64,000 nucleotides of DNA, from positions 1-64,000 of the forward strand of contig NZ_RCIV01000003.1 of NCBI RefSeq assembly GCF_003666605.1. Reading direction: 5' to 3'. Shown in pieces: positions 1 through 64,000 of this stretch. The position numbers were made by a program, and so were the translations under genes. The DNA comes from Propionibacterium australiense. GTDB taxonomy: Bacteria > Actinomycetota > Actinomycetes > Propionibacteriales > Propionibacteriaceae. A model generated the notes under the pieces. The model was not told the DNA's origin and ran no database searches. It saw nothing but the letters and a program-made list of their open reading frames with translations. Positions within the stretch are counted from its first letter, which is position 1, and every line of letters begins with the position of its first letter.

Positions 1-69
1 CTTGGACTTCTGGACGACCCCTGGAACGACTTGTTCGGTGAACTCTGCACTGTATTTCGATGCCGACAT
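1..69 (-). pseudogene. IS3-type transposase orfA, 5' end only (cut by window edge)
   Basis: Reading leftward from an ATG at 69-67, the translation begins MSASKYSAEFTEQVV, which resembles the N-terminal helix-turn-helix start of IS3-family OrfA proteins. Only 23 codons lie in the window, so it cannot be said whether the gene is intact outside. The A+T-richer stretch at about 70-112 would hold the element's end, but the partner repeat is out of view. Confidence 0.55.
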
Positions 70-146
70 GATCTAATTCTACCTCACGATCATTTCACCC
101 ACTGTCCGAAAAACACCAAGCACTCCACCGACCCCCTGCACAAGTC

Positions 147-278
147 ATGGCCACACTGCGCAACCTCGCCATCAGCCTGATCCGCATGGCCTACCACAAC
201 ACACAATCCATCGCCTCGGCCACCCGAGCCATGACCCGAAAACCCACCAAAGCCATCAAACTCCTAACAACCCCCTAA
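147..278 (+). pseudogene. ISAs1-like transposase, C-terminal remnant
   Basis: A frame open from before position 72 to a TAA at 276-278 carries MATLRNLAISLIRMA, a sequence typical of the end of ISAs1/DDE transposases, followed by a basic tail. The catalytic part is missing, and the region upstream belongs to a different element. This is a decayed fragment rather than a gene. The family assignment rests on that single C-terminal motif. Confidence 0.5.
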
Positions 279-399
279 CCACCCACCAACTTTGCCGACC
301 CCCTGGGCACGCCCCATCGGCGCTCCCATTGTCCCGCGTCATGATTTTTGGCAGGCCGGTTGTGAGGGCATGATCGGCGTGTGATTCCAGGAGGCTGGG

Positions 400-717
400 A
401 TGGGTAGACCGCCGAAGTTTTCGCCGGAGACCAAGACGCGGATCGTGCTGGCCGTGCTCGCCGGCGAGGTGTCCGTGGCGGAGGCTGCGCGCAAGGAGAA
501 GGTTTCTGAGCAGTCGATCGGCCGGTGGAGAGCCGAGTTTCTCGAGGCCGGTAGATCCGCGATGGCGACCGGCCGTTCGAGGCCGTCGACGCGGGAGGAA
601 CAACTCGAGGCTCAGATCGAGGATCTGACCCAGGCGCTGGGTGAGGCCGCTGTCGAGCTCCGAGTGTGGAAGAAGTCAGCGGAGGGCAGGCTGGGCCCTT
701 CGAGGACCTCGAGGTGA
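400..717 (+). CDS. IS3-family transposase OrfA (helix-turn-helix subunit)
   Basis: A protein of 105 residues. The first ~50 residues form a transposase-type helix-turn-helix (FSPETKTRIVLAVLAGE, then EAARKEKVSEQSIGRWR). A heptad-like region follows (EEQLEAQIEDLTQAL) that would act as the leucine-zipper dimerisation segment. The gene overlaps OrfB, which lies in the -1 frame, as expected for IS3 elements that make an OrfAB fusion by programmed frameshifting. No A-rich slippery heptamer is obvious in the overlap, so the frameshift site is not assigned. Confidence 0.85.
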   Translation: MGRPPKFSPETKTRIVLAVLAGEVSVAEAARKEKVSEQSIGRWRAEFLEAGRSAMATGRSRPSTREEQLEAQIEDLTQALGEAAVELRVWKKSAEGRLGPSRTSR

Positions 718-1661
718 TTCGGGTCGAGTCCGGGATGTCGACCACGAGGTTCTGCCAGATGCTTGACATCCCGGAACGCTCGTGGCGACGCTGGCAATCG
801 AAAGCACGAGCAGGTCAGCCGGTGAAAGGGCCGTGGCCGGCACCTGCTCGAGACGCCCATCGCGACGCGGTGACGGCGATGGCGGCGACGCATCCGGCGT
901 GGGGGCACCGGAAGATCTGGGCCATGGTGCGCCATGACGGGCACAGGGTATCGCAGTCCACGGTCCTTCGGATCATGAGCGAGGAGGGCCTGCTACTCAA
1001 GGCTGACTACCAGCGAGAACGCCGACAGATGGCCAAACAACGCAAGGCCGCGTTCGCCGCCGCGCCAACAGGGCCGAACCAGGTGTGGCAATTCGATTTC
1101 TCGGAGTATGAGACCACCGGCGGGGGCACATGGCGCGTCGCCGGCCTCGTCGACTACTACTCGAAGTACGAGTTCGGCTGGCATTGGTCACCGACGGCGA
1201 ACCAGCATGACGCGATCACCGCCGTCGAACTCGCCCTCGCCGAGGCCGAACGCCTGCTCGGTGGTCCACGGCTGATCGATCACCTCACCGACCCGGACAC
1301 CGGCGAGGTCGTCCCCATCACGCTCGTCACCGACAACGGCGGCCCGTTCCGGTCTTTCAGGTTCGGTGCCTTCATCACCTCCAAGCCCGAGTTGCGGCAC
1401 GTGCGCACCCGAGTGAAGACCCCCGGGCAGAACGGCGTCCGCGAGCGCGCCTTCTGGTCGCTGAAGTACGAGCGGCTCTACCGCGAGCACATCGACGACG
1501 CCCTGGACCTCATCCGCGAATCCGACGCTTTCCGCGTTGAGTTCAATACCGAGCGACCGCACGAGCACCTGGCCTGGAACCGACCCGCCGATGTCCACAC
1601 CGGCCACGCCAACCCCACCATCCCCACCTTTCCCGAACCCAAAACCCTGCCAACAACTTGA
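666..1661 (+). CDS. IS3-family transposase OrfB (rve integrase core)
   Basis: The frame opens with GTG at 666; an ATG at 735 is an alternative start. The protein has the DDE catalytic triad of retroviral-type integrases: D in WQFDFSEYE, D in LVTDNGGPF and E in NGVRERAFWSLKYE, the last about 35 residues after the second D. The N-terminal part (HPAWGHRKIW, VSQSTVLRIM) is the HTH_21 region usual in OrfB. It catalyses strand transfer of the element, as OrfB alone or as an OrfAB fusion. No internal stop is seen, so it is probably active. Confidence 0.9.
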   Translation: MEEVSGGQAGPFEDLEVIRVESGMSTTRFCQMLDIPERSWRRWQSKARAGQPVKGPWPAPARDAHRDAVTAMAATHPAWGHRKIWAMVRHDGHRVSQSTVLRIMSEEGLLLKADYQRERRQMAKQRKAAFAAAPTGPNQVWQFDFSEYETTGGGTWRVAGLVDYYSKYEFGWHWSPTANQHDAITAVELALAEAERLLGGPRLIDHLTDPDTGEVVPITLVTDNGGPFRSFRFGAFITSKPELRHVRTRVKTPGQNGVRERAFWSLKYERLYREHIDDALDLIRESDAFRVEFNTERPHEHLAWNRPADVHTGHANPTIPTFPEPKTLPTT

Positions 1662-1685
1662 CGCGGGACACCATCACCTCATTGT

Positions 1686-4403
1686 TCAGCCGAGTCGGCG
1701 CCTGCGGTGCTTCATGAAGGCCGTCGCCGAGGATCCCGCCAGGGCCAGGCCGCCGGTGATCAGGAGAAGATCACGAGCTAGGCCGCCGCCAGTCAGGGGC
1801 AGGGAGGGCACCTCGACCTTCTTGTTGACGAAGGCATCGCTGAACTCGTACCGGCGGGTCAGAGGGTCGATCCTGAACTCGTACTCGTTCTTGTCGGTCG
1901 CGTAACCGAACGGCGCTCGTGTCTCGGTCAGGTAGAAGGAGACGGAGGGCGTGGCGGTCAGCCCCTTCACCAGGAACGAGCCCGGGGCAGGATCCTGATC
2001 CGCATAGGGCTCCTTGCTGCACTCGTCGGCGCTGTCCGCAACGCAGTCGGCCACATCGACGGAGATTCTGTCCGCCCCGCCTCTGATGTGCCAGACCGAG
2101 CCGGCCAGTGGCTCCCCGGAGTCATCATTCTTCTTCCACGCGACCGTGCCCTTGGGATAATTGATGATCTGCCCCTGGTCATTGACCAGCGGGATTCTCG
2201 GGTTGTTCCCGGTGCTGCGCGGTTCGAGTCTCACGCCCAGCGCGCCGACCCTGATCGAGGGGAAGACATAGGTGGCCGTGGAGAACTTGTCATAGCCCTC
2301 GGGCGCGTTCAGCTCCCTGATCCAGTAGTAGTACAGGCCGAGCCCATCGATCCTGAACTTGCCCGATTCGGGGTCCTGGTCGGCGTAGCCCCCTGGCTGG
2401 CAGTTGCCGGTGCAGTCCTCGATCGTCGTCCAGTTCTGGGTGTCGTAGCCGCCCTGGATCTGCCATGACGATCCGGCCAGCAGATTGCCATCGGCGTCGA
2501 CCTTCTCCCAGGAAATGGAGCCGCGGAGTTCGGCGGGGGTGCAGGCGTCGTTGTTCTCCGGGCCGTCGGCGTCGTCCTCCATGGTGACCTTGTTGTAGAG
2601 ACCCTTGGTCGGGTCCGGGTCGTCCCCATCGGCGCAGCTGCCGAGGGCATTCTGCCCGCTCGCGGTGATCGCATTGGGCTCCACCGCATAGCGCACGGTG
2701 ACCGTGTACTGCTTCTCCTGCCCCGGATCCAGGTAGTCGCCCGAGCTGAGTCGATAGGCGTCGCCGCCGAGTGGGGCAGCAGGCTGCCCGTCGACGTCGA
2801 CGCCACTCAGCCGGAAACCCTCGGTGGGGATGCCCGGATGGTCGATGATCTCGGGGAAGTCACCGCCGGCGGTGCCGATGTTGCGGGCAGTCACCGTGTA
2901 CTGACGTTGCAGCTCGGTGTCACCGCCGCTGATGATCGCCTTGTCCTCGGAGGTCTTCTTCTCGACGGTGAAGATGGGGATGTTCCCGGGGAATGTGTTG
3001 ACGGCGTAGATCTGCACGTCCGCGGGAGCGTTCTGGGCGAAGCTCAGGGTCGCCGTGTTGTCGCCGTTGTCGGTGACGGTTGCCCCGCTGTCGGGATTGG
3101 CCAAGGAGTACCGCACCGTCACTCCGGGGGGAAGGTCCTTCTCGCGGATGGTGCACGTGGCGGAGGACTTCGTCGATGCCTTGTTGGTGGTTTCCCCGAC
3201 TGCGATGGAGTGGAACGGCATGAAGTCGGTTCCGAGGCACTTGTACTCGAAGACGAACCCCTGGCCGGCCTCTGGCTGGCCGTCGCCGTCGGCGTACTTG
3301 ATGATCGAGAAGGTCACGGTCTCCCCGATTCCAGAGCCACCTGAGTGCGGCACCTCGGCATAGCCCTCGATGTGGTCCGTCGTCGTGCCCGGATCGAGCT
3401 GGCTGGCCTCCTGCGGGCTGTTGTCGACGTCGACCACATTGTGCAGTCGGTCAAAGTCCTTGTAGTCGGCTGTCAGCCGCCCATTGATGACGATCAGCAG
3501 TGTCTCGTTCCACCGTATGTATCGACCGAAACGATCCGGGTTGAAGGTGATGGTGACCCCGCCGTTCTCCTCCTGGCAGGACCAGCGGTCGGTATCGATG
3601 TAGTTCTCGTCATCGATGCTCGTATACGGCGAGGGAGTGCGATCGGCGATGGTCATATCGTCACAACTGAGCACATAACCGTCGCCGCCTTGGTCGTGGA
3701 TGACGGTCGGCTCGTAGACGTCGCCGGCGGTGGCGCTGTTGAGGCCGAGCCACCAGATGACGTTGGAGTCGACCTCGCTGACCGAGCCGTTCTTTCCGCT
3801 CTTCTGGAAGTAGCCTGGCGGGGGATCCTGCAACAGATGTGCGGGCAGGGTGCCGCCGCTGCCGTCACAGCCCTGGAAGTTCAGCTGATAATCTCCGGGG
3901 TCGGTTTCGGCCTGCCAGTCGACGCTGAAGTTCGCGTCTCCGGAGACATTGCTGTGGTTCTCGACATATTCCGTCAGGGTGAACTTCGTGGTCTGTCCGT
4001 CCCAGGTCACGTAGGCGATGTGCTCACCGGTGGGCGAATCCAGCCAGAACGGGGCGAGTGTCTGCTCGCGTCTGATGGGGGCGGGTATCTCCAAGGTGAA
4101 ATAGTCGCCTGCGCGCGATCCCTCCTTGACCGACCAGTGGAAGGTGACCGTGGCGACCCCACCGCGGCGGCTCTCGAAGACGCCGTTGCTGGTCACATTG
4201 GGCCCCTCGCGCCAGGCGAAGTTCGAGAACGAACCGGCACAGGACTGCTCCGCGACGGCGGGCTCTCGGTGTCCCGGGAGCACGGCGAGCATGGTCACGA
4301 GGAGCATGACGCCGAGTGCAGCAGTCAGGAGGCGACGCGCCGATCCGAGGATCCCGCCACGAGGACCGTGCCCGATGGCGAGCGAATCGGTTCCGACCCT
4401 CAT
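1686..4403 (-). CDS. LPXTG-type sortase-anchored surface adhesin/pilin-like protein
   Basis: A protein of 905 residues from the ATG at 4403. It has a long signal peptide (arginine-containing start, then a hydrophobic core LTAALGVMLLVTMLAVL). Its C-terminus is a cell-wall sorting signal: LPLTG, a hydrophobic helix and KHRRRRLG. The N-terminal ~400 residues look like an adhesin head of beta-sandwich domains. Near the C-terminus are two SpaA/prealbumin-type repeats, recognisable by W.K.D..G..LAGS.W starts and ends such as RELNAPEGYD and TETRAPFGYA, where the glutamate usually supports an isopeptide bond. Sortase would attach it to peptidoglycan; no sortase gene is in the window. An in-frame GTG at 4481 is possible, but the residues it would add are not protein-like. 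The start overlaps the stop of a short upstream ORF. Confidence 0.88.
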   Translation of the reverse strand: MRVGTDSLAIGHGPRGGILGSARRLLTAALGVMLLVTMLAVLPGHREPAVAEQSCAGSFSNFAWREGPNVTSNGVFESRRGGVATVTFHWSVKEGSRAGDYFTLEIPAPIRREQTLAPFWLDSPTGEHIAYVTWDGQTTKFTLTEYVENHSNVSGDANFSVDWQAETDPGDYQLNFQGCDGSGGTLPAHLLQDPPPGYFQKSGKNGSVSEVDSNVIWWLGLNSATAGDVYEPTVIHDQGGDGYVLSCDDMTIADRTPSPYTSIDDENYIDTDRWSCQEENGGVTITFNPDRFGRYIRWNETLLIVINGRLTADYKDFDRLHNVVDVDNSPQEASQLDPGTTTDHIEGYAEVPHSGGSGIGETVTFSIIKYADGDGQPEAGQGFVFEYKCLGTDFMPFHSIAVGETTNKASTKSSATCTIREKDLPPGVTVRYSLANPDSGATVTDNGDNTATLSFAQNAPADVQIYAVNTFPGNIPIFTVEKKTSEDKAIISGGDTELQRQYTVTARNIGTAGGDFPEIIDHPGIPTEGFRLSGVDVDGQPAAPLGGDAYRLSSGDYLDPGQEKQYTVTVRYAVEPNAITASGQNALGSCADGDDPDPTKGLYNKVTMEDDADGPENNDACTPAELRGSISWEKVDADGNLLAGSSWQIQGGYDTQNWTTIEDCTGNCQPGGYADQDPESGKFRIDGLGLYYYWIRELNAPEGYDKFSTATYVFPSIRVGALGVRLEPRSTGNNPRIPLVNDQGQIINYPKGTVAWKKNDDSGEPLAGSVWHIRGGADRISVDVADCVADSADECSKEPYADQDPAPGSFLVKGLTATPSVSFYLTETRAPFGYATDKNEYEFRIDPLTRRYEFSDAFVNKKVEVPSLPLTGGGLARDLLLITGGLALAGSSATAFMKHRRRRLG

Positions 4404-4501
4404 CGCCCACCCCCAGCAGATGCAGGTAAGGCGCTGATCGGTCTCCATCGCGAGTTCAGCCGGCAATGAGTTCGCAGGCACCTTGTCGATCCAGGGGGCA
4501 T
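4400..4501 (-). CDS. 33-codon upstream ORF translationally coupled to the surface-protein gene (putative leader peptide)
   Basis: Directly behind the strongest Shine-Dalgarno in this region (AAGGAGGA, eight bases before the ATG at 4501) is a 33-codon ORF. Its TGA overlaps the ATG of the surface protein as ATGA. The main gene itself has only a weak ribosome site, so translation would be delivered by coupling. The peptide (begins MPPGSTRCLRT) has no recognisable domain. The frames differ by one base, so a +1 insertion would fuse the two ORFs. It may be a leader peptide, or a relic of a shifted start. Confidence 0.5.
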   Translation of the reverse strand: MPPGSTRCLRTHCRLNSRWRPISALPASAGGGR

Positions 4502-4554
4502 GATGCTCGGTCCTCCTTCAGGAAAATTGAGCCTTCAATCGATCTGACCTACAA

Positions 4555-4583
4555 AGATTCCCTGAATCAACCCTGACTGTCAA
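4555..4583 (-). promoter_or_regulatory. Predicted promoter for the surface-protein gene
   Basis: A perfect -35 hexamer TTGACA (4583-4578) is followed, after exactly 17 bases, by GAATCT (4560-4555), a three-of-six match to the -10 consensus. It lies about 55 bp upstream of the uORF start in an A+T-rich pocket of an otherwise GC-rich sequence. Prediction from sequence only. Confidence 0.4.
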
Positions 4584-4768
4584 ATGATTTCGCCCCTGAT
4601 ACAGCAAAAACCTAAGAAAGTGTGGAATCCCTTATGAAACCCATAACATGACGCTGCGGACATCCCCTGACGGACACCGACATGTCACACGAATGGGCAC
4701 GCGTCAGCCGCTGGGGGCGTCCTTCGGCGATGAGACATGGCGACCGGTACCGCATCTGGGACGAGTGC

Positions 4769-4804
4769 AGAAGGGGCCCGGTGCTCACGCACCGGGCCCC
4801 TTCT
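4769..4804. terminator. Hairpin terminator downstream of sdhB
   Basis: A perfect 15-bp stem, AGAAGGGGCCCGGTG with its complement, and a six-base loop lie 27 bp beyond the sdhB stop. There is no clear U-tract, as is common in high-GC actinobacteria. It is symmetrical and could serve either strand. Confidence 0.75.
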
Positions 4805-4830
4805 CAGTTCAGATGATCGACGACTGTCGA

Positions 4831-5589
4831 TCAGGTGTCGCGTGACTGGCGGCCGCGCAGCACCGAGCGCCAGCGTTCCTTGTTCACCGTGGCGATGGCG
4901 GAAAGCGAGATGTCGGCGGGGCAGGACACCGCGCACTCGCCGTACACCGAGCAAGGACCGAAGTTCTCGTCGAGCATGGCGACCATCTTGCGGGCCCGGC
5001 GGCTGCGCTCCTGCTTGCCCTGCGGCATCTTGGCCAGGTGGGCGAGCTTGGCACCGGCGAACAGCATGGCCGCGCCGTTCGGGCAGGCCGCGACGCAGGC
5101 GCCGCAGCCGATGCAGATGGCGTAGTCCATGGCCTGCTCGGCCGTCAGGTGGTCCTGCGGCACGGTGTCGGCGTCCGGAGCGGTGCCGGTCATGACGTTG
5201 ACGTGACCGGCCGCCTCGACGAGCTCGTCGAGAGCCGTCCGGTCGACCGCGAGGTCGCGGATGACCGGGAAGGCCGCCGAGCGGAAGGGCTCGATGGTGA
5301 AGTGCGTGACCTCGGGGAACGAGCGCAGGTGCTGGCGGCAGGCCGGCGTGTTGGCCAGCGGGCCGTGCGGCTTGCCGTTGACGAGGAAGCCGCAGCAACC
5401 ACAGACGCCCTCGCGGCAGTCCGACTCGAAGACGATCGGCTCGCCGCCGGCCTCAACAATCTCGTCGTTGAGCTGGTCGAGCATCTCGAGGAGGCTGAGT
5501 TCGGGCTCGACGTCCTCCATGACGTGGGTCTCGAAGTAACCCTCGGCGTTGGGGCCGTCCTGACGCCAGATATCGAGTGTGACCTTCAT
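4831..5589 (-). CDS. sdhB: Succinate dehydrogenase/fumarate reductase iron-sulfur subunit
   Basis: A protein of 252 residues that carries electrons between the SdhA flavin and the membrane anchor. It contains the plant-type 2Fe-2S motif (CREGVCGCCGF then TPAC), a 4Fe-4S motif (CIGCGACVAACP) and the third-cluster motif (CSVYGECAVSCP). The ATG at 5589 overlaps the sdhA stop as ATGA, so the two are translationally coupled. The frame stays open upstream to 5691, but that part is sdhA in another frame. In propionibacteria this enzyme also runs as a fumarate reductase in propionate fermentation; the direction cannot be read from sequence. Confidence 0.95.
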   Translation of the reverse strand: MKVTLDIWRQDGPNAEGYFETHVMEDVEPELSLLEMLDQLNDEIVEAGGEPIVFESDCREGVCGCCGFLVNGKPHGPLANTPACRQHLRSFPEVTHFTIEPFRSAAFPVIRDLAVDRTALDELVEAAGHVNVMTGTAPDADTVPQDHLTAEQAMDYAICIGCGACVAACPNGAAMLFAGAKLAHLAKMPQGKQERSRRARKMVAMLDENFGPCSVYGECAVSCPADISLSAIATVNKERWRSVLRGRQSRDT

Positions 5590-7700
5590 CGGTAATCCCT
5601 CACCTGCAGATCGATCAGCGAGAAGTTGAGCGGCTCGCTGTGGCGGACATGGGTGCCATCGGGACGAGTCTCCCATGCGGAGACGGCGCACCAGTCGTCG
5701 TCGTTCCGCTTGGCCTCACCCTCGGGCGTGGCGTACTCGGTACGGAAGTGCGCGCCGGAGGACTCCCGGCGGTCCAGGGCGTCGAGGACCATGACCTCGG
5801 CCAGCTCCAGGAAGTCGGCCACCCGGCCGGCCTTCTCGAGTTCCTGGTTGAGCCGGTTGTCGGACCCGACGACCTTGACCTCGCGCCAGAACTGCTCGCG
5901 GAGCTCGCGGATCTCGCCGAGGGCCTTGACGAGACCTGCCTCGTCACGGCTCACGCCGCAGCCCTCGTAGAGGATGTCACCAAGACGGCGGTGGAACCAC
6001 TCGGGACGGCGGGTGCCCTTGTTGTTCATCAGCTTGTTGATGCGTTCCTCGACGTAGGCGATCGACTCGCGCACCTCGGGGGCCTCGGTCGACAGGACGG
6101 GCTTGCCGACGAAACCGGCGAGGTAGTTCGGCACCGAGAGCGGCAGGGTGAACCAGCCGTCGACGCTGGCCGACAGGAGCGAGTTGGCGCCGAGCCGGTT
6201 CGCGCCGTGGTAGTTGTTCGATGCCTCGCCGCCGACGAACAGACCGGGGATGTTGCTCATCTGGTCGAAGTCGACCCACAGGCCGCCCATGGCGAAGTGG
6301 GCGCCGGGGGCGATGCGCATCGGCACCTCGTACGGGTCCTCGCCCGTGCAGTCGAGGTACATGTCGAACAGGTTGCCGTAGCGCTCCTTGATCGTCGCCT
6401 TGCCCAGCCGGTTGATGGCGTCCTTGAAGTCCAGGTACACCGAGTTGTGCAGCGGGCCGACACCATGACCGGAATCGATCTGGGTGCGGGCGTTGCGGGA
6501 GGCCACGTCACGCGGCGTCAGGTTGCCGAACGAGGGGTACTTGCGCTCCAGGTAGTAGTCGCGCTCGTCCTCGGGGATCTCGTTGGCGGGACGGTCGTCG
6601 CCGGCCTTCTTCGGCACCCAGATGCGCCCGTCGTTGCGCAGCGACTCCGACATCAGCGTGGTCTTGGACTGCCAGTGCTGGCTGACCGGGAGAGCGGTCG
6701 GGTGGAACTGCAGGAAGCAGGGGCTGGCGAAGTAGGCGCCGTGGCGGTGCGCGCGCCAGGTCGCGGTGGCGTTGGAGCCCTTGGCCAGCGTCGACCAGTG
6801 GTAGACCGAGCCGTAGCCGCCGGTGCAGAGAACGACCACGTGGGCGGTCCAGCCGCGGATCTCACCGGTGAGCAGGTCGCGGGTGACGATGCCCTGTGCG
6901 CGGCCGTCGGCCACGACCAGGTCGAGCATCTCCATGCGGTTGTGCATCTTCACGGTGCCGGCGTCGATCTGCTCCTCGAGCGCCTGGTAGCAGGCGACCT
7001 CGAGCTGCTGACCGGTCTCGCCGCGCGTGTAGTAGGTACGCGAGACCTGCACGCCGCCGAACGAGCGGGTGGCCAGCTGGCCGCCGTACTCACGGGCGAA
7101 CGGGGCGCCGATGGCGTACATGTGGTCGATGACCTTGACGGACTCGATACCGAGACGAACGGCGTCGGCCTCTCGACCACGGTAGTCACCGCCCTTGACG
7201 GTGTCCTTGACGAAACGCTTGAGCGAGTCGCCGTCGATCTTGCGGGCCCGGGCCGAGTTGATGCCGCCCTGGGCTGCCACCGAGTGGGCGCGGCGCGGGG
7301 AGTCGTGGAAGGAGAAGCAGTCGACGTCGTAGCCGAGCTGCCCGAGGGTCGCCGCAGCACCGGAGCCGGACAGGCCGGTGCCGACGACGATGACCTTCAT
7401 CTTGCGGCGGTTCGCCGGGTTGACGAGCTTGTACTCGTCCTGGCGGCGCGCCCAGGCAGTCAGCGGGTCGCCCTCGGGGACCTTGGCGTCCAGCTCGGGA
7501 CCGACCTCGTAGCCGGCGGCCTTCTGGGCCGGGCCGAGGATGTCGCGGTTGCGCGGCGCGTCGTTGGGGCGGACGAAGGGCCGAGTGGAGGCACTGCCGG
7601 ACGGTGCGGGAGCAGCGGGGGCCGCGGCCGGAGCAGATGGCACCGTGACATCAAGCTTGTCCGCAACAGCGCCGATGACGTTCTTGATGATGTTGGTCAT
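5586..7700 (-). CDS. sdhA: Succinate dehydrogenase/fumarate reductase flavoprotein subunit
   Basis: A protein of 704 residues. The dinucleotide-binding motif VVGTGLSGSGAAATLG and the covalent-FAD region with its histidine (RRAHSVAAQGGINSA) mark the flavoprotein. It oxidises succinate or reduces fumarate. The ATG at 7700 overlaps the sdhC stop (ATGA). The FAD fold begins only near residue 107. The preceding part is an amphipathic start (MTNIIKNVIGAVADKL), an Ala/Pro-rich linker and a charged segment, which makes it longer than most SdhA proteins of this class (about 600-650 residues). The frame continues open to 8216 inside sdhC, but that is a shadow. Confidence 0.95.
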   Translation of the reverse strand: MTNIIKNVIGAVADKLDVTVPSAPAAAPAAPAPSGSASTRPFVRPNDAPRNRDILGPAQKAAGYEVGPELDAKVPEGDPLTAWARRQDEYKLVNPANRRKMKVIVVGTGLSGSGAAATLGQLGYDVDCFSFHDSPRRAHSVAAQGGINSARARKIDGDSLKRFVKDTVKGGDYRGREADAVRLGIESVKVIDHMYAIGAPFAREYGGQLATRSFGGVQVSRTYYTRGETGQQLEVACYQALEEQIDAGTVKMHNRMEMLDLVVADGRAQGIVTRDLLTGEIRGWTAHVVVLCTGGYGSVYHWSTLAKGSNATATWRAHRHGAYFASPCFLQFHPTALPVSQHWQSKTTLMSESLRNDGRIWVPKKAGDDRPANEIPEDERDYYLERKYPSFGNLTPRDVASRNARTQIDSGHGVGPLHNSVYLDFKDAINRLGKATIKERYGNLFDMYLDCTGEDPYEVPMRIAPGAHFAMGGLWVDFDQMSNIPGLFVGGEASNNYHGANRLGANSLLSASVDGWFTLPLSVPNYLAGFVGKPVLSTEAPEVRESIAYVEERINKLMNNKGTRRPEWFHRRLGDILYEGCGVSRDEAGLVKALGEIRELREQFWREVKVVGSDNRLNQELEKAGRVADFLELAEVMVLDALDRRESSGAHFRTEYATPEGEAKRNDDDWCAVSAWETRPDGTHVRHSEPLNFSLIDLQVRDYR

Positions 7701-8458
7701 GAGATCACCCCAGACAGGACGAGCATGGGCAGGGCGCCATTGCAGATCACGATGATCAGCGCAATGAGCAGGAAGGCGACGAGCCAGATCTTGCGCAGAC
7801 GCGGTCCGGTACCACCGAAGTCGTTGATGGCGTTCCATCCGCCCTGTCCGATGTGCAGGGCGGCGACGACCATGAGGAGCGTGTAGAAGGCCGCCATCCA
7901 CGGGCGGTTGAAGCTGAGGACGAGGTTCTCGTACGCGTGGGCGTGGACGACCATCTGGTTGCCCACCATCTCGTACGTGGCCTCCTCGAACTCTGAGACG
8001 GCGAGACCGCGGCCGATCGTGAGGTCGAGCAGGTGGACGATGACGAACGCGAGGAGCAGGACACCCTCGATGACCATGTACTTGGCGAACCACGCCTTCT
8101 TCTGCATGCCCTTGCGGGAGAAGCTGCCGCGAGCCCTGCGGCCGCGGAAGTGGATCGTCAGGCCGGCCCACACGTGCAGGACCAGGCTGGTCGTGAGCGC
8201 CAGGCGCATGACCCACAGCAGCCCCTCGTAGGGCAGGAACGGGAAGAGGAAGGTGCGCAGGAAGGCCGCGTAGGCGTTGTAGTCCTCGGCGCCAAGGAAC
8301 AGCTTGAGGTTACCGACCATGTGGACAAAGACGAAGAGAACGAAGATCGTGCCGGTGACAGCCATGATCAGCTTCAGGGTCACGTTCGACGGATGCTGGT
8401 TCAGCTTCTGCCGGACGACCGCGTCCCCCTGTCCTCGCGCCTTCTCGATGACGCTCAT
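7697..8458 (-). CDS. sdhC: Succinate dehydrogenase cytochrome b558 membrane anchor
   Basis: A protein of 253 residues with five hydrophobic segments, the single-subunit di-heme anchor of the Bacillus/Wolinella type. Candidate heme-ligand histidines sit in the helices (FVHMVGNLKLF, LVLHVWAGL, FVIVHLLDL, AALHIGQGG). It links SdhAB to menaquinone. First gene of the sdhCAB operon, which uses ATGA overlaps at both junctions; GGAGTAACTC precedes the ATG. No separate sdhD is present or needed in this class. Confidence 0.93.
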   Translation of the reverse strand: MSVIEKARGQGDAVVRQKLNQHPSNVTLKLIMAVTGTIFVLFVFVHMVGNLKLFLGAEDYNAYAAFLRTFLFPFLPYEGLLWVMRLALTTSLVLHVWAGLTIHFRGRRARGSFSRKGMQKKAWFAKYMVIEGVLLLAFVIVHLLDLTIGRGLAVSEFEEATYEMVGNQMVVHAHAYENLVLSFNRPWMAAFYTLLMVVAALHIGQGGWNAINDFGGTGPRLRKIWLVAFLLIALIIVICNGALPMLVLSGVIS

Positions 8459-8466
8459 GAGTTACT

Positions 8467-8486
8467 CCAATCGGGTGATGAATTGG
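8467..8486. promoter_or_regulatory. Inverted repeat upstream of sdhC (candidate operator)
   Basis: CCAAT and ATTGG arms separated by 10 bases lie in the 95-bp gap between the Nudix-type regulator and sdhC, immediately before the sdhC ribosome site. Its position fits an operator or an mRNA element, but the arms are short and chance occurrence is possible. Confidence 0.25.
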
Positions 8487-8553
8487 TCTTACCATATGCC
8501 CTTCACCGGGGGCTCGCAGCACTGGGGCGCACCTTTTGGGACGATTCGCAGAC

Positions 8554-9282
8554 CTATTTTGCCGAGCCGGTCGGATTACCGGGTCTGAGAACCGCAAACG
8601 GGTCCGTCACGCAGTATCTGGATGACCCAAATCTATAGGTGCGGGCGGGGCGCCCACCACCGACCCCCGGCGTCGTGAGGCGCCCCGTCGCGACGATCTG
8701 ACCACGCCTGCTCAGGACCCGCCCCAGGTTCGTCGCGTCGACGTCGTGACCGAGCACCTCGATGTACAGATCGCGCAGCTGGGCCAGCGTGAACTCGGCC
8801 GGAGCCAGCGCATAGGCGATGTTGGTGTACGACATCTTCGCCCGCACCCGGTCCAGCGCCTCGTCGACGATGCGGCGATGGTCGAAGGCCATGCGCCCGA
8901 GCCCCGCCAGCGGCACCCACTGCCCGGCCGAGCCCTCCCCCGGCTCCACGTCGGGCCCGACCAGTCCGACGTAGGCCGTGGCGATGGTGCGCTCGAAGGG
9001 ATCGCGCTCTGGTTCGGACAGCGACACGAGCTGTTCGCAGTGACCCAGCCGGGTCAGATCGAGTTTGGTCGCCAGGTGCCGCTCCAGGGCCGCGTCCATC
9101 GTCTCGGCGGCGTCGACCGGACCACTGGGCAGGGCCAACTCACCGGTGAACGGCTCACGGGCACGCCGCCAGGTCAGCACCTGCAGCCGACTCTGCCCCG
9201 GCGCCACGCGCAGGATCGCGGCGATGACCTCGTGACGGAACTTGGCCACGCCTCGGTCATCCCTGAACGGCTCACTCGACAC
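8554..9282 (-). CDS. NrtR-type transcriptional regulator (degenerate Nudix domain plus winged helix)
   Basis: A protein of 242 residues. Residues ~15-145 match a Nudix fold, and the C-terminal ~90 residues form a winged helix like that of NrtR regulators (FTLAQLRDLYIEVLGHDVDATNLGRVLSRRG). In the Nudix box the order G-x5-E-x7-R is kept (GPVDAAETMDAALER), but the metal-binding REUxEE is replaced by RHLATK, so hydrolysis is unlikely and ligand sensing is likely. NrtR proteins sense ADP-ribose and control NAD genes. Here the gene lies in line with and directly upstream of sdhCAB. The start is a GTG at 9282 without a clear ribosome site. Confidence 0.75.
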   Translation of the reverse strand: MSSEPFRDDRGVAKFRHEVIAAILRVAPGQSRLQVLTWRRAREPFTGELALPSGPVDAAETMDAALERHLATKLDLTRLGHCEQLVSLSEPERDPFERTIATAYVGLVGPDVEPGEGSAGQWVPLAGLGRMAFDHRRIVDEALDRVRAKMSYTNIAYALAPAEFTLAQLRDLYIEVLGHDVDATNLGRVLSRRGQIVATGRLTTPGVGGGRPARTYRFGSSRYCVTDPFAVLRPGNPTGSAK

Positions 9283-9392
9283 AAGCAGATGCTACCGGTC
9301 GCGCACCATCCAGGTGAGCAGATGGCGCGCGACCGGTACCGCCCGGTGATCAGGCACCAGCACCGGGCACGGGATCGCCCCTCGGGAGTTCC

Positions 9393-10781
<1,389 letters not shown>

Positions 10782-10976
10782 AGATGGCTCCTTCGTCACG
10801 CCGGATGACCGGCTGCGGGCCGATACCTGGCTGGCACCGACTGTGGGCCCACTGGCCCCGCCCCATCATGCCCGAATCACCCCCACGCCATGTCACCGCC
10901 TCACTGCACGGACGCAGGCCCACGCCCGACCATTTCCCGTCATGAATCCGGGCAGAATGAGGACAACCTAAGTTTT

Positions 10977-10991
10977 TGCGAATCATTTGCA
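10977..10991. promoter_or_regulatory. Fur/Zur-type 7-1-7 palindrome upstream of znuA
   Basis: TGCGAAT-C-ATTTGCA has six of seven arm positions paired and an A/T-rich core, the 7-1-7 layout of Fur-family operators. It lies 32 bp before the znuA start. The fourth gene of this cluster encodes a Fur-family repressor, so zinc-dependent autoregulation is the natural reading. No binding data are available here. Confidence 0.6.
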
Positions 10992-11022
10992 TTTTGGAGG
11001 CGATCGGTTCAGACTCGTTCTC

Positions 11023-12018
11023 ATGAAAGATCGACTCGTCCACGCTCCCCTGCGAGCCACCGTCATCGTCATGGCCGGGGCTCTCGCCCTGACCAGCTGC
11101 TCAACGAGTTCGCCGGGAGGCGGGACGGACACCGACACGGTCAGCGTCGTCGCCGCCTTCTACCCGTTCCAGTTCATTGCAGAACAAGTCGGAGGTGACC
11201 ATGTGCAGGTCTCCAATCTGACCCAGCCCGGCTCGGAGCCACACGATCTGGAACTCACGGCTCAGCAGACCGCCTCGATCGGCCAGGCCGATCTGGTGCT
11301 CTACCAGACCGGATTCCAGTCAGCGGTCGATGAAGCAGTGGCGCAGAACACCCCGAAGAGCGCGCTCGACGCAGCCTCGATCGTGGCCCTCCAAGATCCC
11401 GTCGGGTCCACCGAGTCGACAGACGAGGAGGACTCCGATGAAGACCACGACCACGGAGACCACGCAGATCACGACCACAGTCACCACGCAGATCACTTCG
11501 CCAAGGATCCTCACCAGTGGCTCGACCCCCAGAACATGATCACGATCACGAACGCCGTGCGCGACCGGCTCAGTGAGCTGGACACCGAGCATGCCGAGCG
11601 GTACGCGTCGAACGCCACGACGCTCGTCGAGAAGCTCCAGCAGCTCGACTCCGACTACTCGGTACTCGGCAGCTGCCAGCAGAAGAACTTCGTGACGACC
11701 CATGCCGCCTTCGGCTACCTGGCCAGCCGCTACGGTCTGAACCAGATCAGCATCGCCGGCCTGTCCCCCGACGAGGAGCCCTCACCCGCGCGCATCGCCG
11801 CAGTGCAGCAACTGGCCAGGGACAACGGCGTGACGACGATCTTCTACGAGGCCCTCGTCTCGGACAAGGTCGCCAGCTCCATCGCCGGTGACCTGGGCCT
11901 GACCACCGACGTGCTCGACCCCCTCGAGGGCATCACCGACGAGTCGAGGGGCAACGACTACATCGAGGTCATGCAGTCGAACCTGACCGCGCTCAAGACG
12001 GCGAACCAGTGCGGCTGA
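11023..12018 (+). CDS. znuA: Zinc ABC transporter substrate-binding lipoprotein
   Basis: A protein of 331 residues with a lipoprotein signal ending in the lipobox LTSC. It is a cluster 9 metal-binding protein: a metal-site histidine after the first strands (EPHDLELT), then the His/Asp-rich loop EDHDHGDHADHDHSHHADH, which is characteristic of zinc-specific rather than manganese-specific members, followed by DPHQWLDPQN. It captures zinc outside the membrane for ZnuBC. I chose the ATG at 11023, which gives a normal signal peptide; the frame opens earlier with a TTG inside the Fur box. Confidence 0.92.
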   Translation: MKDRLVHAPLRATVIVMAGALALTSCSTSSPGGGTDTDTVSVVAAFYPFQFIAEQVGGDHVQVSNLTQPGSEPHDLELTAQQTASIGQADLVLYQTGFQSAVDEAVAQNTPKSALDAASIVALQDPVGSTESTDEEDSDEDHDHGDHADHDHSHHADHFAKDPHQWLDPQNMITITNAVRDRLSELDTEHAERYASNATTLVEKLQQLDSDYSVLGSCQQKNFVTTHAAFGYLASRYGLNQISIAGLSPDEEPSPARIAAVQQLARDNGVTTIFYEALVSDKVASSIAGDLGLTTDVLDPLEGITDESRGNDYIEVMQSNLTALKTANQCG

Positions 12019-12041
12019 ACCCACCCCACGGATCCCACCCA

Positions 12042-12083
12042 CAGCGTCCTGGCACCCACCCACGGTGGGCCGCCAGGACGCTG
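12042..12083 (+). terminator. Stem-loop between znuA and znuC
   Basis: A perfect 12-bp stem (CAGCGTCCTGGC with its complement) encloses a loop that itself contains CCCAC/GTGGG. It begins 23 bp after the znuA stop and ends 58 bp before znuC. Inside an operon it more likely lowers downstream expression or protects the znuA mRNA than fully terminates, giving an excess of binding protein. Confidence 0.6.
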
Positions 12084-12141
12084 TCCCCGTTTCTCCGGCG
12101 GACCGGACGGGGACAGCGAGCTCTCAGCAGGAGGAGGCATC

Positions 12142-12933
12142 GTGACCACTCAGACCGAGGAGGTCCTGACCTGCCGTGACCTGTGCGTCACTCTCGGCGG
12201 TCACCAGATCCTCGTCGACATCGACGCGCAGGTGCACCGCGCCGAGGCGGTGGCCCTGCTCGGCGCCAATGGATCGGGCAAGTCGACCCTCGTCAAGGCG
12301 CTGCTCGGACTCGTGCCCATCAGCGCCGGCAGCGTCCGGCTGTTCGGCGAGCCCCTGTCGGGGTTCACGCAGTGGCAGCGCATCGGCTACGTGCCACAGC
12401 GGGGACAGTCATCGGTGGCCAACGCCACCGTCCGCGAGATCGTGTCCACCGGGCGGCTCGCCCATCGCAGGCCGTTCCGCCGGTTGAGCGCCACCGACAA
12501 GGCCGTCATCGACGAGTCCCTGGAACGCGTCGGCCTGCTCCACCGCGCCGGTGACCCGATCGGCATCCTCTCCGGCGGTCAGCAGCAGCGGGCCCTCATC
12601 GCGCGGGCCCTAGCCAGTCAGGCCGAGCTCCTGGTGATGGACGAGCCCCTGGCCGCCCTCGACCTGGACACCCAGAAGAACCTCACGGAGTTGTTCGGCG
12701 CCCTCACCTCGGACGGCCTGTCGATCCTGGTCGTCCTGCACGGGCTGGGGCCGATGGCCGGGATCATCGACCGCTGCATCATGCTCCACGCCGGTCACAA
12801 GGTGCATGACGGCCCGTTCGAGCCGAGCGGCGCCAACGGGGGCGGCGACCACCACCCCGACACGCCCCGGCCGGGCCCCTATCTGCTCAGCCCCAGTCTC
12901 ATGAGACAGCTCGACACCAGGAAGAGGAGCTGA
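12142..12933 (+). CDS. znuC: Zinc ABC transporter ATP-binding protein
   Basis: A protein of 263 residues on the cytoplasmic side of the transporter. Walker A is GANGSGKS, the signature is LSGGQQQR and Walker B is LLVMDEP, with a switch histidine in VVLHGLG. The C-terminus carries a short His-containing segment (GGGDHHPDTPRPG) that could bind metal. AGGAGGAGG precedes the ATG. The stop is followed one base later by znuB. Confidence 0.92.
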   Translation: MTTQTEEVLTCRDLCVTLGGHQILVDIDAQVHRAEAVALLGANGSGKSTLVKALLGLVPISAGSVRLFGEPLSGFTQWQRIGYVPQRGQSSVANATVREIVSTGRLAHRRPFRRLSATDKAVIDESLERVGLLHRAGDPIGILSGGQQQRALIARALASQAELLVMDEPLAALDLDTQKNLTELFGALTSDGLSILVVLHGLGPMAGIIDRCIMLHAGHKVHDGPFEPSGANGGGDHHPDTPRPGPYLLSPSLMRQLDTRKRS

Positions 12934-12934
12934 G

Positions 12935-13792
12935 ATGTCGATCATCACCCTCGCGTTCATGCAGCGCGCGCTCCTCGCAGCACTGCTGTCGGGCATCATG
13001 AGCCCCGCGGTCGGCACCTACATCGTCCAACGGCGCCTGTCACTGCTCGGCGACGGACTCGGCCACGTGGCCATCGCCGGCGTCGGCCTGGCCCTGGTCA
13101 CCGGCTGGGCACCCACTCCCGTGGCGATCATCGTCTGCGTCATCGGGGCGGTGGCCATCGAACTGGCTCGCCAGAGCGGACGAGCACCCGCCGATGTGGG
13201 CCTGGCCATCCTCTTCTACGGCGGCCTGGCCGCCGGTGTCCTCATGGCCGGTATCTCGGGCAGGGGTTCCGGGGTGCTCTCCCAGTACCTCTTCGGCTCG
13301 CTGACGACGGTGAGCGCCTCGGACGTCATCGTGGTGGCGGTCATGACGGCCATCATCGTGACGCTCTGCCTCGGTCTGGCGCCCCAGCTCTTCGCCGTCT
13401 GCGCCGATGAGGAGTACGCCCGCAGCCAGGGGCTGCCGGTGAGGGCGCTGGAATTGTGCATCGTCGTCATGGCCTCGGTGGCCGTCGCGGTCTCGATGCG
13501 TACCGTCGGGCTCCTCCTGGTGAGCGCCATGATGGTCGTCCCGGTTGCAGCCGCGAACAACCTGGTGACAGGTTTCCGCCGCTCGCTGGCGGCAGCGATG
13601 GGCATCGGCCTGGTGGTCAGCGCAATCGGCGTCATCGGCTCCTACTACTGGAACACCGCCCCCGGCGCGACTATCGTCGTGAGCGCCATCGTCGTGTTCA
13701 TGGTCAGCGCGCCGATCGGGACCTGGCTGCACCGCAGGAGGTCGCTGATGAGCGAGGATGACCTTATAGTGAGAGCAGCAGATGGGCAATGA
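12935..13792 (+). CDS. znuB: Zinc ABC transporter permease
   Basis: A protein of 285 residues with eight or nine hydrophobic segments, of the ABC-3 permease family. It opens with the family-typical SIITLAFMQRALLAALLSG and has the coupling region EEYARSQGLPVRALEL. It starts one base after the znuC stop, so the two are made together. It forms the membrane channel for zinc delivered by ZnuA. Confidence 0.92.
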   Translation: MSIITLAFMQRALLAALLSGIMSPAVGTYIVQRRLSLLGDGLGHVAIAGVGLALVTGWAPTPVAIIVCVIGAVAIELARQSGRAPADVGLAILFYGGLAAGVLMAGISGRGSGVLSQYLFGSLTTVSASDVIVVAVMTAIIVTLCLGLAPQLFAVCADEEYARSQGLPVRALELCIVVMASVAVAVSMRTVGLLLVSAMMVVPVAAANNLVTGFRRSLAAAMGIGLVVSAIGVIGSYYWNTAPGATIVVSAIVVFMVSAPIGTWLHRRRSLMSEDDLIVRAADGQ

Positions 13793-13965
13793 CTCCGTTG
13801 GACACACCGACCCAGCCACCAGCTCACGACCAGCTGGAACAGCACGGACACGATGTGGTGCGTGCACCACGGAGACCATGCGAACCATTCATCCATCGCT
13901 GACCCGGGACTCTGGGAGCAGGGCCCGAACCTGTGACACGACACCGCGGACGGAGAGAAAGGCCG

Positions 13966-14406
13966 ATGAGCGCTGAGAGGTCCACGACCCAGGACACCAA
14001 GACGCCCCCGCGCAATACACGGCAGCGTCGGCTCATCAAGCAGACCCTCGGCGAGGGCCGGGACTTCAGGACCGCCCAGCAGCTGCACGCCGAGCTGGTC
14101 ACGGCCGGCGAGCACGCATCGCTGGCCACCGTCTACCGTGTCCTCAACTCGCTGGCCGACACGGGCGAGGTGGACACCTGGCGCACGCCGGAGGGCGAGA
14201 TGGCCTACCGGCGTTGCCTGACGATCCGCCACCACCACCACCTGATCTGCCGTGACTGCGGCCGAACCGTCGAGGTCAGCGGCGGCCCGGCCGAGAAGTG
14301 GGCCGAGTCGATCGCGTCCGAGCACGGTTTCATCAGGCCCGAGCACCACGTCGAGATCTTCGGCACCTGTACCGAGTGCGCCGCCCGGGAATCCGGCGCG
14401 GGGTGA
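13966..14406 (+). CDS. zur: Fur-family repressor, probably Zur
   Basis: A protein of 146 residues. It has an N-terminal winged helix (FRTAQQLHAELVTAGEHASLATVYRVLNSL), then the metal site HHHHLICRDCGRTVEV and the second cysteine pair CTEC that builds the structural zinc site. The start is ATG 13966, behind GAGAGAAAGG. An upstream in-frame start at 13933 lacks a ribosome site. Its position as the last gene of a zinc-uptake cluster makes Zur much more likely than Fur or a peroxide sensor. Confidence 0.87.
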   Translation: MSAERSTTQDTKTPPRNTRQRRLIKQTLGEGRDFRTAQQLHAELVTAGEHASLATVYRVLNSLADTGEVDTWRTPEGEMAYRRCLTIRHHHHLICRDCGRTVEVSGGPAEKWAESIASEHGFIRPEHHVEIFGTCTECAARESGAG

Positions 14407-14556
14407 ACCGCTGGGTGCGCACCAGCGCCACCAGCGAACCGGGCCCGTCGATCGCCCTCGCCCAACGGGGCATCCGATGCGGGAGCCCCCGAATGGGGCC
14501 GTCGTGCCCGCCGTGGGACGCCAGGGGATAAGGGGATAAGATCAGCACAACAGAAC

Positions 14557-14656
14557 ACATCACCTTTGCGAGGGAAGCCGGTGAGAAACCGGCGCTGACG
14601 CGCAACCGTGAGCCAGGCTCCGCCCTGGCGAGTCGGAATGCTCGCTCTGGTGATCC
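14557..14656 (+). promoter_or_regulatory. Cobalamin riboswitch
   Basis: The conserved core is readable: GGGAAGCCGGTGAGAAACC then GGCGCTG, CGCAACCGTGAG, a GCCAGG/CCTGGC hairpin and GAGTCGGAATGCTCGC, the counterpart of the B12-box 3' half. A closing P1 helix pairs ATCACC (14559-14564) with GGTGAT (14649-14654). It is compact compared with enteric examples. It lies on the plus strand 73 bp upstream of a recombinase-like gene, and no cobalamin biosynthesis or transport gene follows. Alternative hairpins between it and the start codon are described separately. Confidence 0.85.
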
Positions 14657-14684
14657 GGCCCTTCTACCGCTGTCGCGAATGCAT

Positions 14685-14730
14685 CGGTGACCGTGATGTC
14701 ACCGTGCTCTGCAGCGAAAGGATGACATCA
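14685..14730 (+). promoter_or_regulatory. Candidate riboswitch expression platform (two mutually exclusive hairpins)
   Basis: CGGTGAC (14685-14691) can pair with GTCACCG (14698-14704). Alternatively TGATGTCA (14694-14701) can pair with TGACATCA (14723-14730), which covers the spacer between AAAGGA and the ATG, including the A of the start codon. The two pairings share bases and exclude each other. That is the arrangement of a translational on/off switch. Inferred by eye; no folding energy was computed. Confidence 0.5.
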
Positions 14731-15629
14731 TGAGCGCCACGACCTGGCAACTCGACGAACCCCGCGAAGGCGGGTCGGGTTCCGCACCGTCCCTCCATCT
14801 CCTGCCGGCCACGCAGATGTCCCACCGCCTGGACAGCTATCTGCACGTCTGGCTCGCCACCCGCGCCGGAACCGTCGCCGACAAGACCCTCCGCACCGAT
14901 CAGGACCTGCTCCGCCTGATCCCGCAGTCCTGCCTGAGCCAGGACCCCCGCGCCCTCACCCAGCCGGCCGTGAGCCGGCTTCTCGCGCACTTCCGTTCCC
15001 GTGGTCTCAGCGAACTCTCGGTGCGTCGCTACCGCGCCAGCCTGTCCTCCTTCTTCAGCTGGCTGCGCAACCAGGGTGTCATCGACAGCTCGCCGATGCC
15101 CCAGCAGTCATCCGATCAGCCGGCCAGGCAGACCACCACGGCGATGCCGTTCACCGCAGCCGAGCTGCACGCGGCCTTCCGGCTGTGGCAGGCCCGGGAC
15201 CGCCGCCTCGCACTGGTCATGCTCGTCCTGGCCCACACCGGTCTGCGCTGGGCCGAGGCACGCGCCCTGCTCGTCTCGGACGTGCATCTGCGTGAGGGCC
15301 GTCTCATCGTGCGCCGGTCCATGCCCGAGGGCGTGAGTACTCGTGAGTTCAGTCCCGAGTTGATTCGCCGTGTGCCGCTGTCGAAGTGCGCGACCCGTGC
15401 GCTGGCCGAGCTCACTGCCGGGGCCCGCCCGGACCAGCTGGCCATGACGACCGACCGGGGCTGTCAGCTGCACCGCACCTCGGTGCTGCGCGCCCTGGAC
15501 TGGCCGCACACCGGGCAGGGCCGCCGCCTCGTCGACCTGCGTCACACCGCGGCCCAGCTGTGGCTCGACTGCGGTCACTCCCCCGCTCAGGTGCGCGGCT
15601 GGATGGGGCACAGCCTCATCACCGGCTGA
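14730..15629 (+). CDS. Tyrosine-recombinase-like protein lacking the catalytic tyrosine
   Basis: A protein of 299 residues. Residues ~30-120 are a SAM-like core-binding domain (SVRRYRASLSSFFSWLRNQG), and the C-terminal half is an integrase fold. The first arginine is kept (HTGLRWAEARAL), as are the second arginine and the late histidine (LRHTAAQLW, GWMGHS). The usual HxLR histidine is valine (LVDLRHT). The protein ends right after GHSLITG, where the nucleophilic tyrosine would follow some ten residues later. No tyrosine occurs in the next codons in any frame. A good ribosome site (GAAAGGATG) and a hairpin close behind argue for an expressed gene. It should bind DNA but not cut it. It is preceded by a cobalamin riboswitch. 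Confidence 0.8.
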   Translation: MSATTWQLDEPREGGSGSAPSLHLLPATQMSHRLDSYLHVWLATRAGTVADKTLRTDQDLLRLIPQSCLSQDPRALTQPAVSRLLAHFRSRGLSELSVRRYRASLSSFFSWLRNQGVIDSSPMPQQSSDQPARQTTTAMPFTAAELHAAFRLWQARDRRLALVMLVLAHTGLRWAEARALLVSDVHLREGRLIVRRSMPEGVSTREFSPELIRRVPLSKCATRALAELTAGARPDQLAMTTDRGCQLHRTSVLRALDWPHTGQGRRLVDLRHTAAQLWLDCGHSPAQVRGWMGHSLITG

Positions 15630-15655
15630 GTTCCCGCATGACCGCACCCGGAGAT

Positions 15656-15690
15656 GCCGGGGCCGGTGCGCAGAACGCACCGGCCCCGGC
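15656..15690. terminator. Bidirectional hairpin between the recombinase-like gene and the MFS gene
   Basis: A perfect 15-bp stem GCCGGGGCCGGTGCG with loop CAGAA. It starts 26 bp after the recombinase-like stop and ends 15 bp before the stop of the convergent transporter gene, so it can end both transcripts. Confidence 0.85.
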
Positions 15691-15705
15691 CATCGTGGTG
15701 ACTGG

Positions 15706-17055
15706 TCATTCGACCATGTCCTGGCTCCTGAGCTCGGGCAGGAACAGGGCGGAGACGGCCGCGATGACGAAGCTCACCGCGAAGACGACGAAGACCAGTG
15801 CATAACCGCCCTGCAGGATGAACGGCACGACGAGGGGAGCGATGATGCCAGCCACCCGGCCCACGGCCGAAGCGGCTCCCGTCCCGGCCCCGCGCAGTGC
15901 GGTCGGGTAGATCTCGGGTCCGATCGCGTACAGGGCGCCCCAGGCACCCAGGTTGAAGAAACTGAGCGCGCAACCGGCGATCATGATGCCAGACGCGCCG
16001 GATTGCAGGCCGAACGCCACGGCCGAGATCCCCGATGCCAGGAGGAAGCTCGCGAGGGTTGGGCGCCTGCCCCAGCGCTCGATGAGCCAGGAGGCCACCG
16101 CATAGCCGGGGAGCTGGGCGAGTGTGATGACCAGTGTGTACCCCATGGAGTGGACCAGTGAATGTCCCTGGCGGTAGAGCAGGGTCGGCATCCAGGTGAA
16201 GGCGCCGTAGTAGCTCAGGTTGACGAAGAACCAGACCAGCCACAGCGCGATCGTCGAGCGGCGATGGGCCGGTGCGAGCAGCGATCGGGCGCCCACCCCC
16301 TTCGGGGACGTGCTGAGCGGCGTGCCGGTGATCGCCCTCGCCTCATCCGTCTCGGGCTCGACGCCGGCCGACCGCTCGAAGACACGCACCGAGGCCTCCG
16401 CCTGGTCGAGGCGACCAACCGACTCGAGGAAGCGCACGGACTCGGGCAGGCCGTGTCGGACGACGAGCGCATAGGCGGTCGGGACGATGCCCACCAGCAG
16501 GGCCCAGCGCCAGCCGGGCCAGCCACCGATGCTCCGCGGCACGAGGAAGTAGCCGAGCAGGGCGGCCAGGATCCAGCCCAGTGCCCAGAAGCTCTCCAGC
16601 CAGACGACCATGCGCCCTCTGATGCGCTGCGGGGCGAACTCGCTGACCAGGGTCGAGGCGACGGGCAGCTCGGCGCCCAGGCCGAGTCCGACGATGAGGC
16701 GCAGGACGATGAGCATGGCCACGCCGGTGGAGAAGGCCGCGGCACCGGTTGCGATGCCGTAGACGAGCAGGGTCATGGCGAAGACGTTCCGCCGCCCCAG
16801 CCTGTCGGCGAGCAGGCCGCCGACGGAGGCACCGATCATCATGCCGACGAAACCGATCGAGCCGATCCAGCTGAGTTGTCCGTTCGAGAGCCCCCACTGA
16901 GCGGCCAGGGCTGTCATGACGTAGCTGATGAGGCCCACGTCCATCGCGTCGAGGGCCCACCCGATGCCGGATCCGACGAGCAGCTTGCCGTGCTCGGGCG
17001 AGAAGCGCAGGCGGTTGAGCCGTTCGGCTCGTGTCGGTGGTTCTCCGGTGGTCAT
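15706..17055 (-). CDS. Major facilitator superfamily metabolite:proton symporter
   Basis: A protein of 449 residues with about twelve membrane helices. It has the MFS loop signatures GGLLADRLGRRNVFA and ERWGRRPT and the sugar/acid-symporter style APQRIRGRM. Overall form resembles the aromatic-acid/niacin (AAHS/SV2-like) group; the substrate is not determinable. The ATG at 17055 has GAAGGAG seven bases upstream. The in-frame extension to 17238 is not protein-like. A GGGCGGGT hairpin (17073-17091) sits just before the ribosome site in its leader. Confidence 0.82.
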   Translation of the reverse strand: MTTGEPPTRAERLNRLRFSPEHGKLLVGSGIGWALDAMDVGLISYVMTALAAQWGLSNGQLSWIGSIGFVGMMIGASVGGLLADRLGRRNVFAMTLLVYGIATGAAAFSTGVAMLIVLRLIVGLGLGAELPVASTLVSEFAPQRIRGRMVVWLESFWALGWILAALLGYFLVPRSIGGWPGWRWALLVGIVPTAYALVVRHGLPESVRFLESVGRLDQAEASVRVFERSAGVEPETDEARAITGTPLSTSPKGVGARSLLAPAHRRSTIALWLVWFFVNLSYYGAFTWMPTLLYRQGHSLVHSMGYTLVITLAQLPGYAVASWLIERWGRRPTLASFLLASGISAVAFGLQSGASGIMIAGCALSFFNLGAWGALYAIGPEIYPTALRGAGTGAASAVGRVAGIIAPLVVPFILQGGYALVFVVFAVSFVIAAVSALFLPELRSQDMVE

Positions 17056-17197
17056 GGTGACTCCTTCGGATCGGGCGGGTCCCACCCGCCCCAGGTTTTC
17101 GACGATTAGACGATAACATGGGGCGGGTGCCCCCACCCGCAGCACACCATCTATTTTTCGATCTGACAGCGAAAACTTGTCATCCCCGAAACGAATC

Positions 17198-17228
17198 CGC
17201 CCGCCCCTCAATAGCTGAGAGGCGGGCG
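17198..17228. terminator. Hairpin terminator downstream of eutH
   Basis: CGCCCGCC and GGCGGGCG arms, extended by CTCA/TGAG after one mismatch, with loop ATAGC. It lies about 50 bp beyond the eutH stop and would close the long eut transcript. The gap between eutH and the MFS gene (17056-17280) otherwise holds only the MFS leader. Confidence 0.65.
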
Positions 17229-17280
17229 TTCCGTACACACCGCGGCGAGGACCTCGTTCCGATCAGACCGCGCGTCGTGG

Positions 17281-18429
17281 TCAGTCGTCCACCGGGGCGG
17301 GCTCGGTTCCTTCCTGCTCGACGTCCTGGTTCCCGCCCGCCGAGGGCAGGGACTTGCCGAAGAGGAGCAGCACCAGGGCGACAGCGGTGATGCCGCCGAC
17401 GGCCTTGCCGACGATGACCGGGACGATCATCGTGCGTTCCGCGCCCGCGACGAAGCCCAGGTGGTCGCCGAACATGAAGGCCGCGCTCACTGCGAAGGCC
17501 GCATTGACCACCTTTCCGCGGGCATCCATGTCCTTGAAGATCTGGAACATCGGGATGTTGTTGGCCAGGGTGGCGATGAAACCTCCGGCCGCCGACTCGT
17601 TGATCCCGATGAGCCGGCCGATCCTGCCGAGCGGTTTGCCGAGCAGCTTGATGATGAGGTGCACCGCGGGGAAGGCGCCCATGAGCATCATGGCGATCGA
17701 GGCAACGATGGAGAAGCCCTCCGTGACGGGAGTGAGTTCCCAGCCCGCGGGCATGACCTGCACCCCGGTCATGAACTCGAAGACGCCGATGGCCAGGCCG
17801 ATGGTGATGACGACCACGAGGATCCTGCCGAAGACCTCGAACCCGCGGGTCATCTTGTCGGGGAAGCGCCACAGGCCGAGGGCGATGAGGATGGCGAAGA
17901 TGATGATCGGCACCAGGTTTCGCAGGATCATGACGGGGCCGTACCCGGCGACGACACCGCCGACGAAGACGCCGACCGGGACGGTGACGACACCGGCAAG
18001 AATGCCCTTGGACAGATAGCCGCGGTCCTCCTTCTCGATGATGCCCAGCGCCACGGGGATCGTGAAGACGATCGTCGCGCCCATCATTGAGCCGAGGATG
18101 AGGCCGGACAACTCGGCGACCTCAGGAGTGGCGGACATCTCCTGCGCCAGTGGCCAGCCGCCCATGTCGATGGCGAGCAGTGTCCCGGCGAACATGCCGG
18201 GATCCGCGCCGAACAGCTGGAAGACGGGGTTGATCACCGGGTTCAGGATCTTCGCCAGGTCAGGCGCCAGGCACACGATGCCGACCATGGAGATCGACAA
18301 CGGGCCCATTGCGTTGAGACCCTCCTCGAACTGCTCGCCGAGGCCGAGCTTGTTGCCGATCATCCGGTCGATTGCGCCGAGCAGCATGCAGATCATCAGG
18401 ATCCACACGATGACTTCATTGGCGTCCAT
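17281..18429 (-). CDS. eutH: Ethanolamine permease EutH
   Basis: A protein of 382 residues with about ten hydrophobic segments that matches EutH throughout, for example ILNPVINPVFQLFGADPGMFAG, DMGGWPLAQEM and FGDHLGFVAG. It moves ethanolamine across the cytoplasmic membrane, which matters most at low pH or low ethanolamine. It is the last gene of the eut part and is separated from eutQ by a 230-bp stretch. No propanediol facilitator (pduF) accompanies it. Confidence 0.93.
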   Translation of the reverse strand: MDANEVIVWILMICMLLGAIDRMIGNKLGLGEQFEEGLNAMGPLSISMVGIVCLAPDLAKILNPVINPVFQLFGADPGMFAGTLLAIDMGGWPLAQEMSATPEVAELSGLILGSMMGATIVFTIPVALGIIEKEDRGYLSKGILAGVVTVPVGVFVGGVVAGYGPVMILRNLVPIIIFAILIALGLWRFPDKMTRGFEVFGRILVVVITIGLAIGVFEFMTGVQVMPAGWELTPVTEGFSIVASIAMMLMGAFPAVHLIIKLLGKPLGRIGRLIGINESAAGGFIATLANNIPMFQIFKDMDARGKVVNAAFAVSAAFMFGDHLGFVAGAERTMIVPVIVGKAVGGITAVALVLLLFGKSLPSAGGNQDVEQEGTEPAPVDD

Positions 18430-18660
18430 GTGTCATCACACTCCTCACATCATCTGTGTCGCGATGGGAATCAGGTCTGCCGGGTTCTCGGCCCGGACGG
18501 TGGCGAGCGCCACCGAATCGGCGGCCTCGATCGCTGCGCCGCCCCGAGGGCGGGCCGTCGACGCAGCGTTCACCGCCTCGTGGGCGGTGTTCCCGGCCGA
18601 CAGGTCCGGGAATGGTCGGGACAGGACACGGGGAGGGAGGATCCGTCCCGCCGAAGATCG
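18430..18660 (-). other. 230-bp stretch between eutQ and eutH with coding-like composition
   Basis: The frame that ends at the eutQ stop stays open after it, down to a TGA near 18450. It reads an Ala-rich sequence that includes GAAIEAADSVALATVRAEN and ends in IATQMM. The EAAD...A pattern faintly resembles the first helix of a shell (BMC) domain. A GTG could start a 38-residue peptide, but no convincing ribosome site is present. It could be the remains of a deleted eut gene or a small undescribed ORF. Confidence 0.3.
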
Positions 18661-19299
18661 TCACCGCCCCTCCGACCAGTTGGAGGGGAAGGTGACGTAG
18701 ACGAACTTGGCCCACGATGGTGTGCCGAAGGTGATGGCGGAGCCCTTGGGGACGTAGAGGACGTCACCGGCATGCCCCACCTGCACGTCCGTTCCCGTGC
18801 CGATGCGCAGCTCACCCTCGAGCACGATCTGTACCTCGTCGTAGCTGAGGGTCCAGGGGAAGGTGCCCGCGGTGAGGGTCATGTAGCCGGCGGCGAGTGG
18901 ACCGTCGTCGCTGGTGACCACGTCGACGGCCTGCACCCTCTGGTCCGGGCCGGGGCCGTCGAACGGGAAGTCCTCCAGGACGGCCTCGGACGCGCGGCAC
19001 AGCTTGACCCGGCCGGCCCGCCCCCGGGTGGGGACGGTGCCGCCTCCGCCCTGGGTGAGAACGGACGTGACGACGGACCGGACGAGGGCCACCAACTCGT
19101 CATCGCCCGGGGATGGCTTCCGAACCGCCGGGCCGGCGACAGGGGGCGCCGCCCGCTGCTCGCCGACTCGCTCGATCCTGATGCCCCTGGTGGCCGCCTC
19201 CTCGGCCGCCAGGGGCGTGACGAGGTCCTGCTCACCGATGACGAGACGTCCGTCGCGGGCGCCCTCGAGTTCCCGCACGGAAATGACGTGACGACTCAT
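18661..19299 (-). CDS. eutQ: Ethanolamine utilisation cupin protein EutQ
   Basis: A protein of 212 residues. The C-terminal ~110 residues are a cupin (FPWTLSYDEVQIVLEGEL, GDVLYVPKGSAITFG), matching EutQ, for which acetate kinase activity has been reported in Salmonella. The N-terminal ~45 residues (HVISVRELEGARDG...VTPLAAEEAATRGI) form a small module seen in several microcompartment proteins. A similar one ends the flavoprotein at 29277. The ATG at 19299 is preceded by GGAGTG; a GTG at 19308 is the alternative. The cupin's metal-ligand histidines are largely missing, as usual in EutQ. Confidence 0.87.
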   Translation of the reverse strand: MSRHVISVRELEGARDGRLVIGEQDLVTPLAAEEAATRGIRIERVGEQRAAPPVAGPAVRKPSPGDDELVALVRSVVTSVLTQGGGGTVPTRGRAGRVKLCRASEAVLEDFPFDGPGPDQRVQAVDVVTSDDGPLAAGYMTLTAGTFPWTLSYDEVQIVLEGELRIGTGTDVQVGHAGDVLYVPKGSAITFGTPSWAKFVYVTFPSNWSEGR

Positions 19300-19336
19300 C
19301 TCACTCACTCCGATCGCTCACTGGCCGGGGATGGAA

Positions 19337-19639
19337 TCACTCGGTGGCCTTCTCGCCGGCGTGCGGGAGGATCATCTCGACGTCGGAGTGCGGGCGCGGG
19401 ATCACATGGACCGAGACGAGTTCGCCCACGCGGCTCGCTGCGGCGGCGCCTGCATCGGTGGCGGCCTTGACCGCGCCGACGTCACCACGGACCATGACGG
19501 TCACGTAACCGGCCCCGATCCGTTCCTTGCCGATGAGCCGCACGTTCGCGGCCTTGACCATGGCGTCTGCGGCCTCGATCGCTCCGATCAGGCCCTTCGT
19601 CTCGACCATGCCCAGCGCGGTCATCTGGAAATCAGCCAT
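19337..19639 (-). CDS. eutM: Microcompartment hexameric shell protein, EutM/PduA-like
   Basis: A protein of 100 residues, a single BMC domain: [40 protein letters not shown] and [11 protein letters not shown]. It would form the hexameric tiles and pores of the shell facets. The ATG at 19639 has GAAGGAG seven bases upstream. The same frame is open to an ATG at 19897 behind GGGGGAG, which would add an 86-residue disordered Ala/Gly/Pro extension, so a longer form is possible. A GC-rich 278-bp gap to eutE would otherwise be empty. Confidence 0.88.
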
Positions 19640-19918
19640 TGTGGTACTCCTTCTCCTGTGTGCCGAGGGGCGGCCCACCGCCCCTGTCGTCTGCTCTGTT
19701 TCGTTCGTCTGCGCCGCGGACGGGTCCCCTCCGGCCGGAGAGATTCCCGCCGCCTGGGACCCGGGGTCTTGCCCCGAGGCCTTCTCGGCCGCAACGACCC
19801 CCGAGCCGTCCGCAGCCGCGTCCTCACCGGGCTGCCTGGGTCTACCCGTCCTCTGCCCGGTGAGCCCGGTGGACGGCGGTCCTGGATCGGTCGTCATCGG
19901 TTCTCGACTCCCCCACGC

Positions 19919-21400
19919 TTACTGGCGGGCCAGTTCCCTGAGCACCCTGGACACGATGTCGTCGATCGAGGAGACGTCGAAGCCCGCGGACAGTCCCGGG
20001 AGCTCGCCGTCGACCCTGCCGCCGTAGGCCCTGGCGGCTGCGGGTGCGTCGTTGAGGTGGTAGGCGATCCGCTTCACGTTGAACAGGTGCTCGACCGAGA
20101 CGTTGTCGCTGATCACGGCGCCACCGACGCCCCCGGGGGCGAGGGTGAAGGAGGGCGTGAGCCCGGTGGTGAAACCGACCGCGCCGAGCGATCCCCACGT
20201 GTTGACCATCATGCGGAAGGCGGGCTTCTGCAGGGCGAAGGCCATGACGACCTCCTCGTCGGTCGCGTGCACCGAGACGCTGTGGCCGGCACCGAACTTC
20301 AGGAGCTCGGATGCCTTCTCACAGCCCTCGCGCCAGCCATCGACCGTCGTGAAGCCGAGCAACGTGGTCAGCTTCTCCTGGGAGATCGGGTGCTGCTTGC
20401 CGATCTCGGTGAGCGGTGCCACGAGGATGCGCGCATCGGACGGGACCTCGATCCCGACCTGGCCGGCGATCTGCTGGGGAGTGCGTCCGACGAACTTGGC
20501 GTGCATGAGACCGTTGGAGCGGAACATGCCGGCGGTGACCGCCTCGGCCTGCTCGGCACTGAGCCAGTAGGCGCCCGCGGCCTGCATGCAGGCCTTGAGT
20601 TCCTCGGCGATCGGCGCGTCGGCGAGCACCGACTGCTCGGTCGCGCAGATCGTCGAGCAGTCGAAGGATTTCGACTCGACGATCATCTCGGCGGCCCGCC
20701 GCACGTCCGCGCTGCGGTCGACGTAGCACGGGTTGTTGCCCGGTCCCACCCCGATGGCGGGTTTCCCGCAGCTGTGCGCGGCGGTGACCATGCCCGGACC
20801 GCCCGTCGCGAGGATGAGCGAGACCTCGGGGTGGCGCATGAGTTCATTCGTGCCGGCCAGGCTGATCTCGGTCATGCAGCTCACCAGGCCATGGGGCATG
20901 CCGGCGGCCTCGCCGGCCTCGACCATGACGCGCACCGCCTCGGAGGTACTCCTGATGGCCGTGGGGTGGGGCGCGATGACGATGCCGTCCCTCGCCTTCA
21001 CGCTGATGAGGATCTTGAAAATGGCCGTCGAGGTCGGATTCGTCGAGGGAGCCAGCGCGGCGACGACGCCCACCGGGTAGCCCACCTCGATGATCCGTTT
21101 GGCTGTGTCGTGGCGGAGGACGCCGCAGGTCTGGACGTCCTTGATGGCGTCCCAGCAGCCCTGGGCCGCGAACTCGTTCTTGAGTCGCTTGTGCTCGGCG
21201 AAACCGAATCCGGTCTCGTCGTGGGCCATCTGCCCCAGGCGGGCGGCGTTCTTCATCGCCGCATCGACCATGGCCCGGCAGATCCGGTCCACGTCGGTCT
21301 GGGCGGTGTACTGGAACGACCGCATGGCCTCCTTCGCGGCCGTCACCAGGTCACGGGCCTGCTGAACGGACACCAGGTCCGAGTCGAAGTGTCTCGTCAT
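19919..21400 (-). CDS. eutE: CoA-acylating acetaldehyde dehydrogenase (EutE role)
   Basis: A protein of 493 residues that oxidises acetaldehyde to acetyl-CoA inside the shell. The catalytic cysteine lies in SKSFDCSTICATEQSV, which is closer to the aldehyde-dehydrogenase half of AdhE than to PduP-type enzymes (compare FDNNLPCTAEKEV in the neighbour at 26523). Cofactor-region motifs include APSTNPTSTAIFK and LATGGPGMV. The usual EutE encapsulation helix at the N-terminus is not obvious. The start is ATG 21400 with AAAGGAG seven bases before it. It lies between eutL and eutM. Confidence 0.88.
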   Translation of the reverse strand: MTRHFDSDLVSVQQARDLVTAAKEAMRSFQYTAQTDVDRICRAMVDAAMKNAARLGQMAHDETGFGFAEHKRLKNEFAAQGCWDAIKDVQTCGVLRHDTAKRIIEVGYPVGVVAALAPSTNPTSTAIFKILISVKARDGIVIAPHPTAIRSTSEAVRVMVEAGEAAGMPHGLVSCMTEISLAGTNELMRHPEVSLILATGGPGMVTAAHSCGKPAIGVGPGNNPCYVDRSADVRRAAEMIVESKSFDCSTICATEQSVLADAPIAEELKACMQAAGAYWLSAEQAEAVTAGMFRSNGLMHAKFVGRTPQQIAGQVGIEVPSDARILVAPLTEIGKQHPISQEKLTTLLGFTTVDGWREGCEKASELLKFGAGHSVSVHATDEEVVMAFALQKPAFRMMVNTWGSLGAVGFTTGLTPSFTLAPGGVGGAVISDNVSVEHLFNVKRIAYHLNDAPAAARAYGGRVDGELPGLSAGFDVSSIDDIVSRVLRELARQ

Positions 21401-21427
21401 GTCATCACTCCTTTGCACCCGGACGCC

Positions 21428-22084
21428 TCAGTACTGCCTGGGGTTTGCCGCAACGTCCAGGACCGCCTGCTGGAACGCGGCGCAGGCGGCCTGGCAGGCG
21501 CTCTGGGAACCGGTCAGCAGCCCACCCGAGAAGTTCGTCTCCGACGGCGGCTCGTACCACACCCTCATCTCGACCTCGGCCGCCTTCAGCGCGAGATCGA
21601 GAGCGTAGGTGGCCTCCAGCGGAGGTGCGATGAGATAGGCGAGCGGCTGGCCCTGCGGGATCCCAGCCTGAGCGCTGAGATAGGAACCCGTGCTGGAGAT
21701 CAGGTGCGGGAAGAACGTGAGATCACCGGTCTCGTCGGCACTGTAGAACCAGGCCTCCTGCTCCGCGTAGGAGATGCAGGCGTCGAGCCCCGAACGGGCC
21801 TCGGCGGGGTTGGGCCCGGCGAGGATGCCGATGATCTCGCCCGACAACGGCCCCGAGGGATAGCCGGAACCGGCGTAGAAGCTCTTCGCGTAGACGACCT
21901 CGACCTCGGCGAACTTCGTCGCCTCGTCCAGGGCCGTGTACAGGGCGTCGTCGATGTCGCAGGTGACGATGGCGATGGAACGCTGGTCGGGCCGCAGGTT
22001 CAGTTTCTCTGCGAAACCACGGTCGACGTTGGCGATGACCTTCGTCGCGAGAATGTTTGGTTTGACTGGATCAAGAATTGCCAT
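21428..22084 (-). CDS. eutL: Trimeric tandem-domain shell protein EutL
   Basis: A protein of 218 residues, two fused circularly permuted BMC domains. Recognisable stretches are VKPNILATKVIANVD, EVVYAKSFYAGSGYPSGPL, SGEIIGILAGPNPAEARSGL and the C-terminal ACQAACAAFQQAVLDVAANP. EutL trimers have a large central pore that can open, and EutL binds ethanolamine in known structures. It starts with ATG after GGAGAAACC and sits 21 bp behind eutC. Confidence 0.94.
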   Translation of the reverse strand: MAILDPVKPNILATKVIANVDRGFAEKLNLRPDQRSIAIVTCDIDDALYTALDEATKFAEVEVVYAKSFYAGSGYPSGPLSGEIIGILAGPNPAEARSGLDACISYAEQEAWFYSADETGDLTFFPHLISSTGSYLSAQAGIPQGQPLAYLIAPPLEATYALDLALKAAEVEMRVWYEPPSETNFSGGLLTGSQSACQAACAAFQQAVLDVAANPRQY

Positions 22085-22105
22085 GATGAGGTTTCTCCTG
22101 TCGGC

Positions 22106-23023
22106 TCACTCGCCGGACCTGTTGACGATTTCGCGCAGCTTGATACCACTGGCCGAGTACTGGATCATCCGCTTGACGTAGTCGACGATGTAGGCGCCCG
22201 CCTCCAGCGGGTTGGTGCCGCCGTGCACCGTGATCATGCAGATGAGGTCCCGGTCCGCATCGCTCTTGCCCGGCTCCGGATCGAAACCCATGTAGGCGCT
22301 CATGGCATCGGCGATACCAAGGCCCGGACGTTCACCGAGCAGCAGCACGAGCACTTTCGCGTGAATGATCGAGTTGATGTCGTTCATGATGCCCACCCGG
22401 CAGTTCTCCACGAAGAACGGCGTGCCAAGACTCAGGCCTGCCGCCTCGAGCCCCTGGCTGAGCACCGGGAGGATGTTGGGCAGGTTGTTGGTCACGGCGG
22501 CCGCGGACAGGCCATCCCCCACGACGATCTGCACGTCGGGGTTCTTCGCGCAGCGTTCTGCGACCACGCGGCGTCCCTCGTCGCTGAGCCGACGTCCGAG
22601 ATCGGGGCGCAGCAGGTAGACCTCCCGGTCGACGGCGGCCGACTGCACCGTGAACAGGTCGAACTGCTCCTTGACCTCCTCGCCGACGACACCGTAGATC
22701 GCGTCCTGCGTCACCCCGTGGTCCGCCTGGAAGAGCAGCAGGGTCTCGGTGCGCGGGCGCGCCCCCGCACGCCCCACACAGATGCGGGCGTTCGTCGAGG
22801 CGATCAGATTGCGCGCCCCCTCAAGATCAGCCGGGTCCTCGATGCCGCAGCGGGTACGCATCTGCGGTGTGGTCGGATCGGGTACGTCGATGACGAGATC
22901 GGAATCGGCCTTCCCGGCCTGCTGGGCCAGGGCGACACCGCCGGAATAGCTGACGTCATTCGCCGCATCCAGCCGCCGCAGTTCCGCGACGATCCTGGCA
23001 ACGATCTCTTCCACGTTGTCCAT
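22106..23023 (-). CDS. eutC: Ethanolamine ammonia-lyase small subunit
   Basis: A protein of 305 residues that contributes to the cobalamin-binding interface of the lyase, which splits ethanolamine into acetaldehyde and ammonia. Motifs include ARICVGRAGARPRTETLL, FQADHGVTQDAIYG and FVENCRVGIMNDINSIIHAKV. The N-terminal amphipathic helix (VEEIVARIVAELRRL) is a likely encapsulation peptide. I chose ATG 23023, preceded by GAGGGTGG. An ATG at 23041 that overlaps the eutB stop as ATGA would add six residues. Confidence 0.94.
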   Translation of the reverse strand: MDNVEEIVARIVAELRRLDAANDVSYSGGVALAQQAGKADSDLVIDVPDPTTPQMRTRCGIEDPADLEGARNLIASTNARICVGRAGARPRTETLLLFQADHGVTQDAIYGVVGEEVKEQFDLFTVQSAAVDREVYLLRPDLGRRLSDEGRRVVAERCAKNPDVQIVVGDGLSAAAVTNNLPNILPVLSQGLEAAGLSLGTPFFVENCRVGIMNDINSIIHAKVLVLLLGERPGLGIADAMSAYMGFDPEPGKSDADRDLICMITVHGGTNPLEAGAYIVDYVKRMIQYSASGIKLREIVNRSGE

Positions 23024-23037
23024 GTCGTTCACCACCC

Positions 23038-24408
23038 TCATTTCCCAAGAAAGATTGTCGCGTCGCCCGCCTTGGCGGTCAGCTGGCCGTTCTTCCACAG
23101 GCCCATGCCCTCCATCCACGCCTCGAACTCGGGCAGCGGACGGTAGCCCGTGGCCTGGCGCAGCGATGCGATGTCGTGATAGCTCGTGGTCTGGTAGCTC
23201 AGCATGGCGTCGTCGCCCATCGGGATGCCCATGATGTAGGAGCCGCCGGCGACGGCGAAGAGCACCATGAGGTTCTCTATGTCGTTCTGGTCGGCCTTCG
23301 CGTGATTCGTGTAGCACACGTCACAGCCCATCGAGATGCCCATGAGCTTGCCCATGAAGTGGTCCTCGAGGCCGGCCCTGGTGATCTGGACCGAGTCGTA
23401 GAGATACTCAGGCCCGATGAAACCGACCACCGTGTTCACCTGATAAGGGTCATAACGCCTTGCCAAAGCGTAATTACGGGCCTCCAGGGTGAGCTGGTCG
23501 GCACCGAAGTTCGCATCCGCGGACAACGCCGAACCCTGTCCGGTCTCGAAGTACATGTAGTTCGGCCCGGGCACCCAGCAGTACTTCTTCGCCAGCTCGT
23601 GGGCCTCGTCAAGCTGCTCGACGCTCGTACCGAAGCTCTCCATGGCCTTCTGGGAGCCGGCGATCGACTGGAACACGAGCCCGACCGGCGCCCCGCGCCG
23701 CAGGCACTCCATCTGGGTCGACACATGAGCCAGCACGCAATTCTGGGTCGGGATCTGCCAGTCATCGATGACTTCCTTGGTCATCTCGAGCAGCCGACTG
23801 ACACTGCCCACCGAGTCGTCGGACGGATTGATACCGATCACCGAGTCCCCCGAACCGAACGAGAGGCCGTCGTAGATCGCCGCACGGATTCCGTCGACGG
23901 AGTCCGTCGGATGATTGGGCTGGAGCCGTGAGGCGATCGTGCCGCGCAGACCCATCGTGTTGTTGCAGTGGGTCACGACCTCGATCTTCCGCGCCGCGTA
24001 GATGAGGTCCATGTTCGACATCAATTTGCAGACGGCGGAGACGATCTCCCCCGTCATCGCATTACTGATGCGATGGATCATCGCACCGGTTGTCTCATTC
24101 GAGAGAATCCACTCCCTGAACTCGCTGACCGTCCAGTTCTTGATCTCACCGAAAATCGTCTCGTTCACGGCATCATCGATCACCCGGGTGACCGAGTCCT
24201 CCTCGTACGGGACGACCGGATTCTCCCTCAGAACACCGAGCGGAACCTGGGCCAGGACTTCTTTCGCCGCGACCCGTTCCGCCGCGGAGCCGGCCGCGAT
24301 ACCGGCCTGCTCATCACCCGACTTCCTCTCGTTGGCCTTCGCCAGCAGCTCCTTGATCGAGCTGAATTCATAGGACTTGCCGAACAACTTGGCTCGGAGC
24401 AGCATCAT
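23038..24408 (-). CDS. eutB: Ethanolamine ammonia-lyase large subunit
   Basis: A protein of 456 residues, the TIM-barrel catalytic subunit that needs adenosylcobalamin. Typical sequences are LVGVLRENPVVPYEEDSVTR-like (seen as LGVLRENPVVPYEEDSV), LQPNHPTDSVDGIRA, SFGSGDSVIGINPSDDSV, VFQSIAGSQKAMESFG and MGCDVCYTNHAKADQND. The start is the first of two adjacent ATG codons (24408), with AAGGTGG upstream. The stop overlaps the longer possible eutC start. It needs EutA for reactivation and PduO for its cofactor. Confidence 0.96.
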   Translation of the reverse strand: MMLLRAKLFGKSYEFSSIKELLAKANERKSGDEQAGIAAGSAAERVAAKEVLAQVPLGVLRENPVVPYEEDSVTRVIDDAVNETIFGEIKNWTVSEFREWILSNETTGAMIHRISNAMTGEIVSAVCKLMSNMDLIYAARKIEVVTHCNNTMGLRGTIASRLQPNHPTDSVDGIRAAIYDGLSFGSGDSVIGINPSDDSVGSVSRLLEMTKEVIDDWQIPTQNCVLAHVSTQMECLRRGAPVGLVFQSIAGSQKAMESFGTSVEQLDEAHELAKKYCWVPGPNYMYFETGQGSALSADANFGADQLTLEARNYALARRYDPYQVNTVVGFIGPEYLYDSVQITRAGLEDHFMGKLMGISMGCDVCYTNHAKADQNDIENLMVLFAVAGGSYIMGIPMGDDAMLSYQTTSYHDIASLRQATGYRPLPEFEAWMEGMGLWKNGQLTAKAGDATIFLGK

Positions 24409-24445
24409 CCCACCACCTTGGCACTGACAAAATGACTTGTTTTCC

Positions 24446-25921
24446 TCATGGTTTTTCACCCTGTTCGGTGTAGAACACCAGTGTTTTGACGGAGACCGGA
24501 ACGACCCTGCCGTCGAACATCGGTTCACCGATGTCGATGAAGTCGCCCTCACCCAGGTCCACCTGGTCGACGACGATCACTGGCAGGTCCGGTGCCCTGA
24601 TGTTGATGGTCTGACCGATCACCTGAGCGAAGTCGTGCTCCGTCACCAGAACGAGGGGCAGACCGGTCCTGATCAGCTTGGTCGCGAAATCCGCGCAGCC
24701 CTGAGCCACAGCGACCATCTCCGCGTAGTCCAGCCCCGCCGGCAGGTCGAGGTTCACCGCCCAGGGAATGTCCGGGTCCTGACCCGACCAGCGCTGGACG
24801 GCAGCGGTCAAGACGTTCTCGACCTGACCGGCATCGGCCAATGAACTCACCGAATCCACCAGGTGCGGCTCGATGACCGGTAGGCTCCTCAGCGGCAGGA
24901 TGGCGCGGTCCGCCCAGATCGTGGATCCCGACAGGGTCACGTGCTGGCTGGCCGCACCGAGCACCGTCGCGCGCAGGGTCTGCGCCGGTTCTCGCACCAC
25001 CAGCCGCTGCAGCCGCTGGTTCTCCCGCAAGGATTTCGCCAGCAGGGGGCCGACATCGCCGTACCGGGCGATGTCGGCAAGACTCTCGGCAGGGCACTTC
25101 TCGTAGTAGAGACGACCCACACCCCCGGAGAGGAAGTACGCGGCGATGTGATCTGGAAGTTCCATGGGCGGGCTCAGGGCCAGGTTGTTCCCCATCGGCG
25201 TCGTGACACCGGTGATGAGGTCGACGATGACGTCGGCCATCGCATCGGTGAGCCTGCGCAGGGAACGGATCGACGGGCGACGCCCCTCGACGAGATCGTC
25301 CAGGTGCAGGGCATCGGCGATGATCCGCCCCGATGGAGCCACGTGAACGAGTGTCCCGGTCTCGGGATCGAGCATCACCTGACGGCCGCCCACCATGGCC
25401 GCCGAGGAGCTGACATGGTTTCCGGCTGAGAAGACGGCCGCATTGGCCGAGCCACCGCCGATGTCCACATTGACGACAGCGCAGTAGTGCGAGGCCGACC
25501 AGTCACAGGCCCCTGACCCGCGCCCCGCGATCTGGGACTCGAGATTGGGACCGGCCACGGTGACGACGAAGTCACCCGCGACATCGGCAAGGCCGCTGAG
25601 GATGGCCTCCGAATTGTGCTTGCGCGCGGACTCGCCCGTGATGATGACGGCGCCGGTCTCGATCCGGTCGAGAGGAATCCCGGACCGGGATATCTCGTTG
25701 CGCACAAGTCCCAGCAGCGCGTCGACATCGATTTCCTCGGGACTGATGAGCGGAGTGATCGCCGGCTCGCTCTGGTAGAGGATCTCACTGGAACCGACGT
25801 CGAGACGGGGAATCGCGCCCGTCCGGCCACGCTGGGTGACCGTCAGCCGCGACAGGACCACCTGTGTCGTTGTCGTACCGACGTCGATACCGATGCTCAC
25901 CACGTCATCGAGCTGCTGCAT
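24446..25921 (-). CDS. eutA: Ethanolamine ammonia-lyase reactivating factor EutA
   Basis: A protein of 491 residues with an actin-like ATPase fold: phosphate-1 motif SIGIDVGTTTTQVVLSRL and phosphate-2 motif VVNVDIGGGSANAAVF. It removes damaged cobalamin from EutBC. The ATG at 25921 follows GGGAGGGGCG. The frame stays open to 26236, but the extra residues are Arg/Cys-rich and not protein-like. It is the first gene of the eut part and has a long leader of roughly 350 bases or more. Confidence 0.92.
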   Translation of the reverse strand: MQQLDDVVSIGIDVGTTTTQVVLSRLTVTQRGRTGAIPRLDVGSSEILYQSEPAITPLISPEEIDVDALLGLVRNEISRSGIPLDRIETGAVIITGESARKHNSEAILSGLADVAGDFVVTVAGPNLESQIAGRGSGACDWSASHYCAVVNVDIGGGSANAAVFSAGNHVSSSAAMVGGRQVMLDPETGTLVHVAPSGRIIADALHLDDLVEGRRPSIRSLRRLTDAMADVIVDLITGVTTPMGNNLALSPPMELPDHIAAYFLSGGVGRLYYEKCPAESLADIARYGDVGPLLAKSLRENQRLQRLVVREPAQTLRATVLGAASQHVTLSGSTIWADRAILPLRSLPVIEPHLVDSVSSLADAGQVENVLTAAVQRWSGQDPDIPWAVNLDLPAGLDYAEMVAVAQGCADFATKLIRTGLPLVLVTEHDFAQVIGQTINIRAPDLPVIVVDQVDLGEGDFIDIGEPMFDGRVVPVSVKTLVFYTEQGEKP

Positions 25922-26323
25922 CGCCCCTCCCATCGAGTGGCATGCAGCGACGCCCCCCACGGCTGAGTGGCCGTGCATGGCTGCGCCGGAGGAACGAACC
26001 GGCCTCCGGCGCGAGACTCCGCGGCGAATGGCGCCACGAACCCACCGGGAGCACCAGGAAAAACCGCTGTGCACTCGTCTTCCGGAAACGACTCCAGAAA
26101 TGCATCGGGGAACGTTCACCGAACCAGTTCCAAGGGGATTCCCCGAGTACGCACACCGAACCCGCAAGGGATTCGGCCCGGTTCGTCGCGACGGCCTGAC
26201 CGTCGGCTCTGGCGATTCGCACTCGGCCCCCTTCACGAGGATGAAAGTGTGTTCAGCGGGCTATCGTGAATGATCGTCTGTCAACAGTTGTCAGCATCCC
26301 GGTGTTACCCGGGCTGAATCATT

Positions 26324-26338
26324 CTGAATGACCTCCTC
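26324..26338 (-). promoter_or_regulatory. Copy 1 of a motif shared by the eut and pdu control regions
   Basis: On the minus strand this reads GAGGAGGTCATTCAG. The copy at 38321-38335 (plus strand) reads GAGAAGGTCATTCAG, 14 of 15 identical. It overlaps the TCATTCTGAATGA palindrome and lies about 400 bp upstream of eutA. A shared regulator site, possibly for PocR, is the simplest explanation. Confidence 0.5.
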
Positions 26339-26466
26339 ACTCGATTAGGGAAATATACCCTACGATCTTCCGCAGGTCCAATCCGGAACATGGGCGAGGC
26401 AGCGCGAAAAACCCGGCAATGCTGCGGGCATGCCGTCGCATTACCGGGAAAACAGTCCGCTTGTCA

Positions 26467-26499
26467 AGCGGGGCCTTGCCGTTTCGGCAAGGCCCCGCT
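26467..26499. terminator. Terminator at the end of the pdu part
   Basis: A perfect 15-bp stem AGCGGGGCCTTGCCG with a TTT loop, 24 bp beyond the pduP stop. It separates the pdu transcript from the eutA promoter and supports two separately initiated units. Confidence 0.85.
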
Positions 26500-26522
26500 G
26501 GGTGGAAATCTGCTGGTCTAGG

Positions 26523-27938
26523 TCAGCGCACGGACAGGCTGCCCTTGAGAACACAGCGGCGGCGGCGGGCGAAGTTCCGGGCCGAGGTCAGGCCCTCGCC
26601 CGTCGGGCCGGCGATGGTGAAGGTCGGGTAACCCTCACCCCCGATGCCGATGCCGTTGTAGGACGGGCCGTTCTTCACGAAGATCGTGGTCTGGATCCTC
26701 TTGCCCATCTTGGTCAGGGCCTTGACGTCGAGCGAGTGCATGATGGCGGTGTGGCGGTTGCCGTGCTCGGCCTCGACGGCCTTGTCGATGGCCTCGTCGA
26801 CGTTCTTGACACGGACGACGCCGAGGATCGGCATCATGAGCTCGGTCTGGACGAAGGTGTGCTCGAAGGGAACCTCTGCGATGAGCAGGCGGGTGCTCTC
26901 GGGCACCTCCATGCCCGCCTCGGCGGCGAGCACGCAGGCCGGCTTGCCCACCCACTTGGCGACGGCGTGGCCGTCCTTGGCGACGAAGGAGGCGAGCCTG
27001 GCGATGACGGCGGGGTCCTTGACCTCGACGGCACCGTGCTTGAGCATCTCGAACTTGAGCAGATCGGCGATCGAGTCGACCGCGATGACCTCCTTCTCGG
27101 CGGTGCAGGGCAGGTTGTTGTCGAAGCTGGCGCCGTCGACGATGTCCTTGGCGGCCTGCGGGATGTCGGCTGTGGCGTCGACGACGACCGGCGGGTTGCC
27201 GGCGCCCGCCCCGATGGCCTTCTTGCCACTGGACAGGACCGACTTCACGATGCCGGGACCACCGGTGGCGACGAGCAGGCGCACCTTGGGGTGCGCCATC
27301 ATGGCGTTGGTGTTCTCGATCGAGGGCTTCTCGACGGTGGTGATGAGATTGGCGGGGGCGCCGACCTCGGCCAGGGCCTTGTTGATCCTGCGGATCAGCC
27401 AGTGGGTGAGCCCGGTGGCACGCGGGTGCGGACTGAAGACCACGGCGTTTCCGGCGGCCAGCATGCCGATCGAGTTGTTGATGACCGTCTCGGACGGGTT
27501 GGTGGTCGGGGTGATCGCGCCGATGACCCCGAAGGGCGAGAACTCGATGGTGGTCAGGCCGTCGTCCCCGCTCCAGGCCTCGGTGACGATGTCCTCGACG
27601 CCGGGGGTCTCCAGGGCGGCGTAGCGGTTCTTGAGGTACTTGTCATGGGCGTTGCCCATGCCGGTCTCCTCGACGGCGGCCTCGGCCATGTACCTGAGGG
27701 CCTCGTCATCGGAGCAGACGTTGCGGATGGTCTGGATGTAGCACTTGCGGTCGCGCATCGAGCAGTCGAGGTACTGGCGCCAGGCCTTGTCGGCCGCCTC
27801 GACGGCGTCGTTCATGTCGGCGAAGATGCCATCGCCGAGACAGTTCCCGGTGACGATCCGCCCGCTGGCCTGCCGCGCGACGACCTCCTGCACGGTCTCA
27901 CGAACGACCTTCGAAATGAGTTCAGGGCTGATGGTCAT
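26523..27938 (-). CDS. pduP: CoA-acylating propionaldehyde dehydrogenase PduP
   Basis: A protein of 471 residues that converts propionaldehyde to propionyl-CoA in the shell lumen. The catalytic cysteine is in ASFDNNLPCTAEKEVI; other family sequences are TPTTNPSETVINNSIGML and LLVATGGPGIVKSV. The N-terminal helix (SPELISKVVRETVQEVV), followed by a linker, is the classic PduP encapsulation peptide. Its ATG overlaps the pduO stop as ATGA. It closes the operon before the hairpin at 26467. No pduL follows to turn propionyl-CoA into propionyl phosphate. Confidence 0.95.
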   Translation of the reverse strand: MTISPELISKVVRETVQEVVARQASGRIVTGNCLGDGIFADMNDAVEAADKAWRQYLDCSMRDRKCYIQTIRNVCSDDEALRYMAEAAVEETGMGNAHDKYLKNRYAALETPGVEDIVTEAWSGDDGLTTIEFSPFGVIGAITPTTNPSETVINNSIGMLAAGNAVVFSPHPRATGLTHWLIRRINKALAEVGAPANLITTVEKPSIENTNAMMAHPKVRLLVATGGPGIVKSVLSSGKKAIGAGAGNPPVVVDATADIPQAAKDIVDGASFDNNLPCTAEKEVIAVDSIADLLKFEMLKHGAVEVKDPAVIARLASFVAKDGHAVAKWVGKPACVLAAEAGMEVPESTRLLIAEVPFEHTFVQTELMMPILGVVRVKNVDEAIDKAVEAEHGNRHTAIMHSLDVKALTKMGKRIQTTIFVKNGPSYNGIGIGGEGYPTFTIAGPTGEGLTSARNFARRRRCVLKGSLSVR

Positions 27939-28996
27939 GAACGGCTCTCCTTCTGGGCTGTTGCTAGTGCATGCGTGATGATCGACTCGTCCTGGTCCGG
28001 CGTGCCGCCGGAGGCGCCGATGCCCCCGGCCAGCTCGCCATCGACGAAGACCGGGAAGCCTCCCCCGAAGACGACCACGCGACCGTCGTTGAAGTTCTGG
28101 ATCCCTGGGATGGGCCCGCCGGGTCCGGAGAGATCCTTGAGTTCGGCGGTGGGCTGCCCGAAGGCGGCAGCGGTGAACGCCTTGTTCTGGGCCGCCTCGA
28201 TGCTGACGAGCAGCGAACCGGCCATGCGTTCCAGCAGCATCAGGTTGCCGCCCGCATCGACCCCGGCGAAGACGCAGGGCACACCGATCTCGGTGGCCTT
28301 CTGCTCAGCCGCCTCGGCCATGAGCTTCAGCGTGGCCAGGTCGTACCGCGGCAGGTCGTGGGGACCCAGGGTGCCGCTTCCGGCCGGGGTGGTGGACCCG
28401 GCGAGGACGGCAGCGCCCTCGGGCGTACCGAGCGCACGCGCGACGGTCTCGAGCACGACCTGTTCCACACGGTCCATGTCGTGGTGGTGCTCGGCCAGGC
28501 GGGCCAGCGCGAAGAGCGCGTCGGACAGACGATTGAGGTAGGTGATGATCTCGGGGCGGATGCTGTCGGACTCGGTGGCTATCAGCACGCGGCGTTCGGC
28601 GCGCCGCACGACGGTGCGGGCGCGGTGGAGGATGCCGGAGATCGGGTCGCGGCCGGGGACGACGAAGTTGCGCTGGGGGCCGGTGACGGCCAGGCACTCG
28701 TCGATGAGGCGCTCGAGTTCGGTGACGTCGTCGGCGCCGATCTTGTTGTCGAGGATCTCGCGGCCTGCTGCGTCGCTGGCCAGTTCGGCGGCCAGCGTGA
28801 ACATGCGCTGCTGGATGTGGTGCAGCGTGGCGCGGATCGCGGGATCGGTCATCGCAGCCTTGGCCTCGCCGATCGTGGAGTTGGCCTCGTCAACGGTGCC
28901 GTAGGCCTCGACGAGCGGAGACTGCTTGGCGACCCGGGTACCGCCGAACAGGCCTGTCATGCCCTTGTCCCCGCTGCGGGTGTAGATGTTGGGCAT
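27935..28996 (-). CDS. pduO: Corrinoid adenosyltransferase PduO (with heme-binding-type C-terminal domain)
   Basis: A protein of 353 residues. Residues 1-~190 are the ATP:cob(I)alamin adenosyltransferase: YTRSGDKGMTGLFGG near the start, the ATP site VVPGRDPISGILHRARTVVRRAERR and YLNRLSDALFALAR. Residues ~205-353 are the PduOC/HbpS-like domain (LKLMAEAAEQKATEIGVPC, GIQNFNDGRVVVFGGGFPV). It makes adenosylcobalamin for PduCDE and EutBC, as no eutT is present. Six bases separate it from pduN. Confidence 0.94.
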   Translation of the reverse strand: MPNIYTRSGDKGMTGLFGGTRVAKQSPLVEAYGTVDEANSTIGEAKAAMTDPAIRATLHHIQQRMFTLAAELASDAAGREILDNKIGADDVTELERLIDECLAVTGPQRNFVVPGRDPISGILHRARTVVRRAERRVLIATESDSIRPEIITYLNRLSDALFALARLAEHHHDMDRVEQVVLETVARALGTPEGAAVLAGSTTPAGSGTLGPHDLPRYDLATLKLMAEAAEQKATEIGVPCVFAGVDAGGNLMLLERMAGSLLVSIEAAQNKAFTAAAFGQPTAELKDLSGPGGPIPGIQNFNDGRVVVFGGGFPVFVDGELAGGIGASGGTPDQDESIITHALATAQKESRS

Positions 28997-29001
28997 GCTG
29001 A

Positions 29002-29274
29002 TCAGGCTCCCCCGAGTTCGACGGTGTCAACGATGCCGACGATCGTGGAGTCGATCGGCGAGTCGGCGCGGGATGCCGCGAAGCGGGCCGAGGAGCCCTT
29101 GGTGACGATGACGGTGGCGCCGATGCCTGCGCCGACGGTGTCGACAGCGATCTCGGGACGGCTGATGGGCTTCTCGTCGGCGTCGATGGGTTGCACCAGG
29201 AGCAGTTTGAAACCGACCAGGCGTTCGTCCTTGCTGGTCGAGACGACGGTGCCGCGCACCGTGGCGAGGAACAT
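29002..29274 (-). CDS. pduN: Pentameric shell vertex protein PduN/EutN
   Basis: A protein of 90 residues of the EutN/CcmL family. It starts MFLATVRGTVVSTSKD and continues GFKLLLVQPID and AVDTVGAGIGATVIVTKGSSAR, ending in GIVDTVEL. Pentamers cap the shell vertices. The ATG lies two bases after the stop of the flavoprotein gene. It is the only vertex gene in the locus, so it must serve both enzyme sets. Confidence 0.94.
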   Translation of the reverse strand: MFLATVRGTVVSTSKDERLVGFKLLLVQPIDADEKPISRPEIAVDTVGAGIGATVIVTKGSSARFAASRADSPIDSTIVGIVDTVELGGA

Positions 29275-29276
29275 TG

Positions 29277-30131
29277 TCAGGCCTCCCTGATGATCGTGAT
29301 GGAGCGGGCAGCAGCGATGTCCGCGGCCATGGCGGTGATCTTCGCGGTGGCCGGGACCCGGAGCGCCGTGCCCTCGGGCAGGCGCTGGACGACGCGCTGG
29401 CTGATGAGCTGCTGCTGGACTGCGACGGCGCCGGACGCCGAGACGGGTACCGGGACGGTCGGCGCCGGGGGCTTGGCGGCCGTGGCGGCGGGTGCCGGGC
29501 AGGCGCCGAGCCGGCGCAGCAGCTCGTGCCGGCTCATCCGGCAGGCCGTGGTGATCGGGGAGATCCTCGCGTGATCGATGCGCTCGTAGGCGGCAAGCAC
29601 GGTGCGGGCCAGGGCGCTGGCCCGAGCGGTGCGCACGCCGAAGCTGCGGAGCGTGCAGAGATTCTCCCGCATCATCTGGGCGTAGCCCTCCGGAATCGCG
29701 CCGAACCACCGCTGCTTGTCGGGGTCATCCGGATCGCAGGCGGACGACGAGACGACGACTGGCTTGCCGGCCAGCAGATAGTCGTTCATGAGATTGCTCC
29801 CCAGGCAGTCCGCCACGCCGTGCGCCGTCTTCGCCGCGATGTTCTGGGTGAGGGTCGGCACGATGAGCATGTCGTGGCTGCCGGTCAGCTGCCTCGTGGC
29901 GGCGCTCATCCCCAGAGCACCGATCAGCTCCTGGTCGAGGATGCGTTCGGCGCTCGGTGTCTGGACGAACTCGAGCGCGACGCCCTCCTTGAGGAGCATG
30001 GCGAGTTCGGGGATCGTCTTCTCGAAACCGATCAGCGCTCCGGTGAACAGCACGAGGGCACGGCGGGGAGCCGGGGTCACCAGCTCGGCAAGAGTGCTGC
30101 GGATGACTGCGCGCAGATCATCGGCGTTCAT
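29277..30131 (-). CDS. Microcompartment-associated flavoprotein with EutQ-like C-terminal module
   Basis: A protein of 284 residues. The N-terminal helix DDLRAVIRSTLAELV looks like an encapsulation peptide. Residues ~25-180 are a Rossmann-like flavoprotein domain of the kind seen in phosphopantothenoylcysteine decarboxylases (LVLFTGALIGFEKTIPEL, LIVPTLTQNIAAKTAHGVAD). An Ala/Pro linker leads to a C-terminal module (QQQLISQRVVQRLPEGTALR...ITAMAADIAAARSI) like the N-terminus of EutQ and of PduM. It occupies the usual pduM position before pduN. The redox role is unknown; recycling of the cobalamin or NAD cofactor is a guess. It shares a TGATG junction with eutJ. Confidence 0.65.
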   Translation of the reverse strand: MNADDLRAVIRSTLAELVTPAPRRALVLFTGALIGFEKTIPELAMLLKEGVALEFVQTPSAERILDQELIGALGMSAATRQLTGSHDMLIVPTLTQNIAAKTAHGVADCLGSNLMNDYLLAGKPVVVSSSACDPDDPDKQRWFGAIPEGYAQMMRENLCTLRSFGVRTARASALARTVLAAYERIDHARISPITTACRMSRHELLRRLGACPAPAATAAKPPAPTVPVPVSASGAVAVQQQLISQRVVQRLPEGTALRVPATAKITAMAADIAAARSITIIREA

Positions 30132-30973
30132 CAGTGAATCTCCTTTGCCGTCATCGGAATGCCCAGCGGGGTCACGAACAGGGGTTCGACCGGCCGCAGG
30201 ACCGGTCGGCCCAGACGCGCGGCGAAGACATCGGGGGCGTTGGGGAAGGAACTGGAGCCGCCCACCAGGTAGACGATGGGCACGTCGATCCCCTCGAGGG
30301 CGCACTCGGCGATCGAGGCCATCTTGTCGAGCGTGGGGCGGATGATGCCCACCACCTCGTCACGGCGGGACGGGTCCTTCTTCATGACCTCGGCCTCGTC
30401 ATAGGGCATCTGGTAGGCGCCCGACAGCACGAGTGTCATGTGGTGCCCGCCGGTCGGCTCGTCGACGGACAGGCTCACCCGGCCCTGCTCCAGGACCGAG
30501 ACCCCGGTGGTGCCGTGACCGATGTCGATGACGCAACCATCGGTGATGCCGAGCGCACGGGCCGCGGCGACCGGCTCGTCGACGACCTCGGCGACGTCCA
30601 GGTCAGCAGCGACCACGACGTTCTCGAAGACCTTGACGTCACCCGCACCGATACCCGGCGGGATCGACACCGAGGCCTTGTCGAAGCGGTGTCCCAGACG
30701 GTCCTGCACGTCCCTGGCGAGCTCGCGCACCGCGCTGGTGGCACCGAGCCAGTCGACGACGACACCATCCCGGACGACCGTCGAGTGCACCCACCCCCCG
30801 GCAACGGGACGGTCCGCGGCGTCGACCACAGACACGACGATGTTGGCGGTGCCGAGATCGACGCCGAGCCGCAGCTCGCCCTCGTAGTCCTCGACATCGC
30901 CCGTGCGCACGAGCTCGGCGAACCGCTGGATCAACCGTTCTCGTTCCGACAGTGCCGTCGTGTCCGTGGTCAT
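30131..30973 (-). CDS. eutJ: Actin/Hsp70-like chaperone EutJ
   Basis: A protein of 280 residues with two actin-like phosphate loops, RLGVDLGTANIVVSVVDA and GCVIDIGHGTTGVSVLEQ, and the later motif YLVGGSSSFPNAPDVFAARLG. It matches EutJ, thought to help assemble or maintain the enzymes of the compartment. It is placed in the pdu part here. The ATG at 30973 follows GAGGC; the upstream frame to 31027 has no better start. Confidence 0.92.
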   Translation of the reverse strand: MTTDTTALSERERLIQRFAELVRTGDVEDYEGELRLGVDLGTANIVVSVVDAADRPVAGGWVHSTVVRDGVVVDWLGATSAVRELARDVQDRLGHRFDKASVSIPPGIGAGDVKVFENVVVAADLDVAEVVDEPVAAARALGITDGCVIDIGHGTTGVSVLEQGRVSLSVDEPTGGHHMTLVLSGAYQMPYDEAEVMKKDPSRRDEVVGIIRPTLDKMASIAECALEGIDVPIVYLVGGSSSFPNAPDVFAARLGRPVLRPVEPLFVTPLGIPMTAKEIH

Positions 30974-31091
30974 CGTTGCCTCATCTGATCCGTTGGGTGG
31001 GACCGCGGCCGTGTTCGGCCGGTGCACCGGTCGCCCCTGCGTTGAACCGCCTCAGGCGGGCTGGCTTCTCATCCGTCCTCGATGGTCGGCC

Positions 31092-31370
31092 TCAGCCCTG
31101 CTTCGGCAGCAGCTTCTCCACGTCGCTGTGCGGACGCGGGATCACGTGGCGCGAGATGACTTCCTCGCCCACGTTCGTCGCTGCCGTGTACCCGGCGTCG
31201 ACGGCGGCCTTGACCGCACCGACATCGCCGCGCACCATCACGGTCACCAGCCCGGCACCGACCTTCTGGTAGCCGATCAGCGTCACATTGGCGGCCTTCG
31301 TCATGGCATCGGCGGCCTCGACGGCTCCGATGTAACCCTTGGTCTCGATGAGACCGAGTGCTTCACCCAT
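31092..31370 (-). CDS. pduJ: Hexameric shell protein PduJ
   Basis: A protein of 92 residues, one BMC domain: [40 protein letters not shown] and [15 protein letters not shown]. It is a main facet tile, close to PduA (37948) and EutM (19337) of the same locus. ATG 31370 has GAGGAGGG upstream. A 118-bp gap separates it from eutJ, longer than most gaps in this operon. Confidence 0.93.
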
Positions 31371-31388
31371 GGTTCTTCCCTCCTCTGG

Positions 31389-31982
31389 TTATTTCTTCTC
31401 GGCCTGCGGCTTGTCGTCGCCGGCAGACGTCTTCCTCTGACTGGACGAACGGCTGCTCGTCCGCCTGGCGCCGTCCTTGCCCGCCGCAGCAGGCGACTTC
31501 TTCACATCGGCGGCCACCTCGTGCTCGGCGGCCTGCTCCGATGGCGCCTGGCCGGTCTCGGCGGCCTGTTCCGGTTCGGCAGCAGGCTCCGGCCCGGCGG
31601 GCGGTGTGCTCTCGGCAGCAGGCTCCGGCCCAGCCGCCTGCTTGCTCTTGGCGGCCTGCTTGGCGGCCTGGTCCACCGAGGTGGGGGCACCGAGGCCGAC
31701 GGTGGCCGGGGACAGCACGACGCCGCCGAGCTGCGGATTGGGACGCGGGATCACCGAGACAGCGAAGACCGTCGACACCCGTGCGGCGGCCGCCCGGGCA
31801 GCGGCGATGGCCGACTGGACGGAGGAGACCTGGCCCTCGATCTTGACGGTGACCATGCCGGCCCCGTCCGTGGTCTCGTAGCCGATGAGCCGGACGTCCG
31901 CGGCCTTCACCGCGACATCGGCGGCCTCGATGGCCGCCGGGAGACCGAGGACCTCGATCTCGCCCAGGGCGTTCGTGAGCAT
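31389..31982 (-). CDS. pduK: PduK/EutK-like shell protein with long disordered, basic C-terminal tail
   Basis: A protein of 197 residues. Residues 1-~92 are a BMC domain (ALGEIEVLGLPAAIEAADVA, DGAGMVTVKIEGQVSSV, SVIPRPNPQLGG). The rest is a low-complexity Ala/Glu/Pro stretch with repeated GPEPAAE units, ending in an Arg/Ser/Lys-rich tip (ARRTSSRSSSQRKTSAG). Salmonella PduK carries an iron-sulfur tail instead, and E. coli EutK a helix-turn-helix; neither is seen here. The tip could bind nucleic acid or other lumen proteins. ATG 31982 sits behind GAAGGAG. Confidence 0.72.
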   Translation of the reverse strand: MLTNALGEIEVLGLPAAIEAADVAVKAADVRLIGYETTDGAGMVTVKIEGQVSSVQSAIAAARAAAARVSTVFAVSVIPRPNPQLGGVVLSPATVGLGAPTSVDQAAKQAAKSKQAAGPEPAAESTPPAGPEPAAEPEQAAETGQAPSEQAAEHEVAADVKKSPAAAGKDGARRTSSRSSSQRKTSAGDDKPQAEKK

Positions 31983-31992
31983 TGTGTCTCCT

Positions 31993-32352
31993 TCACTCAT
32001 TGGTGACCACGATCAGTGGCATGCGTTTGACGAGTCGTGCCGCATTCGCGCCCATGTCGCGGACGTGTGTCCGGGCCGCGTCGACGTCGAGCGTGATGTA
32101 GGGCCTGGCGGGGTCGAGTTTCTCCGTCGTGATGACGATCTGCCGGGTGCTGAGGCCGACGCCCACACCCAGCCGGGAGGCCAGCGCGGCCTCGTGGGCC
32201 AGCACGGCGGCGTCGGAGGACTCGCCGCGTGTCACCAGGTGCGGGACGCCCTCCTCCTCCATGCCGAAGCCGATCTGCTCGATGATCTCGGCGCTCGCGC
32301 TCGAACTGGCTCTGATGCCGATGGTCGGCCTCTCCTGCTCGACGGGTCTCAT
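31993..32352 (-). CDS. pduH: Diol dehydratase reactivase small subunit PduH
   Basis: A protein of 119 residues resembling the beta subunit of diol dehydratase (IGFGMEEEGVPHLVTRG, VGVGLSTRQIVITTEKLDP), as known for DdrB/PduH, which swaps with the dehydratase subunit during reactivation. The start overlaps the pduG stop as ATGA. The C-terminus overlaps an alternative start of pduK (ATG 32000). Confidence 0.93.
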   Translation of the reverse strand: MRPVEQERPTIGIRASSSASAEIIEQIGFGMEEEGVPHLVTRGESSDAAVLAHEAALASRLGVGVGLSTRQIVITTEKLDPARPYITLDVDAARTHVRDMGANAARLVKRMPLIVVTNE

Positions 32353-34163
32353 GACTGGTCCTCCCAGGAGAGCACCAGTCCGGTGGCAACGGCGTTGCGC
32401 GGGCCCTCGGTGCCACGGATGTTGGCCCGCCCTGCGACGACGCGGTACTCGCCGAGCGCCTTGGTGACGAGCTGCGGGATCTCGAAGTCCAGGGCCGAGC
32501 CACCGACCAGGACGACATGGGCGATGTCGCGCACGTTGCGAGTGGGGCTCACCGAGGCCAGGGCCCGCAGGGCATTTGTCACGAAGACGCGTTCCTTGGC
32601 GCGGATGCGAACCTGGCGGATGACCTCCAGCGGCTGCCGCAGGGGCAGCGGGATCATGCCCTCGGGATGAAGGATGACGGTGCGCGCGAACAGCTCGGGT
32701 GCGAGCGGCTCGTCGAAGAACTGGGCGGTGCCGTCCTCGTGACGGATGTTGAACAGCGTCTCGACACGGGCCAGCGGGTAGCGCTTGATGTTCTCGGCGA
32801 CATCGGTGCCCTCCAGCCCGAGTTCGGAGGCGATGAGCAGCGTCACCATGTTGCCGGCGCCGGCCAGGTGGATCGAGGTGGCCCTGTCGCCGTCGCGCAG
32901 CACCGAGGCGTCGGTGGAGCCGGCACCCATGTCGAGGATGGCGATGGGCCTCGACGTGCCGGGCGTGGTCAGCGCACCGCGAATGGCCATGTCGGCCTCG
33001 ACCCCGCCGATCTCGACGCGGATGCCGAACTGCTTGGCCATGTCATCGGCAATGCGCTGCATCTGCAGGCGATCGGCCTTGACCATGACGGCGATGCCAA
33101 CGGCGGCCTCCAGGGAGAACTCGCCGGCCAGGCCGCCGGTGACGGACTGGGGAACCTGGGTGTCGACGGCGAGGAGGTCGGTGATCTCGACGCCGGAGGG
33201 GTCGCGGTCGGTGAGCTGGCCCATCGTGACGCGGACCTTCTCCATCATGCCGCCGATGTTCGTGCCCGGCTCACCCTTGATGTCCTGCAGGAGCCCAGCC
33301 TGAGCGCCGACGCGCATGATCTCGTCGGCACCGGCCTCGACGTCGACGTCCGTGCTGCGTTCGCCGATGAAGTGCAGGGTGCCCGCCGGGATGTGCCGTT
33401 CGGTAACGTCACCGGCCGGGGTCTTGATGACCACGGCGGAGCGGTTGCCGACCAGGGCGCGCGCCATCGGGACGACCGAGGCGGTCTCGGACGGGGAGAG
33501 CTCGAAGAGCGTGGCGATGCCGTAGGGGTTCGACAGCGTCTCGATCACGCGGCCGGCCTCGGCCACCTCGATCGCCGCCGGCATGCCCGTGGGCACCTTG
33601 TCGATGAGCCTGACCTCGTCGATGATGGGGATCTTGCGCTCGAGACGGTTGTTGACGAGGACGCCGTCGTCGAGCTGCAGGATCGCACCGGTGATCCTGA
33701 CGCGACCGGCGTGCGCGTTGATGAGTTCGGCCACGGCTCGGAAACCGTGGGTGCGGTCGGCGACGACGATGTACGACTCCCCCGCCCTGGCGAGTTCGAG
33801 GTCATCGACCCTGATCGTCGTGCCGACCGCGACACCGAGCCCGCCGGGCGTGGCGGGATTGTGCCCGATCATGGTTGACTCGGTGATGATCGTCTCGGAG
33901 ATCGTCTCCATGGCCACATCGCCGATCACCGGTGCGGCCTCGTTGATGCGGATCAGATCGAGTTCGCCGATCTCCCGACCCGCCTTCTTGAGGGCGACGG
34001 TGAGCGCCTGGAACACGCCCTGGGTGTTCTGGGGCGTGCCCTTGATCCCTGTCGTCGGGATGGTCGACGCGGACAGGAACCGCGGGGTGGCACCGTCAGA
34101 GACTTCTGCCAGTGCCACCTCCGTGGTGGCGTTGCCGATGTCGACGCCGGCGATGAGGGCCAT
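32349..34163 (-). CDS. pduG: Diol dehydratase reactivase large subunit PduG
   Basis: A protein of 604 residues, an Hsp70-like ATPase. It has the phosphate loop IAGVDIGNATTEVALAEV, the second loop AILDMGAGSTDASVL and VVLVGGSALDFEIPQLVT. With PduH it exchanges inactive cyanocobalamin-like cofactor for free adenosylcobalamin using ATP. The length equals that of known DdrA/PduG. It is 45 bp downstream of pduE with GGAGATTCG before the ATG. Confidence 0.95.
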   Translation of the reverse strand: MALIAGVDIGNATTEVALAEVSDGATPRFLSASTIPTTGIKGTPQNTQGVFQALTVALKKAGREIGELDLIRINEAAPVIGDVAMETISETIITESTMIGHNPATPGGLGVAVGTTIRVDDLELARAGESYIVVADRTHGFRAVAELINAHAGRVRITGAILQLDDGVLVNNRLERKIPIIDEVRLIDKVPTGMPAAIEVAEAGRVIETLSNPYGIATLFELSPSETASVVPMARALVGNRSAVVIKTPAGDVTERHIPAGTLHFIGERSTDVDVEAGADEIMRVGAQAGLLQDIKGEPGTNIGGMMEKVRVTMGQLTDRDPSGVEITDLLAVDTQVPQSVTGGLAGEFSLEAAVGIAVMVKADRLQMQRIADDMAKQFGIRVEIGGVEADMAIRGALTTPGTSRPIAILDMGAGSTDASVLRDGDRATSIHLAGAGNMVTLLIASELGLEGTDVAENIKRYPLARVETLFNIRHEDGTAQFFDEPLAPELFARTVILHPEGMIPLPLRQPLEVIRQVRIRAKERVFVTNALRALASVSPTRNVRDIAHVVLVGGSALDFEIPQLVTKALGEYRVVAGRANIRGTEGPRNAVATGLVLSWEDQS

Positions 34164-34208
34164 GGGACGAATCTCCTGTGACGTTGGGGTGACCTCGGCG
34201 AGCAGCTG

Positions 34209-34751
34209 TCACTCGCTGTCCTTGAGGCGGCCGCGCTTCTCGTAGACGTCGGCCCCCTCTCGGATGAAGGCCGCGTTGATGGTGCAGCCGTAGTCCTTCT
34301 CCAGCTTGTCGGCGATGGCGTACAGCTCGGCCTTGGTCGAGCGGTACGGACGCAACGCGTTGTAGACCTCGAGCAGCTCGTCGTCGGGGACGGCGATGAG
34401 CTCGGCGGCACGCCGCATGTTGCGCGCCAGTGAGTCACGGCCGTCGGACTCGGCCACCTGGGCCTGCAGCTCGAGGGTCTCGGGTGCGATGCGGAAGTCC
34501 TCGGCCTTGAGTTCGCCGTTCTTCACCTTCTCGAACGAGAACTCGGTGAGCGGGCGACCATTGGCGGCCTTGATCTTCTCCGGCACTTTCTCGCCGAGCG
34601 GGTACTGGGACTTGTCGACCCGGTCGGCCCGGGCCGGGGACGGTGCCGCAACAGCCGCGGCGGTGTCCTTCTTGGCGAAGGTCACGTTGTCCTGATTGAG
34701 GTTCGCCATGACCTCGCTCATGATCTGGCGGATCAGTTCTTCCGAATCCAT
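34209..34751 (-). CDS. pduE: Propanediol dehydratase small (gamma) subunit
   Basis: A protein of 180 residues that completes the B12-dependent diol dehydratase. The N-terminal helix DSEELIRQIMSEVMANL is an encapsulation-type peptide. The core includes KSQYPLGEKVPEKIKAANG, LTEFSFEKVKNGEL and AELIAVPDDELLEVYNALRP. It starts 8 bp after the pduD stop. Confidence 0.95.
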   Translation of the reverse strand: MDSEELIRQIMSEVMANLNQDNVTFAKKDTAAAVAAPSPARADRVDKSQYPLGEKVPEKIKAANGRPLTEFSFEKVKNGELKAEDFRIAPETLELQAQVAESDGRDSLARNMRRAAELIAVPDDELLEVYNALRPYRSTKAELYAIADKLEKDYGCTINAAFIREGADVYEKRGRLKDSE

Positions 34752-34759
34752 GGCTTCTC

Positions 34760-35446
34760 CTATCGGTACTCGACCCGAAGGGCCTGGGGCTTCTTGCTCA
34801 GATCGCAGAGGCCGGCTTCCTTGAGGTGGAACAATGCTGCGATGGCCTGGTACTTCGGACGGGCCATCTGGTCATTGCGCACCGGCACTGGATCGGGTGA
34901 CTCGCCCTTGGCGTAGCGGGCGGCGTTCTTGCCGATCGCACGGAACGTCTCCAGGTCGATCAGGGGCGCCTGGCTGAACAACTCGAGGTTGGACAGCGGA
35001 GGCAGATCCTTCTGGTGGATCACCGTGGTACCGCGGGACTGGATACCGATGCCAACGCCTGAACCGGAGTACTCCGCTGCGTCGTGGGCGATGAAGCCCA
35101 CGTCGGCCGTGCGGAAGATCCGGATGAAGCGGTAGCTCAGCCCCTCCTCCTCGATGCCGGCGCAGACCTCACGGATCACGTCGGCATGCGGCAGGTCGAT
35201 GATCGTCTTGTTCATGACGCCGCCGAAGGCGGGCGCGAGGGCGATGACGACCTCACGAGGATTGGTGCCACGCTCGGCCGGACCATCCTCGGTGACGACC
35301 AGTTCCTCGCCGTCGCCGAGCGGCTCGGCCGATGCCACGGTGGTGGCAGCGGCAGCCCGGGCCGGTGCGGACGCGACGGGGACCTGACCGCTGGTGAACT
35401 CGCTGACGACCTGTTCGATGATGCTACGGAGCGTCTTCTCATCCAT
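34760..35446 (-). CDS. pduD: Propanediol dehydratase medium (beta) subunit
   Basis: A protein of 228 residues. The first helix ([19 protein letters not shown]) plus an Ala/Pro linker is the encapsulation peptide. The beta-subunit core follows ([78 protein letters not shown]) and binds the cobalamin together with PduC. I start at ATG 35446, behind GAGGTGAGC; a GTG three codons upstream is possible. Confidence 0.95.
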
Positions 35447-35456
35447 GGTGCTCACC

Positions 35457-37118
35457 TCAGATGCTCTCAGGGCTGATGGCCTGGCGGATGTTCGACAACT
35501 GAGCCCACTTCTCGTCGCTGATCTGGTAGCCCGTGAGCGGACCAGCGTAGGTGTTGGGGTAGTTGACGGCGCTGATCACATGGAAGTTCTCGTCCAGGAT
35601 CGCCGAGGTGTGCAGGTAGTCGCCGGCGACGCGCTGGGTCAGCATGCTGTAGACGTACTCGGCGACGTCCTCGAATCCGCCGCGGATCAGGGCCTGGACG
35701 ATGTCGACACCGGTCAGGCCACGATTCATGAGATCCTCGGCGGCCTTGAGGTCCTCGACCACGTTGCGGACCGGCATGTCCTCGGAACCGCGGGCGTAGG
35801 TGGCGGCCTCGACCTCCTCGTCGGTGATCTCGGTCAGGCCGAGCTCACGGAAGATGGCCTGGATGGCACGAGCGGCCTTGTTGCGAACCCGGACGACCTC
35901 CTCCTCGGTGACGGGCACGAGGCCGCCATCGATCTTGAGATCGCGCTGGATGACCAGCCAGTCGTCGAAGTCGTCGGCGTCCCAGTTGGAGCCGGCGAAC
36001 ATGTTGTCGTAGTTCGGCGTGGCGGAGTAGCCCGAGCAGATGAAGTCCGTGCCGGGCACGAACTGCATGAGCGAGCGGGCGACACGGCGCAGGTCCGAGT
36101 GCGTGAAGGTCTGGTCGTTGGACGAGGCGCACTCCAGGTCGAGGCTGACCGCGATGAGGTTCTCGGCCAGGACCGCGCGAATACCACCGGGCACGGCAGC
36201 CGGAACGCCGATGCAGGACACCGAGCCGTTCTGGATGCCCTGCGAGCCGGCGCCCTTGGTGAAGTAGAGGCAGCGGGCCTCGAGGTACAGCATGGACTTG
36301 CCCTCGGCGTAACCCATCTGGACCTCGGAACCGGTGCCCGAGGTGAACCGCATCTTCAGGCCACGGGACGCGTAGCAGGAGGCCAGGAAGGCCTTCGACC
36401 ACGGGGTGTCGTCGCCGTCCATGAAGACCTGCTCGGTGCCGTACACCGACACGGTCTCGGCGTAGGCGGTGAAACCGCGCATGCCGAGGGCGAGCTCGGT
36501 GGCCTCCTCGACGGAGCACTGGGTGAGGATGCCCGGACGACCCACCTGGGAACCCACCATGTTGGCGATGGCGTTGAACGGCGCGTAGCGCACGATGCCG
36601 ACCGTCGTCTCCTCCTCGGCGAAGCCGCGCAGCGAGCCCTCTGCGGCGTCGGCGGCGATCTGCACCGGGTTGTCCTTGACGTTCGTCACGTGGGCCTGGT
36701 TCGCCGGGAACAGCCGTGAACGCATCTTCGTCACGGCCATCATCATCTCGAGCACGTTCATCGTCCCGACGACCTCGACCATCTTGGCGGGGGTCATGGC
36801 CGTCGTCAGCTTCACGACCTCGGAGCGCGGCACGCGGAAGTCGACCATCTTGCGGGCCAGCTCCAGCGAGGGGGTCGCGTTGACCTCCACCGCGTTCTCC
36901 AGACGAATGCCGTAGTCGGCGATGAAGGTGTCGATCATGTCGAACTCTTCACGCTTCTTGCCGTCGAGCTCGACGACCACACCGTTCTCGATCTTGATCG
37001 AGGGAGTGGGATCGGCCGGCGAGTTCATGGCGATGAGGCCCATCTCGGGCCACTCTTTCACATAACCGTCCTGGCTGACTGGACGTGCGTCCAGCGCCTC
37101 GAAACGCTTGCTTCTCAC
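35457..37118 (-). CDS. pduC: Propanediol dehydratase large (alpha) subunit
   Basis: A protein of 553 residues, the TIM-barrel catalytic subunit that turns 1,2-propanediol into propionaldehyde (and may take glycerol). Conserved stretches are [60 protein letters not shown] and [20 protein letters not shown]. Length and order agree with diol rather than glycerol dehydratases. The start is GTG 37118 with GAGGCG upstream. It lies 17 bp after pduB. Confidence 0.96.
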
Positions 37119-37135
37119 GAAAGACGCCTCGTTTC

Positions 37136-37933
37136 TCAGATGTACGGGGTGGTGGTCGACACGGGAGTATCGCCCATGGCGCCGAGCAGCCCGAGGCCGA
37201 CCTCACGGGCGGCGACGATGGCCTGGCGCACGGCGCCGGAGTCGCCGGTGAAGGCCGAGATGACCTCGTTGGAGTAGCTGGTGCCGCCGTTGCCCGGGCT
37301 GGAGTAGCCGATGACGTCGATCGTCGAGGCCTTGACCGCGGTGTCGGCCAGGACGACGCCGATGGCCGCCGGAGCCCCGACCGTGATGCCGAAGGACTTG
37401 CCGAGCGGTGCGCCGAAGGCCTTGTTCAGGGCGTAGGACGCCCGGGCCGTGTACTGGAACTCCAGGTGCCCGGCATCGTTGCCGTAGACGTCACCGAAGG
37501 TGCGCTCGAGTTCGCCGAGGGTCACCTCGACGGCGCGGCGCGCGTCGGAGACGTCCTCGGCGCCGAAGACGATGAGCGAGCCGTGGCCGGCGCCGCCCTT
37601 GGTGTCACGCGGGAGCTCGATCGAGATGATCTCGGTGTTGGTGGCCTTGACACCCTCGTCAGCGGCGAAGATGTGCGGACCGGCACCGGTGCGGTCACCG
37701 ATGATGCCGATCGAGCGGAACTTGGGGTCGATGCCCATCAGCTTGTGCAGCTGCGGGTCGACGTTGGGGATGACCAGACCGATGGTGTCGCCGAGCTCGG
37801 TGGCCCCCACGAACTGGGTGGCCTCGGGAACGGTGAGCTGACGCTGGACGGTGGGCGCCGCAGCGGGTTTGTCAGCGGAGATCTTGTTCATGACGGCCGA
37901 CATGATCTGGTCGACGAGCTGATCGTTAGCCAT
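37136..37933 (-). CDS. pduB: Trimeric tandem shell protein PduB
   Basis: A protein of 265 residues with two BMC domains (FVGATELGDTIGLVIPNVDP in the first; GAPAAIGVVLADTAVKASTI in the second). The N-terminal helix NDQLVDQIMSAVMNKISAD links shell to cargo in known PduB. Salmonella also makes a shorter PduB' from an internal start; internal ATG codons exist here at residues 11 and 15, but without an obvious ribosome site. It follows pduA by 14 bp. Confidence 0.94.
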   Translation of the reverse strand: MANDQLVDQIMSAVMNKISADKPAAAPTVQRQLTVPEATQFVGATELGDTIGLVIPNVDPQLHKLMGIDPKFRSIGIIGDRTGAGPHIFAADEGVKATNTEIISIELPRDTKGGAGHGSLIVFGAEDVSDARRAVEVTLGELERTFGDVYGNDAGHLEFQYTARASYALNKAFGAPLGKSFGITVGAPAAIGVVLADTAVKASTIDVIGYSSPGNGGTSYSNEVISAFTGDSGAVRQAIVAAREVGLGLLGAMGDTPVSTTTPYI

Positions 37934-37947
37934 TTTCGGTCAACGCC

Positions 37948-38229
37948 TCACTTCTGGTCGACGGACGGGAGGATCTTCTCCACATCGGTGTGGGGACGCG
38001 GGATGACATGGACCGAGACGAGCTCGCCCACGTTCTGCGCTGCGACGGCACCCGCGTCGGTGGCTGCCTTGACGGCACCGACATCGCCGCGGACGAGCAC
38101 GGTCACCAGGCCGGAACCGACCCGCTGGCTGCCGATGAGTACGACGTTGGCCGACTTGACCATTGCATCCGCGGCTTCAACAGCGGCGACGAAACCCTTC
38201 GTCTCCACCATGCCAAGGGCTTCTTGCAT
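37948..38229 (-). CDS. pduA: Hexameric shell protein PduA
   Basis: A protein of 93 residues, one BMC domain ([55 protein letters not shown]). PduA pores pass propanediol but retain aldehyde. First gene of the large minus-strand operon. ATG 38229 has GGAGGAG in front. It is strongly similar to PduJ and EutM here. Confidence 0.95.
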
Positions 38230-38320
38230 TCTGAACTCCTCCGTTGGACTTGATACGAGCCGCCATTGGCCACCCGGCCACGGGCGGGACATACCAAAAA
38301 CTTTAGGGCATGAATCCAGA

Positions 38321-38335
38321 GAGAAGGTCATTCAG
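38321..38335 (+). promoter_or_regulatory. Copy 2 of the shared eut/pdu motif
   Basis: GAGAAGGTCATTCAG on the plus strand, 14 of 15 bases identical to the minus-strand copy at 26324-26338. The first nine bases recur upstream of pocR (41966-41974). It lies 92 bp before the pduA start codon and 316 bp before eutS. Confidence 0.5.
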
Positions 38336-38374
38336 CGCTCTACATTTTGGCCCGATGTCGACCGCGGGCCGATG

Positions 38375-38402
38375 ACCAAAAAATCCCCCTCGGAACCAAA
38401 AA
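38375..38402. promoter_or_regulatory. Pair of ACCAAAAA direct repeats, 20-bp period
   Basis: Two ACCAAAAA octamers start at 38375 and 38395 (TTTTTGGT on the pduA-coding strand). A third is at 38293. The 20-bp period places both on the same face of the helix. Candidate activator site for the divergent pduA/eutS promoters. Confidence 0.45.
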
Positions 38403-38650
38403 GGTCAACAACTCGTGACACATCGCACGGCTCGGGGCGGTGCGGACAGATTCATGTCCGAAGGCTTGACAGCAGCGCCCCTCGCCGCGCAAGAATAAGC
38501 TCTTGCGTGGTCCCGCCGACCGCGGGTGGTCGGCCTCGGAGTACCCGCCCGAGGCAGCCGACCGGTCACCGGATCCTCGACCCGCCGCACCGGGAACACG
38601 TCCACCGCACAACTGGCCCCCTCGTGGCGGGGCCGGCCGGATGAGAGGCG

Positions 38651-38995
38651 ATGATGGCCGAGAAGCAGCGCATCATCCAGGAGTTCGTCCCGGGCAAGCA
38701 GGTCACGCTCGCGCACGTCCTGTCGAATCCGGACGACGGCCTGTACGCCAAGATCGGCCTGCCGAACGACGGCAGCGCGATCGGCATCATGACGATCACC
38801 CCGAGCGAGGCCGCGATCATCGCCGCCGACGTGGCGACCAAGGCCTCGAGCGTCGACCTCGGCTTCGTGGACCGGTTCTCCGGTTCCCTGGTCGTTCTCG
38901 GCCGGCTCGCCGATGTCGAGGCCTCGATCGGCGCGGCAACCGAGACCCTGTGCAGCGATCTGGGATTCGCCCCCGCTCCCCTGACCCGCACATGA
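38651..38995 (+). CDS. eutS: Shell protein EutS (PduU type)
   Basis: A protein of 114 residues, a circularly permuted BMC domain: [40 protein letters not shown] and [20 protein letters not shown]. EutS/PduU hexamers have a beta-barrel plug on one side. Two ATG codons in a row (38651, 38654) follow GAGAGGCG. It is transcribed away from the rest of the locus and overlaps eutP by ATGA. Confidence 0.93.
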
Positions 38996-39417
38996 AGCGC
39001 CTGCTCATGATCGGCAGCGTGGGCTGCGGCAAGACGACCCTCATGCAGCGCCTGCACGGGCGTGAGATCAGCTACGAGAAGACCGAGACGATCAACACCG
39101 AGGACAACGTCGTGGACACTCCCGGCGAGTACCTCGAGCTGCCCTTCTACAAGCACGCCCTGCGCCTGGCCTCCTTCGATCGTGACCTGGTCGTCATGCT
39201 CGCCTCGGCCACCGTGGCCGAGGCGAAGTTCCCGCCCGGTTTCTCGACCTTCTTCACGGTTCCCTCGATCGGTGTCGTCACGAAGATCGACCTCGCCGAG
39301 CAACCCGCGATCGACATGGCGGCCGCCCACCTGCGTGAGGCCGGCGCCACCGAGATCTTCTTCGTCTCGGCCATGACCGGGGAGGGCATCCCCGAGCTCG
39401 AGGAACGCCTGAGCTGA
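38992..39417 (+). CDS. eutP: Small GTPase EutP/PduV
   Basis: A protein of 141 residues. P-loop [12 protein letters not shown], switch region [19 protein letters not shown] and nucleotide-specificity motif TKID ([10 protein letters not shown]). It belongs to the EutP/PduV family that associates with shells and has been linked to their positioning. EutP of Salmonella has been reported as an acetate kinase. The start overlaps the eutS stop. Confidence 0.92.
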
Positions 39418-39487
39418 ACGAGCCGGGGCGGGCTGCCGGCCTCGGGCCGACCTCGGCCACCGGGTGATCGGGGCAGACCCCACGACA

Positions 39488-39517
39488 GACGGGCCGCGCG
39501 GGCCCGCGCGGCCCGTC
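39488..39517. terminator. Bidirectional terminator, perfect 30-bp palindrome
   Basis: GACGGGCCGCGCGGG joined directly to its own complement, with no spacer bases, between the convergent ends of eutP (39417) and pduQ (39527). The centre would open into a small loop in RNA. Confidence 0.8.
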
Positions 39518-39526
39518 GGAGAACCA

Positions 39527-40660
39527 TCAGACCAGTTTGCGCAAGATCGCCACGATGTCCTCGCGGGTGGGCTCGACGGGGTTCCCGCTGCTGCAGAAGT
39601 CGGCCAGGGCGGCACTGGCCAGGTCGGGGATCGCCTCGAGGAATTCGCGCCTGTCGACACCGGCCTCGGTGATCCTGGCGGGCATCTCGATCTCGTCCCG
39701 CAGTCTCTCGACGCGACGGATCAGCTTGAGGACGAGGTTGCGCTCGTTGGTGGCCTGCATGCCGGCATGGAAGGCCAGCTTGTAGTACCGCTGGGCCACC
39801 TCGGACATGGAACCGCCGATCGACAGGTCACCCGCGTTGAAGGCCATGACGTGCGGCATGATCATCGCGTTGAGCCGGCCGTGGGCCACGTGGAAACTAC
39901 CGCCGATCGAATGAGAGATGCCGTGAACGATGCCCAGGCCCGCGTTCTGGAAGGCGACGCCCGCCATGGTGGCGGCGTTCTGCAGGTGATCGCGCGCCAC
40001 CAAGTCGTCGCCGTCCCGATAACTGCGGGGCAGATAACGGAAAACGATGCGCACCGCCTTCTCGGCAAGGGCGTCGGCCAGATCGTTGTGGCCCTTCGCG
40101 ACGACCGCCTCGATGGCGTGGCTGAGGGCATCCATGCCCGAGTCGGCGGTGAGCCTCGGCGGGCAGGTACGCACCGCCTCGGGGTCGAGGATCGCCACGT
40201 CGGCGATCATGCTCGGGTCGGTGAGAGGAACCTTGGTACGGGTTCCGGGATCCGTGACGACCGAGAAGGAGGTCACCTCGGATCCGGTACCGCTGGTGGT
40301 CGGGATGATGATGAAACCGGCCGGCAGTTCCCTGCCCTGCTGCCGGGCCATGTGACGAACGGCCTTGGCAGTGTCGATGGGCGAACCGCCCCCGAGACCG
40401 ATGAGCGCCTCGGGGTCGAACTCGAGAAAGGCCTTGACGCCGGCCGCGACGGCATGGGTGTCGGGATCTGGATGAACCTCGGAGAAGACGCTCACCTCGG
40501 CATCGCCGAGACGTGCCCGCACCTGGTCCATGAGCGGGGCCGCGGCCATGAAGGCATCGGTGATGATGAGGACACGACGGCCGCTCAGGGTGCTCAATGC
40601 GCCGAGCGCATCAGGCCCGGAGACGACCCTTGTTGGAACCTGGAACTGCAGCACCGGCAT
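39527..40660 (-). CDS. pduQ: Iron-containing alcohol dehydrogenase PduQ
   Basis: A protein of 377 residues of the group III metal-dependent family. NAD motif GLGGGSPIDTAKAVRHMA and [15 protein letters not shown]; metal ligands in DALSHAIEAV and GIVHGISHSIGGSFHVAHG. It reduces propionaldehyde or acetaldehyde to the alcohol and recycles NAD+ for the acylating dehydrogenases. The ATG at 40660 follows GAGGAAAGGC and lies inside the last 50 bp of pocR, so it is probably co-transcribed with the regulator. Confidence 0.92.
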   Translation of the reverse strand: MPVLQFQVPTRVVSGPDALGALSTLSGRRVLIITDAFMAAAPLMDQVRARLGDAEVSVFSEVHPDPDTHAVAAGVKAFLEFDPEALIGLGGGSPIDTAKAVRHMARQQGRELPAGFIIIPTTSGTGSEVTSFSVVTDPGTRTKVPLTDPSMIADVAILDPEAVRTCPPRLTADSGMDALSHAIEAVVAKGHNDLADALAEKAVRIVFRYLPRSYRDGDDLVARDHLQNAATMAGVAFQNAGLGIVHGISHSIGGSFHVAHGRLNAMIMPHVMAFNAGDLSIGGSMSEVAQRYYKLAFHAGMQATNERNLVLKLIRRVERLRDEIEMPARITEAGVDRREFLEAIPDLASAALADFCSSGNPVEPTREDIVAILRKLV

Positions 40661-41933
40661 GCCTTTCCTCGCGCGACAGACAATGACGCCGGTACTCACT
40701 CGGAGACATTCCAGTACTCGCCCGGAAAACCCTGGAGAAATAATTCACCTGACTGAAGTCAAGCTCGGCAGAAATTTTCTGAACCGGCATCTGGGTCGAC
40801 GCTAGCATCAGCTTCGCCCGTTCGACCCTGCGACCGGTGACATACGACACAAATGTGCACCCGGTGACTGATTTGAACAACTTCGACAAGTGCCCGGGCG
40901 ACCAGTGCAAGGAATTTGCGGCCTCGGTGAGCGAGATCGCCTGTTCCGGGTGGCGGGCGATGTCGTTGAGCAGGTCACCGATCTCGCGGTGCCGGCGCGG
41001 ATGCTGACGCTGGTACTCGTCGAGGACCATGCAGATGAAGCGTTCGGCGGCCAGCTGCGCCTCGTAGCGGTCCAGATCACCGCGTTGCCGCTCACGGACC
41101 ATGAGCTGACGCAGCTGGACGACGATGCGAGGTGAGCAGACCTTGGCCGCGGCCAGGATCATCTCGTCCAGGCGAGTGCGTCCCTCACGGACCTGGTCGA
41201 GGACGCCGTGCGCGTACGCGGCATCGAGGACCGTCACGGCCTCGAGAAAGGCCGAACGCAGGTCCTCACGTCGGATGGCGGCGGTGATCACCTCGGTGGG
41301 ATTGTGCCGCTGGGTCTCGGGGGAGCGCTCGTCGGCCGCTGTGCTGCGCGCAGGTGGCACGAGGGACAGTGCCCGCTTGGACGACTCATCACCGCCGACG
41401 GCCCCGACGTCGCCCAGGCCGAGCTTGTTGTGGATGGCCAGGTCGACGATGTTGTGCAGACCGAGAAGGGTCGCGGCGGCCGCCTCGAGCCTGCGGCGGC
41501 TCACCACCGGCACCTTGTTGTAGAGCTCCTCGAGATGAGGATCACCGTGCCAGTCGGACTGGGCCAGGAGGGGCTCGGGCATCTCGTGCTCGGACATCCT
41601 GACCTGCCCGCAGAGGATGGCACCGACGTAGGCGTCGCCGTCGGTGAGCGGGATCGAGAAGTCGACCAGGCCGGCATGGCACCGGTAGACCTGGGGGGTG
41701 CCCTCGAGGAGGGCCTGGAGCCCACCGTGAGCGTCACAGCCATGACAGGCCTTGGAGCGGAGGGGGTCGGAACGCATCGCACGGCAGAACTCCGTGAAGG
41801 CGCACAGCTGCGTCACCGGGACACCCTGGGTGTCCACTGCGACCGTTGCCAGCCCGGTGGCTCCGGAGAAGCCCTCGAGGACTCTCTGCAGCTCTTCGGG
41901 ATTCGGTCGTCTCGGCATCCTGGACTCGGACAT
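40611..41933 (-). CDS. pocR: PocR-type AraC-family activator of the pdu/cob regulon
   Basis: A protein of 440 residues. The N-terminal ~160 residues are a PocR sensor domain with cysteines (FCRAMRSDPLRSKACHGCDAHG, YRCHAGLVDFSIPLTDGD, GAILCGQVRM). The C-terminal ~100 residues are an AraC double helix-turn-helix (ISLTEAANSLHWSPGHLSKLFK, VQKISAELDFSQVNYFSRVFR). PocR activates pdu and cobalamin genes in response to propanediol. The start is ATG 41933 after GGAGGTCGCTG. The 3' end overlaps pduQ by 50 bp. The only transcription factor in the locus. Confidence 0.93.
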   Translation of the reverse strand: MSESRMPRRPNPEELQRVLEGFSGATGLATVAVDTQGVPVTQLCAFTEFCRAMRSDPLRSKACHGCDAHGGLQALLEGTPQVYRCHAGLVDFSIPLTDGDAYVGAILCGQVRMSEHEMPEPLLAQSDWHGDPHLEELYNKVPVVSRRRLEAAAATLLGLHNIVDLAIHNKLGLGDVGAVGGDESSKRALSLVPPARSTAADERSPETQRHNPTEVITAAIRREDLRSAFLEAVTVLDAAYAHGVLDQVREGRTRLDEMILAAAKVCSPRIVVQLRQLMVRERQRGDLDRYEAQLAAERFICMVLDEYQRQHPRRHREIGDLLNDIARHPEQAISLTEAANSLHWSPGHLSKLFKSVTGCTFVSYVTGRRVERAKLMLASTQMPVQKISAELDFSQVNYFSRVFRASTGMSPSEYRRHCLSREERHAGAAVPGSNKGRLRA

Positions 41934-42433
41934 CAGCGACCTCCGGGACTCAGGGTATCCCAAGTGAGAAGGTCGTAAAAGATGACTCATCGTGGGAAAT
42001 TTCTCACCCAGCCCGCGCCCAGACCGAGAAGACCACTCGATACCGTCCTGACAAGTGAGAACTTCCCGCCACTGGTGGGAGCGGGGACCCTAACCGTGGC
42101 CCCACCCCCACCAGGGCGACACGCGGGGAGCTCGTCACGCGCGGGCAGCGTGGCGTGTCGGATCGTGAGGTCGGCACCCGGTGCCTCCTGCGTGCATGGC
42201 GATCGCCGGCGACGTCACAAAGTCGCTGGGCCACGCCGCATGCGGCGAGCAGCGCCCGGCCGCACGCATCCACGCCCATGCCGACAACGTCGTGACCAAC
42301 GACGACTGGGTGAGGCCGGTGGAGGAGATCGTGCAGTTGCCGGACGGCTCCCGCCGCCGATCGGCTGCCGTCGGCCCGGCGGTTGGTCCGGGGGCCGCCA
42401 CGATGCCCGGTCGCATCCCGCCCGGTGCCCGGA
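41934..42433. promoter_or_regulatory. pocR upstream region; includes a small ORF-like stretch
   Basis: Near pocR are AAGTGAGAA copies at 41962-41970 and 42053-42061 with an inverted TTCTCAC (42001-42007) between them. GAGAAGGTC (41966-41974) matches the first nine bases of the eut/pdu motif. A possible minus-strand promoter is TTTACG-N16-TACCCT ending near 41953. The rest (about 42120-42433) has coding-like third-position GC on the plus strand; see the separate entry. Confidence 0.4.
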
Positions 42434-42492
42434 TCACCCGTACGGGACCATCTGGAGGGCCCGCAGGCCGTGGTCCATGTGCCAGGTGGTGA
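42196..42492 (+). CDS. Unrecognised small ORF
   Basis: A 98-codon plus-strand ORF starting with ATG 42196. Its first half looks protein-like (AIAGDVTKSLGHAACGEQRP, ADNVVTNDDWVRPVEEIVQL), with strong GC preference at third positions. The end turns Gly/Pro-rich and overlaps the 3' end of recO. No ribosome site is visible. I do not recognise the family. It could be a gene remnant or a short gene. Confidence 0.3.
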   Translation: MAIAGDVTKSLGHAACGEQRPAARIHAHADNVVTNDDWVRPVEEIVQLPDGSRRRSAAVGPAVGPGAATMPGRIPPGARITRTGPSGGPAGRGPCARW

Positions 42493-43177
42493 AGGCCGAG
42501 ACCAGGCCGGCGGTCCGGTGCTCCACCTCGGCGCCGACCCCCCTCGTCGCCGGCCAGTCACCGGTGCTGAGCGCACCCATCAGCTCCCAGCAGGCCCTGT
42601 CGGGACGGGCCGAGCCGGGCGGCCGGCACGCACTGCACACCATGCCCCCGGCGGCGGGTGCGAACCACTCGTGGGGACCGCCCAGCCCGCACCGCGCGCA
42701 GGATTCCAGCACCGGCGCGTATCCGGCGGCCGCCAGCGAGCGCAGCAGATAGGAGCTGAGGATCATCGAGGCCGGACGGGGCCCGTCACTCGTCCCCTGA
42801 CCCAGGACGCGCAGGGCGCCCTGGAGCAGCAGGTACTGGCGCTGGGAGGGTTCGTTCTCGACGGCCATGAGCCGGTCGGCGACCTCGAGCATCGTCTCAC
42901 CACTGGCGTACAAGGTGAAGTCCCCGACGAGGGCGGCACCGTAGTGATGCAGGGACTCGGCCTGGGTGACCACGTCGAGACTGCGGCCGACCGCCAGTTG
43001 CACGTCGACGTGGCTGAACGGTTCGAGCCGCCCGCCGAACTTGCTGGAGGTGCGCCGCACTCCCCTGGCCACTGCGCGCACCTTGCCGTGCCGTCGGCAC
43101 AGCAGCGTGACGATGCGGTCGGCCTCACCCAACTTGTGGGTCCTCAGCACGATGGCTTCATCACGATACGTGGGCAC
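42434..43177 (-). CDS. recO: DNA repair protein RecO
   Basis: A protein of 247 residues. The N-terminal OB fold (YRDEAIVLRTHKLGEADRIV, GKVRAVARGVRRTSSKFGGR) and the four-cysteine zinc site (LESCARCGLGG, GGMVCSACRP) are typical. It loads RecA onto SSB-coated DNA with RecR. I start at GTG 43177; upstream residues to 43216 are unsupported. It is divergent from uppS, as often seen in actinobacteria. Confidence 0.93.
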   Translation of the reverse strand: MPTYRDEAIVLRTHKLGEADRIVTLLCRRHGKVRAVARGVRRTSSKFGGRLEPFSHVDVQLAVGRSLDVVTQAESLHHYGAALVGDFTLYASGETMLEVADRLMAVENEPSQRQYLLLQGALRVLGQGTSDGPRPASMILSSYLLRSLAAAGYAPVLESCARCGLGGPHEWFAPAAGGMVCSACRPPGSARPDRACWELMGALSTGDWPATRGVGAEVEHRTAGLVSAFTTWHMDHGLRALQMVPYG

Positions 43178-43273
43178 GGCCCCATTGTGCCGCTGCGCCC
43201 GCCCGCATCCGGGCAACCGGGCCGGCCGGCATGTTCAGGCGGCAGCGAACGCCCCACCACTAGGCTGGTGCTC

Positions 43274-44056
43274 GTGAACGCATCGTCCCCTCGCCCAGCG
43301 CGCCCGCCCGATCCGCATCCGAGCGGCGCCAGGCCCCCGCAGATCCCGGCCGAGCTGCTTCCTCGCCACGTGGCGATCGTCATGGACGGCAACGGGCGCT
43401 GGGCGAAGGCCCGCGGCATGGCCCGGACGAAGGGTCACGAGGTGGGTGAGAAGGTACTTATCGAGGTGCTGCAGGGCGCCATCGAGATGGGTATCGGCAC
43501 CTTGTCGGTGTACGCCTTCAGCACCGAGAACTGGCGCCGCTCCCCCGACGAGGTCCGCTTCCTCATGGGCTTCAGCCGCCGTATGATCCACACCCACCGG
43601 GACTTCATGGACGAGCTGGGCGTGCAGGTGATCTGGGCGGGACGCAAGCCGAAGCTGTGGACGAGCGTGCTGCACGAGCTGCAGGCCGCCGAGGCCCAGA
43701 CCAGGGGCAACACCGTGATCAACCTTCAGCTGTGCCTCAACTACGGGGGACGCGCCGAGATCGCCGACGCGATGGCGGCCATGGGCCGCGACGTCCGGGA
43801 CGGCAGGCTCAACCCCGACCGGATCAGCGAGAAGACGGTGCAGCGATACCTGTACCACCCGGAGGCCGGTGACGTGGACCTGTTCATCCGCACCTCCGGC
43901 GAGCAGCGGACGAGCAATTTCCTGCTGTGGCAGAGCGCCTACGCCGAGCTGCTGTTCAGCGACAAGCTCTGGCCCGACTGGGACCGCCGCGATCTGTGGG
44001 CCGCCGTGGAGCAGTACGCCCGCCGGGACCGCCGGTTCGGTGGGGCCCAGGCCTGA
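43274..44056 (+). CDS. uppS: Isoprenyl (undecaprenyl/decaprenyl) diphosphate synthase
   Basis: A protein of 260 residues, a cis-prenyltransferase that makes the lipid carrier for peptidoglycan. Signatures are HVAIVMDGNGRWAKARGMAR (catalytic Asp in DGNGRW), YAFSTENWRRSPDEV, NLQLCLNYGGRAEI and DLFIRTSGEQRTSNFLLWQS. The first ~35 residues are Pro/Arg-rich. The start is probably GTG 43274; no clear ribosome site. After the stop the same frame continues 34 codons with protein-like sequence to a TGA near 44180. Confidence 0.95.
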   Translation: MNASSPRPARPPDPHPSGARPPQIPAELLPRHVAIVMDGNGRWAKARGMARTKGHEVGEKVLIEVLQGAIEMGIGTLSVYAFSTENWRRSPDEVRFLMGFSRRMIHTHRDFMDELGVQVIWAGRKPKLWTSVLHELQAAEAQTRGNTVINLQLCLNYGGRAEIADAMAAMGRDVRDGRLNPDRISEKTVQRYLYHPEAGDVDLFIRTSGEQRTSNFLLWQSAYAELLFSDKLWPDWDRRDLWAAVEQYARRDRRFGGAQA

Positions 44057-44237
44057 GCAGGAGCCCTGCCGTCTGACCCGTGCGGCGATCCGGTGCGCCC
44101 GCAGCTTCCGGCACCCGCCGAGGTCAGGGACGAGCTGCGGACGGTCCTGGCCGGGATCGCCGAGGCCATGGTGGGCTGAGGCCTGGCCAGGGCGGGACCC
44201 ACCGCACCGCCGGCCTGTCCCGTGCTAGACCGGGTGC

Positions 44238-44588
44238 ATGGAGTTCGTCGTCAAACGCGTGTACGACCGCCCTGATGCCCGGGACGGCTACCGGGTGCTC
44301 GTCGACCGGTTGTGGCCGCGCGGCGTGTCGAAGGCCAGGGCCGAGCTCGACGAGTGGTGCAAGGACGTCGCGCCCAGCAGTGAGCTGCGCGCCTGGTTCG
44401 GGCACCGGGCGGACCGCTTCGAGGAGTTCGGGCAGCTCTACACCACCGAGCTCGAGTCCTCGGACGCCCCGCAGGCCCTGCTCGGGCGCGCCGGCGGCGC
44501 GGAACGGCTCACCCTCGTCTACGCGGCGAAGGACCCCCAGGTCAACCACGCCCTCGTCCTCGCGGACTACCTGCGACGGCTGATCTGA
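44238..44588 (+). CDS. DUF488-family protein
   Basis: A protein of 116 residues. It contains RVYDRPDARDGYRVLVDRLW and PRGVSKARAELDEWCKDVAPS, the conserved core of the DUF488/YeaO group, then LVYAAKDPQVNHALVLADYL. No biochemical role is established for this family. It is a single gene between uppS and the convergent leuA. Confidence 0.85.
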   Translation: MEFVVKRVYDRPDARDGYRVLVDRLWPRGVSKARAELDEWCKDVAPSSELRAWFGHRADRFEEFGQLYTTELESSDAPQALLGRAGGAERLTLVYAAKDPQVNHALVLADYLRRLI

Positions 44589-44618
44589 GGGTCCTTTCCG
44601 GGCCGCTCGGCCGGCTGG

Positions 44619-46364
44619 TCAGACGCGGTTCACGGCGCTGACCGCGGCCTTGAGGGTCGCGGTGGTGATGTCGGGGTCGATGCCGACGCCCCACAGGACG
44701 ACCGAGTCGGTGCCGCGTTCGATCTCGGCCTCGACGTAGGCGGCGGCGTAGGCGTCGCCGCCCTCGGTGAGGGCATGCTCGGTGTAGTCGAGCACCTTGA
44801 CCGACAGGCCGACCTGGCCGAGCGCGTCGATGAAGGCGGACAGCGGGCCGTTGCCCTCACCGCTGATGCGGCGTTCCTTGCCGTTGAAGATGATCGTCGC
44901 GTCGATGTTCGTCCGGCCCTTCGTGGCCCCCACGGTGAAGTCGAGGGCCCCGATCGGGGTGGTGCGCTCGAGGTACTCGTCGCTGAAGATCCGCCACAGC
45001 TCGTCGGAGCTGACCTCGCGGCCGCTGGAGTCGGCGTGGTCCTGCACCGCGCGGCTGAACTCCATCTGCAGACGGCGCGGCAGGTCCAGGTGCCGGTCGT
45101 TCTTCATGACGTAGGCCATGCCGCCCTTGCCGGACTGGCTGTTGACGCGGATGACGGCCTCGTAGGTGCGTCCGACGTCATGCGGGTCGATGGGCAGGTA
45201 GGGGGCGAGCCAGTCGATCTCGTGGATGGTCTTGCCCTGTTCCCTGCCCCTGGCCTCCAGGTCCTCCAGGCCTTTCTTGATGGCGTCCTGGTGGGAGCCG
45301 GAGAAGGCGGTGTAGACGAGGTCGCCGGCGTAGGGCTGGCGGGCCGGGACCGGCATGCCGGTGCAGTACTCGACGGTACGGCGGATGTGGTCCATGTCGG
45401 AGAAGTCGATCATCGGGTCGATGCCCTGGCTGTAGAGGTTCATGCCGAGGGTGACCAGGTCGACGTTGCCGGTGCGCTCGCCGTGGCCGAACAGGCAGCC
45501 CTCGACGCGCTGGCCGCCGGCCATCATGCCCAGCTCCGTGGCGGCGACGGCGGTGCCCCGGTCGTTGTGGCAGTGCATCGAGACGCAGACGTGCTCGCGG
45601 CGGGAGATGTTGCGGCTGAAGTACTCGATGCGGTCGGCGTAGACGTTCGGGGTGGAGACCTCGACGGTGGCCGGCAGGTTGAGGATGATCTCGCGCTCAC
45701 CGTCGGGCTGCCAGACGTCGGTGACGGCGTCGCAGACCTCGATGGCGAAGTCGATGGGTGCCTGCGTGAAGATCTCGGGGCTGTACTCGTAGCCGATGGG
45801 CGTGTTCGGCAGGTACTTCTCGATCGAGTTGATCACCCAGCCGGTGCCGCGCTGGGCGAGGTCGACCGTCTCCGCCTCGGTGTTGCGGAAGACGACGCGC
45901 CGGAACAGTTCCGAGATGGCATTGTACATGTGGATGACGCCGCGATGCACGCCGACGAGCGACTGCGCGGTGCGCTCGATGAGGTCCTCGCGGGCCTGCG
46001 TGAGCACCGAGACGGTGACGTCCTCGGGGATGGCGTCGTCCTCGATAAGGGACCGGACGAAGTCCCATTCGGTCTGGGATGCCGAGGGGAAGCCGATCTC
46101 GATCTCCTTGTAGCCCATCTGGACGAGCAGGTCGAACATCTTGCGCTTGCGGTTGGGGGTCATCGGGTCGATGAGGGCCTGGTTGCCGTCCCGCAGGTCG
46201 GTGGACAGCCAGCGCGGGGCCTTGGTGATCTTCTGATCTGGCCATGTGCGGTCCGGCAGGGTGATCGTCTCGGCCGCCTGGTAGCGGCCGGCGTTCATTC
46301 CGCTGGGCTGCTGGACCGGGGCCGTCAGCGGGCATACGTGGGGTACGGGGAAAACAGTGGTCAT
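44619..46364 (-). CDS. leuA: 2-isopropylmalate synthase
   Basis: A protein of 581 residues that makes 2-isopropylmalate from 2-oxoisovalerate and acetyl-CoA, the first step of leucine synthesis. Catalytic-barrel motifs are STDLRDGNQALIDPMTPNRK, SMHCHNDRGTAVAATELGM and GCLFGHGERTGNVDLVTLGM. The C-terminal ~120 residues are the allosteric leucine-binding domain. It belongs to the longer LeuA type common in actinobacteria. ATG 46364 is preceded by a leader-peptide attenuator. Confidence 0.95.
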   Translation of the reverse strand: MTTVFPVPHVCPLTAPVQQPSGMNAGRYQAAETITLPDRTWPDQKITKAPRWLSTDLRDGNQALIDPMTPNRKRKMFDLLVQMGYKEIEIGFPSASQTEWDFVRSLIEDDAIPEDVTVSVLTQAREDLIERTAQSLVGVHRGVIHMYNAISELFRRVVFRNTEAETVDLAQRGTGWVINSIEKYLPNTPIGYEYSPEIFTQAPIDFAIEVCDAVTDVWQPDGEREIILNLPATVEVSTPNVYADRIEYFSRNISRREHVCVSMHCHNDRGTAVAATELGMMAGGQRVEGCLFGHGERTGNVDLVTLGMNLYSQGIDPMIDFSDMDHIRRTVEYCTGMPVPARQPYAGDLVYTAFSGSHQDAIKKGLEDLEARGREQGKTIHEIDWLAPYLPIDPHDVGRTYEAVIRVNSQSGKGGMAYVMKNDRHLDLPRRLQMEFSRAVQDHADSSGREVSSDELWRIFSDEYLERTTPIGALDFTVGATKGRTNIDATIIFNGKERRISGEGNGPLSAFIDALGQVGLSVKVLDYTEHALTEGGDAYAAAYVEAEIERGTDSVVLWGVGIDPDITTATLKAAVSAVNRV

Positions 46365-46426
46365 GAGGGATCCTTGTCCAGGAGAAGATTCCGAGGCTGA
46401 GCTCGGCGCCGGCGCACGACAGCACT

Positions 46427-46470
46427 CCGCAATGGGATGGGCCGACTACTCGGAACGGATCCCATTGCGG
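46427..46470 (-). promoter_or_regulatory. leuA attenuator hairpin
   Basis: A perfect 12-bp stem, CCGCAATGGGAT with ATCCCATTGCGG, overlaps the end of the four-leucine leader peptide. A ribosome stalled at the leucine codons would cover its 5' arm. No U-run follows, so the exact step controlled (termination or ribosome access) is open. Leucine attenuation upstream of leuA is known in actinobacteria. Confidence 0.65.
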
Positions 46471-46514
46471 CACAGAAGTAGCAGCCCGTAGCGGGCGACA
46501 CTGTCATCGGCCAC
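46446..46514 (-). CDS. leuL: leuA leader peptide with four consecutive leucine codons
   Basis: GTG at 46514 opens a 22-residue frame VADDSVARYGLLLLCRNGIR.. ending in TAG at 46448-46446. The four leucine codons CTG CTA CTT CTG include CTA and CTT, which are rare in this GC-rich genome. A GTG two codons upstream is an alternative start. The position before leuA and the overlapping hairpin mark it as an attenuation leader. Confidence 0.72.
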   Translation of the reverse strand: MADDSVARYGLLLLCRNGIRSE

Positions 46515-46603
46515 GGGCACATGGTATCCCACGGTGGGAAATGACGCGACAGCCTGTCCGGGAAGCCCGGACAGCGCGGCCCCCGGCTGTACGGGAAGGT
46601 TTG

Positions 46604-48106
46604 ATGGTCGCCATGAGACTTCGCAACGCCAGGATGCTCGATCTCACGAGGGGCGTGGCGGGCCGTCCCCATGACATCGTGGTCAGCGGGTCCCGCCTCC
46701 ACCGCTCCGAGGTGACCACGACGGGTGCCGGTGACGACGGAGCCGAGATCGACCTGCAGGGCCGCTGGGTCATGCCAGGCCTGTGGGACGCGCACGTGCA
46801 CGTCGACCTGTGGGCCATGGCCTGCCGCTGGCCCGACGCCGGCACCGCGGACAGCGCGGCGGAGTTGTGTGCGCAGCTGGGCGGTATCGACGCGCAGGAC
46901 CCCGGTGCCGAGCCGATCGTCGCGATGGGCGCCCAGCACTGGAGGTGGCCCGATGAGCTGGACGGGGCGATGCTCGACGCGATCAGCCTGACCCGCCCCG
47001 TTGTCGTCGTGGCGGCGAATCTGCACACCGCCTGGGCGAACCGTGCCGCCCGCCGCCACTGGGAGATGGACCGTGAGGAGTTCGCCGACGGCATTCTCCG
47101 TGAGAAGGACGCCTTCATGCTGGAGGACCGGTTCAGCGTCGTGGACGAGGCCCTGCTCGACGGCTGGGTCGCCCGGGCGCAGGAGCAGGCGGCAGCACGT
47201 GGCATCGTCGGCGTCACCGACATGCAGCACGGCGCCGGGCGGGTGCGGACCTGGCGCCGCCGTGCCGCCCGTCCCGATCAGCTGCTGCGCGTCGTCATCG
47301 CCTGCTGGGCCGACAGCCTCGACGAGGCCATCGAGTCGGGGATGCGCACCGATCACCCCATCGACGAGGCGGGCTGGCTGCGCGGTGGACCGCTCAAGAT
47401 CATCAGCGACGGCTCGTTCACCGCCCAGACCGCCTGGTGCACCCATCCCTATGGGGATCCTGGTCGCGGGCCCGGCCCGTACGGTGCGCCGAGCATCACC
47501 CACGAGGAACTCGCCACCTTGATGAGCCGCGGCGAGCTGCATGGCCTGCAAACCGCGGTGCACGCCATCGGGGACCGGGCGATCGGCATGGCGCTGGACT
47601 GTTTCGCCGAGACCGGCGCCACCGGCAGCATCGAGCACGCCGCCGCGCCGAGCGCATCGGACATCTCACGCATGGCCGAGCTCGGCCTGCACGCCAGCGT
47701 GCAACCCGTGCACATGCTCGCCGACCGCGAACTCGTCGAGGAACGCTGGCCAGCCGGGACCGAGCGCTTCTTCCCCCTGCGTTCGATGCTGGATTGCGGG
47801 GTGCCGCTCGTCTTCGGCACGGACGCCCCGGTCGTACCGGTCGACCCATGGCTGACGATCCAGACCGCCGTGCTGCGAGCGCTGCCCGGGCAGGAGGCCT
47901 GGCATCGCCGCGAGGCGCTGAGCATCGCTCAGGCGCTGCGCGCCTCGACCGGTCGCATCGGCACGCTGGTGCCGGGCGGGCACGCCGATCTCATCGTCCT
48001 CGACGAGAATCCGCTGGAGACCGCACCCGAGCGGCTCGCCCGCACCGAGGTCTTCCTCACCATGTCCAACGGAAGGCTCACCTGGTGGGCGGACGCCGCC
48101 GTTTAG
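46604..48106 (+). CDS. Amidohydrolase of the YtcJ/ExoP type
   Basis: A protein of 500 residues. Metal-binding start VMPGLWDAHVHVDLW (HxH), later ELHGLQTAVHAIGDRAIGMALD and VFGTDAPVVPVDPWLTI with the active-site Asp, and closing GTLVPGGHADLIVLDENPL. It matches the amidohydrolase_3 family of uncertain substrate. I start at ATG 46604, behind GGGAAGG; an ATG at 46613 is possible. The frame's last codons and stop lie in a 36-bp repeat. Confidence 0.88.
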   Translation: MVAMRLRNARMLDLTRGVAGRPHDIVVSGSRLHRSEVTTTGAGDDGAEIDLQGRWVMPGLWDAHVHVDLWAMACRWPDAGTADSAAELCAQLGGIDAQDPGAEPIVAMGAQHWRWPDELDGAMLDAISLTRPVVVVAANLHTAWANRAARRHWEMDREEFADGILREKDAFMLEDRFSVVDEALLDGWVARAQEQAAARGIVGVTDMQHGAGRVRTWRRRAARPDQLLRVVIACWADSLDEAIESGMRTDHPIDEAGWLRGGPLKIISDGSFTAQTAWCTHPYGDPGRGPGPYGAPSITHEELATLMSRGELHGLQTAVHAIGDRAIGMALDCFAETGATGSIEHAAAPSASDISRMAELGLHASVQPVHMLADRELVEERWPAGTERFFPLRSMLDCGVPLVFGTDAPVVPVDPWLTIQTAVLRALPGQEAWHRREALSIAQALRASTGRIGTLVPGGHADLIVLDENPLETAPERLARTEVFLTMSNGRLTWWADAAV

Positions 48107-48174
48107 GCGGCGGCCGGGCACCACCACGATCGGCACGAGGGCGGACGCCGCCGTTTAGGCGGCGGCCGGGCACC
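48087..48174. repeat. 36-bp direct repeat spanning the stop codon and hairpin of the amidohydrolase gene
   Basis: Two exact 36-bp copies, 48087-48122 and 48139-48174, separated by 16 bp. Each carries a hairpin CGCCGCC-GTTTA-GGCGGCG, whose loop contains the TAG stop in the first copy. The second copy lies outside the gene. A local duplication that doubled a terminator-like hairpin is the simplest reading. Confidence 0.85.
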
Positions 48175-48202
48175 GGCGTCCATGCGGCTCGGGGTGCTGA
48201 AC

Positions 48203-48238
48203 GTGAGGGGACCGGCCCCAACGGGCCGGCCCCCTCAC
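48203..48238. terminator. Bidirectional terminator after the amidohydrolase gene
   Basis: GTGAGGGG-A-CCGGCCC pairs with GGGCCGG-C-CCCCTCAC around loop CAAC, one mismatch in 16 positions. It lies between the convergent amidohydrolase gene (end 48106) and the small membrane protein gene (end 48295). Confidence 0.8.
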
Positions 48239-48294
48239 ATGTCGATCGCGGTGTTCGAGTTCAAGTGATCCTCGGCACCCCCAGGGACGAGCGG

Positions 48295-48492
48295 TCAGGC
48301 GCCCTCGCCGTCGCCCGTACCCGGACGCCCGAGATAGGCCACCGCTGCGACGGCCCCGCCGACGAGAACCGTGCAGATGAGCAGCTTGCGCAGGCAGCGG
48401 CCGAGGAACGAGCCCTTCTTGGCCTGCTTCTTCGCAGCCTTGGCGGCCTTCCTCTCGGCCTTCCTGGCAGCGCGCTTCTTACAGATCGCCAT
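48295..48492 (-). CDS. Small Lys/Arg-rich single-pass membrane protein
   Basis: A protein of 65 residues. A strongly basic N-terminal half (KKRAARKAERKAAKAAKKQA) is followed by one hydrophobic segment (LLICTVLVGGAVAAVAYL) and a short acidic end. It probably sits in the membrane with the basic part inside. No family recognised. GGAGGC lies before the ATG. Confidence 0.65.
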   Translation of the reverse strand: MAICKKRAARKAERKAAKAAKKQAKKGSFLGRCLRKLLICTVLVGGAVAAVAYLGRPGTGDGEGA

Positions 48493-48572
48493 GATTGCCT
48501 CCTAGTGCGTTGTGCTTTTTCATCGTCTCATGATGGGCCCCGTACCCCGACGAGAGCTCGCGGGGATCGGGC

Positions 48573-49178
48573 TCATCGCTCGTTCGCGTCCTTGATGAAG
48601 TCGATGACACGGTAGCGGATCTCCTGGTCCATGCCCGACAGCAGGGCATCCTCACCCGTGACGAGCACCGCCGTCAGGCCGCCCTGCTCGCTGGAGACGA
48701 TCTGCTCGGAGACGACCGTGTAGCGCCGGCGCAGTACCCCGTCGAGGGTCCAGGTGATGATCCCGGGCTCGGTCCAGGCGAAGGCCGCCTCGTGGCGTTC
48801 CCCGGTGATCTCGTCGATCATCGTGCAGCTGATCGGTGCGTGCGCGGGCTTGTCCGCGAGGTAGTGGGCGATGCCGTACTCGGCCCAGACCGGCACGCAG
48901 GGACTGGGCATGTCCGGGGTGCGTTCCAGGTCGTGGAGCCGGTCGTCGATCCGGGTCAGGGCGTGGGTCCAGGTGAAGGGGTTGGCGTTCCTGCACTCGA
49001 TGCGCGAACTCACCTCGACCAGTGTGCCGTCGATGGGCATGACCGCGAACGTCAGGACGTTGGTGGCGCCGAGATCATGCACGACCGCACCCACCGTGGT
49101 GCCCTGTGCATTGGTGAGACGCTCGAAGATCCGCCGGGTACCGAATGCGGCACGACGGTCACGTCCGGAAAAGGCCAT
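48573..49178 (-). CDS. Conserved hypothetical protein
   Basis: A protein of 201 residues with no recognised domain. It is soluble with regular beta-rich composition (TNVLTFAVMPIDGTLVEVSS, AFAWTEPGIITWTLDGVLRR) and ends RVIDFIKDANER. It follows era by 11 bp in the same direction, so it is likely the last gene of the phoH-era operon. GGGGGAG precedes the ATG. Confidence 0.6.
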   Translation of the reverse strand: MAFSGRDRRAAFGTRRIFERLTNAQGTTVGAVVHDLGATNVLTFAVMPIDGTLVEVSSRIECRNANPFTWTHALTRIDDRLHDLERTPDMPSPCVPVWAEYGIAHYLADKPAHAPISCTMIDEITGERHEAAFAWTEPGIITWTLDGVLRRRYTVVSEQIVSSEQGGLTAVLVTGEDALLSGMDQEIRYRVIDFIKDANER

Positions 49179-49189
49179 GACACTCCCCC

Positions 49190-50128
49190 TCAGAATCCCA
49201 GTCGGTTCAGTTGTTTCGCGTCGCGCTGCCAGTCCTTGACCACCTTGACCCTGAGGTCGAGGTGCACGGGAGTGCCGAGCAGCGAGGAGATCTGGCGGCG
49301 TGCACGGGTGCCGATGCGCTTGATGCGCTCACCACCCCTGCCAACCATGATGCCCTTCTGCGAGTCGCGTTCGACGATGAGGTTGGCGTAGATGTCGAGC
49401 AGCGGGTGGTTCTCGTCGCGTCCGTCCCGCAGTCCCATCTCCTCGATGGACACGGTGATCGAGTGCGGCAGTTCGTCCCGGACCTCCTCGAGGGCCGCCT
49501 CGCGGATGAGTTCGGCCGCCAGGGTCTCGTCCGGCTCATCGGTGATCTCACCGTCGGGGTAGAACGGCGGGCCGGGTTCCATGAGATCGAGCAGCACGTC
49601 GGCGACCTCGGTGACCTGGTCGCCGTTGAGCGCCGAGCACGGCACGATCTGCTCGAAGGTGATGCCGACCTCGGCCTGCAGGGCGTCGATGCGGCTCAGG
49701 TGCTGCGCGAGGCGCGCGGGGCTCACCAGGTCCGTCTTGGTGGCGATGGCCATGATCCGGGGGCCGTTGCGCAGACCGGCCAGCTGCTTGGCCAGGTAGC
49801 TGTCCCCGGGACCGATGCGTTCGTTGCTGGGCAGTACCAGGGCGACGACGTCGACCTCGGCCCAGGTGTCGCGGACGAGGTCGTTGAGCCGTGTCTGCAG
49901 CAGTGAGCGGGGTTTGCTCACACCGGGTGTGTCGATGATGACGAGCTGCCCGTCCTTGCGGTGGACGATGCCGCGCACCGTGTGCCGGGTGGTCTGCGGT
50001 TTCGAGCTGGTGATGGCGATCTTTCCGCCGACGAGGGCGTTCGTCAGCGTCGACTTGCCGGCGTTGGGCCGCCCCACGAAACACACGAAACCGCTGCGGA
50101 AGTCCTCGGGAACGTCGGGGAAGTTCAT
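49190..50128 (-). CDS. era: GTPase Era
   Basis: A protein of 312 residues. G1 GRPNAGKSTLTNAL, G3 DTPGV, G4 TKTD, and a C-terminal KH domain (IVERDSQKGIMVGRGGERIK). It binds 16S rRNA and helps mature the small ribosomal subunit. I start at ATG 50128 because GTGAGG stands before it; ATG 50146 would overlap the preceding gene by 11 bp. Confidence 0.95.
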   Translation of the reverse strand: MNFPDVPEDFRSGFVCFVGRPNAGKSTLTNALVGGKIAITSSKPQTTRHTVRGIVHRKDGQLVIIDTPGVSKPRSLLQTRLNDLVRDTWAEVDVVALVLPSNERIGPGDSYLAKQLAGLRNGPRIMAIATKTDLVSPARLAQHLSRIDALQAEVGITFEQIVPCSALNGDQVTEVADVLLDLMEPGPPFYPDGEITDEPDETLAAELIREAALEEVRDELPHSITVSIEEMGLRDGRDENHPLLDIYANLIVERDSQKGIMVGRGGERIKRIGTRARRQISSLLGTPVHLDLRVKVVKDWQRDAKQLNRLGF

Positions 50129-50135
50129 CACTGCC

Positions 50136-51440
50136 TCACTGCTCATCGGCGGGCTCCTGGTCGTCGCCCGCCGCCACGGGCAGACGTGAGACGACGATGG
50201 TGTCGATCTGGTGGCGCCGGCCGGTGGCCCGCTCCGCGGTGAACTCCAGGCCCTGCCACTGCACGTGCGCCCCCGGGATGGGGACCCGGTTGAGGAGTTT
50301 GGCCATGAGGCCGCCGGCCGTGTCGACGTCCTCGTCGGCGAGTTCGAGGTCGAACAGGTCACCGACCTCGTCGAGCGGCATGCGGGCCGAGACGCGCCAG
50401 CGGTCTGGCTCGATGCTCTCGGCCAGGTCGGGTTCGGCGTCGTACTCGTCGGTGATCTCACCGACGATCTCCTCCACGAGGTCCTCGATCGTGGCCAGTC
50501 CGGCGGAGCCGCCGAACTCGTCGACGACGATGACCATGTGGTTGCGGCTGGCCTGCATCTCGGTGAGCAGTTCGTCGACCGGCTTGGAGTCGGGGCAGAA
50601 GGCCGCCGGGCGCATGTGCTGGTCGACGGTCTCGGTGCGTTCGGCGCCGGGCTCGTCGAAGACGCGCTGGGTGATGTCCTTGATGTACATGACGCCTCGC
50701 ACGTCGTCGAGGTTCTCCCCGATGACGGGAATCCTGCTGAAGCCGGAGCGCAGGGCCAGGCTCATGCCCTGGCGCAGGGTCTTGCCGGACTCGATGAAGA
50801 CCACGTCGGTGCGGGGCACCATGACCTCGCGCACGAGCGTGTCCCCCAGCTCGAAGACCGAGTGGATCATCTCGCGTTCGCCGTGCTCGATCGCCTCGGC
50901 CTGCTCGGCGATGTCGACGAGCTGGCGCAGTTCCTCCTCCGAGGCGAAGGGCCCGTCGGCGTAACCACGGCCGGGGGTGACGGCGTTGCCGACGAGGATG
51001 AGTGCGCTGGTCAGCCAGCCCAGGAGCGCTGTGCACAGGCGCAGCGGCCCGGATGCGCGGACGGCGACGGTCTCGGCGCGCTGTCGTCCGAGCGTGCGGG
51101 GCATGACGCCCCAGAGGATGAAGGCGATGACGGTGAGGACGAGCACGGGGACGACGAACCGCGCCCAGGTGCGGTCCAGGTGCGCGAAGAGCACCCAGAA
51201 GACGACGCAGGCGGTGACCATCTCGCAGCCGATGCGCAGGAGCATCGCGGTGTTGATGGCCGGGGCCGGGTCCGCCTCGATCTCGGCGACACGGGCGGCA
51301 CCGGGCACGCCGTCGTCGACCATGTGCTGGGCGCGGGAGGGCGTGATGACCTGCAGCGCGGTCTCCCCGGCGGCGAGCAGGCTGGCGAGGACCGTTGCGA
51401 CGAGGGCGACGGCCAGCGCGATCCACTGGCCGGAGGTCAC
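50136..51440 (-). CDS. CBS-domain membrane protein, hemolysin C/CorC family
   Basis: A protein of 434 residues with an N-terminal CNNM/DUF21 membrane part of about four helices. A pair of CBS domains follows ([40 protein letters not shown]) and then a CorC/HlyC C-terminal domain. The family is linked to Mg2+/Co2+ efflux. The start is a GTG that overlaps the ybeY stop as GTGA. Confidence 0.9.
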
Positions 51441-51886
51441 GTGGCCGCCCGCCAGCCGGCGATGATCCGGTCGTTGAGACCGAACATGACGGCCTTCTCC
51501 TCGGGCTCGGCATGGTCGTGGCCGAGCAGGTGGAGCAGGCCGTGGATGAGCAGGTACTCCATCTCCTCCTGGTTGGTGCGCTCGTTCTCCGGGGCCTGGG
51601 CGCCGGTGAAGGCCGGGCAGATGACGATGTCCCCGAGCAGGCCCTGCGGTGGTTCCTCGTCGGCGGCCGGCGCGCGCAGCTCGTCCATGGGGAAGCTCAT
51701 GACGTCGGTCGGGCCCTCCAGGTCCATGAACTGCTTGTGGTAGGCGGCCATGGTGTCCTCGTCGACCAGCAGGATCGACAGGTCCGACTGGGGATGGATG
51801 CGCAGCTCGTGGAGGGCGTAGCGCGCCAGGCGGACGAGCGCCTGGGTGTCGACCTGTTCGCCGGACTCGTTGTTGATGTCGATCAC
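51437..51886 (-). CDS. ybeY: Endoribonuclease YbeY
   Basis: A protein of 149 residues. The zinc site [16 protein letters not shown] is complete (three histidines). The family acts in 16S rRNA 3'-end maturation and ribosome quality control. It overlaps phoH by 4 bp. Confidence 0.95.
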
Positions 51887-52908
51887 TGCTGCTCCTGACG
51901 GCGCCCTAGGCGGGGCGGATGGGTGATGTCGTAGCGGTCGTAGGCTGCGACGATACGTCCCACGAGCCTGTGCCGGACGACGTCGTGGCTGGTCAGCCTG
52001 CAGAAGGCGATGTCCTCGATCCCGTCGAGGATCTCCCCCACCTGGCGCAGGCCGCTGGGGGTTCCGCCGGGCAGGTCGACCTGGGTGATGTCGCCGGTGA
52101 CGACGATCTTCGAGTTGAAGCCCAGCCGGGTCAGGAACATCTTCATCTGCTCCGAACTCGTGTTCTGGGCCTCGTCGAGGACGATGAAGGCGTCGTTGAG
52201 CGTCCGTCCCCGCATGTACGCGAGCGGGGCCACCTCGATGACGCCGCTGGTGATGAGCTTCGGCACGCGGTCCGGGTCGAGCATGTCGTGGAGGGCGTCG
52301 TACAACGGGCGGAGATAGGGATCGATCTTGTCCGAGAGGGTCCCGGGCAGGAACCCGAGCCTCTCCCCCGCCTCGATGGCCGGGCGGGTCAGGATCAGCC
52401 GGTTGACCTGCTTGGACTGCAACGCCTGGACGGCCTTCGCCATGGCGAGGTAGGTCTTGCCGGTGCCAGCAGGGCCCACGCCGAAGGTGAGCGTGTGGGT
52501 GTCGATCGCATCGACGTAGCGCTTCTGGTTGAGGGTCTTGGGGCGGATCGTGCGGCCGCGGTTCGACAGGATGTCCTGGGTGAGGATCTTCGAGGGCCGC
52601 ACGTCGGTGTCGTCCGACTCCATCGCGACGATGCGCTCGACGGCCTCACTGGTCAGGCCCTGACCCGTGCGGGCGATCGTGATCATCTCGGTGAACACCC
52701 GCCAGGCCATCTCGACCTCACCGGCCGCGCCGGTCATGGTGATGCGATTGCCGCGGACCATGATGCCCGCCTCGAGACGTTCCTCGAGCAGGCGCAGGAA
52801 CTCGTCGCGGGGGCCGAGCAGATTCACCATGTCGAGTGAGGCCGGCACCGTGATGGTGCGCACGCCCTGGTTGTCCACGTCGTCGGCGCTGTCGCGCCAG
52901 ATATTCAT
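51883..52908 (-). CDS. phoH: PhoH-family ATPase
   Basis: A protein of 341 residues. Walker [20 protein letters not shown], Walker [12 protein letters not shown], and [20 protein letters not shown]. An N-terminal KH-like region is present as in most actinobacterial PhoH. The phoH-ybeY-corC-era order is widely conserved and suggests a role in RNA metabolism. ATG 52908 is chosen; a GTG at 52932 would add eight residues. Confidence 0.92.
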
Positions 52909-53011
52909 GCTGCTCAGAACAAGGCCTTTCACGGGAACGGTTCGTCTGCGACCGGTGGTGCTGACTCCGATCCTACGCGCAGTCCCCAGCGCCCCTCCCC
53001 GTGACCGGCGT

Positions 53012-53051
53012 GCCCGTGCCAGGGCCCGGGGGAACGGGCCCTGGCACGGGC
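53012..53051. terminator. Terminator between the MFS transporter and phoH
   Basis: A perfect 17-bp stem GCCCGTGCCAGGGCCCG with loop GGGGAA, 18 bp beyond the transporter stop. It isolates the MFS transcript from the phoH-era operon. Confidence 0.88.
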
Positions 53052-53068
53052 GTTCGCCGATCCGTGGG

Positions 53069-54490
53069 TCAGACCGTCGCGGGTTCGCCGACGAGTGAGT
53101 CGTCGGTGCTCATGGTGTCCAGGTCGAGGCTCCTGGTCTCCTTCATGGTGACCAGGGAGGCCAGGGTGCACAGGGCCATGACGATCAGGTAGAGACCGAC
53201 CGATCCGGGGCCGAAGCGACTGGCGAGCCAGGCGGCGATGAAGGGGGCCACCGAGGCGCCGAGGATCGAGGCCACGTTGTAGCTGATGGCGGACCCCGTG
53301 TAGCGCACGTTGGTCGGGAACAGTTCGGGCAGCAGGGCCGACTGGATGCCGAAGGTCAGGCCCATGAGCGCCATGCCGATGAGCATGAAGACCGTCATGC
53401 GCACCAGGTTGGCGTCCGTGCCGGTGCCGATCTTGTCGGGATTGAGGAAGAATCCGAAGGTGGCGCCGAAGAGCACGATGGCGACGGTCACGATGGTCAG
53501 GAAGCGCTTGCGGCCCCAGCGGTCGCCCAGGATGCCCGAGACGGGGATGGTGAGGGCGAAGGCGCAGATCGTGATGAGCTGGACGACGAGGAAGTCGTGG
53601 TACGGGATGCCCAGGAAACCAGAGCCGACCTTGCCGATCGAGTAGGACAGGATCCAGGTGGTCATCAGGTAGAAGAGCGTGTAGGTGGCGACCATGAGGA
53701 AGGTGCCGCGGACCAGCGGCCCCCACGAGCTCCTGAAGACCTCGACGACCGGGGCCTTCACGACGTCGCCCCGCTGCTGGGTCCTCTTGAAGCTCGGGGT
53801 CTCGTCGAGCTTGAAGCGCACCCACAGGCCGAGGACCACGATGACGGCCGAGAACAGGAAGGGCAGCCGCCAGCCCCACGTCAGGAAGGTGTGATTGGTG
53901 GTGGCAGTGGTCGAGTCGTAGCCCATCACCGCGGTGAGGAACAGGAAGAAGCCGTTGGCCATGAGGAAGCCGATCGGCGCGCCCAGCTGGGGCCACATCG
54001 AGTCGAAGCCGCGTTTGCCCGGGCGGGAGTTCTCGCCGGCCAGCAGCGAGGCGCCCGACCACTCGCCGCCGAGGCCGAGTCCCTGGCAGAAGCGCATGAG
54101 GGCGAGAAAGGCGGGTGCGGCGATGCCGACGGCCTCGTAGGTGGGCAGCAGACCGATGATGACGGTGGCGATGCCCATGGTCAGCAGCGAGGCGACGAGG
54201 GTGGCCTTGCGGCCGGCGCGGTCGCCGAAGTGCCCGAAGAGCACGGATCCGATGGGCCGCGCGACGAAGGCGACACCGAAGGTGGCCAGTGAGGCCAGGA
54301 GCGCCCCGGTGTCGGTCGAGGTCGTGAAGAACAGCAGCGGGAAGACCGAGATGGCGGCCGTCGCGTAGGCGTAGAAGTCGTAGAACTCGATGCTCGTCCC
54401 GACCAGTGAGGAGACGATGATGCGCCACTTCGAGTTGCCGCCGTTGTGGCCGGCCGTGGCGTTTCTGGTGCTGTCGAATGCAGTTGTCAC
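53069..54490 (-). CDS. MFS transporter of the metabolite:H+ symporter (MHS/ProP-like) group
   Basis: A protein of 473 residues with about twelve helices. It starts with the group-typical VGTSIEFYDFYAYATAA and has FGHFGDRAGRKATL, RFCQGLGLGGEWSGASLLAGE and GDRWGRKRFL. Members carry proline/betaine, citrate, alpha-ketoglutarate or shikimate; the substrate cannot be fixed from sequence. It is a single-gene unit with its own terminator. Confidence 0.88.
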   Translation of the reverse strand: MTTAFDSTRNATAGHNGGNSKWRIIVSSLVGTSIEFYDFYAYATAAISVFPLLFFTTSTDTGALLASLATFGVAFVARPIGSVLFGHFGDRAGRKATLVASLLTMGIATVIIGLLPTYEAVGIAAPAFLALMRFCQGLGLGGEWSGASLLAGENSRPGKRGFDSMWPQLGAPIGFLMANGFFLFLTAVMGYDSTTATTNHTFLTWGWRLPFLFSAVIVVLGLWVRFKLDETPSFKRTQQRGDVVKAPVVEVFRSSWGPLVRGTFLMVATYTLFYLMTTWILSYSIGKVGSGFLGIPYHDFLVVQLITICAFALTIPVSGILGDRWGRKRFLTIVTVAIVLFGATFGFFLNPDKIGTGTDANLVRMTVFMLIGMALMGLTFGIQSALLPELFPTNVRYTGSAISYNVASILGASVAPFIAAWLASRFGPGSVGLYLIVMALCTLASLVTMKETRSLDLDTMSTDDSLVGEPATV

Positions 54491-54639
54491 GCCACCAGAC
54501 TAGGAATTTCTCATGGAGTAAGACGATTGTCTCTTCATTCAAGACGGCTCTGGTGCGCGGCTCGGCCAGGAGGCGGCCACGGCCCGGCGCGCCGCAGGGC
54601 ACTGCCGGCCGGGACGCCGCAGGTTCGTCTGGCCAGGAT

Positions 54640-55131
54640 TCAGTCGGTGCGCCCATCCCTGGTGTCCACCGGCTCGTCGTCCTCGTCGCCGTGACGCGCC
54701 AAGTCCTCCTCGTTGATGATGTGCATCGCGGCCTCCTCGGCGCTCGCCGCGCCCCCGGAGATGCCCACGTCCGAGGCGACGGCCTGGGACTCGGTGTCGG
54801 CACCCATGGCGTCGCCCGGGGCCACCAGGCGTCCGGCCCGCTTCGACCCGACCTGACGTTTCTCGCCGTTGGGGTTCCAGTCCGGTTCCGGTTCGCTGCT
54901 CGGTTCGGGTTCCTCCTGGGCCACCCGCTGGTCGATGGTCTCGCCCTGAGCCATCTCGGCGGGCGTGTTGCCGAAACGCTGGGCCGCCGACCAGTGGTCA
55001 GGGGTGACGAAACCCTCGTCCAGGGGATCCGCGACACCACGGTCGATGAGCGAATCGGCCTGGGAGAGCTGGGCCAGGTCGCTGTTCTCCACACCCTCGT
55101 CGAGGGTCAGATCCTCGTTGATCTCACTCAT
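54640..55131 (-). CDS. DUF5709-family protein
   Basis: A protein of 163 residues, acidic and probably largely disordered. Conserved parts are SLIDRGVADPLDEGFVTPDH, the GETIDQRVAQEEPE stretch and ISGGAASAEEAAMHI. The family is actinobacterial and uncharacterised. Confidence 0.82.
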   Translation of the reverse strand: MSEINEDLTLDEGVENSDLAQLSQADSLIDRGVADPLDEGFVTPDHWSAAQRFGNTPAEMAQGETIDQRVAQEEPEPSSEPEPDWNPNGEKRQVGSKRAGRLVAPGDAMGADTESQAVASDVGISGGAASAEEAAMHIINEEDLARHGDEDDEPVDTRDGRTD

Positions 55132-55232
55132 GCCCCGATCCTGCCACGGCGAGGGCGCCCGTGGTGGGATTGCGGGGACGATCCGGGCAATCGATCACGA
55201 TCCCCTGCCCGCCGAACCGTCCTCAGGGCCGT

Positions 55233-56483
55233 TCACCGGGTTCTTCTTCCGGTGGCGTCGTACCGGCCCAGCCACTCGGCGCGGAAGTCCTCGAAGCTGC
55301 CGTCCTCCATGGACTGGCGGATCTGGTCGACGAGGCGGACGGTGAAGCGTTCGTTGTGGATCGTGGCGAGCACCTTGCCATCGATCTCGCGGGCTTTGAA
55401 CAGGTGGTGCAGGTAGGCGCGAGTGCAATGCGTGCAGGTGTAGCAGTCACAGCCGTCCTCCAGGGGGACGAAGGCACGCCGGTTGGCGGCCGTGGTGACG
55501 TTGTAGCGGCCGTCGGCCGTGTAGATCGCCGCATTGCGGGCCACTCGGCTCGGGTTGACGCAGTCGAAGGTGTCTGCCCCAGCGGCGCAGGCCGCGAACA
55601 GGTCCTCCGGCTCACTGATGCCGAGCAGGTGCCGGGGCCGGTCGTCGGGCAGCTCGTCGGCGCACCATCCGACGATCTCACCCAGCCTGGCCTTCTCCAT
55701 GGCGCCGCCGATCCCGTACCCGTCGAAGGGCCTGTCCCCGTCGGCTGAACGCATCGTGGACAGGTCACGGCAGGCCTTGCGGCGCAGGTCCTCGTACTGG
55801 GCCCCCTGGATGACGCCGAAGAGAGCCTGGTAGGGCCGGTGCCGACGAGAGCCGGTCAGGCGCACGTGCTCGTCGAGGCAGCGCTGGGCCCAGCGCCGGG
55901 TGCGTTCGAGGGCCTCGACCTGGTACCCCCGGGTGTTGAACAGTGTCGTCAGCTCGTCGAAGGCGAACATGATGTCGGCACCCAGGCCGTGCTGGACCCG
56001 CATGCTCACCTCGGGTGTGAAACGGTGCCTCGAGCCGTCCAGGGGGCTCTTGAAGTTCACGCCGTCATCGTCGACGTGGGCCTGCCGCTCGTGGCCCTCG
56101 GCGATGACGTCATCGTTCTGCAGCCCGGAGACGTCCATGGCGAGGGTCTTCTTGAACCCCGAGCCGAGGCTCATCACCTGGAAGCCGCCCGAGTCGGTGA
56201 AGGTGGGCCCGGTCCAGGCCATGAAGGAGCCGAGACCGCCGGCCTCGTCGACGATGTCCGCGCCCGGCTGGAGATACAGGTGGAAGGCGTTGGCGAGCAC
56301 GGCCTGACCGCCGACCGCGGCGACCTGGTCGGGCAGCATGGCCTTGACGGCGGCCTTCGTGCCGACGACGACGAACGCCGGGGTCCTGATCGTCCCGTGA
56401 GGCGTGGTGATCACGCCCGTCCTACCCCTCCCGTTGGACAGGGTCGTGCGCACGGTGAACCCGAAGTGATCAAAAAAGGCCAT
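55233..56483 (-). CDS. tgt: Queuine tRNA-ribosyltransferase
   Basis: A protein of 416 residues that exchanges guanine-34 for preQ1 or queuine in GUN anticodons. Catalytic-barrel motifs are FTDSGGFQVMSLGSGFKK (active Asp), GVIQGAQYEDLRR, and the zinc site CDCYTCTHCTRAYLHHLF. It starts with ATG 56483. The upstream frame to 56711 overlaps the promoter zone of the divergent lipoprotein gene and is not protein-like. Confidence 0.94.
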   Translation of the reverse strand: MAFFDHFGFTVRTTLSNGRGRTGVITTPHGTIRTPAFVVVGTKAAVKAMLPDQVAAVGGQAVLANAFHLYLQPGADIVDEAGGLGSFMAWTGPTFTDSGGFQVMSLGSGFKKTLAMDVSGLQNDDVIAEGHERQAHVDDDGVNFKSPLDGSRHRFTPEVSMRVQHGLGADIMFAFDELTTLFNTRGYQVEALERTRRWAQRCLDEHVRLTGSRRHRPYQALFGVIQGAQYEDLRRKACRDLSTMRSADGDRPFDGYGIGGAMEKARLGEIVGWCADELPDDRPRHLLGISEPEDLFAACAAGADTFDCVNPSRVARNAAIYTADGRYNVTTAANRRAFVPLEDGCDCYTCTHCTRAYLHHLFKAREIDGKVLATIHNERFTVRLVDQIRQSMEDGSFEDFRAEWLGRYDATGRRTR

Positions 56484-56767
56484 AGGGACGATTGTGGCAG
56501 GGGCCGGCGCCCCCAGTGCGGTCCTCAGCCTTGGGATGGAACACCAACGCCGGCTCTCCACCCGGCGCAGGATCAAAGAACTGGGGCGTTCCTCGCACGG
56601 AGGGAGAGAAATGGTGGCGAAACTCCCCGTCTCGCACGATGTTTGTCGAGTCATTTGAAACGTAATCTTTCTCGACGTGAACGCAGAACCCGGTTCTCGT
56701 CCACCAGCCAATGCACTGCCGTCGTCCCTCTGCGGACGCCGCTAACTCTGAAAGGGAGCCTGCCCGC
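56484..56767. other. Divergent intergenic region between tgt and the lipoprotein gene
   Basis: 284 bp with no gene supported on either strand. The A+T-richest part (about 56640-56670) would hold the promoters, but I cannot name hexamers with confidence. Confidence 0.3.
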
Positions 56768-58285
56768 ATGATGAGAACGTCCACATCTAAACCCTCGCTC
56801 ACGCGCCGTTCCGTCTTGGCGGCCATGATGGGCACGGCACTTCTGTCCCCGCTGGTCGCCTGCACCCGCGGCGGAGGTGACGGCACGAGCGGCGCCCAGA
56901 ATCCCGGAGACGGCTCTGCGGACGGTTTACAGGATCAGCTCGGCGGGCTGGGCGGGAACGCACCCTCGCTGTCGCCCGAGGAGTACGAGGCCATTGTCGA
57001 CGGTCTTGCCGAATGGGTGTCCCGCGTCTGGCCGCTCATGGGATCGGTGTGGCCTGACGCTGACTACAACCAGCACCGGATCGTCGCCATGCAGGTGGGT
57101 GATGATTTCAAGGCGACACGGGCTTGGGTGGTCTCCACCGACGGGCACCGAGAGCTCAGAAACGACGAATACGCCGACATCACCCCACCCTCCTCCTATG
57201 ACAAGATCACCTTCGAGGGTCATCCGTCCATCACCTTGAACTTGGGCTCAACCGCCTCCCTCAGCAATGGATCAGCACCAGAGGACGCCTCATCCAGCAC
57301 CTCATCCGCCTCGAACGAGACCGGCGCCAACCTGAAGGATCCCGCCACCCTCGCCTTCGGGCTCATGACTCACGAGCTCGTCCATTTCTACTACCAGGGC
57401 GAGATCAACGTGACCGCCGAGAGCACCCGGGACACCCCGTACCCGTTCGAGGCGCGCCCGCGAACCCTTCGTCGCATGCTGCTGAACAGTCTCTACCTGG
57501 CGGCGACCGAGCAGGACAAGCAGCAGGAGCATCTGGGGCATGCCCGGTACTGGCTCGACACCTGGAAGAAGGAGGCCGCGCAAGAGGCACAGGACATCCA
57601 CCACTATGACATCGTCGAGGGCGTTGCACGGTACATCGAGTACATGGCGCTGTCGATCGACTCGGGCCAGTCCGCCGAGCAGCTGCGCCGGCAGCAGGCG
57701 CCCCTGCTCAAGGAGGGGTTGACTGTCGACATCTCCGTGGATGCCGAGTCCTATGCCCTGGGCTTCCCCACCGGCGTCCTGCTCGATTCACTCAAGCCCG
57801 GTTGGAAGGACGGCTTCTACGCCAGTGGTATGACCCTTGCAGAACTGCTTCTGGATGACGTGACGGCCTCCCCCGATGAGATCGACGCCCAAGTGAAGGA
57901 GGAGGTCGAGAAGCAGGTCGCCGAGGCAGAGGAAACCAATGGACCGGAGATCAAGAAGATCGACACAGCCGAGGCCGACACCAGTATCGCCTATCTGCGT
58001 TGCCTCGAGTACGGCGAGATCGCCTATGTCGGCTCCTTCGCCTACCAGGACAAGGTGGTCCTCACCACCACCATCCTGACACTGAGCAATTCGGGTCAGA
58101 ACCTCCAGATCATTGGTGCTCCGACCTTCACCGGCGCCGATCGTGAGGCCCTCAACGTTCCTCTGATCGACGTGACCCACAGCTACGACAACGGGGTGCT
58201 GACGATCACCGGCGACAACATCACCGGGACCATCAAGGCCGAACGCACCACTGAGAACGGAAGGGAGGTTTATATCGCCAGGTAA
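56768..58285 (+). CDS. Secreted lipoprotein with HExxH metalloprotease-like site
   Basis: A protein of 505 residues. The signal peptide combines a twin-arginine start (LTRRSVLAAMMGTALLSP) with a lipobox (LVAC). A Gly/Ser-rich linker follows. In the middle is THELVHFYYQGE, an HExxH zinc site, and about 95 residues later IVEGVARYIEYM offers a glutamate as third ligand, as in gluzincin-type peptidases. The C-terminal ~130 residues are beta-rich. The family is not recognised. ATG 56768 has AAAGGGAG nine bases before it. Folded export with metal is plausible given the RR motif. Confidence 0.65.
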   Translation: MMRTSTSKPSLTRRSVLAAMMGTALLSPLVACTRGGGDGTSGAQNPGDGSADGLQDQLGGLGGNAPSLSPEEYEAIVDGLAEWVSRVWPLMGSVWPDADYNQHRIVAMQVGDDFKATRAWVVSTDGHRELRNDEYADITPPSSYDKITFEGHPSITLNLGSTASLSNGSAPEDASSSTSSASNETGANLKDPATLAFGLMTHELVHFYYQGEINVTAESTRDTPYPFEARPRTLRRMLLNSLYLAATEQDKQQEHLGHARYWLDTWKKEAAQEAQDIHHYDIVEGVARYIEYMALSIDSGQSAEQLRRQQAPLLKEGLTVDISVDAESYALGFPTGVLLDSLKPGWKDGFYASGMTLAELLLDDVTASPDEIDAQVKEEVEKQVAEAEETNGPEIKKIDTAEADTSIAYLRCLEYGEIAYVGSFAYQDKVVLTTTILTLSNSGQNLQIIGAPTFTGADREALNVPLIDVTHSYDNGVLTITGDNITGTIKAERTTENGREVYIAR

Positions 58286-58292
58286 CAGTCAT

Positions 58293-58323
58293 GTGATGAG
58301 CCTGAAAGGGGTGGGCTCATCAC
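58293..58323 (+). terminator. First terminator hairpin after the lipoprotein gene
   Basis: A stem GTGATGAGCC/GGCTCATCAC of 10 bp with an 11-base loop starts 7 bp after the stop codon. Confidence 0.7.
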
Positions 58324-58362
58324 AGGCAGACTCCCGATTCGTCATGATCGCGGAGTCGAGGG

Positions 58363-58398
58363 TGCCTGCAGACGGTGCATCGTCGCCGTCTGCAGGCA
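58363..58398 (+). terminator. Second hairpin before the metallophosphoesterase gene
   Basis: A perfect 13-bp stem TGCCTGCAGACGG with a 10-base loop. It ends 36 bp before the next gene's start, so it may back up the first hairpin or lie in the leader of the next mRNA. Confidence 0.65.
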
Positions 58399-58434
58399 TC
58401 GTGCTGTCGTCAATGTCCCAAGGAAGGACCCAGT

Positions 58435-59826
58435 GTGCCCGGAAAGCTTGGTGCCCCGTTCGGCATGGATCGGCACGCTGGCGTGCGCCATGCCGTGGAC
58501 CCGCAGTACTCTCGGCCCGTGCCGAAGCGCTTTCTGGCGACCGATCTCGAGGTCCTCACCATCACCCCCACCAGCGCAGTGATCAGCTGGATCACGCGCC
58601 GCATACGCCACGGCCGGCTCGTCCCCGAGCCCTACCCCACCGACGCCCGGGTCTGGTTGGGCGCCGCCGGCAGCCACCTGAGGCTGGTCCACGAGAGCAG
58701 CAGGAAGACCGCCTTCCACCAGGTGACGGTGACCGGCCTTGAGCCCGGCCGCGAGTACCACTTCCGCGCCATGTCCGGCGACCAGCAGCCCACGCCGGGC
58801 ATGGCGATCACGAACCGCCGCCACAGTCCGGAGCGCACCCACCACTTCATGACGCTCACTCCCCCGCCCGGGCGTTACCTGGAGACGATCGTGCTGGCGA
58901 ACGACACGCACCTGGGCGAGAAGCGCCAGGGCATCGTCCTGGGCCCGCTGCCCACCTCGGTGAAGCCGGGGCCGGGCCAGAAGGACTATGCGCAGGTGAT
59001 GTTCACGACCATGCTCGACGAGCTCGCCTCGCGCCGCGGGCGCCCGTTCCTGGTGCTCGGCGGCGATGTGACGTCCAAGGGCACGGTCGAGCAGGCGGCC
59101 TGTGCGCGTGCCCTGCTGGACGGCTACGGCGTCCGGCACGAGTCGTGGCTGGCGGTGCGCGGCAACCACGACAGGCCGCAGCGGGACGGCACCGATCCCT
59201 TCGCCGAGTACTTCACCGATTACCAGACGATGTGCTCGGCCACGACGGCCTCTGGCCTGCGCGTTGTCGGCCTGGACACCACGCGCGGCAGCGGGGGCGG
59301 CTGGATCACCCCGGAGCAGATGAGTGGCTTCCGGTCCCTGCTCGCCGAGAACCACGACCACCCCACCATCGTCACCGCCCACCACCCGGCGACCAACGAC
59401 GCCGCCATGACCTACCCCTCGGGCCCGCAGTTCATGCTGCGGCTGCGTGACCGCATCGAGCTGCAGCACGCCGAACGGAAGGCCCACGGCCTGTTCCTGC
59501 ACCATGCCGGGCACACCCATCGCATGCGCCGCGACCGGGCCGACGTGCAGGGGACGAGCTCCGAGTACCTGGAGGTGGCGGCCTGCTCGTCCTACCCGGC
59601 CGGCTACGCGCTGCTGCACCTGTACGAGGGCGGCTACCTGGTGAACTTCTGGCGCATCGGCGGCGACGACGCCGCCGCCTGGCAGATGCGCAGCCGCTGG
59701 CAGGCCATGGGCCTGGGCCCCCTGTTCACCGTCGGCTCCACGAACGACCGCAACCACGTCGTCCTGAAGGACCTGTCCGGCCTGCGCCCCTCCGGCATGC
59801 CGGTGCCGCCCGAACTTCGGGTGTGA
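58435..59826 (+). CDS. Calcineurin-like metallophosphoesterase with N-terminal Fn3-like domain
   Basis: A protein of 463 residues. Residues ~35-130 resemble the fibronectin-III domain of purple acid phosphatases (VLTITPTSAVISWITRR, VTGLEPGREYHFRAM). The catalytic domain follows with LANDTHLG, LGGDVTSKG, VRGNHDRPQ, VTAHHP and HHAGHTHRMRR, a full set of metal ligands. No signal peptide is visible. I start at GTG 58435, six bases behind AAGGAAGGA; ATG 58465 or GTG 58519 are possible. The substrate is unknown. Confidence 0.85.
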   Translation: MPGKLGAPFGMDRHAGVRHAVDPQYSRPVPKRFLATDLEVLTITPTSAVISWITRRIRHGRLVPEPYPTDARVWLGAAGSHLRLVHESSRKTAFHQVTVTGLEPGREYHFRAMSGDQQPTPGMAITNRRHSPERTHHFMTLTPPPGRYLETIVLANDTHLGEKRQGIVLGPLPTSVKPGPGQKDYAQVMFTTMLDELASRRGRPFLVLGGDVTSKGTVEQAACARALLDGYGVRHESWLAVRGNHDRPQRDGTDPFAEYFTDYQTMCSATTASGLRVVGLDTTRGSGGGWITPEQMSGFRSLLAENHDHPTIVTAHHPATNDAAMTYPSGPQFMLRLRDRIELQHAERKAHGLFLHHAGHTHRMRRDRADVQGTSSEYLEVAACSSYPAGYALLHLYEGGYLVNFWRIGGDDAAAWQMRSRWQAMGLGPLFTVGSTNDRNHVVLKDLSGLRPSGMPVPPELRV

Positions 59827-59877
59827 GGAGGGGCACCCGGTCCGGGCGGCGCCAGCCGATTCGTTCGCGGCCCCGGC

Positions 59878-61185
59878 TCAGCCTGCGAACACGGTGTCCT
59901 CCTGGTCCGGCACCGCCTGACCGTCCTCCCCGGTGAGCGGCCCGGTGCCGCCGTCGGGCAGGATCATGCCCTGAGTGGAGCACGGGTACGGTTCGGCCTG
60001 CTGCCCCTTCGGGTCGATGAACATCGGGTTGACGATCCACTTGCCGTCGGCGTTGAAGTAGGCCTGGCACATGAGCTCGGTCTTGTTCCGGTTGATCGCC
60101 AGGCGCAGCCCGGTGGCGTCGGACATGAAGGAGACGTCGGTGTCGGAGTCGCCGGCGGCGAACGCGGCCCGCGCCGGTTCATCGGCCACCTCGAAGGCCT
60201 CCGACGAGTCGATCCCGAAGACCTCCTCGTTGACCCGGCAGCGTTTCCCCTCGATGTAGGGCATCGACGCCTCGTCCCCGCCGCAGGACGCGAGCGTCGT
60301 CGTCAGCTTCTCGCTGTCGGCGGATGAGGTGACGACGCCCATCACCTTGCCGGCGCCGAAGCCGAGGGCCTCACCCCAGACCTCGGCGACCGGTTCCGCG
60401 GAGGCCGAGATGATCCTGACGTCGAAGCCGTTGGCCCGCAGCGTCTCGATGAGGTCGACGACCTGGTCGTAGTAGCGGACCCACCCGGTGACCTCGGTGG
60501 TACCGACCACCTGGGTGGCGCCCTCGGCGGCGTCGAGGTTCTGCTCCCTCGCCGACGTGGCGAACTCCTTGACCTCCTCGGTGGTCCAGCCGGCAAGCAG
60601 CTGAGCGGCGAAGGCGTACTGGGGTTCGATGCGTCGCGCGTTGAACCCGGTGAAGGCCTCCTCGCCGGTCGTGGTGACACCCTCGGAGTAGACCGACAGG
60701 ATCTCGTCGGCGCACCCCGCACCGTCCTGGGACGCGGTGTCCATCGGCTCGCCCGGTTCGGCGAGCGCGTCGCAGGCCCCGGACAGGACACGGGCCGCCT
60801 CGTCGGTGATCCACGGCGAGACCGTGCGCCAGTCCCGGTCGGCGGGCTGGCGGACCTTGCCGTTCGCCAGCATCCAGAACGTCTGGGCGTCGCCGATGTC
60901 GTTCTTGACCACCGTGTTGTCCCAGTCGAAGAAGGCCACCGGGGCACCGTCGGCGTACTCGCCGGAGCCGCCGCACTCGCCCAGCTCGGCGATCATCTCG
61001 TCGATCCTGGTGAGGTTGTCGCCGAACCAGTCGAGGGATGAGTCCATCACCCGGCACGACGACGTGGCCGAGGACTGCTGAGTGGCGGACGATTCCGATG
61101 CGTTCGACTGGCCGGCGGAACATGCGCTGAGCGTGAGTGCGCCCAACACGAGGGGCGCAGCAAGGACGAGACTCGACTTCTTCAT
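59878..61185 (-). CDS. HAD-superfamily phosphatase lipoprotein
   Basis: A protein of 435 residues with a lipoprotein signal (LVLAAPLVLGALTLSAC). HAD motifs are FFDWDNTVVKND (motif I, two Asp), RIISASAEP (motif II Ser) and AAGDSDTDVSFM (motif IV). It should dephosphorylate a small molecule outside the membrane. Similar secreted HAD lipoproteins occur across actinobacteria without known substrate. GAAGGAGTTGCC precedes the ATG. Confidence 0.83.
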   Translation of the reverse strand: MKKSSLVLAAPLVLGALTLSACSAGQSNASESSATQQSSATSSCRVMDSSLDWFGDNLTRIDEMIAELGECGGSGEYADGAPVAFFDWDNTVVKNDIGDAQTFWMLANGKVRQPADRDWRTVSPWITDEAARVLSGACDALAEPGEPMDTASQDGAGCADEILSVYSEGVTTTGEEAFTGFNARRIEPQYAFAAQLLAGWTTEEVKEFATSAREQNLDAAEGATQVVGTTEVTGWVRYYDQVVDLIETLRANGFDVRIISASAEPVAEVWGEALGFGAGKVMGVVTSSADSEKLTTTLASCGGDEASMPYIEGKRCRVNEEVFGIDSSEAFEVADEPARAAFAAGDSDTDVSFMSDATGLRLAINRNKTELMCQAYFNADGKWIVNPMFIDPKGQQAEPYPCSTQGMILPDGGTGPLTGEDGQAVPDQEDTVFAG

Positions 61186-61368
61186 GGCAACTCCTTCAGG
61201 AGACGAGAGACGGTGAAGGCATGAACCTAGCGGTACGAGGGGATCGGGTGCTCGGATTCGGGTGCAATGCCCGAAAAATGATCAGTTCCTGAAGAAAGGA
61301 TCACTGGCGGGCTCGTCTGCTGGGCCGCCCGAGGTGGCGACCAGATGTGCCCGCCGGGGGCAGGTGAT

Positions 61369-62103
61369 TCATCGGCCGGCCAGGGCCCTCACCTGGGCGA
61401 GCGCAACGACGCCGGCCGTCGACGTGCGCAGCACCGCGTCGCTGACCAGGACGCTGGTGGCGCCGGCGCGGGTGAACGCCTCGAGCTCGGCCGGGGCGAT
61501 ACCGCCCTCGGGACCGATGACCAGGACGACCCGGCCCGAAGCCGGGACCGGGAGGGCCCGCAGCGGCTGCGCGGCCTCCTCGTGCAGGACGAGCGCCAGG
61601 TCCGCGCCGGCCAGCAGCCCGGCGACCTGCCCTGTGTCGGCCAGTTCGATCCGCGGGATGCGCAGGCGGCGTGACTGCTTGGCGGCGTTGGCGACACTCG
61701 TCCGCCACTTGGCGAGTCCCTTGGCCGCCTTGGCGTCCCAGCGCACGATGCTCCGTGCGGCCTGCCAGGCGACGATGCGGTCCACACCCATCTCGGTCAT
61801 GGCCTCGATCGCGATGTCGGAGCGGGCGCCCTTGGCGAGGGCCTGGACGGCGGTGATCTCCAGGGGGTCGTCCGGGGCCCGCAGCAGCTCGGTGATCCGC
61901 ACCTCGATCGTTGACTTGGCGACGGCGGTCACGGTTCCGCGCACACCACTGCCGGCGCCATCGGCGAGCATGACGGACTCGCCCGCCCGCAGGCGCCGGA
62001 CGGTGGCCGCGTGGCGGCCCTCGTCGCCGGTCACGGTGATGACGGACCCGGCTCGCGCCGCGGCGATGTCGGCCGGGTCGGCGAGGAAGAGCGGGTCGGT
62101 CAT
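61369..62103 (-). CDS. rsmE: 16S rRNA m3U1498 methyltransferase
   Basis: A protein of 244 residues of the SPOUT class. N-terminal PUA-like part (ITVTGDEGRHAATVRRLRAG), then the knotted SAM site VVLVIGPEGGIAPAELEAF and VSDAVLRTSTAGVVALAQVR. The start overlaps the dnaJ stop as ATGA; the hrcA-dnaJ-rsmE order is common. Confidence 0.94.
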   Translation of the reverse strand: MTDPLFLADPADIAAARAGSVITVTGDEGRHAATVRRLRAGESVMLADGAGSGVRGTVTAVAKSTIEVRITELLRAPDDPLEITAVQALAKGARSDIAIEAMTEMGVDRIVAWQAARSIVRWDAKAAKGLAKWRTSVANAAKQSRRLRIPRIELADTGQVAGLLAGADLALVLHEEAAQPLRALPVPASGRVVLVIGPEGGIAPAELEAFTRAGATSVLVSDAVLRTSTAGVVALAQVRALAGR

Positions 62104-63308
62104 CCGTTGAAGGCGTCGCGCAGCCGGTCGAAGAAGCTCTTGTCGGCGCCGGACCCGACACCGACGTTCTCGCCGTCCTCGCCACGCAGCTGTGCCAGCC
62201 GGCCCAGCAGCTCGCGCTGCTCGTCGGTCAGCCTCGTGGGGGTCTCGACGACGACGGTCACCCCCAGGTCGCCGCGCCGGCCCCTGTCGCGTCCGCGGAG
62301 AGCGGGCACGCCCCTGCCCTTGACGACGAGCCGGGTGGCCGCCTGGGTGCCGGGCGGGATCGTGAGCTCGACCGTCGCGTCCTCGGCGGAGGTGCCGTCG
62401 AGCTCGGCCTCGAGGGTGGTGATCGGCACGGTGCAGCCCAGTGCGGCGGCGGTCATCGGGATGGTCAGGACCATCTCGAGGTTGTCGCCGTCGCGGCGGA
62501 AGACCTCGTGCTCGGCCACCAGGACCTCGACGTACAGATCGCCGGCGGGGCCGCCGCCGGTGCCGACCTCGCCCTGACCCCGCAGATGGATGCGGTTGCC
62601 GCTGCTGACGCCGGCGGGGACCTTCACCGAGATCTCGCGGCGGGTGCGCACGCGGCCCTGACCGGAACACTCGGGGCAGGGGTTGGGGATCGTCGAGCCG
62701 TAGCCGTCGCAGGTCGGGCAGACGGTGGTGGAGCGGATGTCCCCCAGGAAGGACCGCTGCACCTGCGTCACCGAACCGGAGCCGTGGCACTGGGAGCAGG
62801 TGACCGGCTCCGAGCCGGCCGCCGCACCCTTGCCCGAGCAGTTCGGGCAGACGACGTAGGTGTCGAGGTTCAGCTTGGCGGTGGTGCCGAACGCGGCCTC
62901 GGCCAGGCTCAGCCGCTGGCGCAGCAGCTGGTCCGAACCCTGGTGGACACGCGAACGCGGCCCGCGGCTGGAGGCGCCGGCGCCGCCGAACATGGCGCCG
63001 AGCAGGTCGCCGACGTCGAAGCCGCCGGCACTGGTGAAACCACCGAAACCACCCATGCCGCCGAAGGGGTCGGCGTAGCCCGCGCCGCCGTTGCGCATCG
63101 GGTCGCCACCGCGGTCGAAGACGGCCTTCTTCTGCGGGTCGGAGAGCACCTCGTAGGCCTCGTTGACGGCCTTGAACTTCTCCTCGGCATCCGGATCGTC
63201 GGTGACGTCCGGGTGCACGCTCATGGCCTTCTTGCGGTAGGCGCGTTTGATCTGCTCGGGGGTGGCGTCACGTGAGACGCCGAGGACCTCGTAATAGTCA
63301 GTACTCAT
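62100..63308 (-). CDS. dnaJ: Chaperone DnaJ
   Basis: A protein of 402 residues. J domain with HPD (KKAMSVHPDVTDDPDAEEKF), Gly/Phe-rich linker, four zinc-finger repeats (CPNCSGKG, CSQCHGSG, CPTCDGYG, CPECSGQG) and the substrate-binding C-terminal domains. It stimulates DnaK. It lies directly downstream of hrcA and is the second actinobacterial type (DnaJ2) usually found there. Confidence 0.95.
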   Translation of the reverse strand: MSTDYYEVLGVSRDATPEQIKRAYRKKAMSVHPDVTDDPDAEEKFKAVNEAYEVLSDPQKKAVFDRGGDPMRNGGAGYADPFGGMGGFGGFTSAGGFDVGDLLGAMFGGAGASSRGPRSRVHQGSDQLLRQRLSLAEAAFGTTAKLNLDTYVVCPNCSGKGAAAGSEPVTCSQCHGSGSVTQVQRSFLGDIRSTTVCPTCDGYGSTIPNPCPECSGQGRVRTRREISVKVPAGVSSGNRIHLRGQGEVGTGGGPAGDLYVEVLVAEHEVFRRDGDNLEMVLTIPMTAAALGCTVPITTLEAELDGTSAEDATVELTIPPGTQAATRLVVKGRGVPALRGRDRGRRGDLGVTVVVETPTRLTDEQRELLGRLAQLRGEDGENVGVGSGADKSFFDRLRDAFNG

Positions 63309-63320
63309 CGGTGACGTTGA

Positions 63321-64000
63321 TCAACCTTCTGTCAGGAACTGTCCGACGTAACGGGCGACGGCTCGCACGGTGGCCATCGTCGATGGGTAATCCATGCGGG
63401 TGGGACCGACGATACCCAGATGGGCCGGTGAATCGGAGGGACCGTAGCTGCTTGCCACGACCGATGCCGTCCGGAGCGGCGCGTAGGGGTTCTCCTGGCC
63501 GATGCGCACGGCGACGTCGCCGGGCAGTTCGGCGGCGGCCGCCCCGAGGAGCTTGAGCAGGACGACCTGCTCCTCGAGGGCCTCGAGCATCGGTTTGACC
63601 GTGGTCTCGAACTCGGCGCCGAACCGCGACAGGTTCGGCACACCGCCGACCGCGATGCGGGGGGCCGCGTCGGCGACGAGCATGTCGGCGATGACGGTGA
63701 TGATGTCCTCGGTGAGATCCGGCAGGCCCTGGCGGTCAAGACCGCGCAGCGCCTCGGCGGCGGCCGGGGTGGGCTGGGCGTCGACCGTGGCGTTGATGCG
63801 TTCCCGCAGCACGGTCAGGTCCTCGGCCGAGTGCTCGGGCACCTGCAGGCTGCGCTGGTAGATGGCGCCGACCGAGGTGATGAGGATCACCATGATGGTC
63901 CGCGGCGCCAGCGAGACGAGTTCGACGTGCCGCACGCGGGTGGAGCTGACGGCCGGGTACTGCACGAGGGCGACCTGGTGGGTGACCATGGCGAGCAGCC
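63321..64000 (-). CDS. hrcA: Heat-inducible repressor HrcA, C-terminal part (start beyond the window)
   Basis: About 226 codons are visible and open to the right edge. Sequences include STRVRHVELVSLAPRTIMVI, LRGLDRQGLPDLTEDI, FGAEFETTVKPMLEALEEQ, VRIGQENPYAPLRTASVVAS and the closing HLGIVGPTRMDYPSTMATVR, typical of HrcA. It represses dnaJ/groE-type genes through CIRCE. The N-terminal winged helix is outside. It ends 12 bp before dnaJ. Confidence 0.93.
   Translation of the reverse strand, partial: LLAMVTHQVALVQYPAVSSTRVRHVELVSLAPRTIMVILITSVGAIYQRSLQVPEHSAEDLTVLRERINATVDAQPTPAAAEALRGLDRQGLPDLTEDIITVIADMLVADAAPRIAVGGVPNLSRFGAEFETTVKPMLEALEEQVVLLKLLGAAAAELPGDVAVRIGQENPYAPLRTASVVASSYGPSDSPAHLGIVGPTRMDYPSTMATVRAVARYVGQFLTEG

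Follow-up and report, generated by a model that had tools for sequence, protein, structure and literature searches.

Short upstream open reading frames (uORFs) reportedly control genes in the B12-riboswitch systems of M. tuberculosis, and a Mg2+ transporter gene of Salmonella is likewise said to be under the control of a uORF. A second described arrangement is the ATGA gene pair with a Shine-Dalgarno (SD) sequence inside the upstream frame. In the results excerpted from one study of such pairs, 13 of the 14 tested were strictly coupled, removal of the SD sequence lowered reinitiation in 4 of 5 Escherichia coli pairs, and de novo initiation and coupling were considered able to coexist (PMC6728339). 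In the excerpted part of a Cutibacterium acnes survey, repeats of >6 bases were sought, with tract lengths that varied, e.g., from 6 to 12 and from 8 to 13, and one promoter tract varied between 5 and 7 (PMC4746626). Here, we describe the leader of a surface adhesin gene in the first 64,000 bases of contig C23 (the whole stretch of DNA analyzed, referred to as the window), which is part of a 3.0-Mb genome in 63 contigs. The arrangement is of an ordinary kind, and the start site of the adhesin is ambiguous.

Layout of the leader and the adhesin gene

Table 1. Positions of the leader and adhesin features in the window
Feature	Position	Strand	Details
LPXTG-anchored adhesin, 905 aa	1686..4403	-	Signal peptide, Big_8, DUF5979, two SpaA domains, LPLTG tail
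LPLTG sorting motif	1788..1802	-	Read from the translation
ATGA stop/start overlap	4400..4403	-	uORF TGA (4402-4400) over adhesin ATG (4403-4401)
uORF, 33 codons plus TGA (MPPGSTRCLRTHCRLNSRWRPISALPASAGGGR)	4400..4501	-	ATG at 4501
Open adhesin-frame extension upstream of ATG 4403	4404..4499	-	Contains GTG 4481, TTG 4466, ATG 4448
GGGGGTG, SD-like, for adhesin ATG 4403, within the uORF 3' end	4408..4414	-	-12.9 kcal/mol
SD-like AAGGAGGA preceding uORF ATG 4501	4511..4518	-	-11.9 kcal/mol with the 16S tail
Strong hairpin 3' of sdhB	4766..4808	-	-38.2 kcal/mol, z = -7.04; without a T run

The original prediction placed a uORF directly ahead of the adhesin, with its stop codon overlapping the adhesin ATG; this layout and the ATGA junction were confirmed on the minus strand (Table 1). 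Because 98 bases separate the two ATGs, a one-base gain would, as had been proposed, bring the uORF and the adhesin into the same frame. The adhesin frame is intact from ATG 4403 and remains open upstream as far as GTG 4481.

Identification of the product as a sortase-anchored adhesin was well founded, given its SpaA/Ig-like domains, C-terminal LPLTG motif, hydrophobic segment, and positive tail. Two SpaA stretches (54.5 bits; cutoff, 23.1), Big_8 (47 bits; cutoff, 22.9), and DUF5979 all exceeded their Pfam cutoffs. The signal peptide starting at 4403 (a hydrophobic core followed by AVA-EQS) was recognized by eye, as was the LPLTG tail. Two sortase matches were found in the same genome, both on contigs other than that of the adhesin. 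A cluster elsewhere in the genome (L045, 1895-7371, minus strand) contains one sortase and two more LPXTG proteins (tails read by eye) and is probably a pilus operon; the adhesin leader had no significant similarity to this cluster.

The adhesin is probably transcribed separately from the sdh genes, because a strong hairpin follows sdhB (Table 1). A hairpin-like sequence with different bases is also seen after sdhB in the alignment of P. acidifaciens (by eye). A promoter and terminator scan of positions 4350 to 4900 returned none, and a TTGACA sequence was noticed by eye at approximately 4583-4578. On the other side of the gene, two overlapping plus-strand ORFs at 400-1661, which carry HTH_Tnp_1 and rve/HTH_21 domains and which we take to be an IS3-like transposase pair, end approximately 25 bases from the adhesin stop codon. 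DNA similarity to P. acidifaciens ends near position 1673.

Ribosome sites, codon usage, and RNA structure of the leader

Each ribosome site was scored by the calculated energy of its duplex with the presumed 16S tail sequence. The uORF had been credited with the only strong ribosome site. This has to be revised, since the GGGGGTG site of ATG 4403 is, by this calculation, slightly the stronger of the two (-12.9 versus -11.9 kcal/mol for ATG 4501). Among the 1,810 ATGs on both strands of the window, 13 reach -11.9 kcal/mol and 2 reach -12.9 kcal/mol, and the median was -7.4 kcal/mol for 35 long ORFs when the best in-frame start of each was taken. The other possible adhesin starts, TTG 4466, GTG 4481, and ATG 4448, scored -6.2, -3.1, and -2.2 kcal/mol, respectively. 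The 35-ORF set, and the 34-ORF set used below for codon scores, were chosen by hand among 38 ORFs that had been filtered on base composition. Neither set includes the adhesin or the ORFs at 14730-15629 and 31389-32000, and the 34-ORF set also lacks the transposase ORF.

The ATGA overlap by itself is cheap in the GC-rich DNA of the window, and strong sites are not. ATGA occurs 578 times on the two strands, and 60 of these occurrences close an upstream ATG ORF of 10 to 60 codons. A site of -10 kcal/mol or better precedes 4 of these 60 ORFs, and only at the present locus does the downstream ATG also have a strong site (-2.3 to -3.1 kcal/mol at the other three).

The adhesin ribosome site sits in the same GGGGG run for which slippage had been proposed. 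We regard a phase switch based on such slippage as highly improbable. A one-base change would indeed shift the frame relation between the uORF and the adhesin, but the run has only five bases, is set among 48 G runs of 5 to 6 bases on the plus strand of the window (beside 72 C runs), and lies in the adhesin's own ribosome site. The suggested switch in surface display finds little support, since five-base G runs are common here and the C. acnes survey sought repeats of >6 bases.

The codon usage of the uORF is noncoding and typical for out-of-frame DNA. Its score was -1.03 bits per codon; scores as low were found for 0.08% of 1,221 in-frame pieces, and scores as high were found for 58% of 6,105 wrong-frame pieces (reverse frames included). 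Over the first 32 codons, 1 of 34 long ORFs scored as low, in a comparison that used longest-ORF starts, some of which are wrong. The adhesin frame over the same region (4499-4404) scored -0.007 per codon, toward the lower end of the coding range: 3.9% of in-frame pieces scored as low or lower, and 14.5% of the wrong-frame pieces scored as high or higher. This score was considered as proof of an N-terminal extension and rejected; it appeared strong against forward wrong frames alone and became ambiguous once the reverse frames were added, because 14.5% of the pieces then scored as high.

These scores bear on a second reading, in which the adhesin is N-terminally extended and starts at GTG 4481 or at another in-frame start upstream of 4403, the uORF being noise. 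The open frame and the codon score of the extension are consistent with a longer protein, as is the matching frame in P. acidifaciens, which is also coding-like (0.243) and in which GTG 4481 and its neighbors align. Against this, GTG 4481 is nearly devoid of a ribosome site, 14.5% of the wrong-frame pieces score as high as the extension, and the signal peptide would be approximately 77 residues long. We consider this reading unlikely.

The leader RNA folded no better than shuffled sequences (z = 0.29). In a 41-base piece around the GGGGGTG site, bases upstream of the site pair with it at -12.8 kcal/mol, a value reached by 24 of 200 shuffles. Masking of the adhesin ribosome site by a fold is possible and not special, and the leader z score lends it weak support.

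A regulatory leader peptide, in which stalling or attenuation at particular uORF codons would control the adhesin, had also been suggested. The position of the uORF and its own ribosome site would suit such a role, but the proposal is very unlikely in view of the noncoding codon usage, the lack of a run of codons for a single amino acid (by eye), and the 3' part of the uORF, which is not kept in the P. acidifaciens orthologue, a pseudogene. Of the marks of an attenuator or riboswitch, neither an unusually stable fold of the leader nor an Rfam family (no match in positions 1 to 12,000) was found.

The P. acidifaciens orthologue and the upstream ATG

The sdhB gene (4831-5691, minus strand) shares 93 to 94% identity with its P. 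acidifaciens DSM 21887 counterpart, which makes the host a Propionibacterium near this species, and the two genes align without gaps over the part shown. The sole adhesin orthologue found lies at the same place beside sdhB in this strain (G002), with an identical sequence in L049. Relative to the window gene, the P. acidifaciens gene (L021, approximately 2369-5154, minus strand) has 11 single-base gaps, longer gaps, and one in-frame stop; judged from its sequence, it is a decayed pseudogene. In the shared part, substitutions per codon position of the adhesin frame were 0.107, 0.109, and 0.196. This third-position enrichment suggests past selection on the adhesin frame.

The orthologue was recovered in a search of 57 genomes, of which 10, including the source genome, matched somewhere and P. 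acidifaciens alone matched over most of the adhesin. The N-terminal 368 residues matched 4 of 198 family genomes (the source genome, P. acidifaciens, and two weak matches). Whole-adhesin scans of genome contigs and viral contigs returned 12 and 2 pattern stretches, respectively, and no relatives. No intact adhesin orthologue emerged from the contig scans or from the 57-genome and 198-genome searches. A leader DNA search against four genomes of the genus did not recover the P. acidifaciens leader, which was located through the protein match and the adjoining sdhB gene.

The P. acidifaciens leader retains an ATG that matches ATG 4501, with a weaker site (-7.1 kcal/mol). The first codons of the uORF can be aligned with the pseudogene, and its 3' part cannot. 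A stretch of approximately 95 bases, including ATG 4403, its ribosome site, and the ATGA junction, is absent from the P. acidifaciens alignment; its edges vary with the aligner, and other placements were obtained. The stretch was either gained in the lineage of the window or lost in P. acidifaciens, and conservation of ATG 4403 and the junction cannot be shown, because both lie within it.

In the leader DNA search, the best nonself match was a 60-base stretch of the same genome (C45:52681-52740; E value, 2.1e-5). It corresponds to approximately 56 bases at the adhesin start (4352-4407, minus strand), which are 80% identical to this stretch, antisense of a dehydrogenase-like gene (E values, 2.1e-5 and 5.2e-6), and fall inside the stretch absent from P. 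acidifaciens. The match could be an old captured fragment that supplied a new start, or a chance product of GC-rich DNA.

The adhesin frame appears coding-like from approximately position 4500 onward in both the window and P. acidifaciens, and in the two species the upstream ATG is displaced from this frame by the same offset. Where the leaders align at their beginning, about 4 of 7 changes counted by eye fell on third positions of the uORF, which points in the opposite direction, although such a small number carries no weight. The coding-like frames are relevant to a third reading, in which ATG 4501 and its SD-like site were the original adhesin start, the frame from there to the signal peptide was lost by mutation or assembly error, and the gene is decaying or expressed from a secondary start only. 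In its favor, the ATG behind the classical AAGGAGG site opens a frame with no gene in it, the gene in P. acidifaciens has already been disrupted, and an IS-like transposase pair lies just beyond the 3' end of the gene. This reading is at odds with the strong site that ATG 4403 has of its own, with the intact 905-residue frame, and with the identical offset, which makes a sequencing error in one assembly unlikely. We rate it as possible, ahead of the extended protein and behind a start at ATG 4403. An annotation artifact, suggested at the outset, is likewise possible.

Production of the adhesin from ATG 4501 through ribosomal frameshifting (-1) in the earliest codons would explain both the coding-like adhesin frame and the equal offset. 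It is nevertheless highly doubtful, since a classical slippery pattern at the early leader codons is present in P. acidifaciens and absent from the window (by eye).

Start of the adhesin and comparison with known systems

With moderate confidence, we favor a start at ATG 4403 with reinitiation help from the uORF. Strong sites at both ATGs and an intact adhesin with a signal peptide, domains, and an LPLTG tail argue for this reading, as do the third-position enrichment of substitutions, the noncoding codon usage of the uORF, and the upstream ATG kept in P. acidifaciens. The length of the signal peptide from ATG 4403 (approximately 51 residues), the lack of ATG 4403 and the junction in the P. 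acidifaciens alignment, and the coding scores of the extension in the window (low-range) and in P. acidifaciens count against it. The adhesin would be translated from its own GGGGGTG site inside the uORF 3' end, and ribosomes that start at ATG 4501 would read 33 codons, stop at the ATGA, and partly restart at ATG 4403. Translation of the uORF may also unfold GC-rich structure around the GGGGGTG site. The uORF peptide itself would be functionless, and ATG 4501 probably marks an earlier or alternative 5' end of the adhesin gene. The two sites, their overlap, the open adhesin frame, the noncoding codon usage of the uORF, and the matching ATG in P. acidifaciens are observed; the use of both starts, their coupling, and the greater age of ATG 4501 are inferred. 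The arrangement resembles a known type of gene start, either left over or coupled, and does not resemble an on/off switch. If the coupling is real, the locus would add another example of surface adhesin output governed by a short translated leader and would warn that start codons assigned automatically in such genes can be misplaced by 26 residues. If instead the start is being lost, the window and P. acidifaciens would show a single adhesin locus in an earlier and a later phase of decay.

The adhesin resembles SpaA-domain LPXTG surface proteins in its SpaA score and LPLTG tail and, at 36.2 bits, scores short of the cutoff for the SpaH/EbpB major-pilin model (NF033902; cutoff, 95). Like the uORFs of the M. 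tuberculosis B12-riboswitch and Salmonella Mg2+ transporter systems, the present uORF is a short ORF ahead of a gene; unlike them, it lies in a leader with no Rfam riboswitch match, special fold, or known signal. The C. acnes proteins with variable tracts, as far as the excerpted survey describes them (PMC4746626), share with the adhesin a related genus, a surface location, and a G run near the start; the run here has five bases, short of the long simple tract of homopolymer phase variation, and was seen in one strain. The ATGA termination-reinitiation pairs covered by the excerpted study (PMC6728339) come closest. As in those pairs, the stop and start codons overlap by 4 bases on one strand, and an SD sequence lies in the end of the upstream frame, so that coupling of this known kind is plausible by analogy; the difference is that at this locus a short ORF of noncoding codon usage takes the place of an upstream gene, and its coupling to the adhesin is predicted.

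Follow-up and report, generated by a model that had tools for sequence, protein, structure and literature searches.

The window, by which the whole analysed stretch of 64,000 nucleotides from Propionibacterium australiense (G000; 63 contigs, 3.0 Mb) is meant, carries on its forward strand a compact riboswitch aptamer of the cobalamin (AdoCbl) type (14559..14654), an expression platform (14655..14730) and a gene for a tyrosine-recombinase homologue without its catalytic tyrosine (14730..15629). The encoded protein of 299 amino acids (P0001) consists of a SAM-like N-terminal domain and a catalytic-fold domain that lacks the tyrosine helix. The gene starts with ATG at 14730 and stops at 15627-15629, and the start codon, considered well placed in the first-pass annotation of this DNA, is indeed preceded by a Shine-Dalgarno sequence (SD), AAAGGA, at 14717-14722 on the same strand. 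Further downstream, on the reverse strand, lies the pdu microcompartment operon (27935..38331), which encodes a pduO-like adenosyltransferase, an EutN/CcmL shell protein, the dehydratase reactivase, the small, medium and large subunits of diol dehydratase (large subunit at 35457-37118) and BMC shell proteins. Its last gene, a pduP-like aldehyde dehydrogenase gene (26523..27935, reverse strand), is conserved in relatives as the convergent neighbour of the riboswitch gene, and pocR (40611-41990) is found at the other end of the pdu block. The riboswitch gene and pduP are separated in this species by an MFS gene and by a eut block (17281-26236) that contains eutH, eutQ, a BMC shell gene, an aldehyde dehydrogenase gene and genes for EutC, EutB and EutA.

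Few riboswitches are as common as those for cobalamin, which usually act on genes for transport, synthesis and isozymes. The B12 aptamer with an ATCACC/GGTGAT closing pair that had been read upstream of the gene is borne out by covariation and by orthologous leaders that pass the Rfam cutoffs: the closing stem is placed at 14559-14564 and 14649-14654, and it encloses the core GGGAAGCCGGTG (14572-14583), the L5 region GCTGACGCGC (14594-14603) and the 3' core GAGTCGGAATGCTCGC (14630-14645). Taken alone, the window leader is a doubtful riboswitch, and it is the comparison with its orthologues that settles the identity. No Rfam match passes the gathering cutoff in the 64-kb window; the leader matches RF00174 over 14506-14642 with 27.9 bits (E 3.4e-5 for 601 bases; gathering score 31.5), in an alignment that is slightly out of register relative to the closing stem, and it is the lowest-scoring of ten cobalamin-riboswitch candidates in a search across the whole genome. 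The Rfam scan suggested as a check in the first-pass annotation is therefore divided, with the window copy below the curated cutoff and six of the eight orthologous leaders at or above one (50.8 and 50.0 bits for RF01482, cutoff 50; 39.8, 39.2, 35.9 and 31.5 bits for RF00174, cutoff 31.5). In the alignment of the nine leaders, standard pairs make up 93.8% of the paired cells and both-sided changes occur in 13 pairs; none of 500 shuffles equals either measure, and the share of paired cells drops to 33-49% in slid controls. Judged by sequence and covariation, the leader RNA is a cobalamin riboswitch, and its ligand is predicted to be cobalamin/AdoCbl. It shares the core sequence, helices, covariation and place upstream of the SD with the known cobalamin riboswitches (CL00101: RF00174, RF01482), but it is compact, has its own 3' platform and has a recombinase homologue as its target, not a gene for transport, synthesis or an isozyme. 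Other short candidates are present in the same genome at G000:C1:191346-191471 (L008) and G000:C10:37783-37911, with 31.4 and 28.3 bits, at or below the Rfam cutoff. Also, compact cobalamin-type riboswitches at two further loci (L064 and L066) lie directly 5' of genes for secreted repeat-type proteins with signal peptides, which are possibly corrinoid-binding or adhesin-like.

The protein scores over cutoff for both PF00589 (33.5 bits, cutoff 27.1) and PF02899. Arg-I (TGLRW), Arg-II (DLRHT) and GHS are kept, the HxxR histidine is replaced by valine (LVDLRHT) and the frame terminates as GHSLITG-stop, before the tyrosine. All of this agrees with the earlier description, which overlooked that the catalytic lysine of the beta-hairpin, found as TKGRR in intact relatives, has also been lost. 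Compared with 52 intact relatives, the window protein retains both arginines but has no tyrosine, no lysine in the beta-hairpin and no HxxR histidine. A recent frameshift that hides the tyrosine was ruled out, since no remnant of the tyrosine tail occurs downstream in any frame in all nine orthologues discussed below. The AlphaFold model of P0001 has a mean pLDDT of 86, and its best Foldseek matches are recombinase-DNA complexes, namely Tn1549 Int (E 9.5e-14, TM 0.72) and also lambda Int and Cre; a sequence search of the PDB gave no match. By sequence and by model, the protein belongs to the tyrosine-recombinase fold superfamily. Judging from the absent tyrosine and lysine hairpin and from the histidine lost in most orthologues, it is not an active tyrosine recombinase. 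The fold, together with the genomic linkage, suggests that it may bind DNA.

When 199 family genomes were searched with the protein and the leaders then inspected, the leader RNA and the tyrosine-less gene were found together in nine species from three genera of the Propionibacteriaceae. Four belong to the genus of the window (G000-G003), including Propionibacterium acidifaciens DSM 21887 (G002) and P. cyclohexanicum DSM 16859 (G001), one is Micropruina sp. KQZ13P-5 (G021), and the four of the third genus are MAGs, two of which are called Propionicimonas. G003 is presumably P. freudenreichii DSM 20271, as suggested by the absence of pocR and pduQ beside its pdu block (compare PMC8149966). The missing tyrosine and the preceding riboswitch, whose joint conservation had been raised in the first-pass annotation, are conserved together in all nine species, and the riboswitch, SD and start codon are conserved along with the open frame. 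Arg-I is present in all nine proteins and Arg-II in eight (G003 lost it); the lysine hairpin is lost, as is the HxxR histidine in most. In most orthologues, no more than about six residues separate the WxG motif from the stop, and the SAM-like domain is absent from five of the nine. In a one-genome-per-species scan, the seven riboswitch-bearing homologues are those that end 0-18 nt past the match, while every other readable homologue continues for at least 72 nt (a handful with internal stops or fragmentary sequence was left out). The nine proteins form one clade with an SH-aLRT of 100 when placed among the 52 intact integrases using a quick tree method, G003 being the most diverged copy; the co-segregation of RNA and gene therefore represents one event with joint retention and not nine independent events, and a Fisher value for this association is not to be taken as a probability. 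Nearest in the tree are actinobacterial phage- and ICE-type integrases (PF00589 and PF02899; for example L039, L012 and L095), whose homologous catalytic-fold domain is 42-47% identical. Unlike the window protein, these integrases retain the lysine hairpin, the HxxR histidine and the tyrosine, and a riboswitch was found at none of their loci searched.

The occurrence of the RNA subtype was followed with a covariance model made from the nine leaders (R1), which was scanned over the 199 family genomes. The nine leaders score 154-189 bits, high values that are expected because R1 was built from them, and the best match beyond them reaches 96 bits, in a tenth genome (L062 in G028). This match (1501-1683, reverse strand) precedes a gene on the same strand (364-1500) for a FecCD/BtuC-type ABC permease (PF01032, E 2e-85; FecCD alone cannot separate B12 from siderophore uptake). 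It shares the aptamer and the 3' platform with the nine recombinase-gene leaders, which is evidence from sequence that this platform serves other targets too. The other matches in the family score below 80 bits, and those inspected resemble ordinary compact cobalamin riboswitches in front of different genes. Outside the nine species, neither an R1 search of 397 genomes from the order nor the one-genome-per-species scan turned up a riboswitch-recombinase pair, and as far as searched the RNA subtype appears restricted to one family.

In the expression platform, a P13-like stem can form between CCGCTG (14667-14672) and GCAGCG (14711-14716), with a conserved (T/C)CGCG in L13. In our own assignment, this stem and loop are placed for an L5-L13 kiss, and the stem can extend as CCTT/AAGG across the SD. 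A platform hairpin (14685-14691/14698-14704) has bases in common with an alternative hairpin (14694-14701/14723-14730) that buries the SD and the start codon, so that the two are mutually exclusive; nor can the alternative hairpin coexist with the P13-like stem that is expected when ligand is bound. Across the leaders, each initiation region is more complementary to its own upstream strand than in permuted pairings (2 of 2000), and no terminator-like hairpin was found in 14380-15760. Control is thus likely translational, and the most likely polarity is OFF with ligand, although the polarity is uncertain because the SD can be occluded in both leader folds. Exclusion of the SD- and start-burying hairpin by the P13-like stem would fit the opposite polarity, in which AdoCbl favours this stem and turns the gene on; this is an unlikely arrangement, as in most leaders the CCTT of the P13 state can pair with the SD, and the same RNA subtype fronts an importer-type permease, for which repression by ligand is expected.

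In eight of the nine species, the riboswitch gene is located at the pduP end of a B12-dependent pdu locus. It stands tail-to-tail with pduP in six of them (G003, G021, G187, G179, G173 and G185), and in G002 the two are separated by about 4.4 kb that include an ABC-transporter ATPase gene. The first-pass annotation had tied the gene to the large B12-dependent locus nearby; such a link does exist, but across species it is the pdu operon with its terminal pduP, and not eut, that accompanies the gene. The eut genes were ruled out as a conserved partner, given that EutB is present in only four of the nine genomes and that, among the loci read, eut adjoins the riboswitch gene only in the window species. 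PduC was found in 46 of the 199 genomes compared with eight of the nine that carry the riboswitch gene (p 3.7e-5, without phylogenetic correction). The exception, P. cyclohexanicum, keeps the gene without PduC/diol dehydratase, and there (L085) it is followed by recO-, uppS- and leuA-like genes. The window has uppS- and leuA-like genes directly beyond its pdu/eut block (42383-46364 in the comparison with L085), and these flanking recO/uppS/leuA-like genes indicate that the block as a whole is absent from P. cyclohexanicum, through loss or because it was never acquired. Neither the RNA nor the gene is present at the family's remaining pdu loci that were examined (about 17 as far as pduP), and zur precedes the riboswitch gene solely in the genus of the window. 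As seen in these genome comparisons, the pdu linkage of the gene is new here.

Upstream of pduA, tandem boxes TTGCACnnnnnGGTC spaced 20-22 bp apart were observed in many Propionibacteriaceae, whether or not they carry the riboswitch gene: on the reverse strand in the window (about 38394), L193 (7891), L195 (3595-3631), L201 (1248-1285) and L216 (1243-1280), and on the forward strand in L197 (900-937). As a target of the protein, they were rejected because they also occur in pdu promoters that lack the gene; they are therefore more likely a PocR/AraC box, and probably represent the site of the AraC-type regulator PocR. A genome-wide search for the boxes showed no excess over a reversed control, and no target motif specific to the gene-bearing genomes was found.

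The alternative offered in the first-pass annotation, an orphaned riboswitch in front of a decaying integrase remnant, can draw on the progressive loss of the SAM domain and catalytic residues and on the diverged G003 copy, but it is contradicted by the selection analysis. Using GY94 with F3x4 frequencies, omega is 0.068 between G000 and P. acidifaciens (2dlnL 167 against omega = 1) and 0.10-0.14 in four further pairs, spanning 0.068-0.135 overall, compared with 0.077 and 0.042 for zur and 0.016-0.042 for pduP. Omega = 1 was rejected in all pairs tested, the deeper pairs being saturated and without a usable point estimate. The simpler NG86 values (0.27-1.0) gave the appearance of relaxed selection, an effect of saturation and GC bias at third positions. 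The protein is under purifying selection and is therefore not decaying; with frames open in all nine species, most stops at the same place and the riboswitch, SD and start codon conserved with the frame, decay was rejected and is now highly improbable. A single origin, purifying selection and a stable chromosomal place together mark the gene, on sequence grounds, as a domesticated (exapted) mobile-element gene.

Two other explanations accept this conservation and place the function elsewhere. Control could operate at the RNA level, the transcript forming an excludon that is antisense to the convergent pdu operon at its 3' end, in the manner of AspocR in Listeria, so that the frame matters mainly by being translated or not. 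The tail-to-tail arrangement in six species and the lack of a terminator-like hairpin would suit such an antisense role, and an antisense RNA is already known to connect a B12 riboswitch with pdu control (PMC8079631). It is nevertheless improbable, considering the strong purifying selection on the amino acid sequence, the translational appearance of the platform and the neighbour across the 3' end, which is not pduP in the window species, G002 or G001. Somewhat less improbable, yet still doubtful, is a non-catalytic partner that acts through protein contacts and, depending on B12 status, either poisons or modulates active integrases or Xer recombinases, or keeps hold of a different DNA-binding protein. 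Recombinases function in multimeric form, and the five orthologues that consist of the catalytic-fold domain alone may be short of DNA contacts. Interaction has also been proposed as a function of domesticated recombinases (PMC3212892). The conserved locus without a link to mobile elements argues against such a partner, and the place of the gene and its riboswitch point instead to B12 metabolism.

The reading preferred here, to which we assign a probability of about 90%, places a recombinase homologue that is catalytically dead but kept by selection under the control of a B12 riboswitch. In the proposed mechanism, several Propionibacteriaceae would descend from an ancestor in which an actinobacterial integrase gene came to stand downstream of a compact AdoCbl riboswitch; the integrase would then have lost its catalytic residues and been retained as a non-catalytic protein. 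Ligand binding would pick between leader folds that hide or expose the SD and start codon, most likely switching the gene off at high B12, and the protein would be made when B12 is scarce. It would then most likely bind DNA via the retained recombinase fold and hold down or otherwise adjust AdoCbl-dependent metabolism, in the first place the adjacent pdu operon. As a whole, the account of a domesticated integrase under translational AdoCbl control that serves as a B12-status regulator tied to AdoCbl-dependent metabolism, its target being deduced, falls a little short of an even chance. Points against it are that no DNA target was found, that the SAM-like domain is missing in five of nine orthologues and Arg-II in G003, that G001 has the gene without PduC and that most pdu loci of the family are without the gene. 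More tentative again is the specific proposal that this riboswitch-controlled, recombinase-derived and non-catalytic DNA-binding protein gates AdoCbl-dependent microcompartment metabolism as a protein counterpart of AspocR.

In Listeria monocytogenes, AspocR, a B12 riboswitch-controlled RNA antisense to pocR, ties pdu expression to cofactor supply (PMC8079631). The likeness lies in a B12 riboswitch tied to pdu and in propanediol use that follows cofactor supply (PMC8079631); AspocR, however, is an antisense RNA acting via transcription termination, whereas here a conserved protein, apparently under translational control, is found at the pduP end. By analogy, the logic of AspocR may be served here by a protein. 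The domesticated Crypton recombinases of animals (DUF3504, for example in KCTD1 and ZMYM2) are likewise conserved recombinase domains without the catalytic tyrosine and occur within transcriptional regulators (PMC3212892), but they are eukaryotic, of separate origin and fused to other domains, have all lost Arg-II and have no riboswitch. In the open-access literature, no report of a cobalamin riboswitch before a recombinase gene was found, and for P. freudenreichii, riboswitches are listed only for cbiL, cbiB and mutA (PMC5644110). The gene adds a conserved, pdu-linked target to those of the cobalamin riboswitches, one that encodes a new kind of protein for them, and a bacterial case of recombinase domestication that is open to genetic testing. 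In addition, the authors of a published pdu study in P. freudenreichii saw no annotated regulator in the vicinity of pdu locus 2 (PMC8149966), and the gene is a concrete candidate regulator for this locus of a B12-producing food bacterium.
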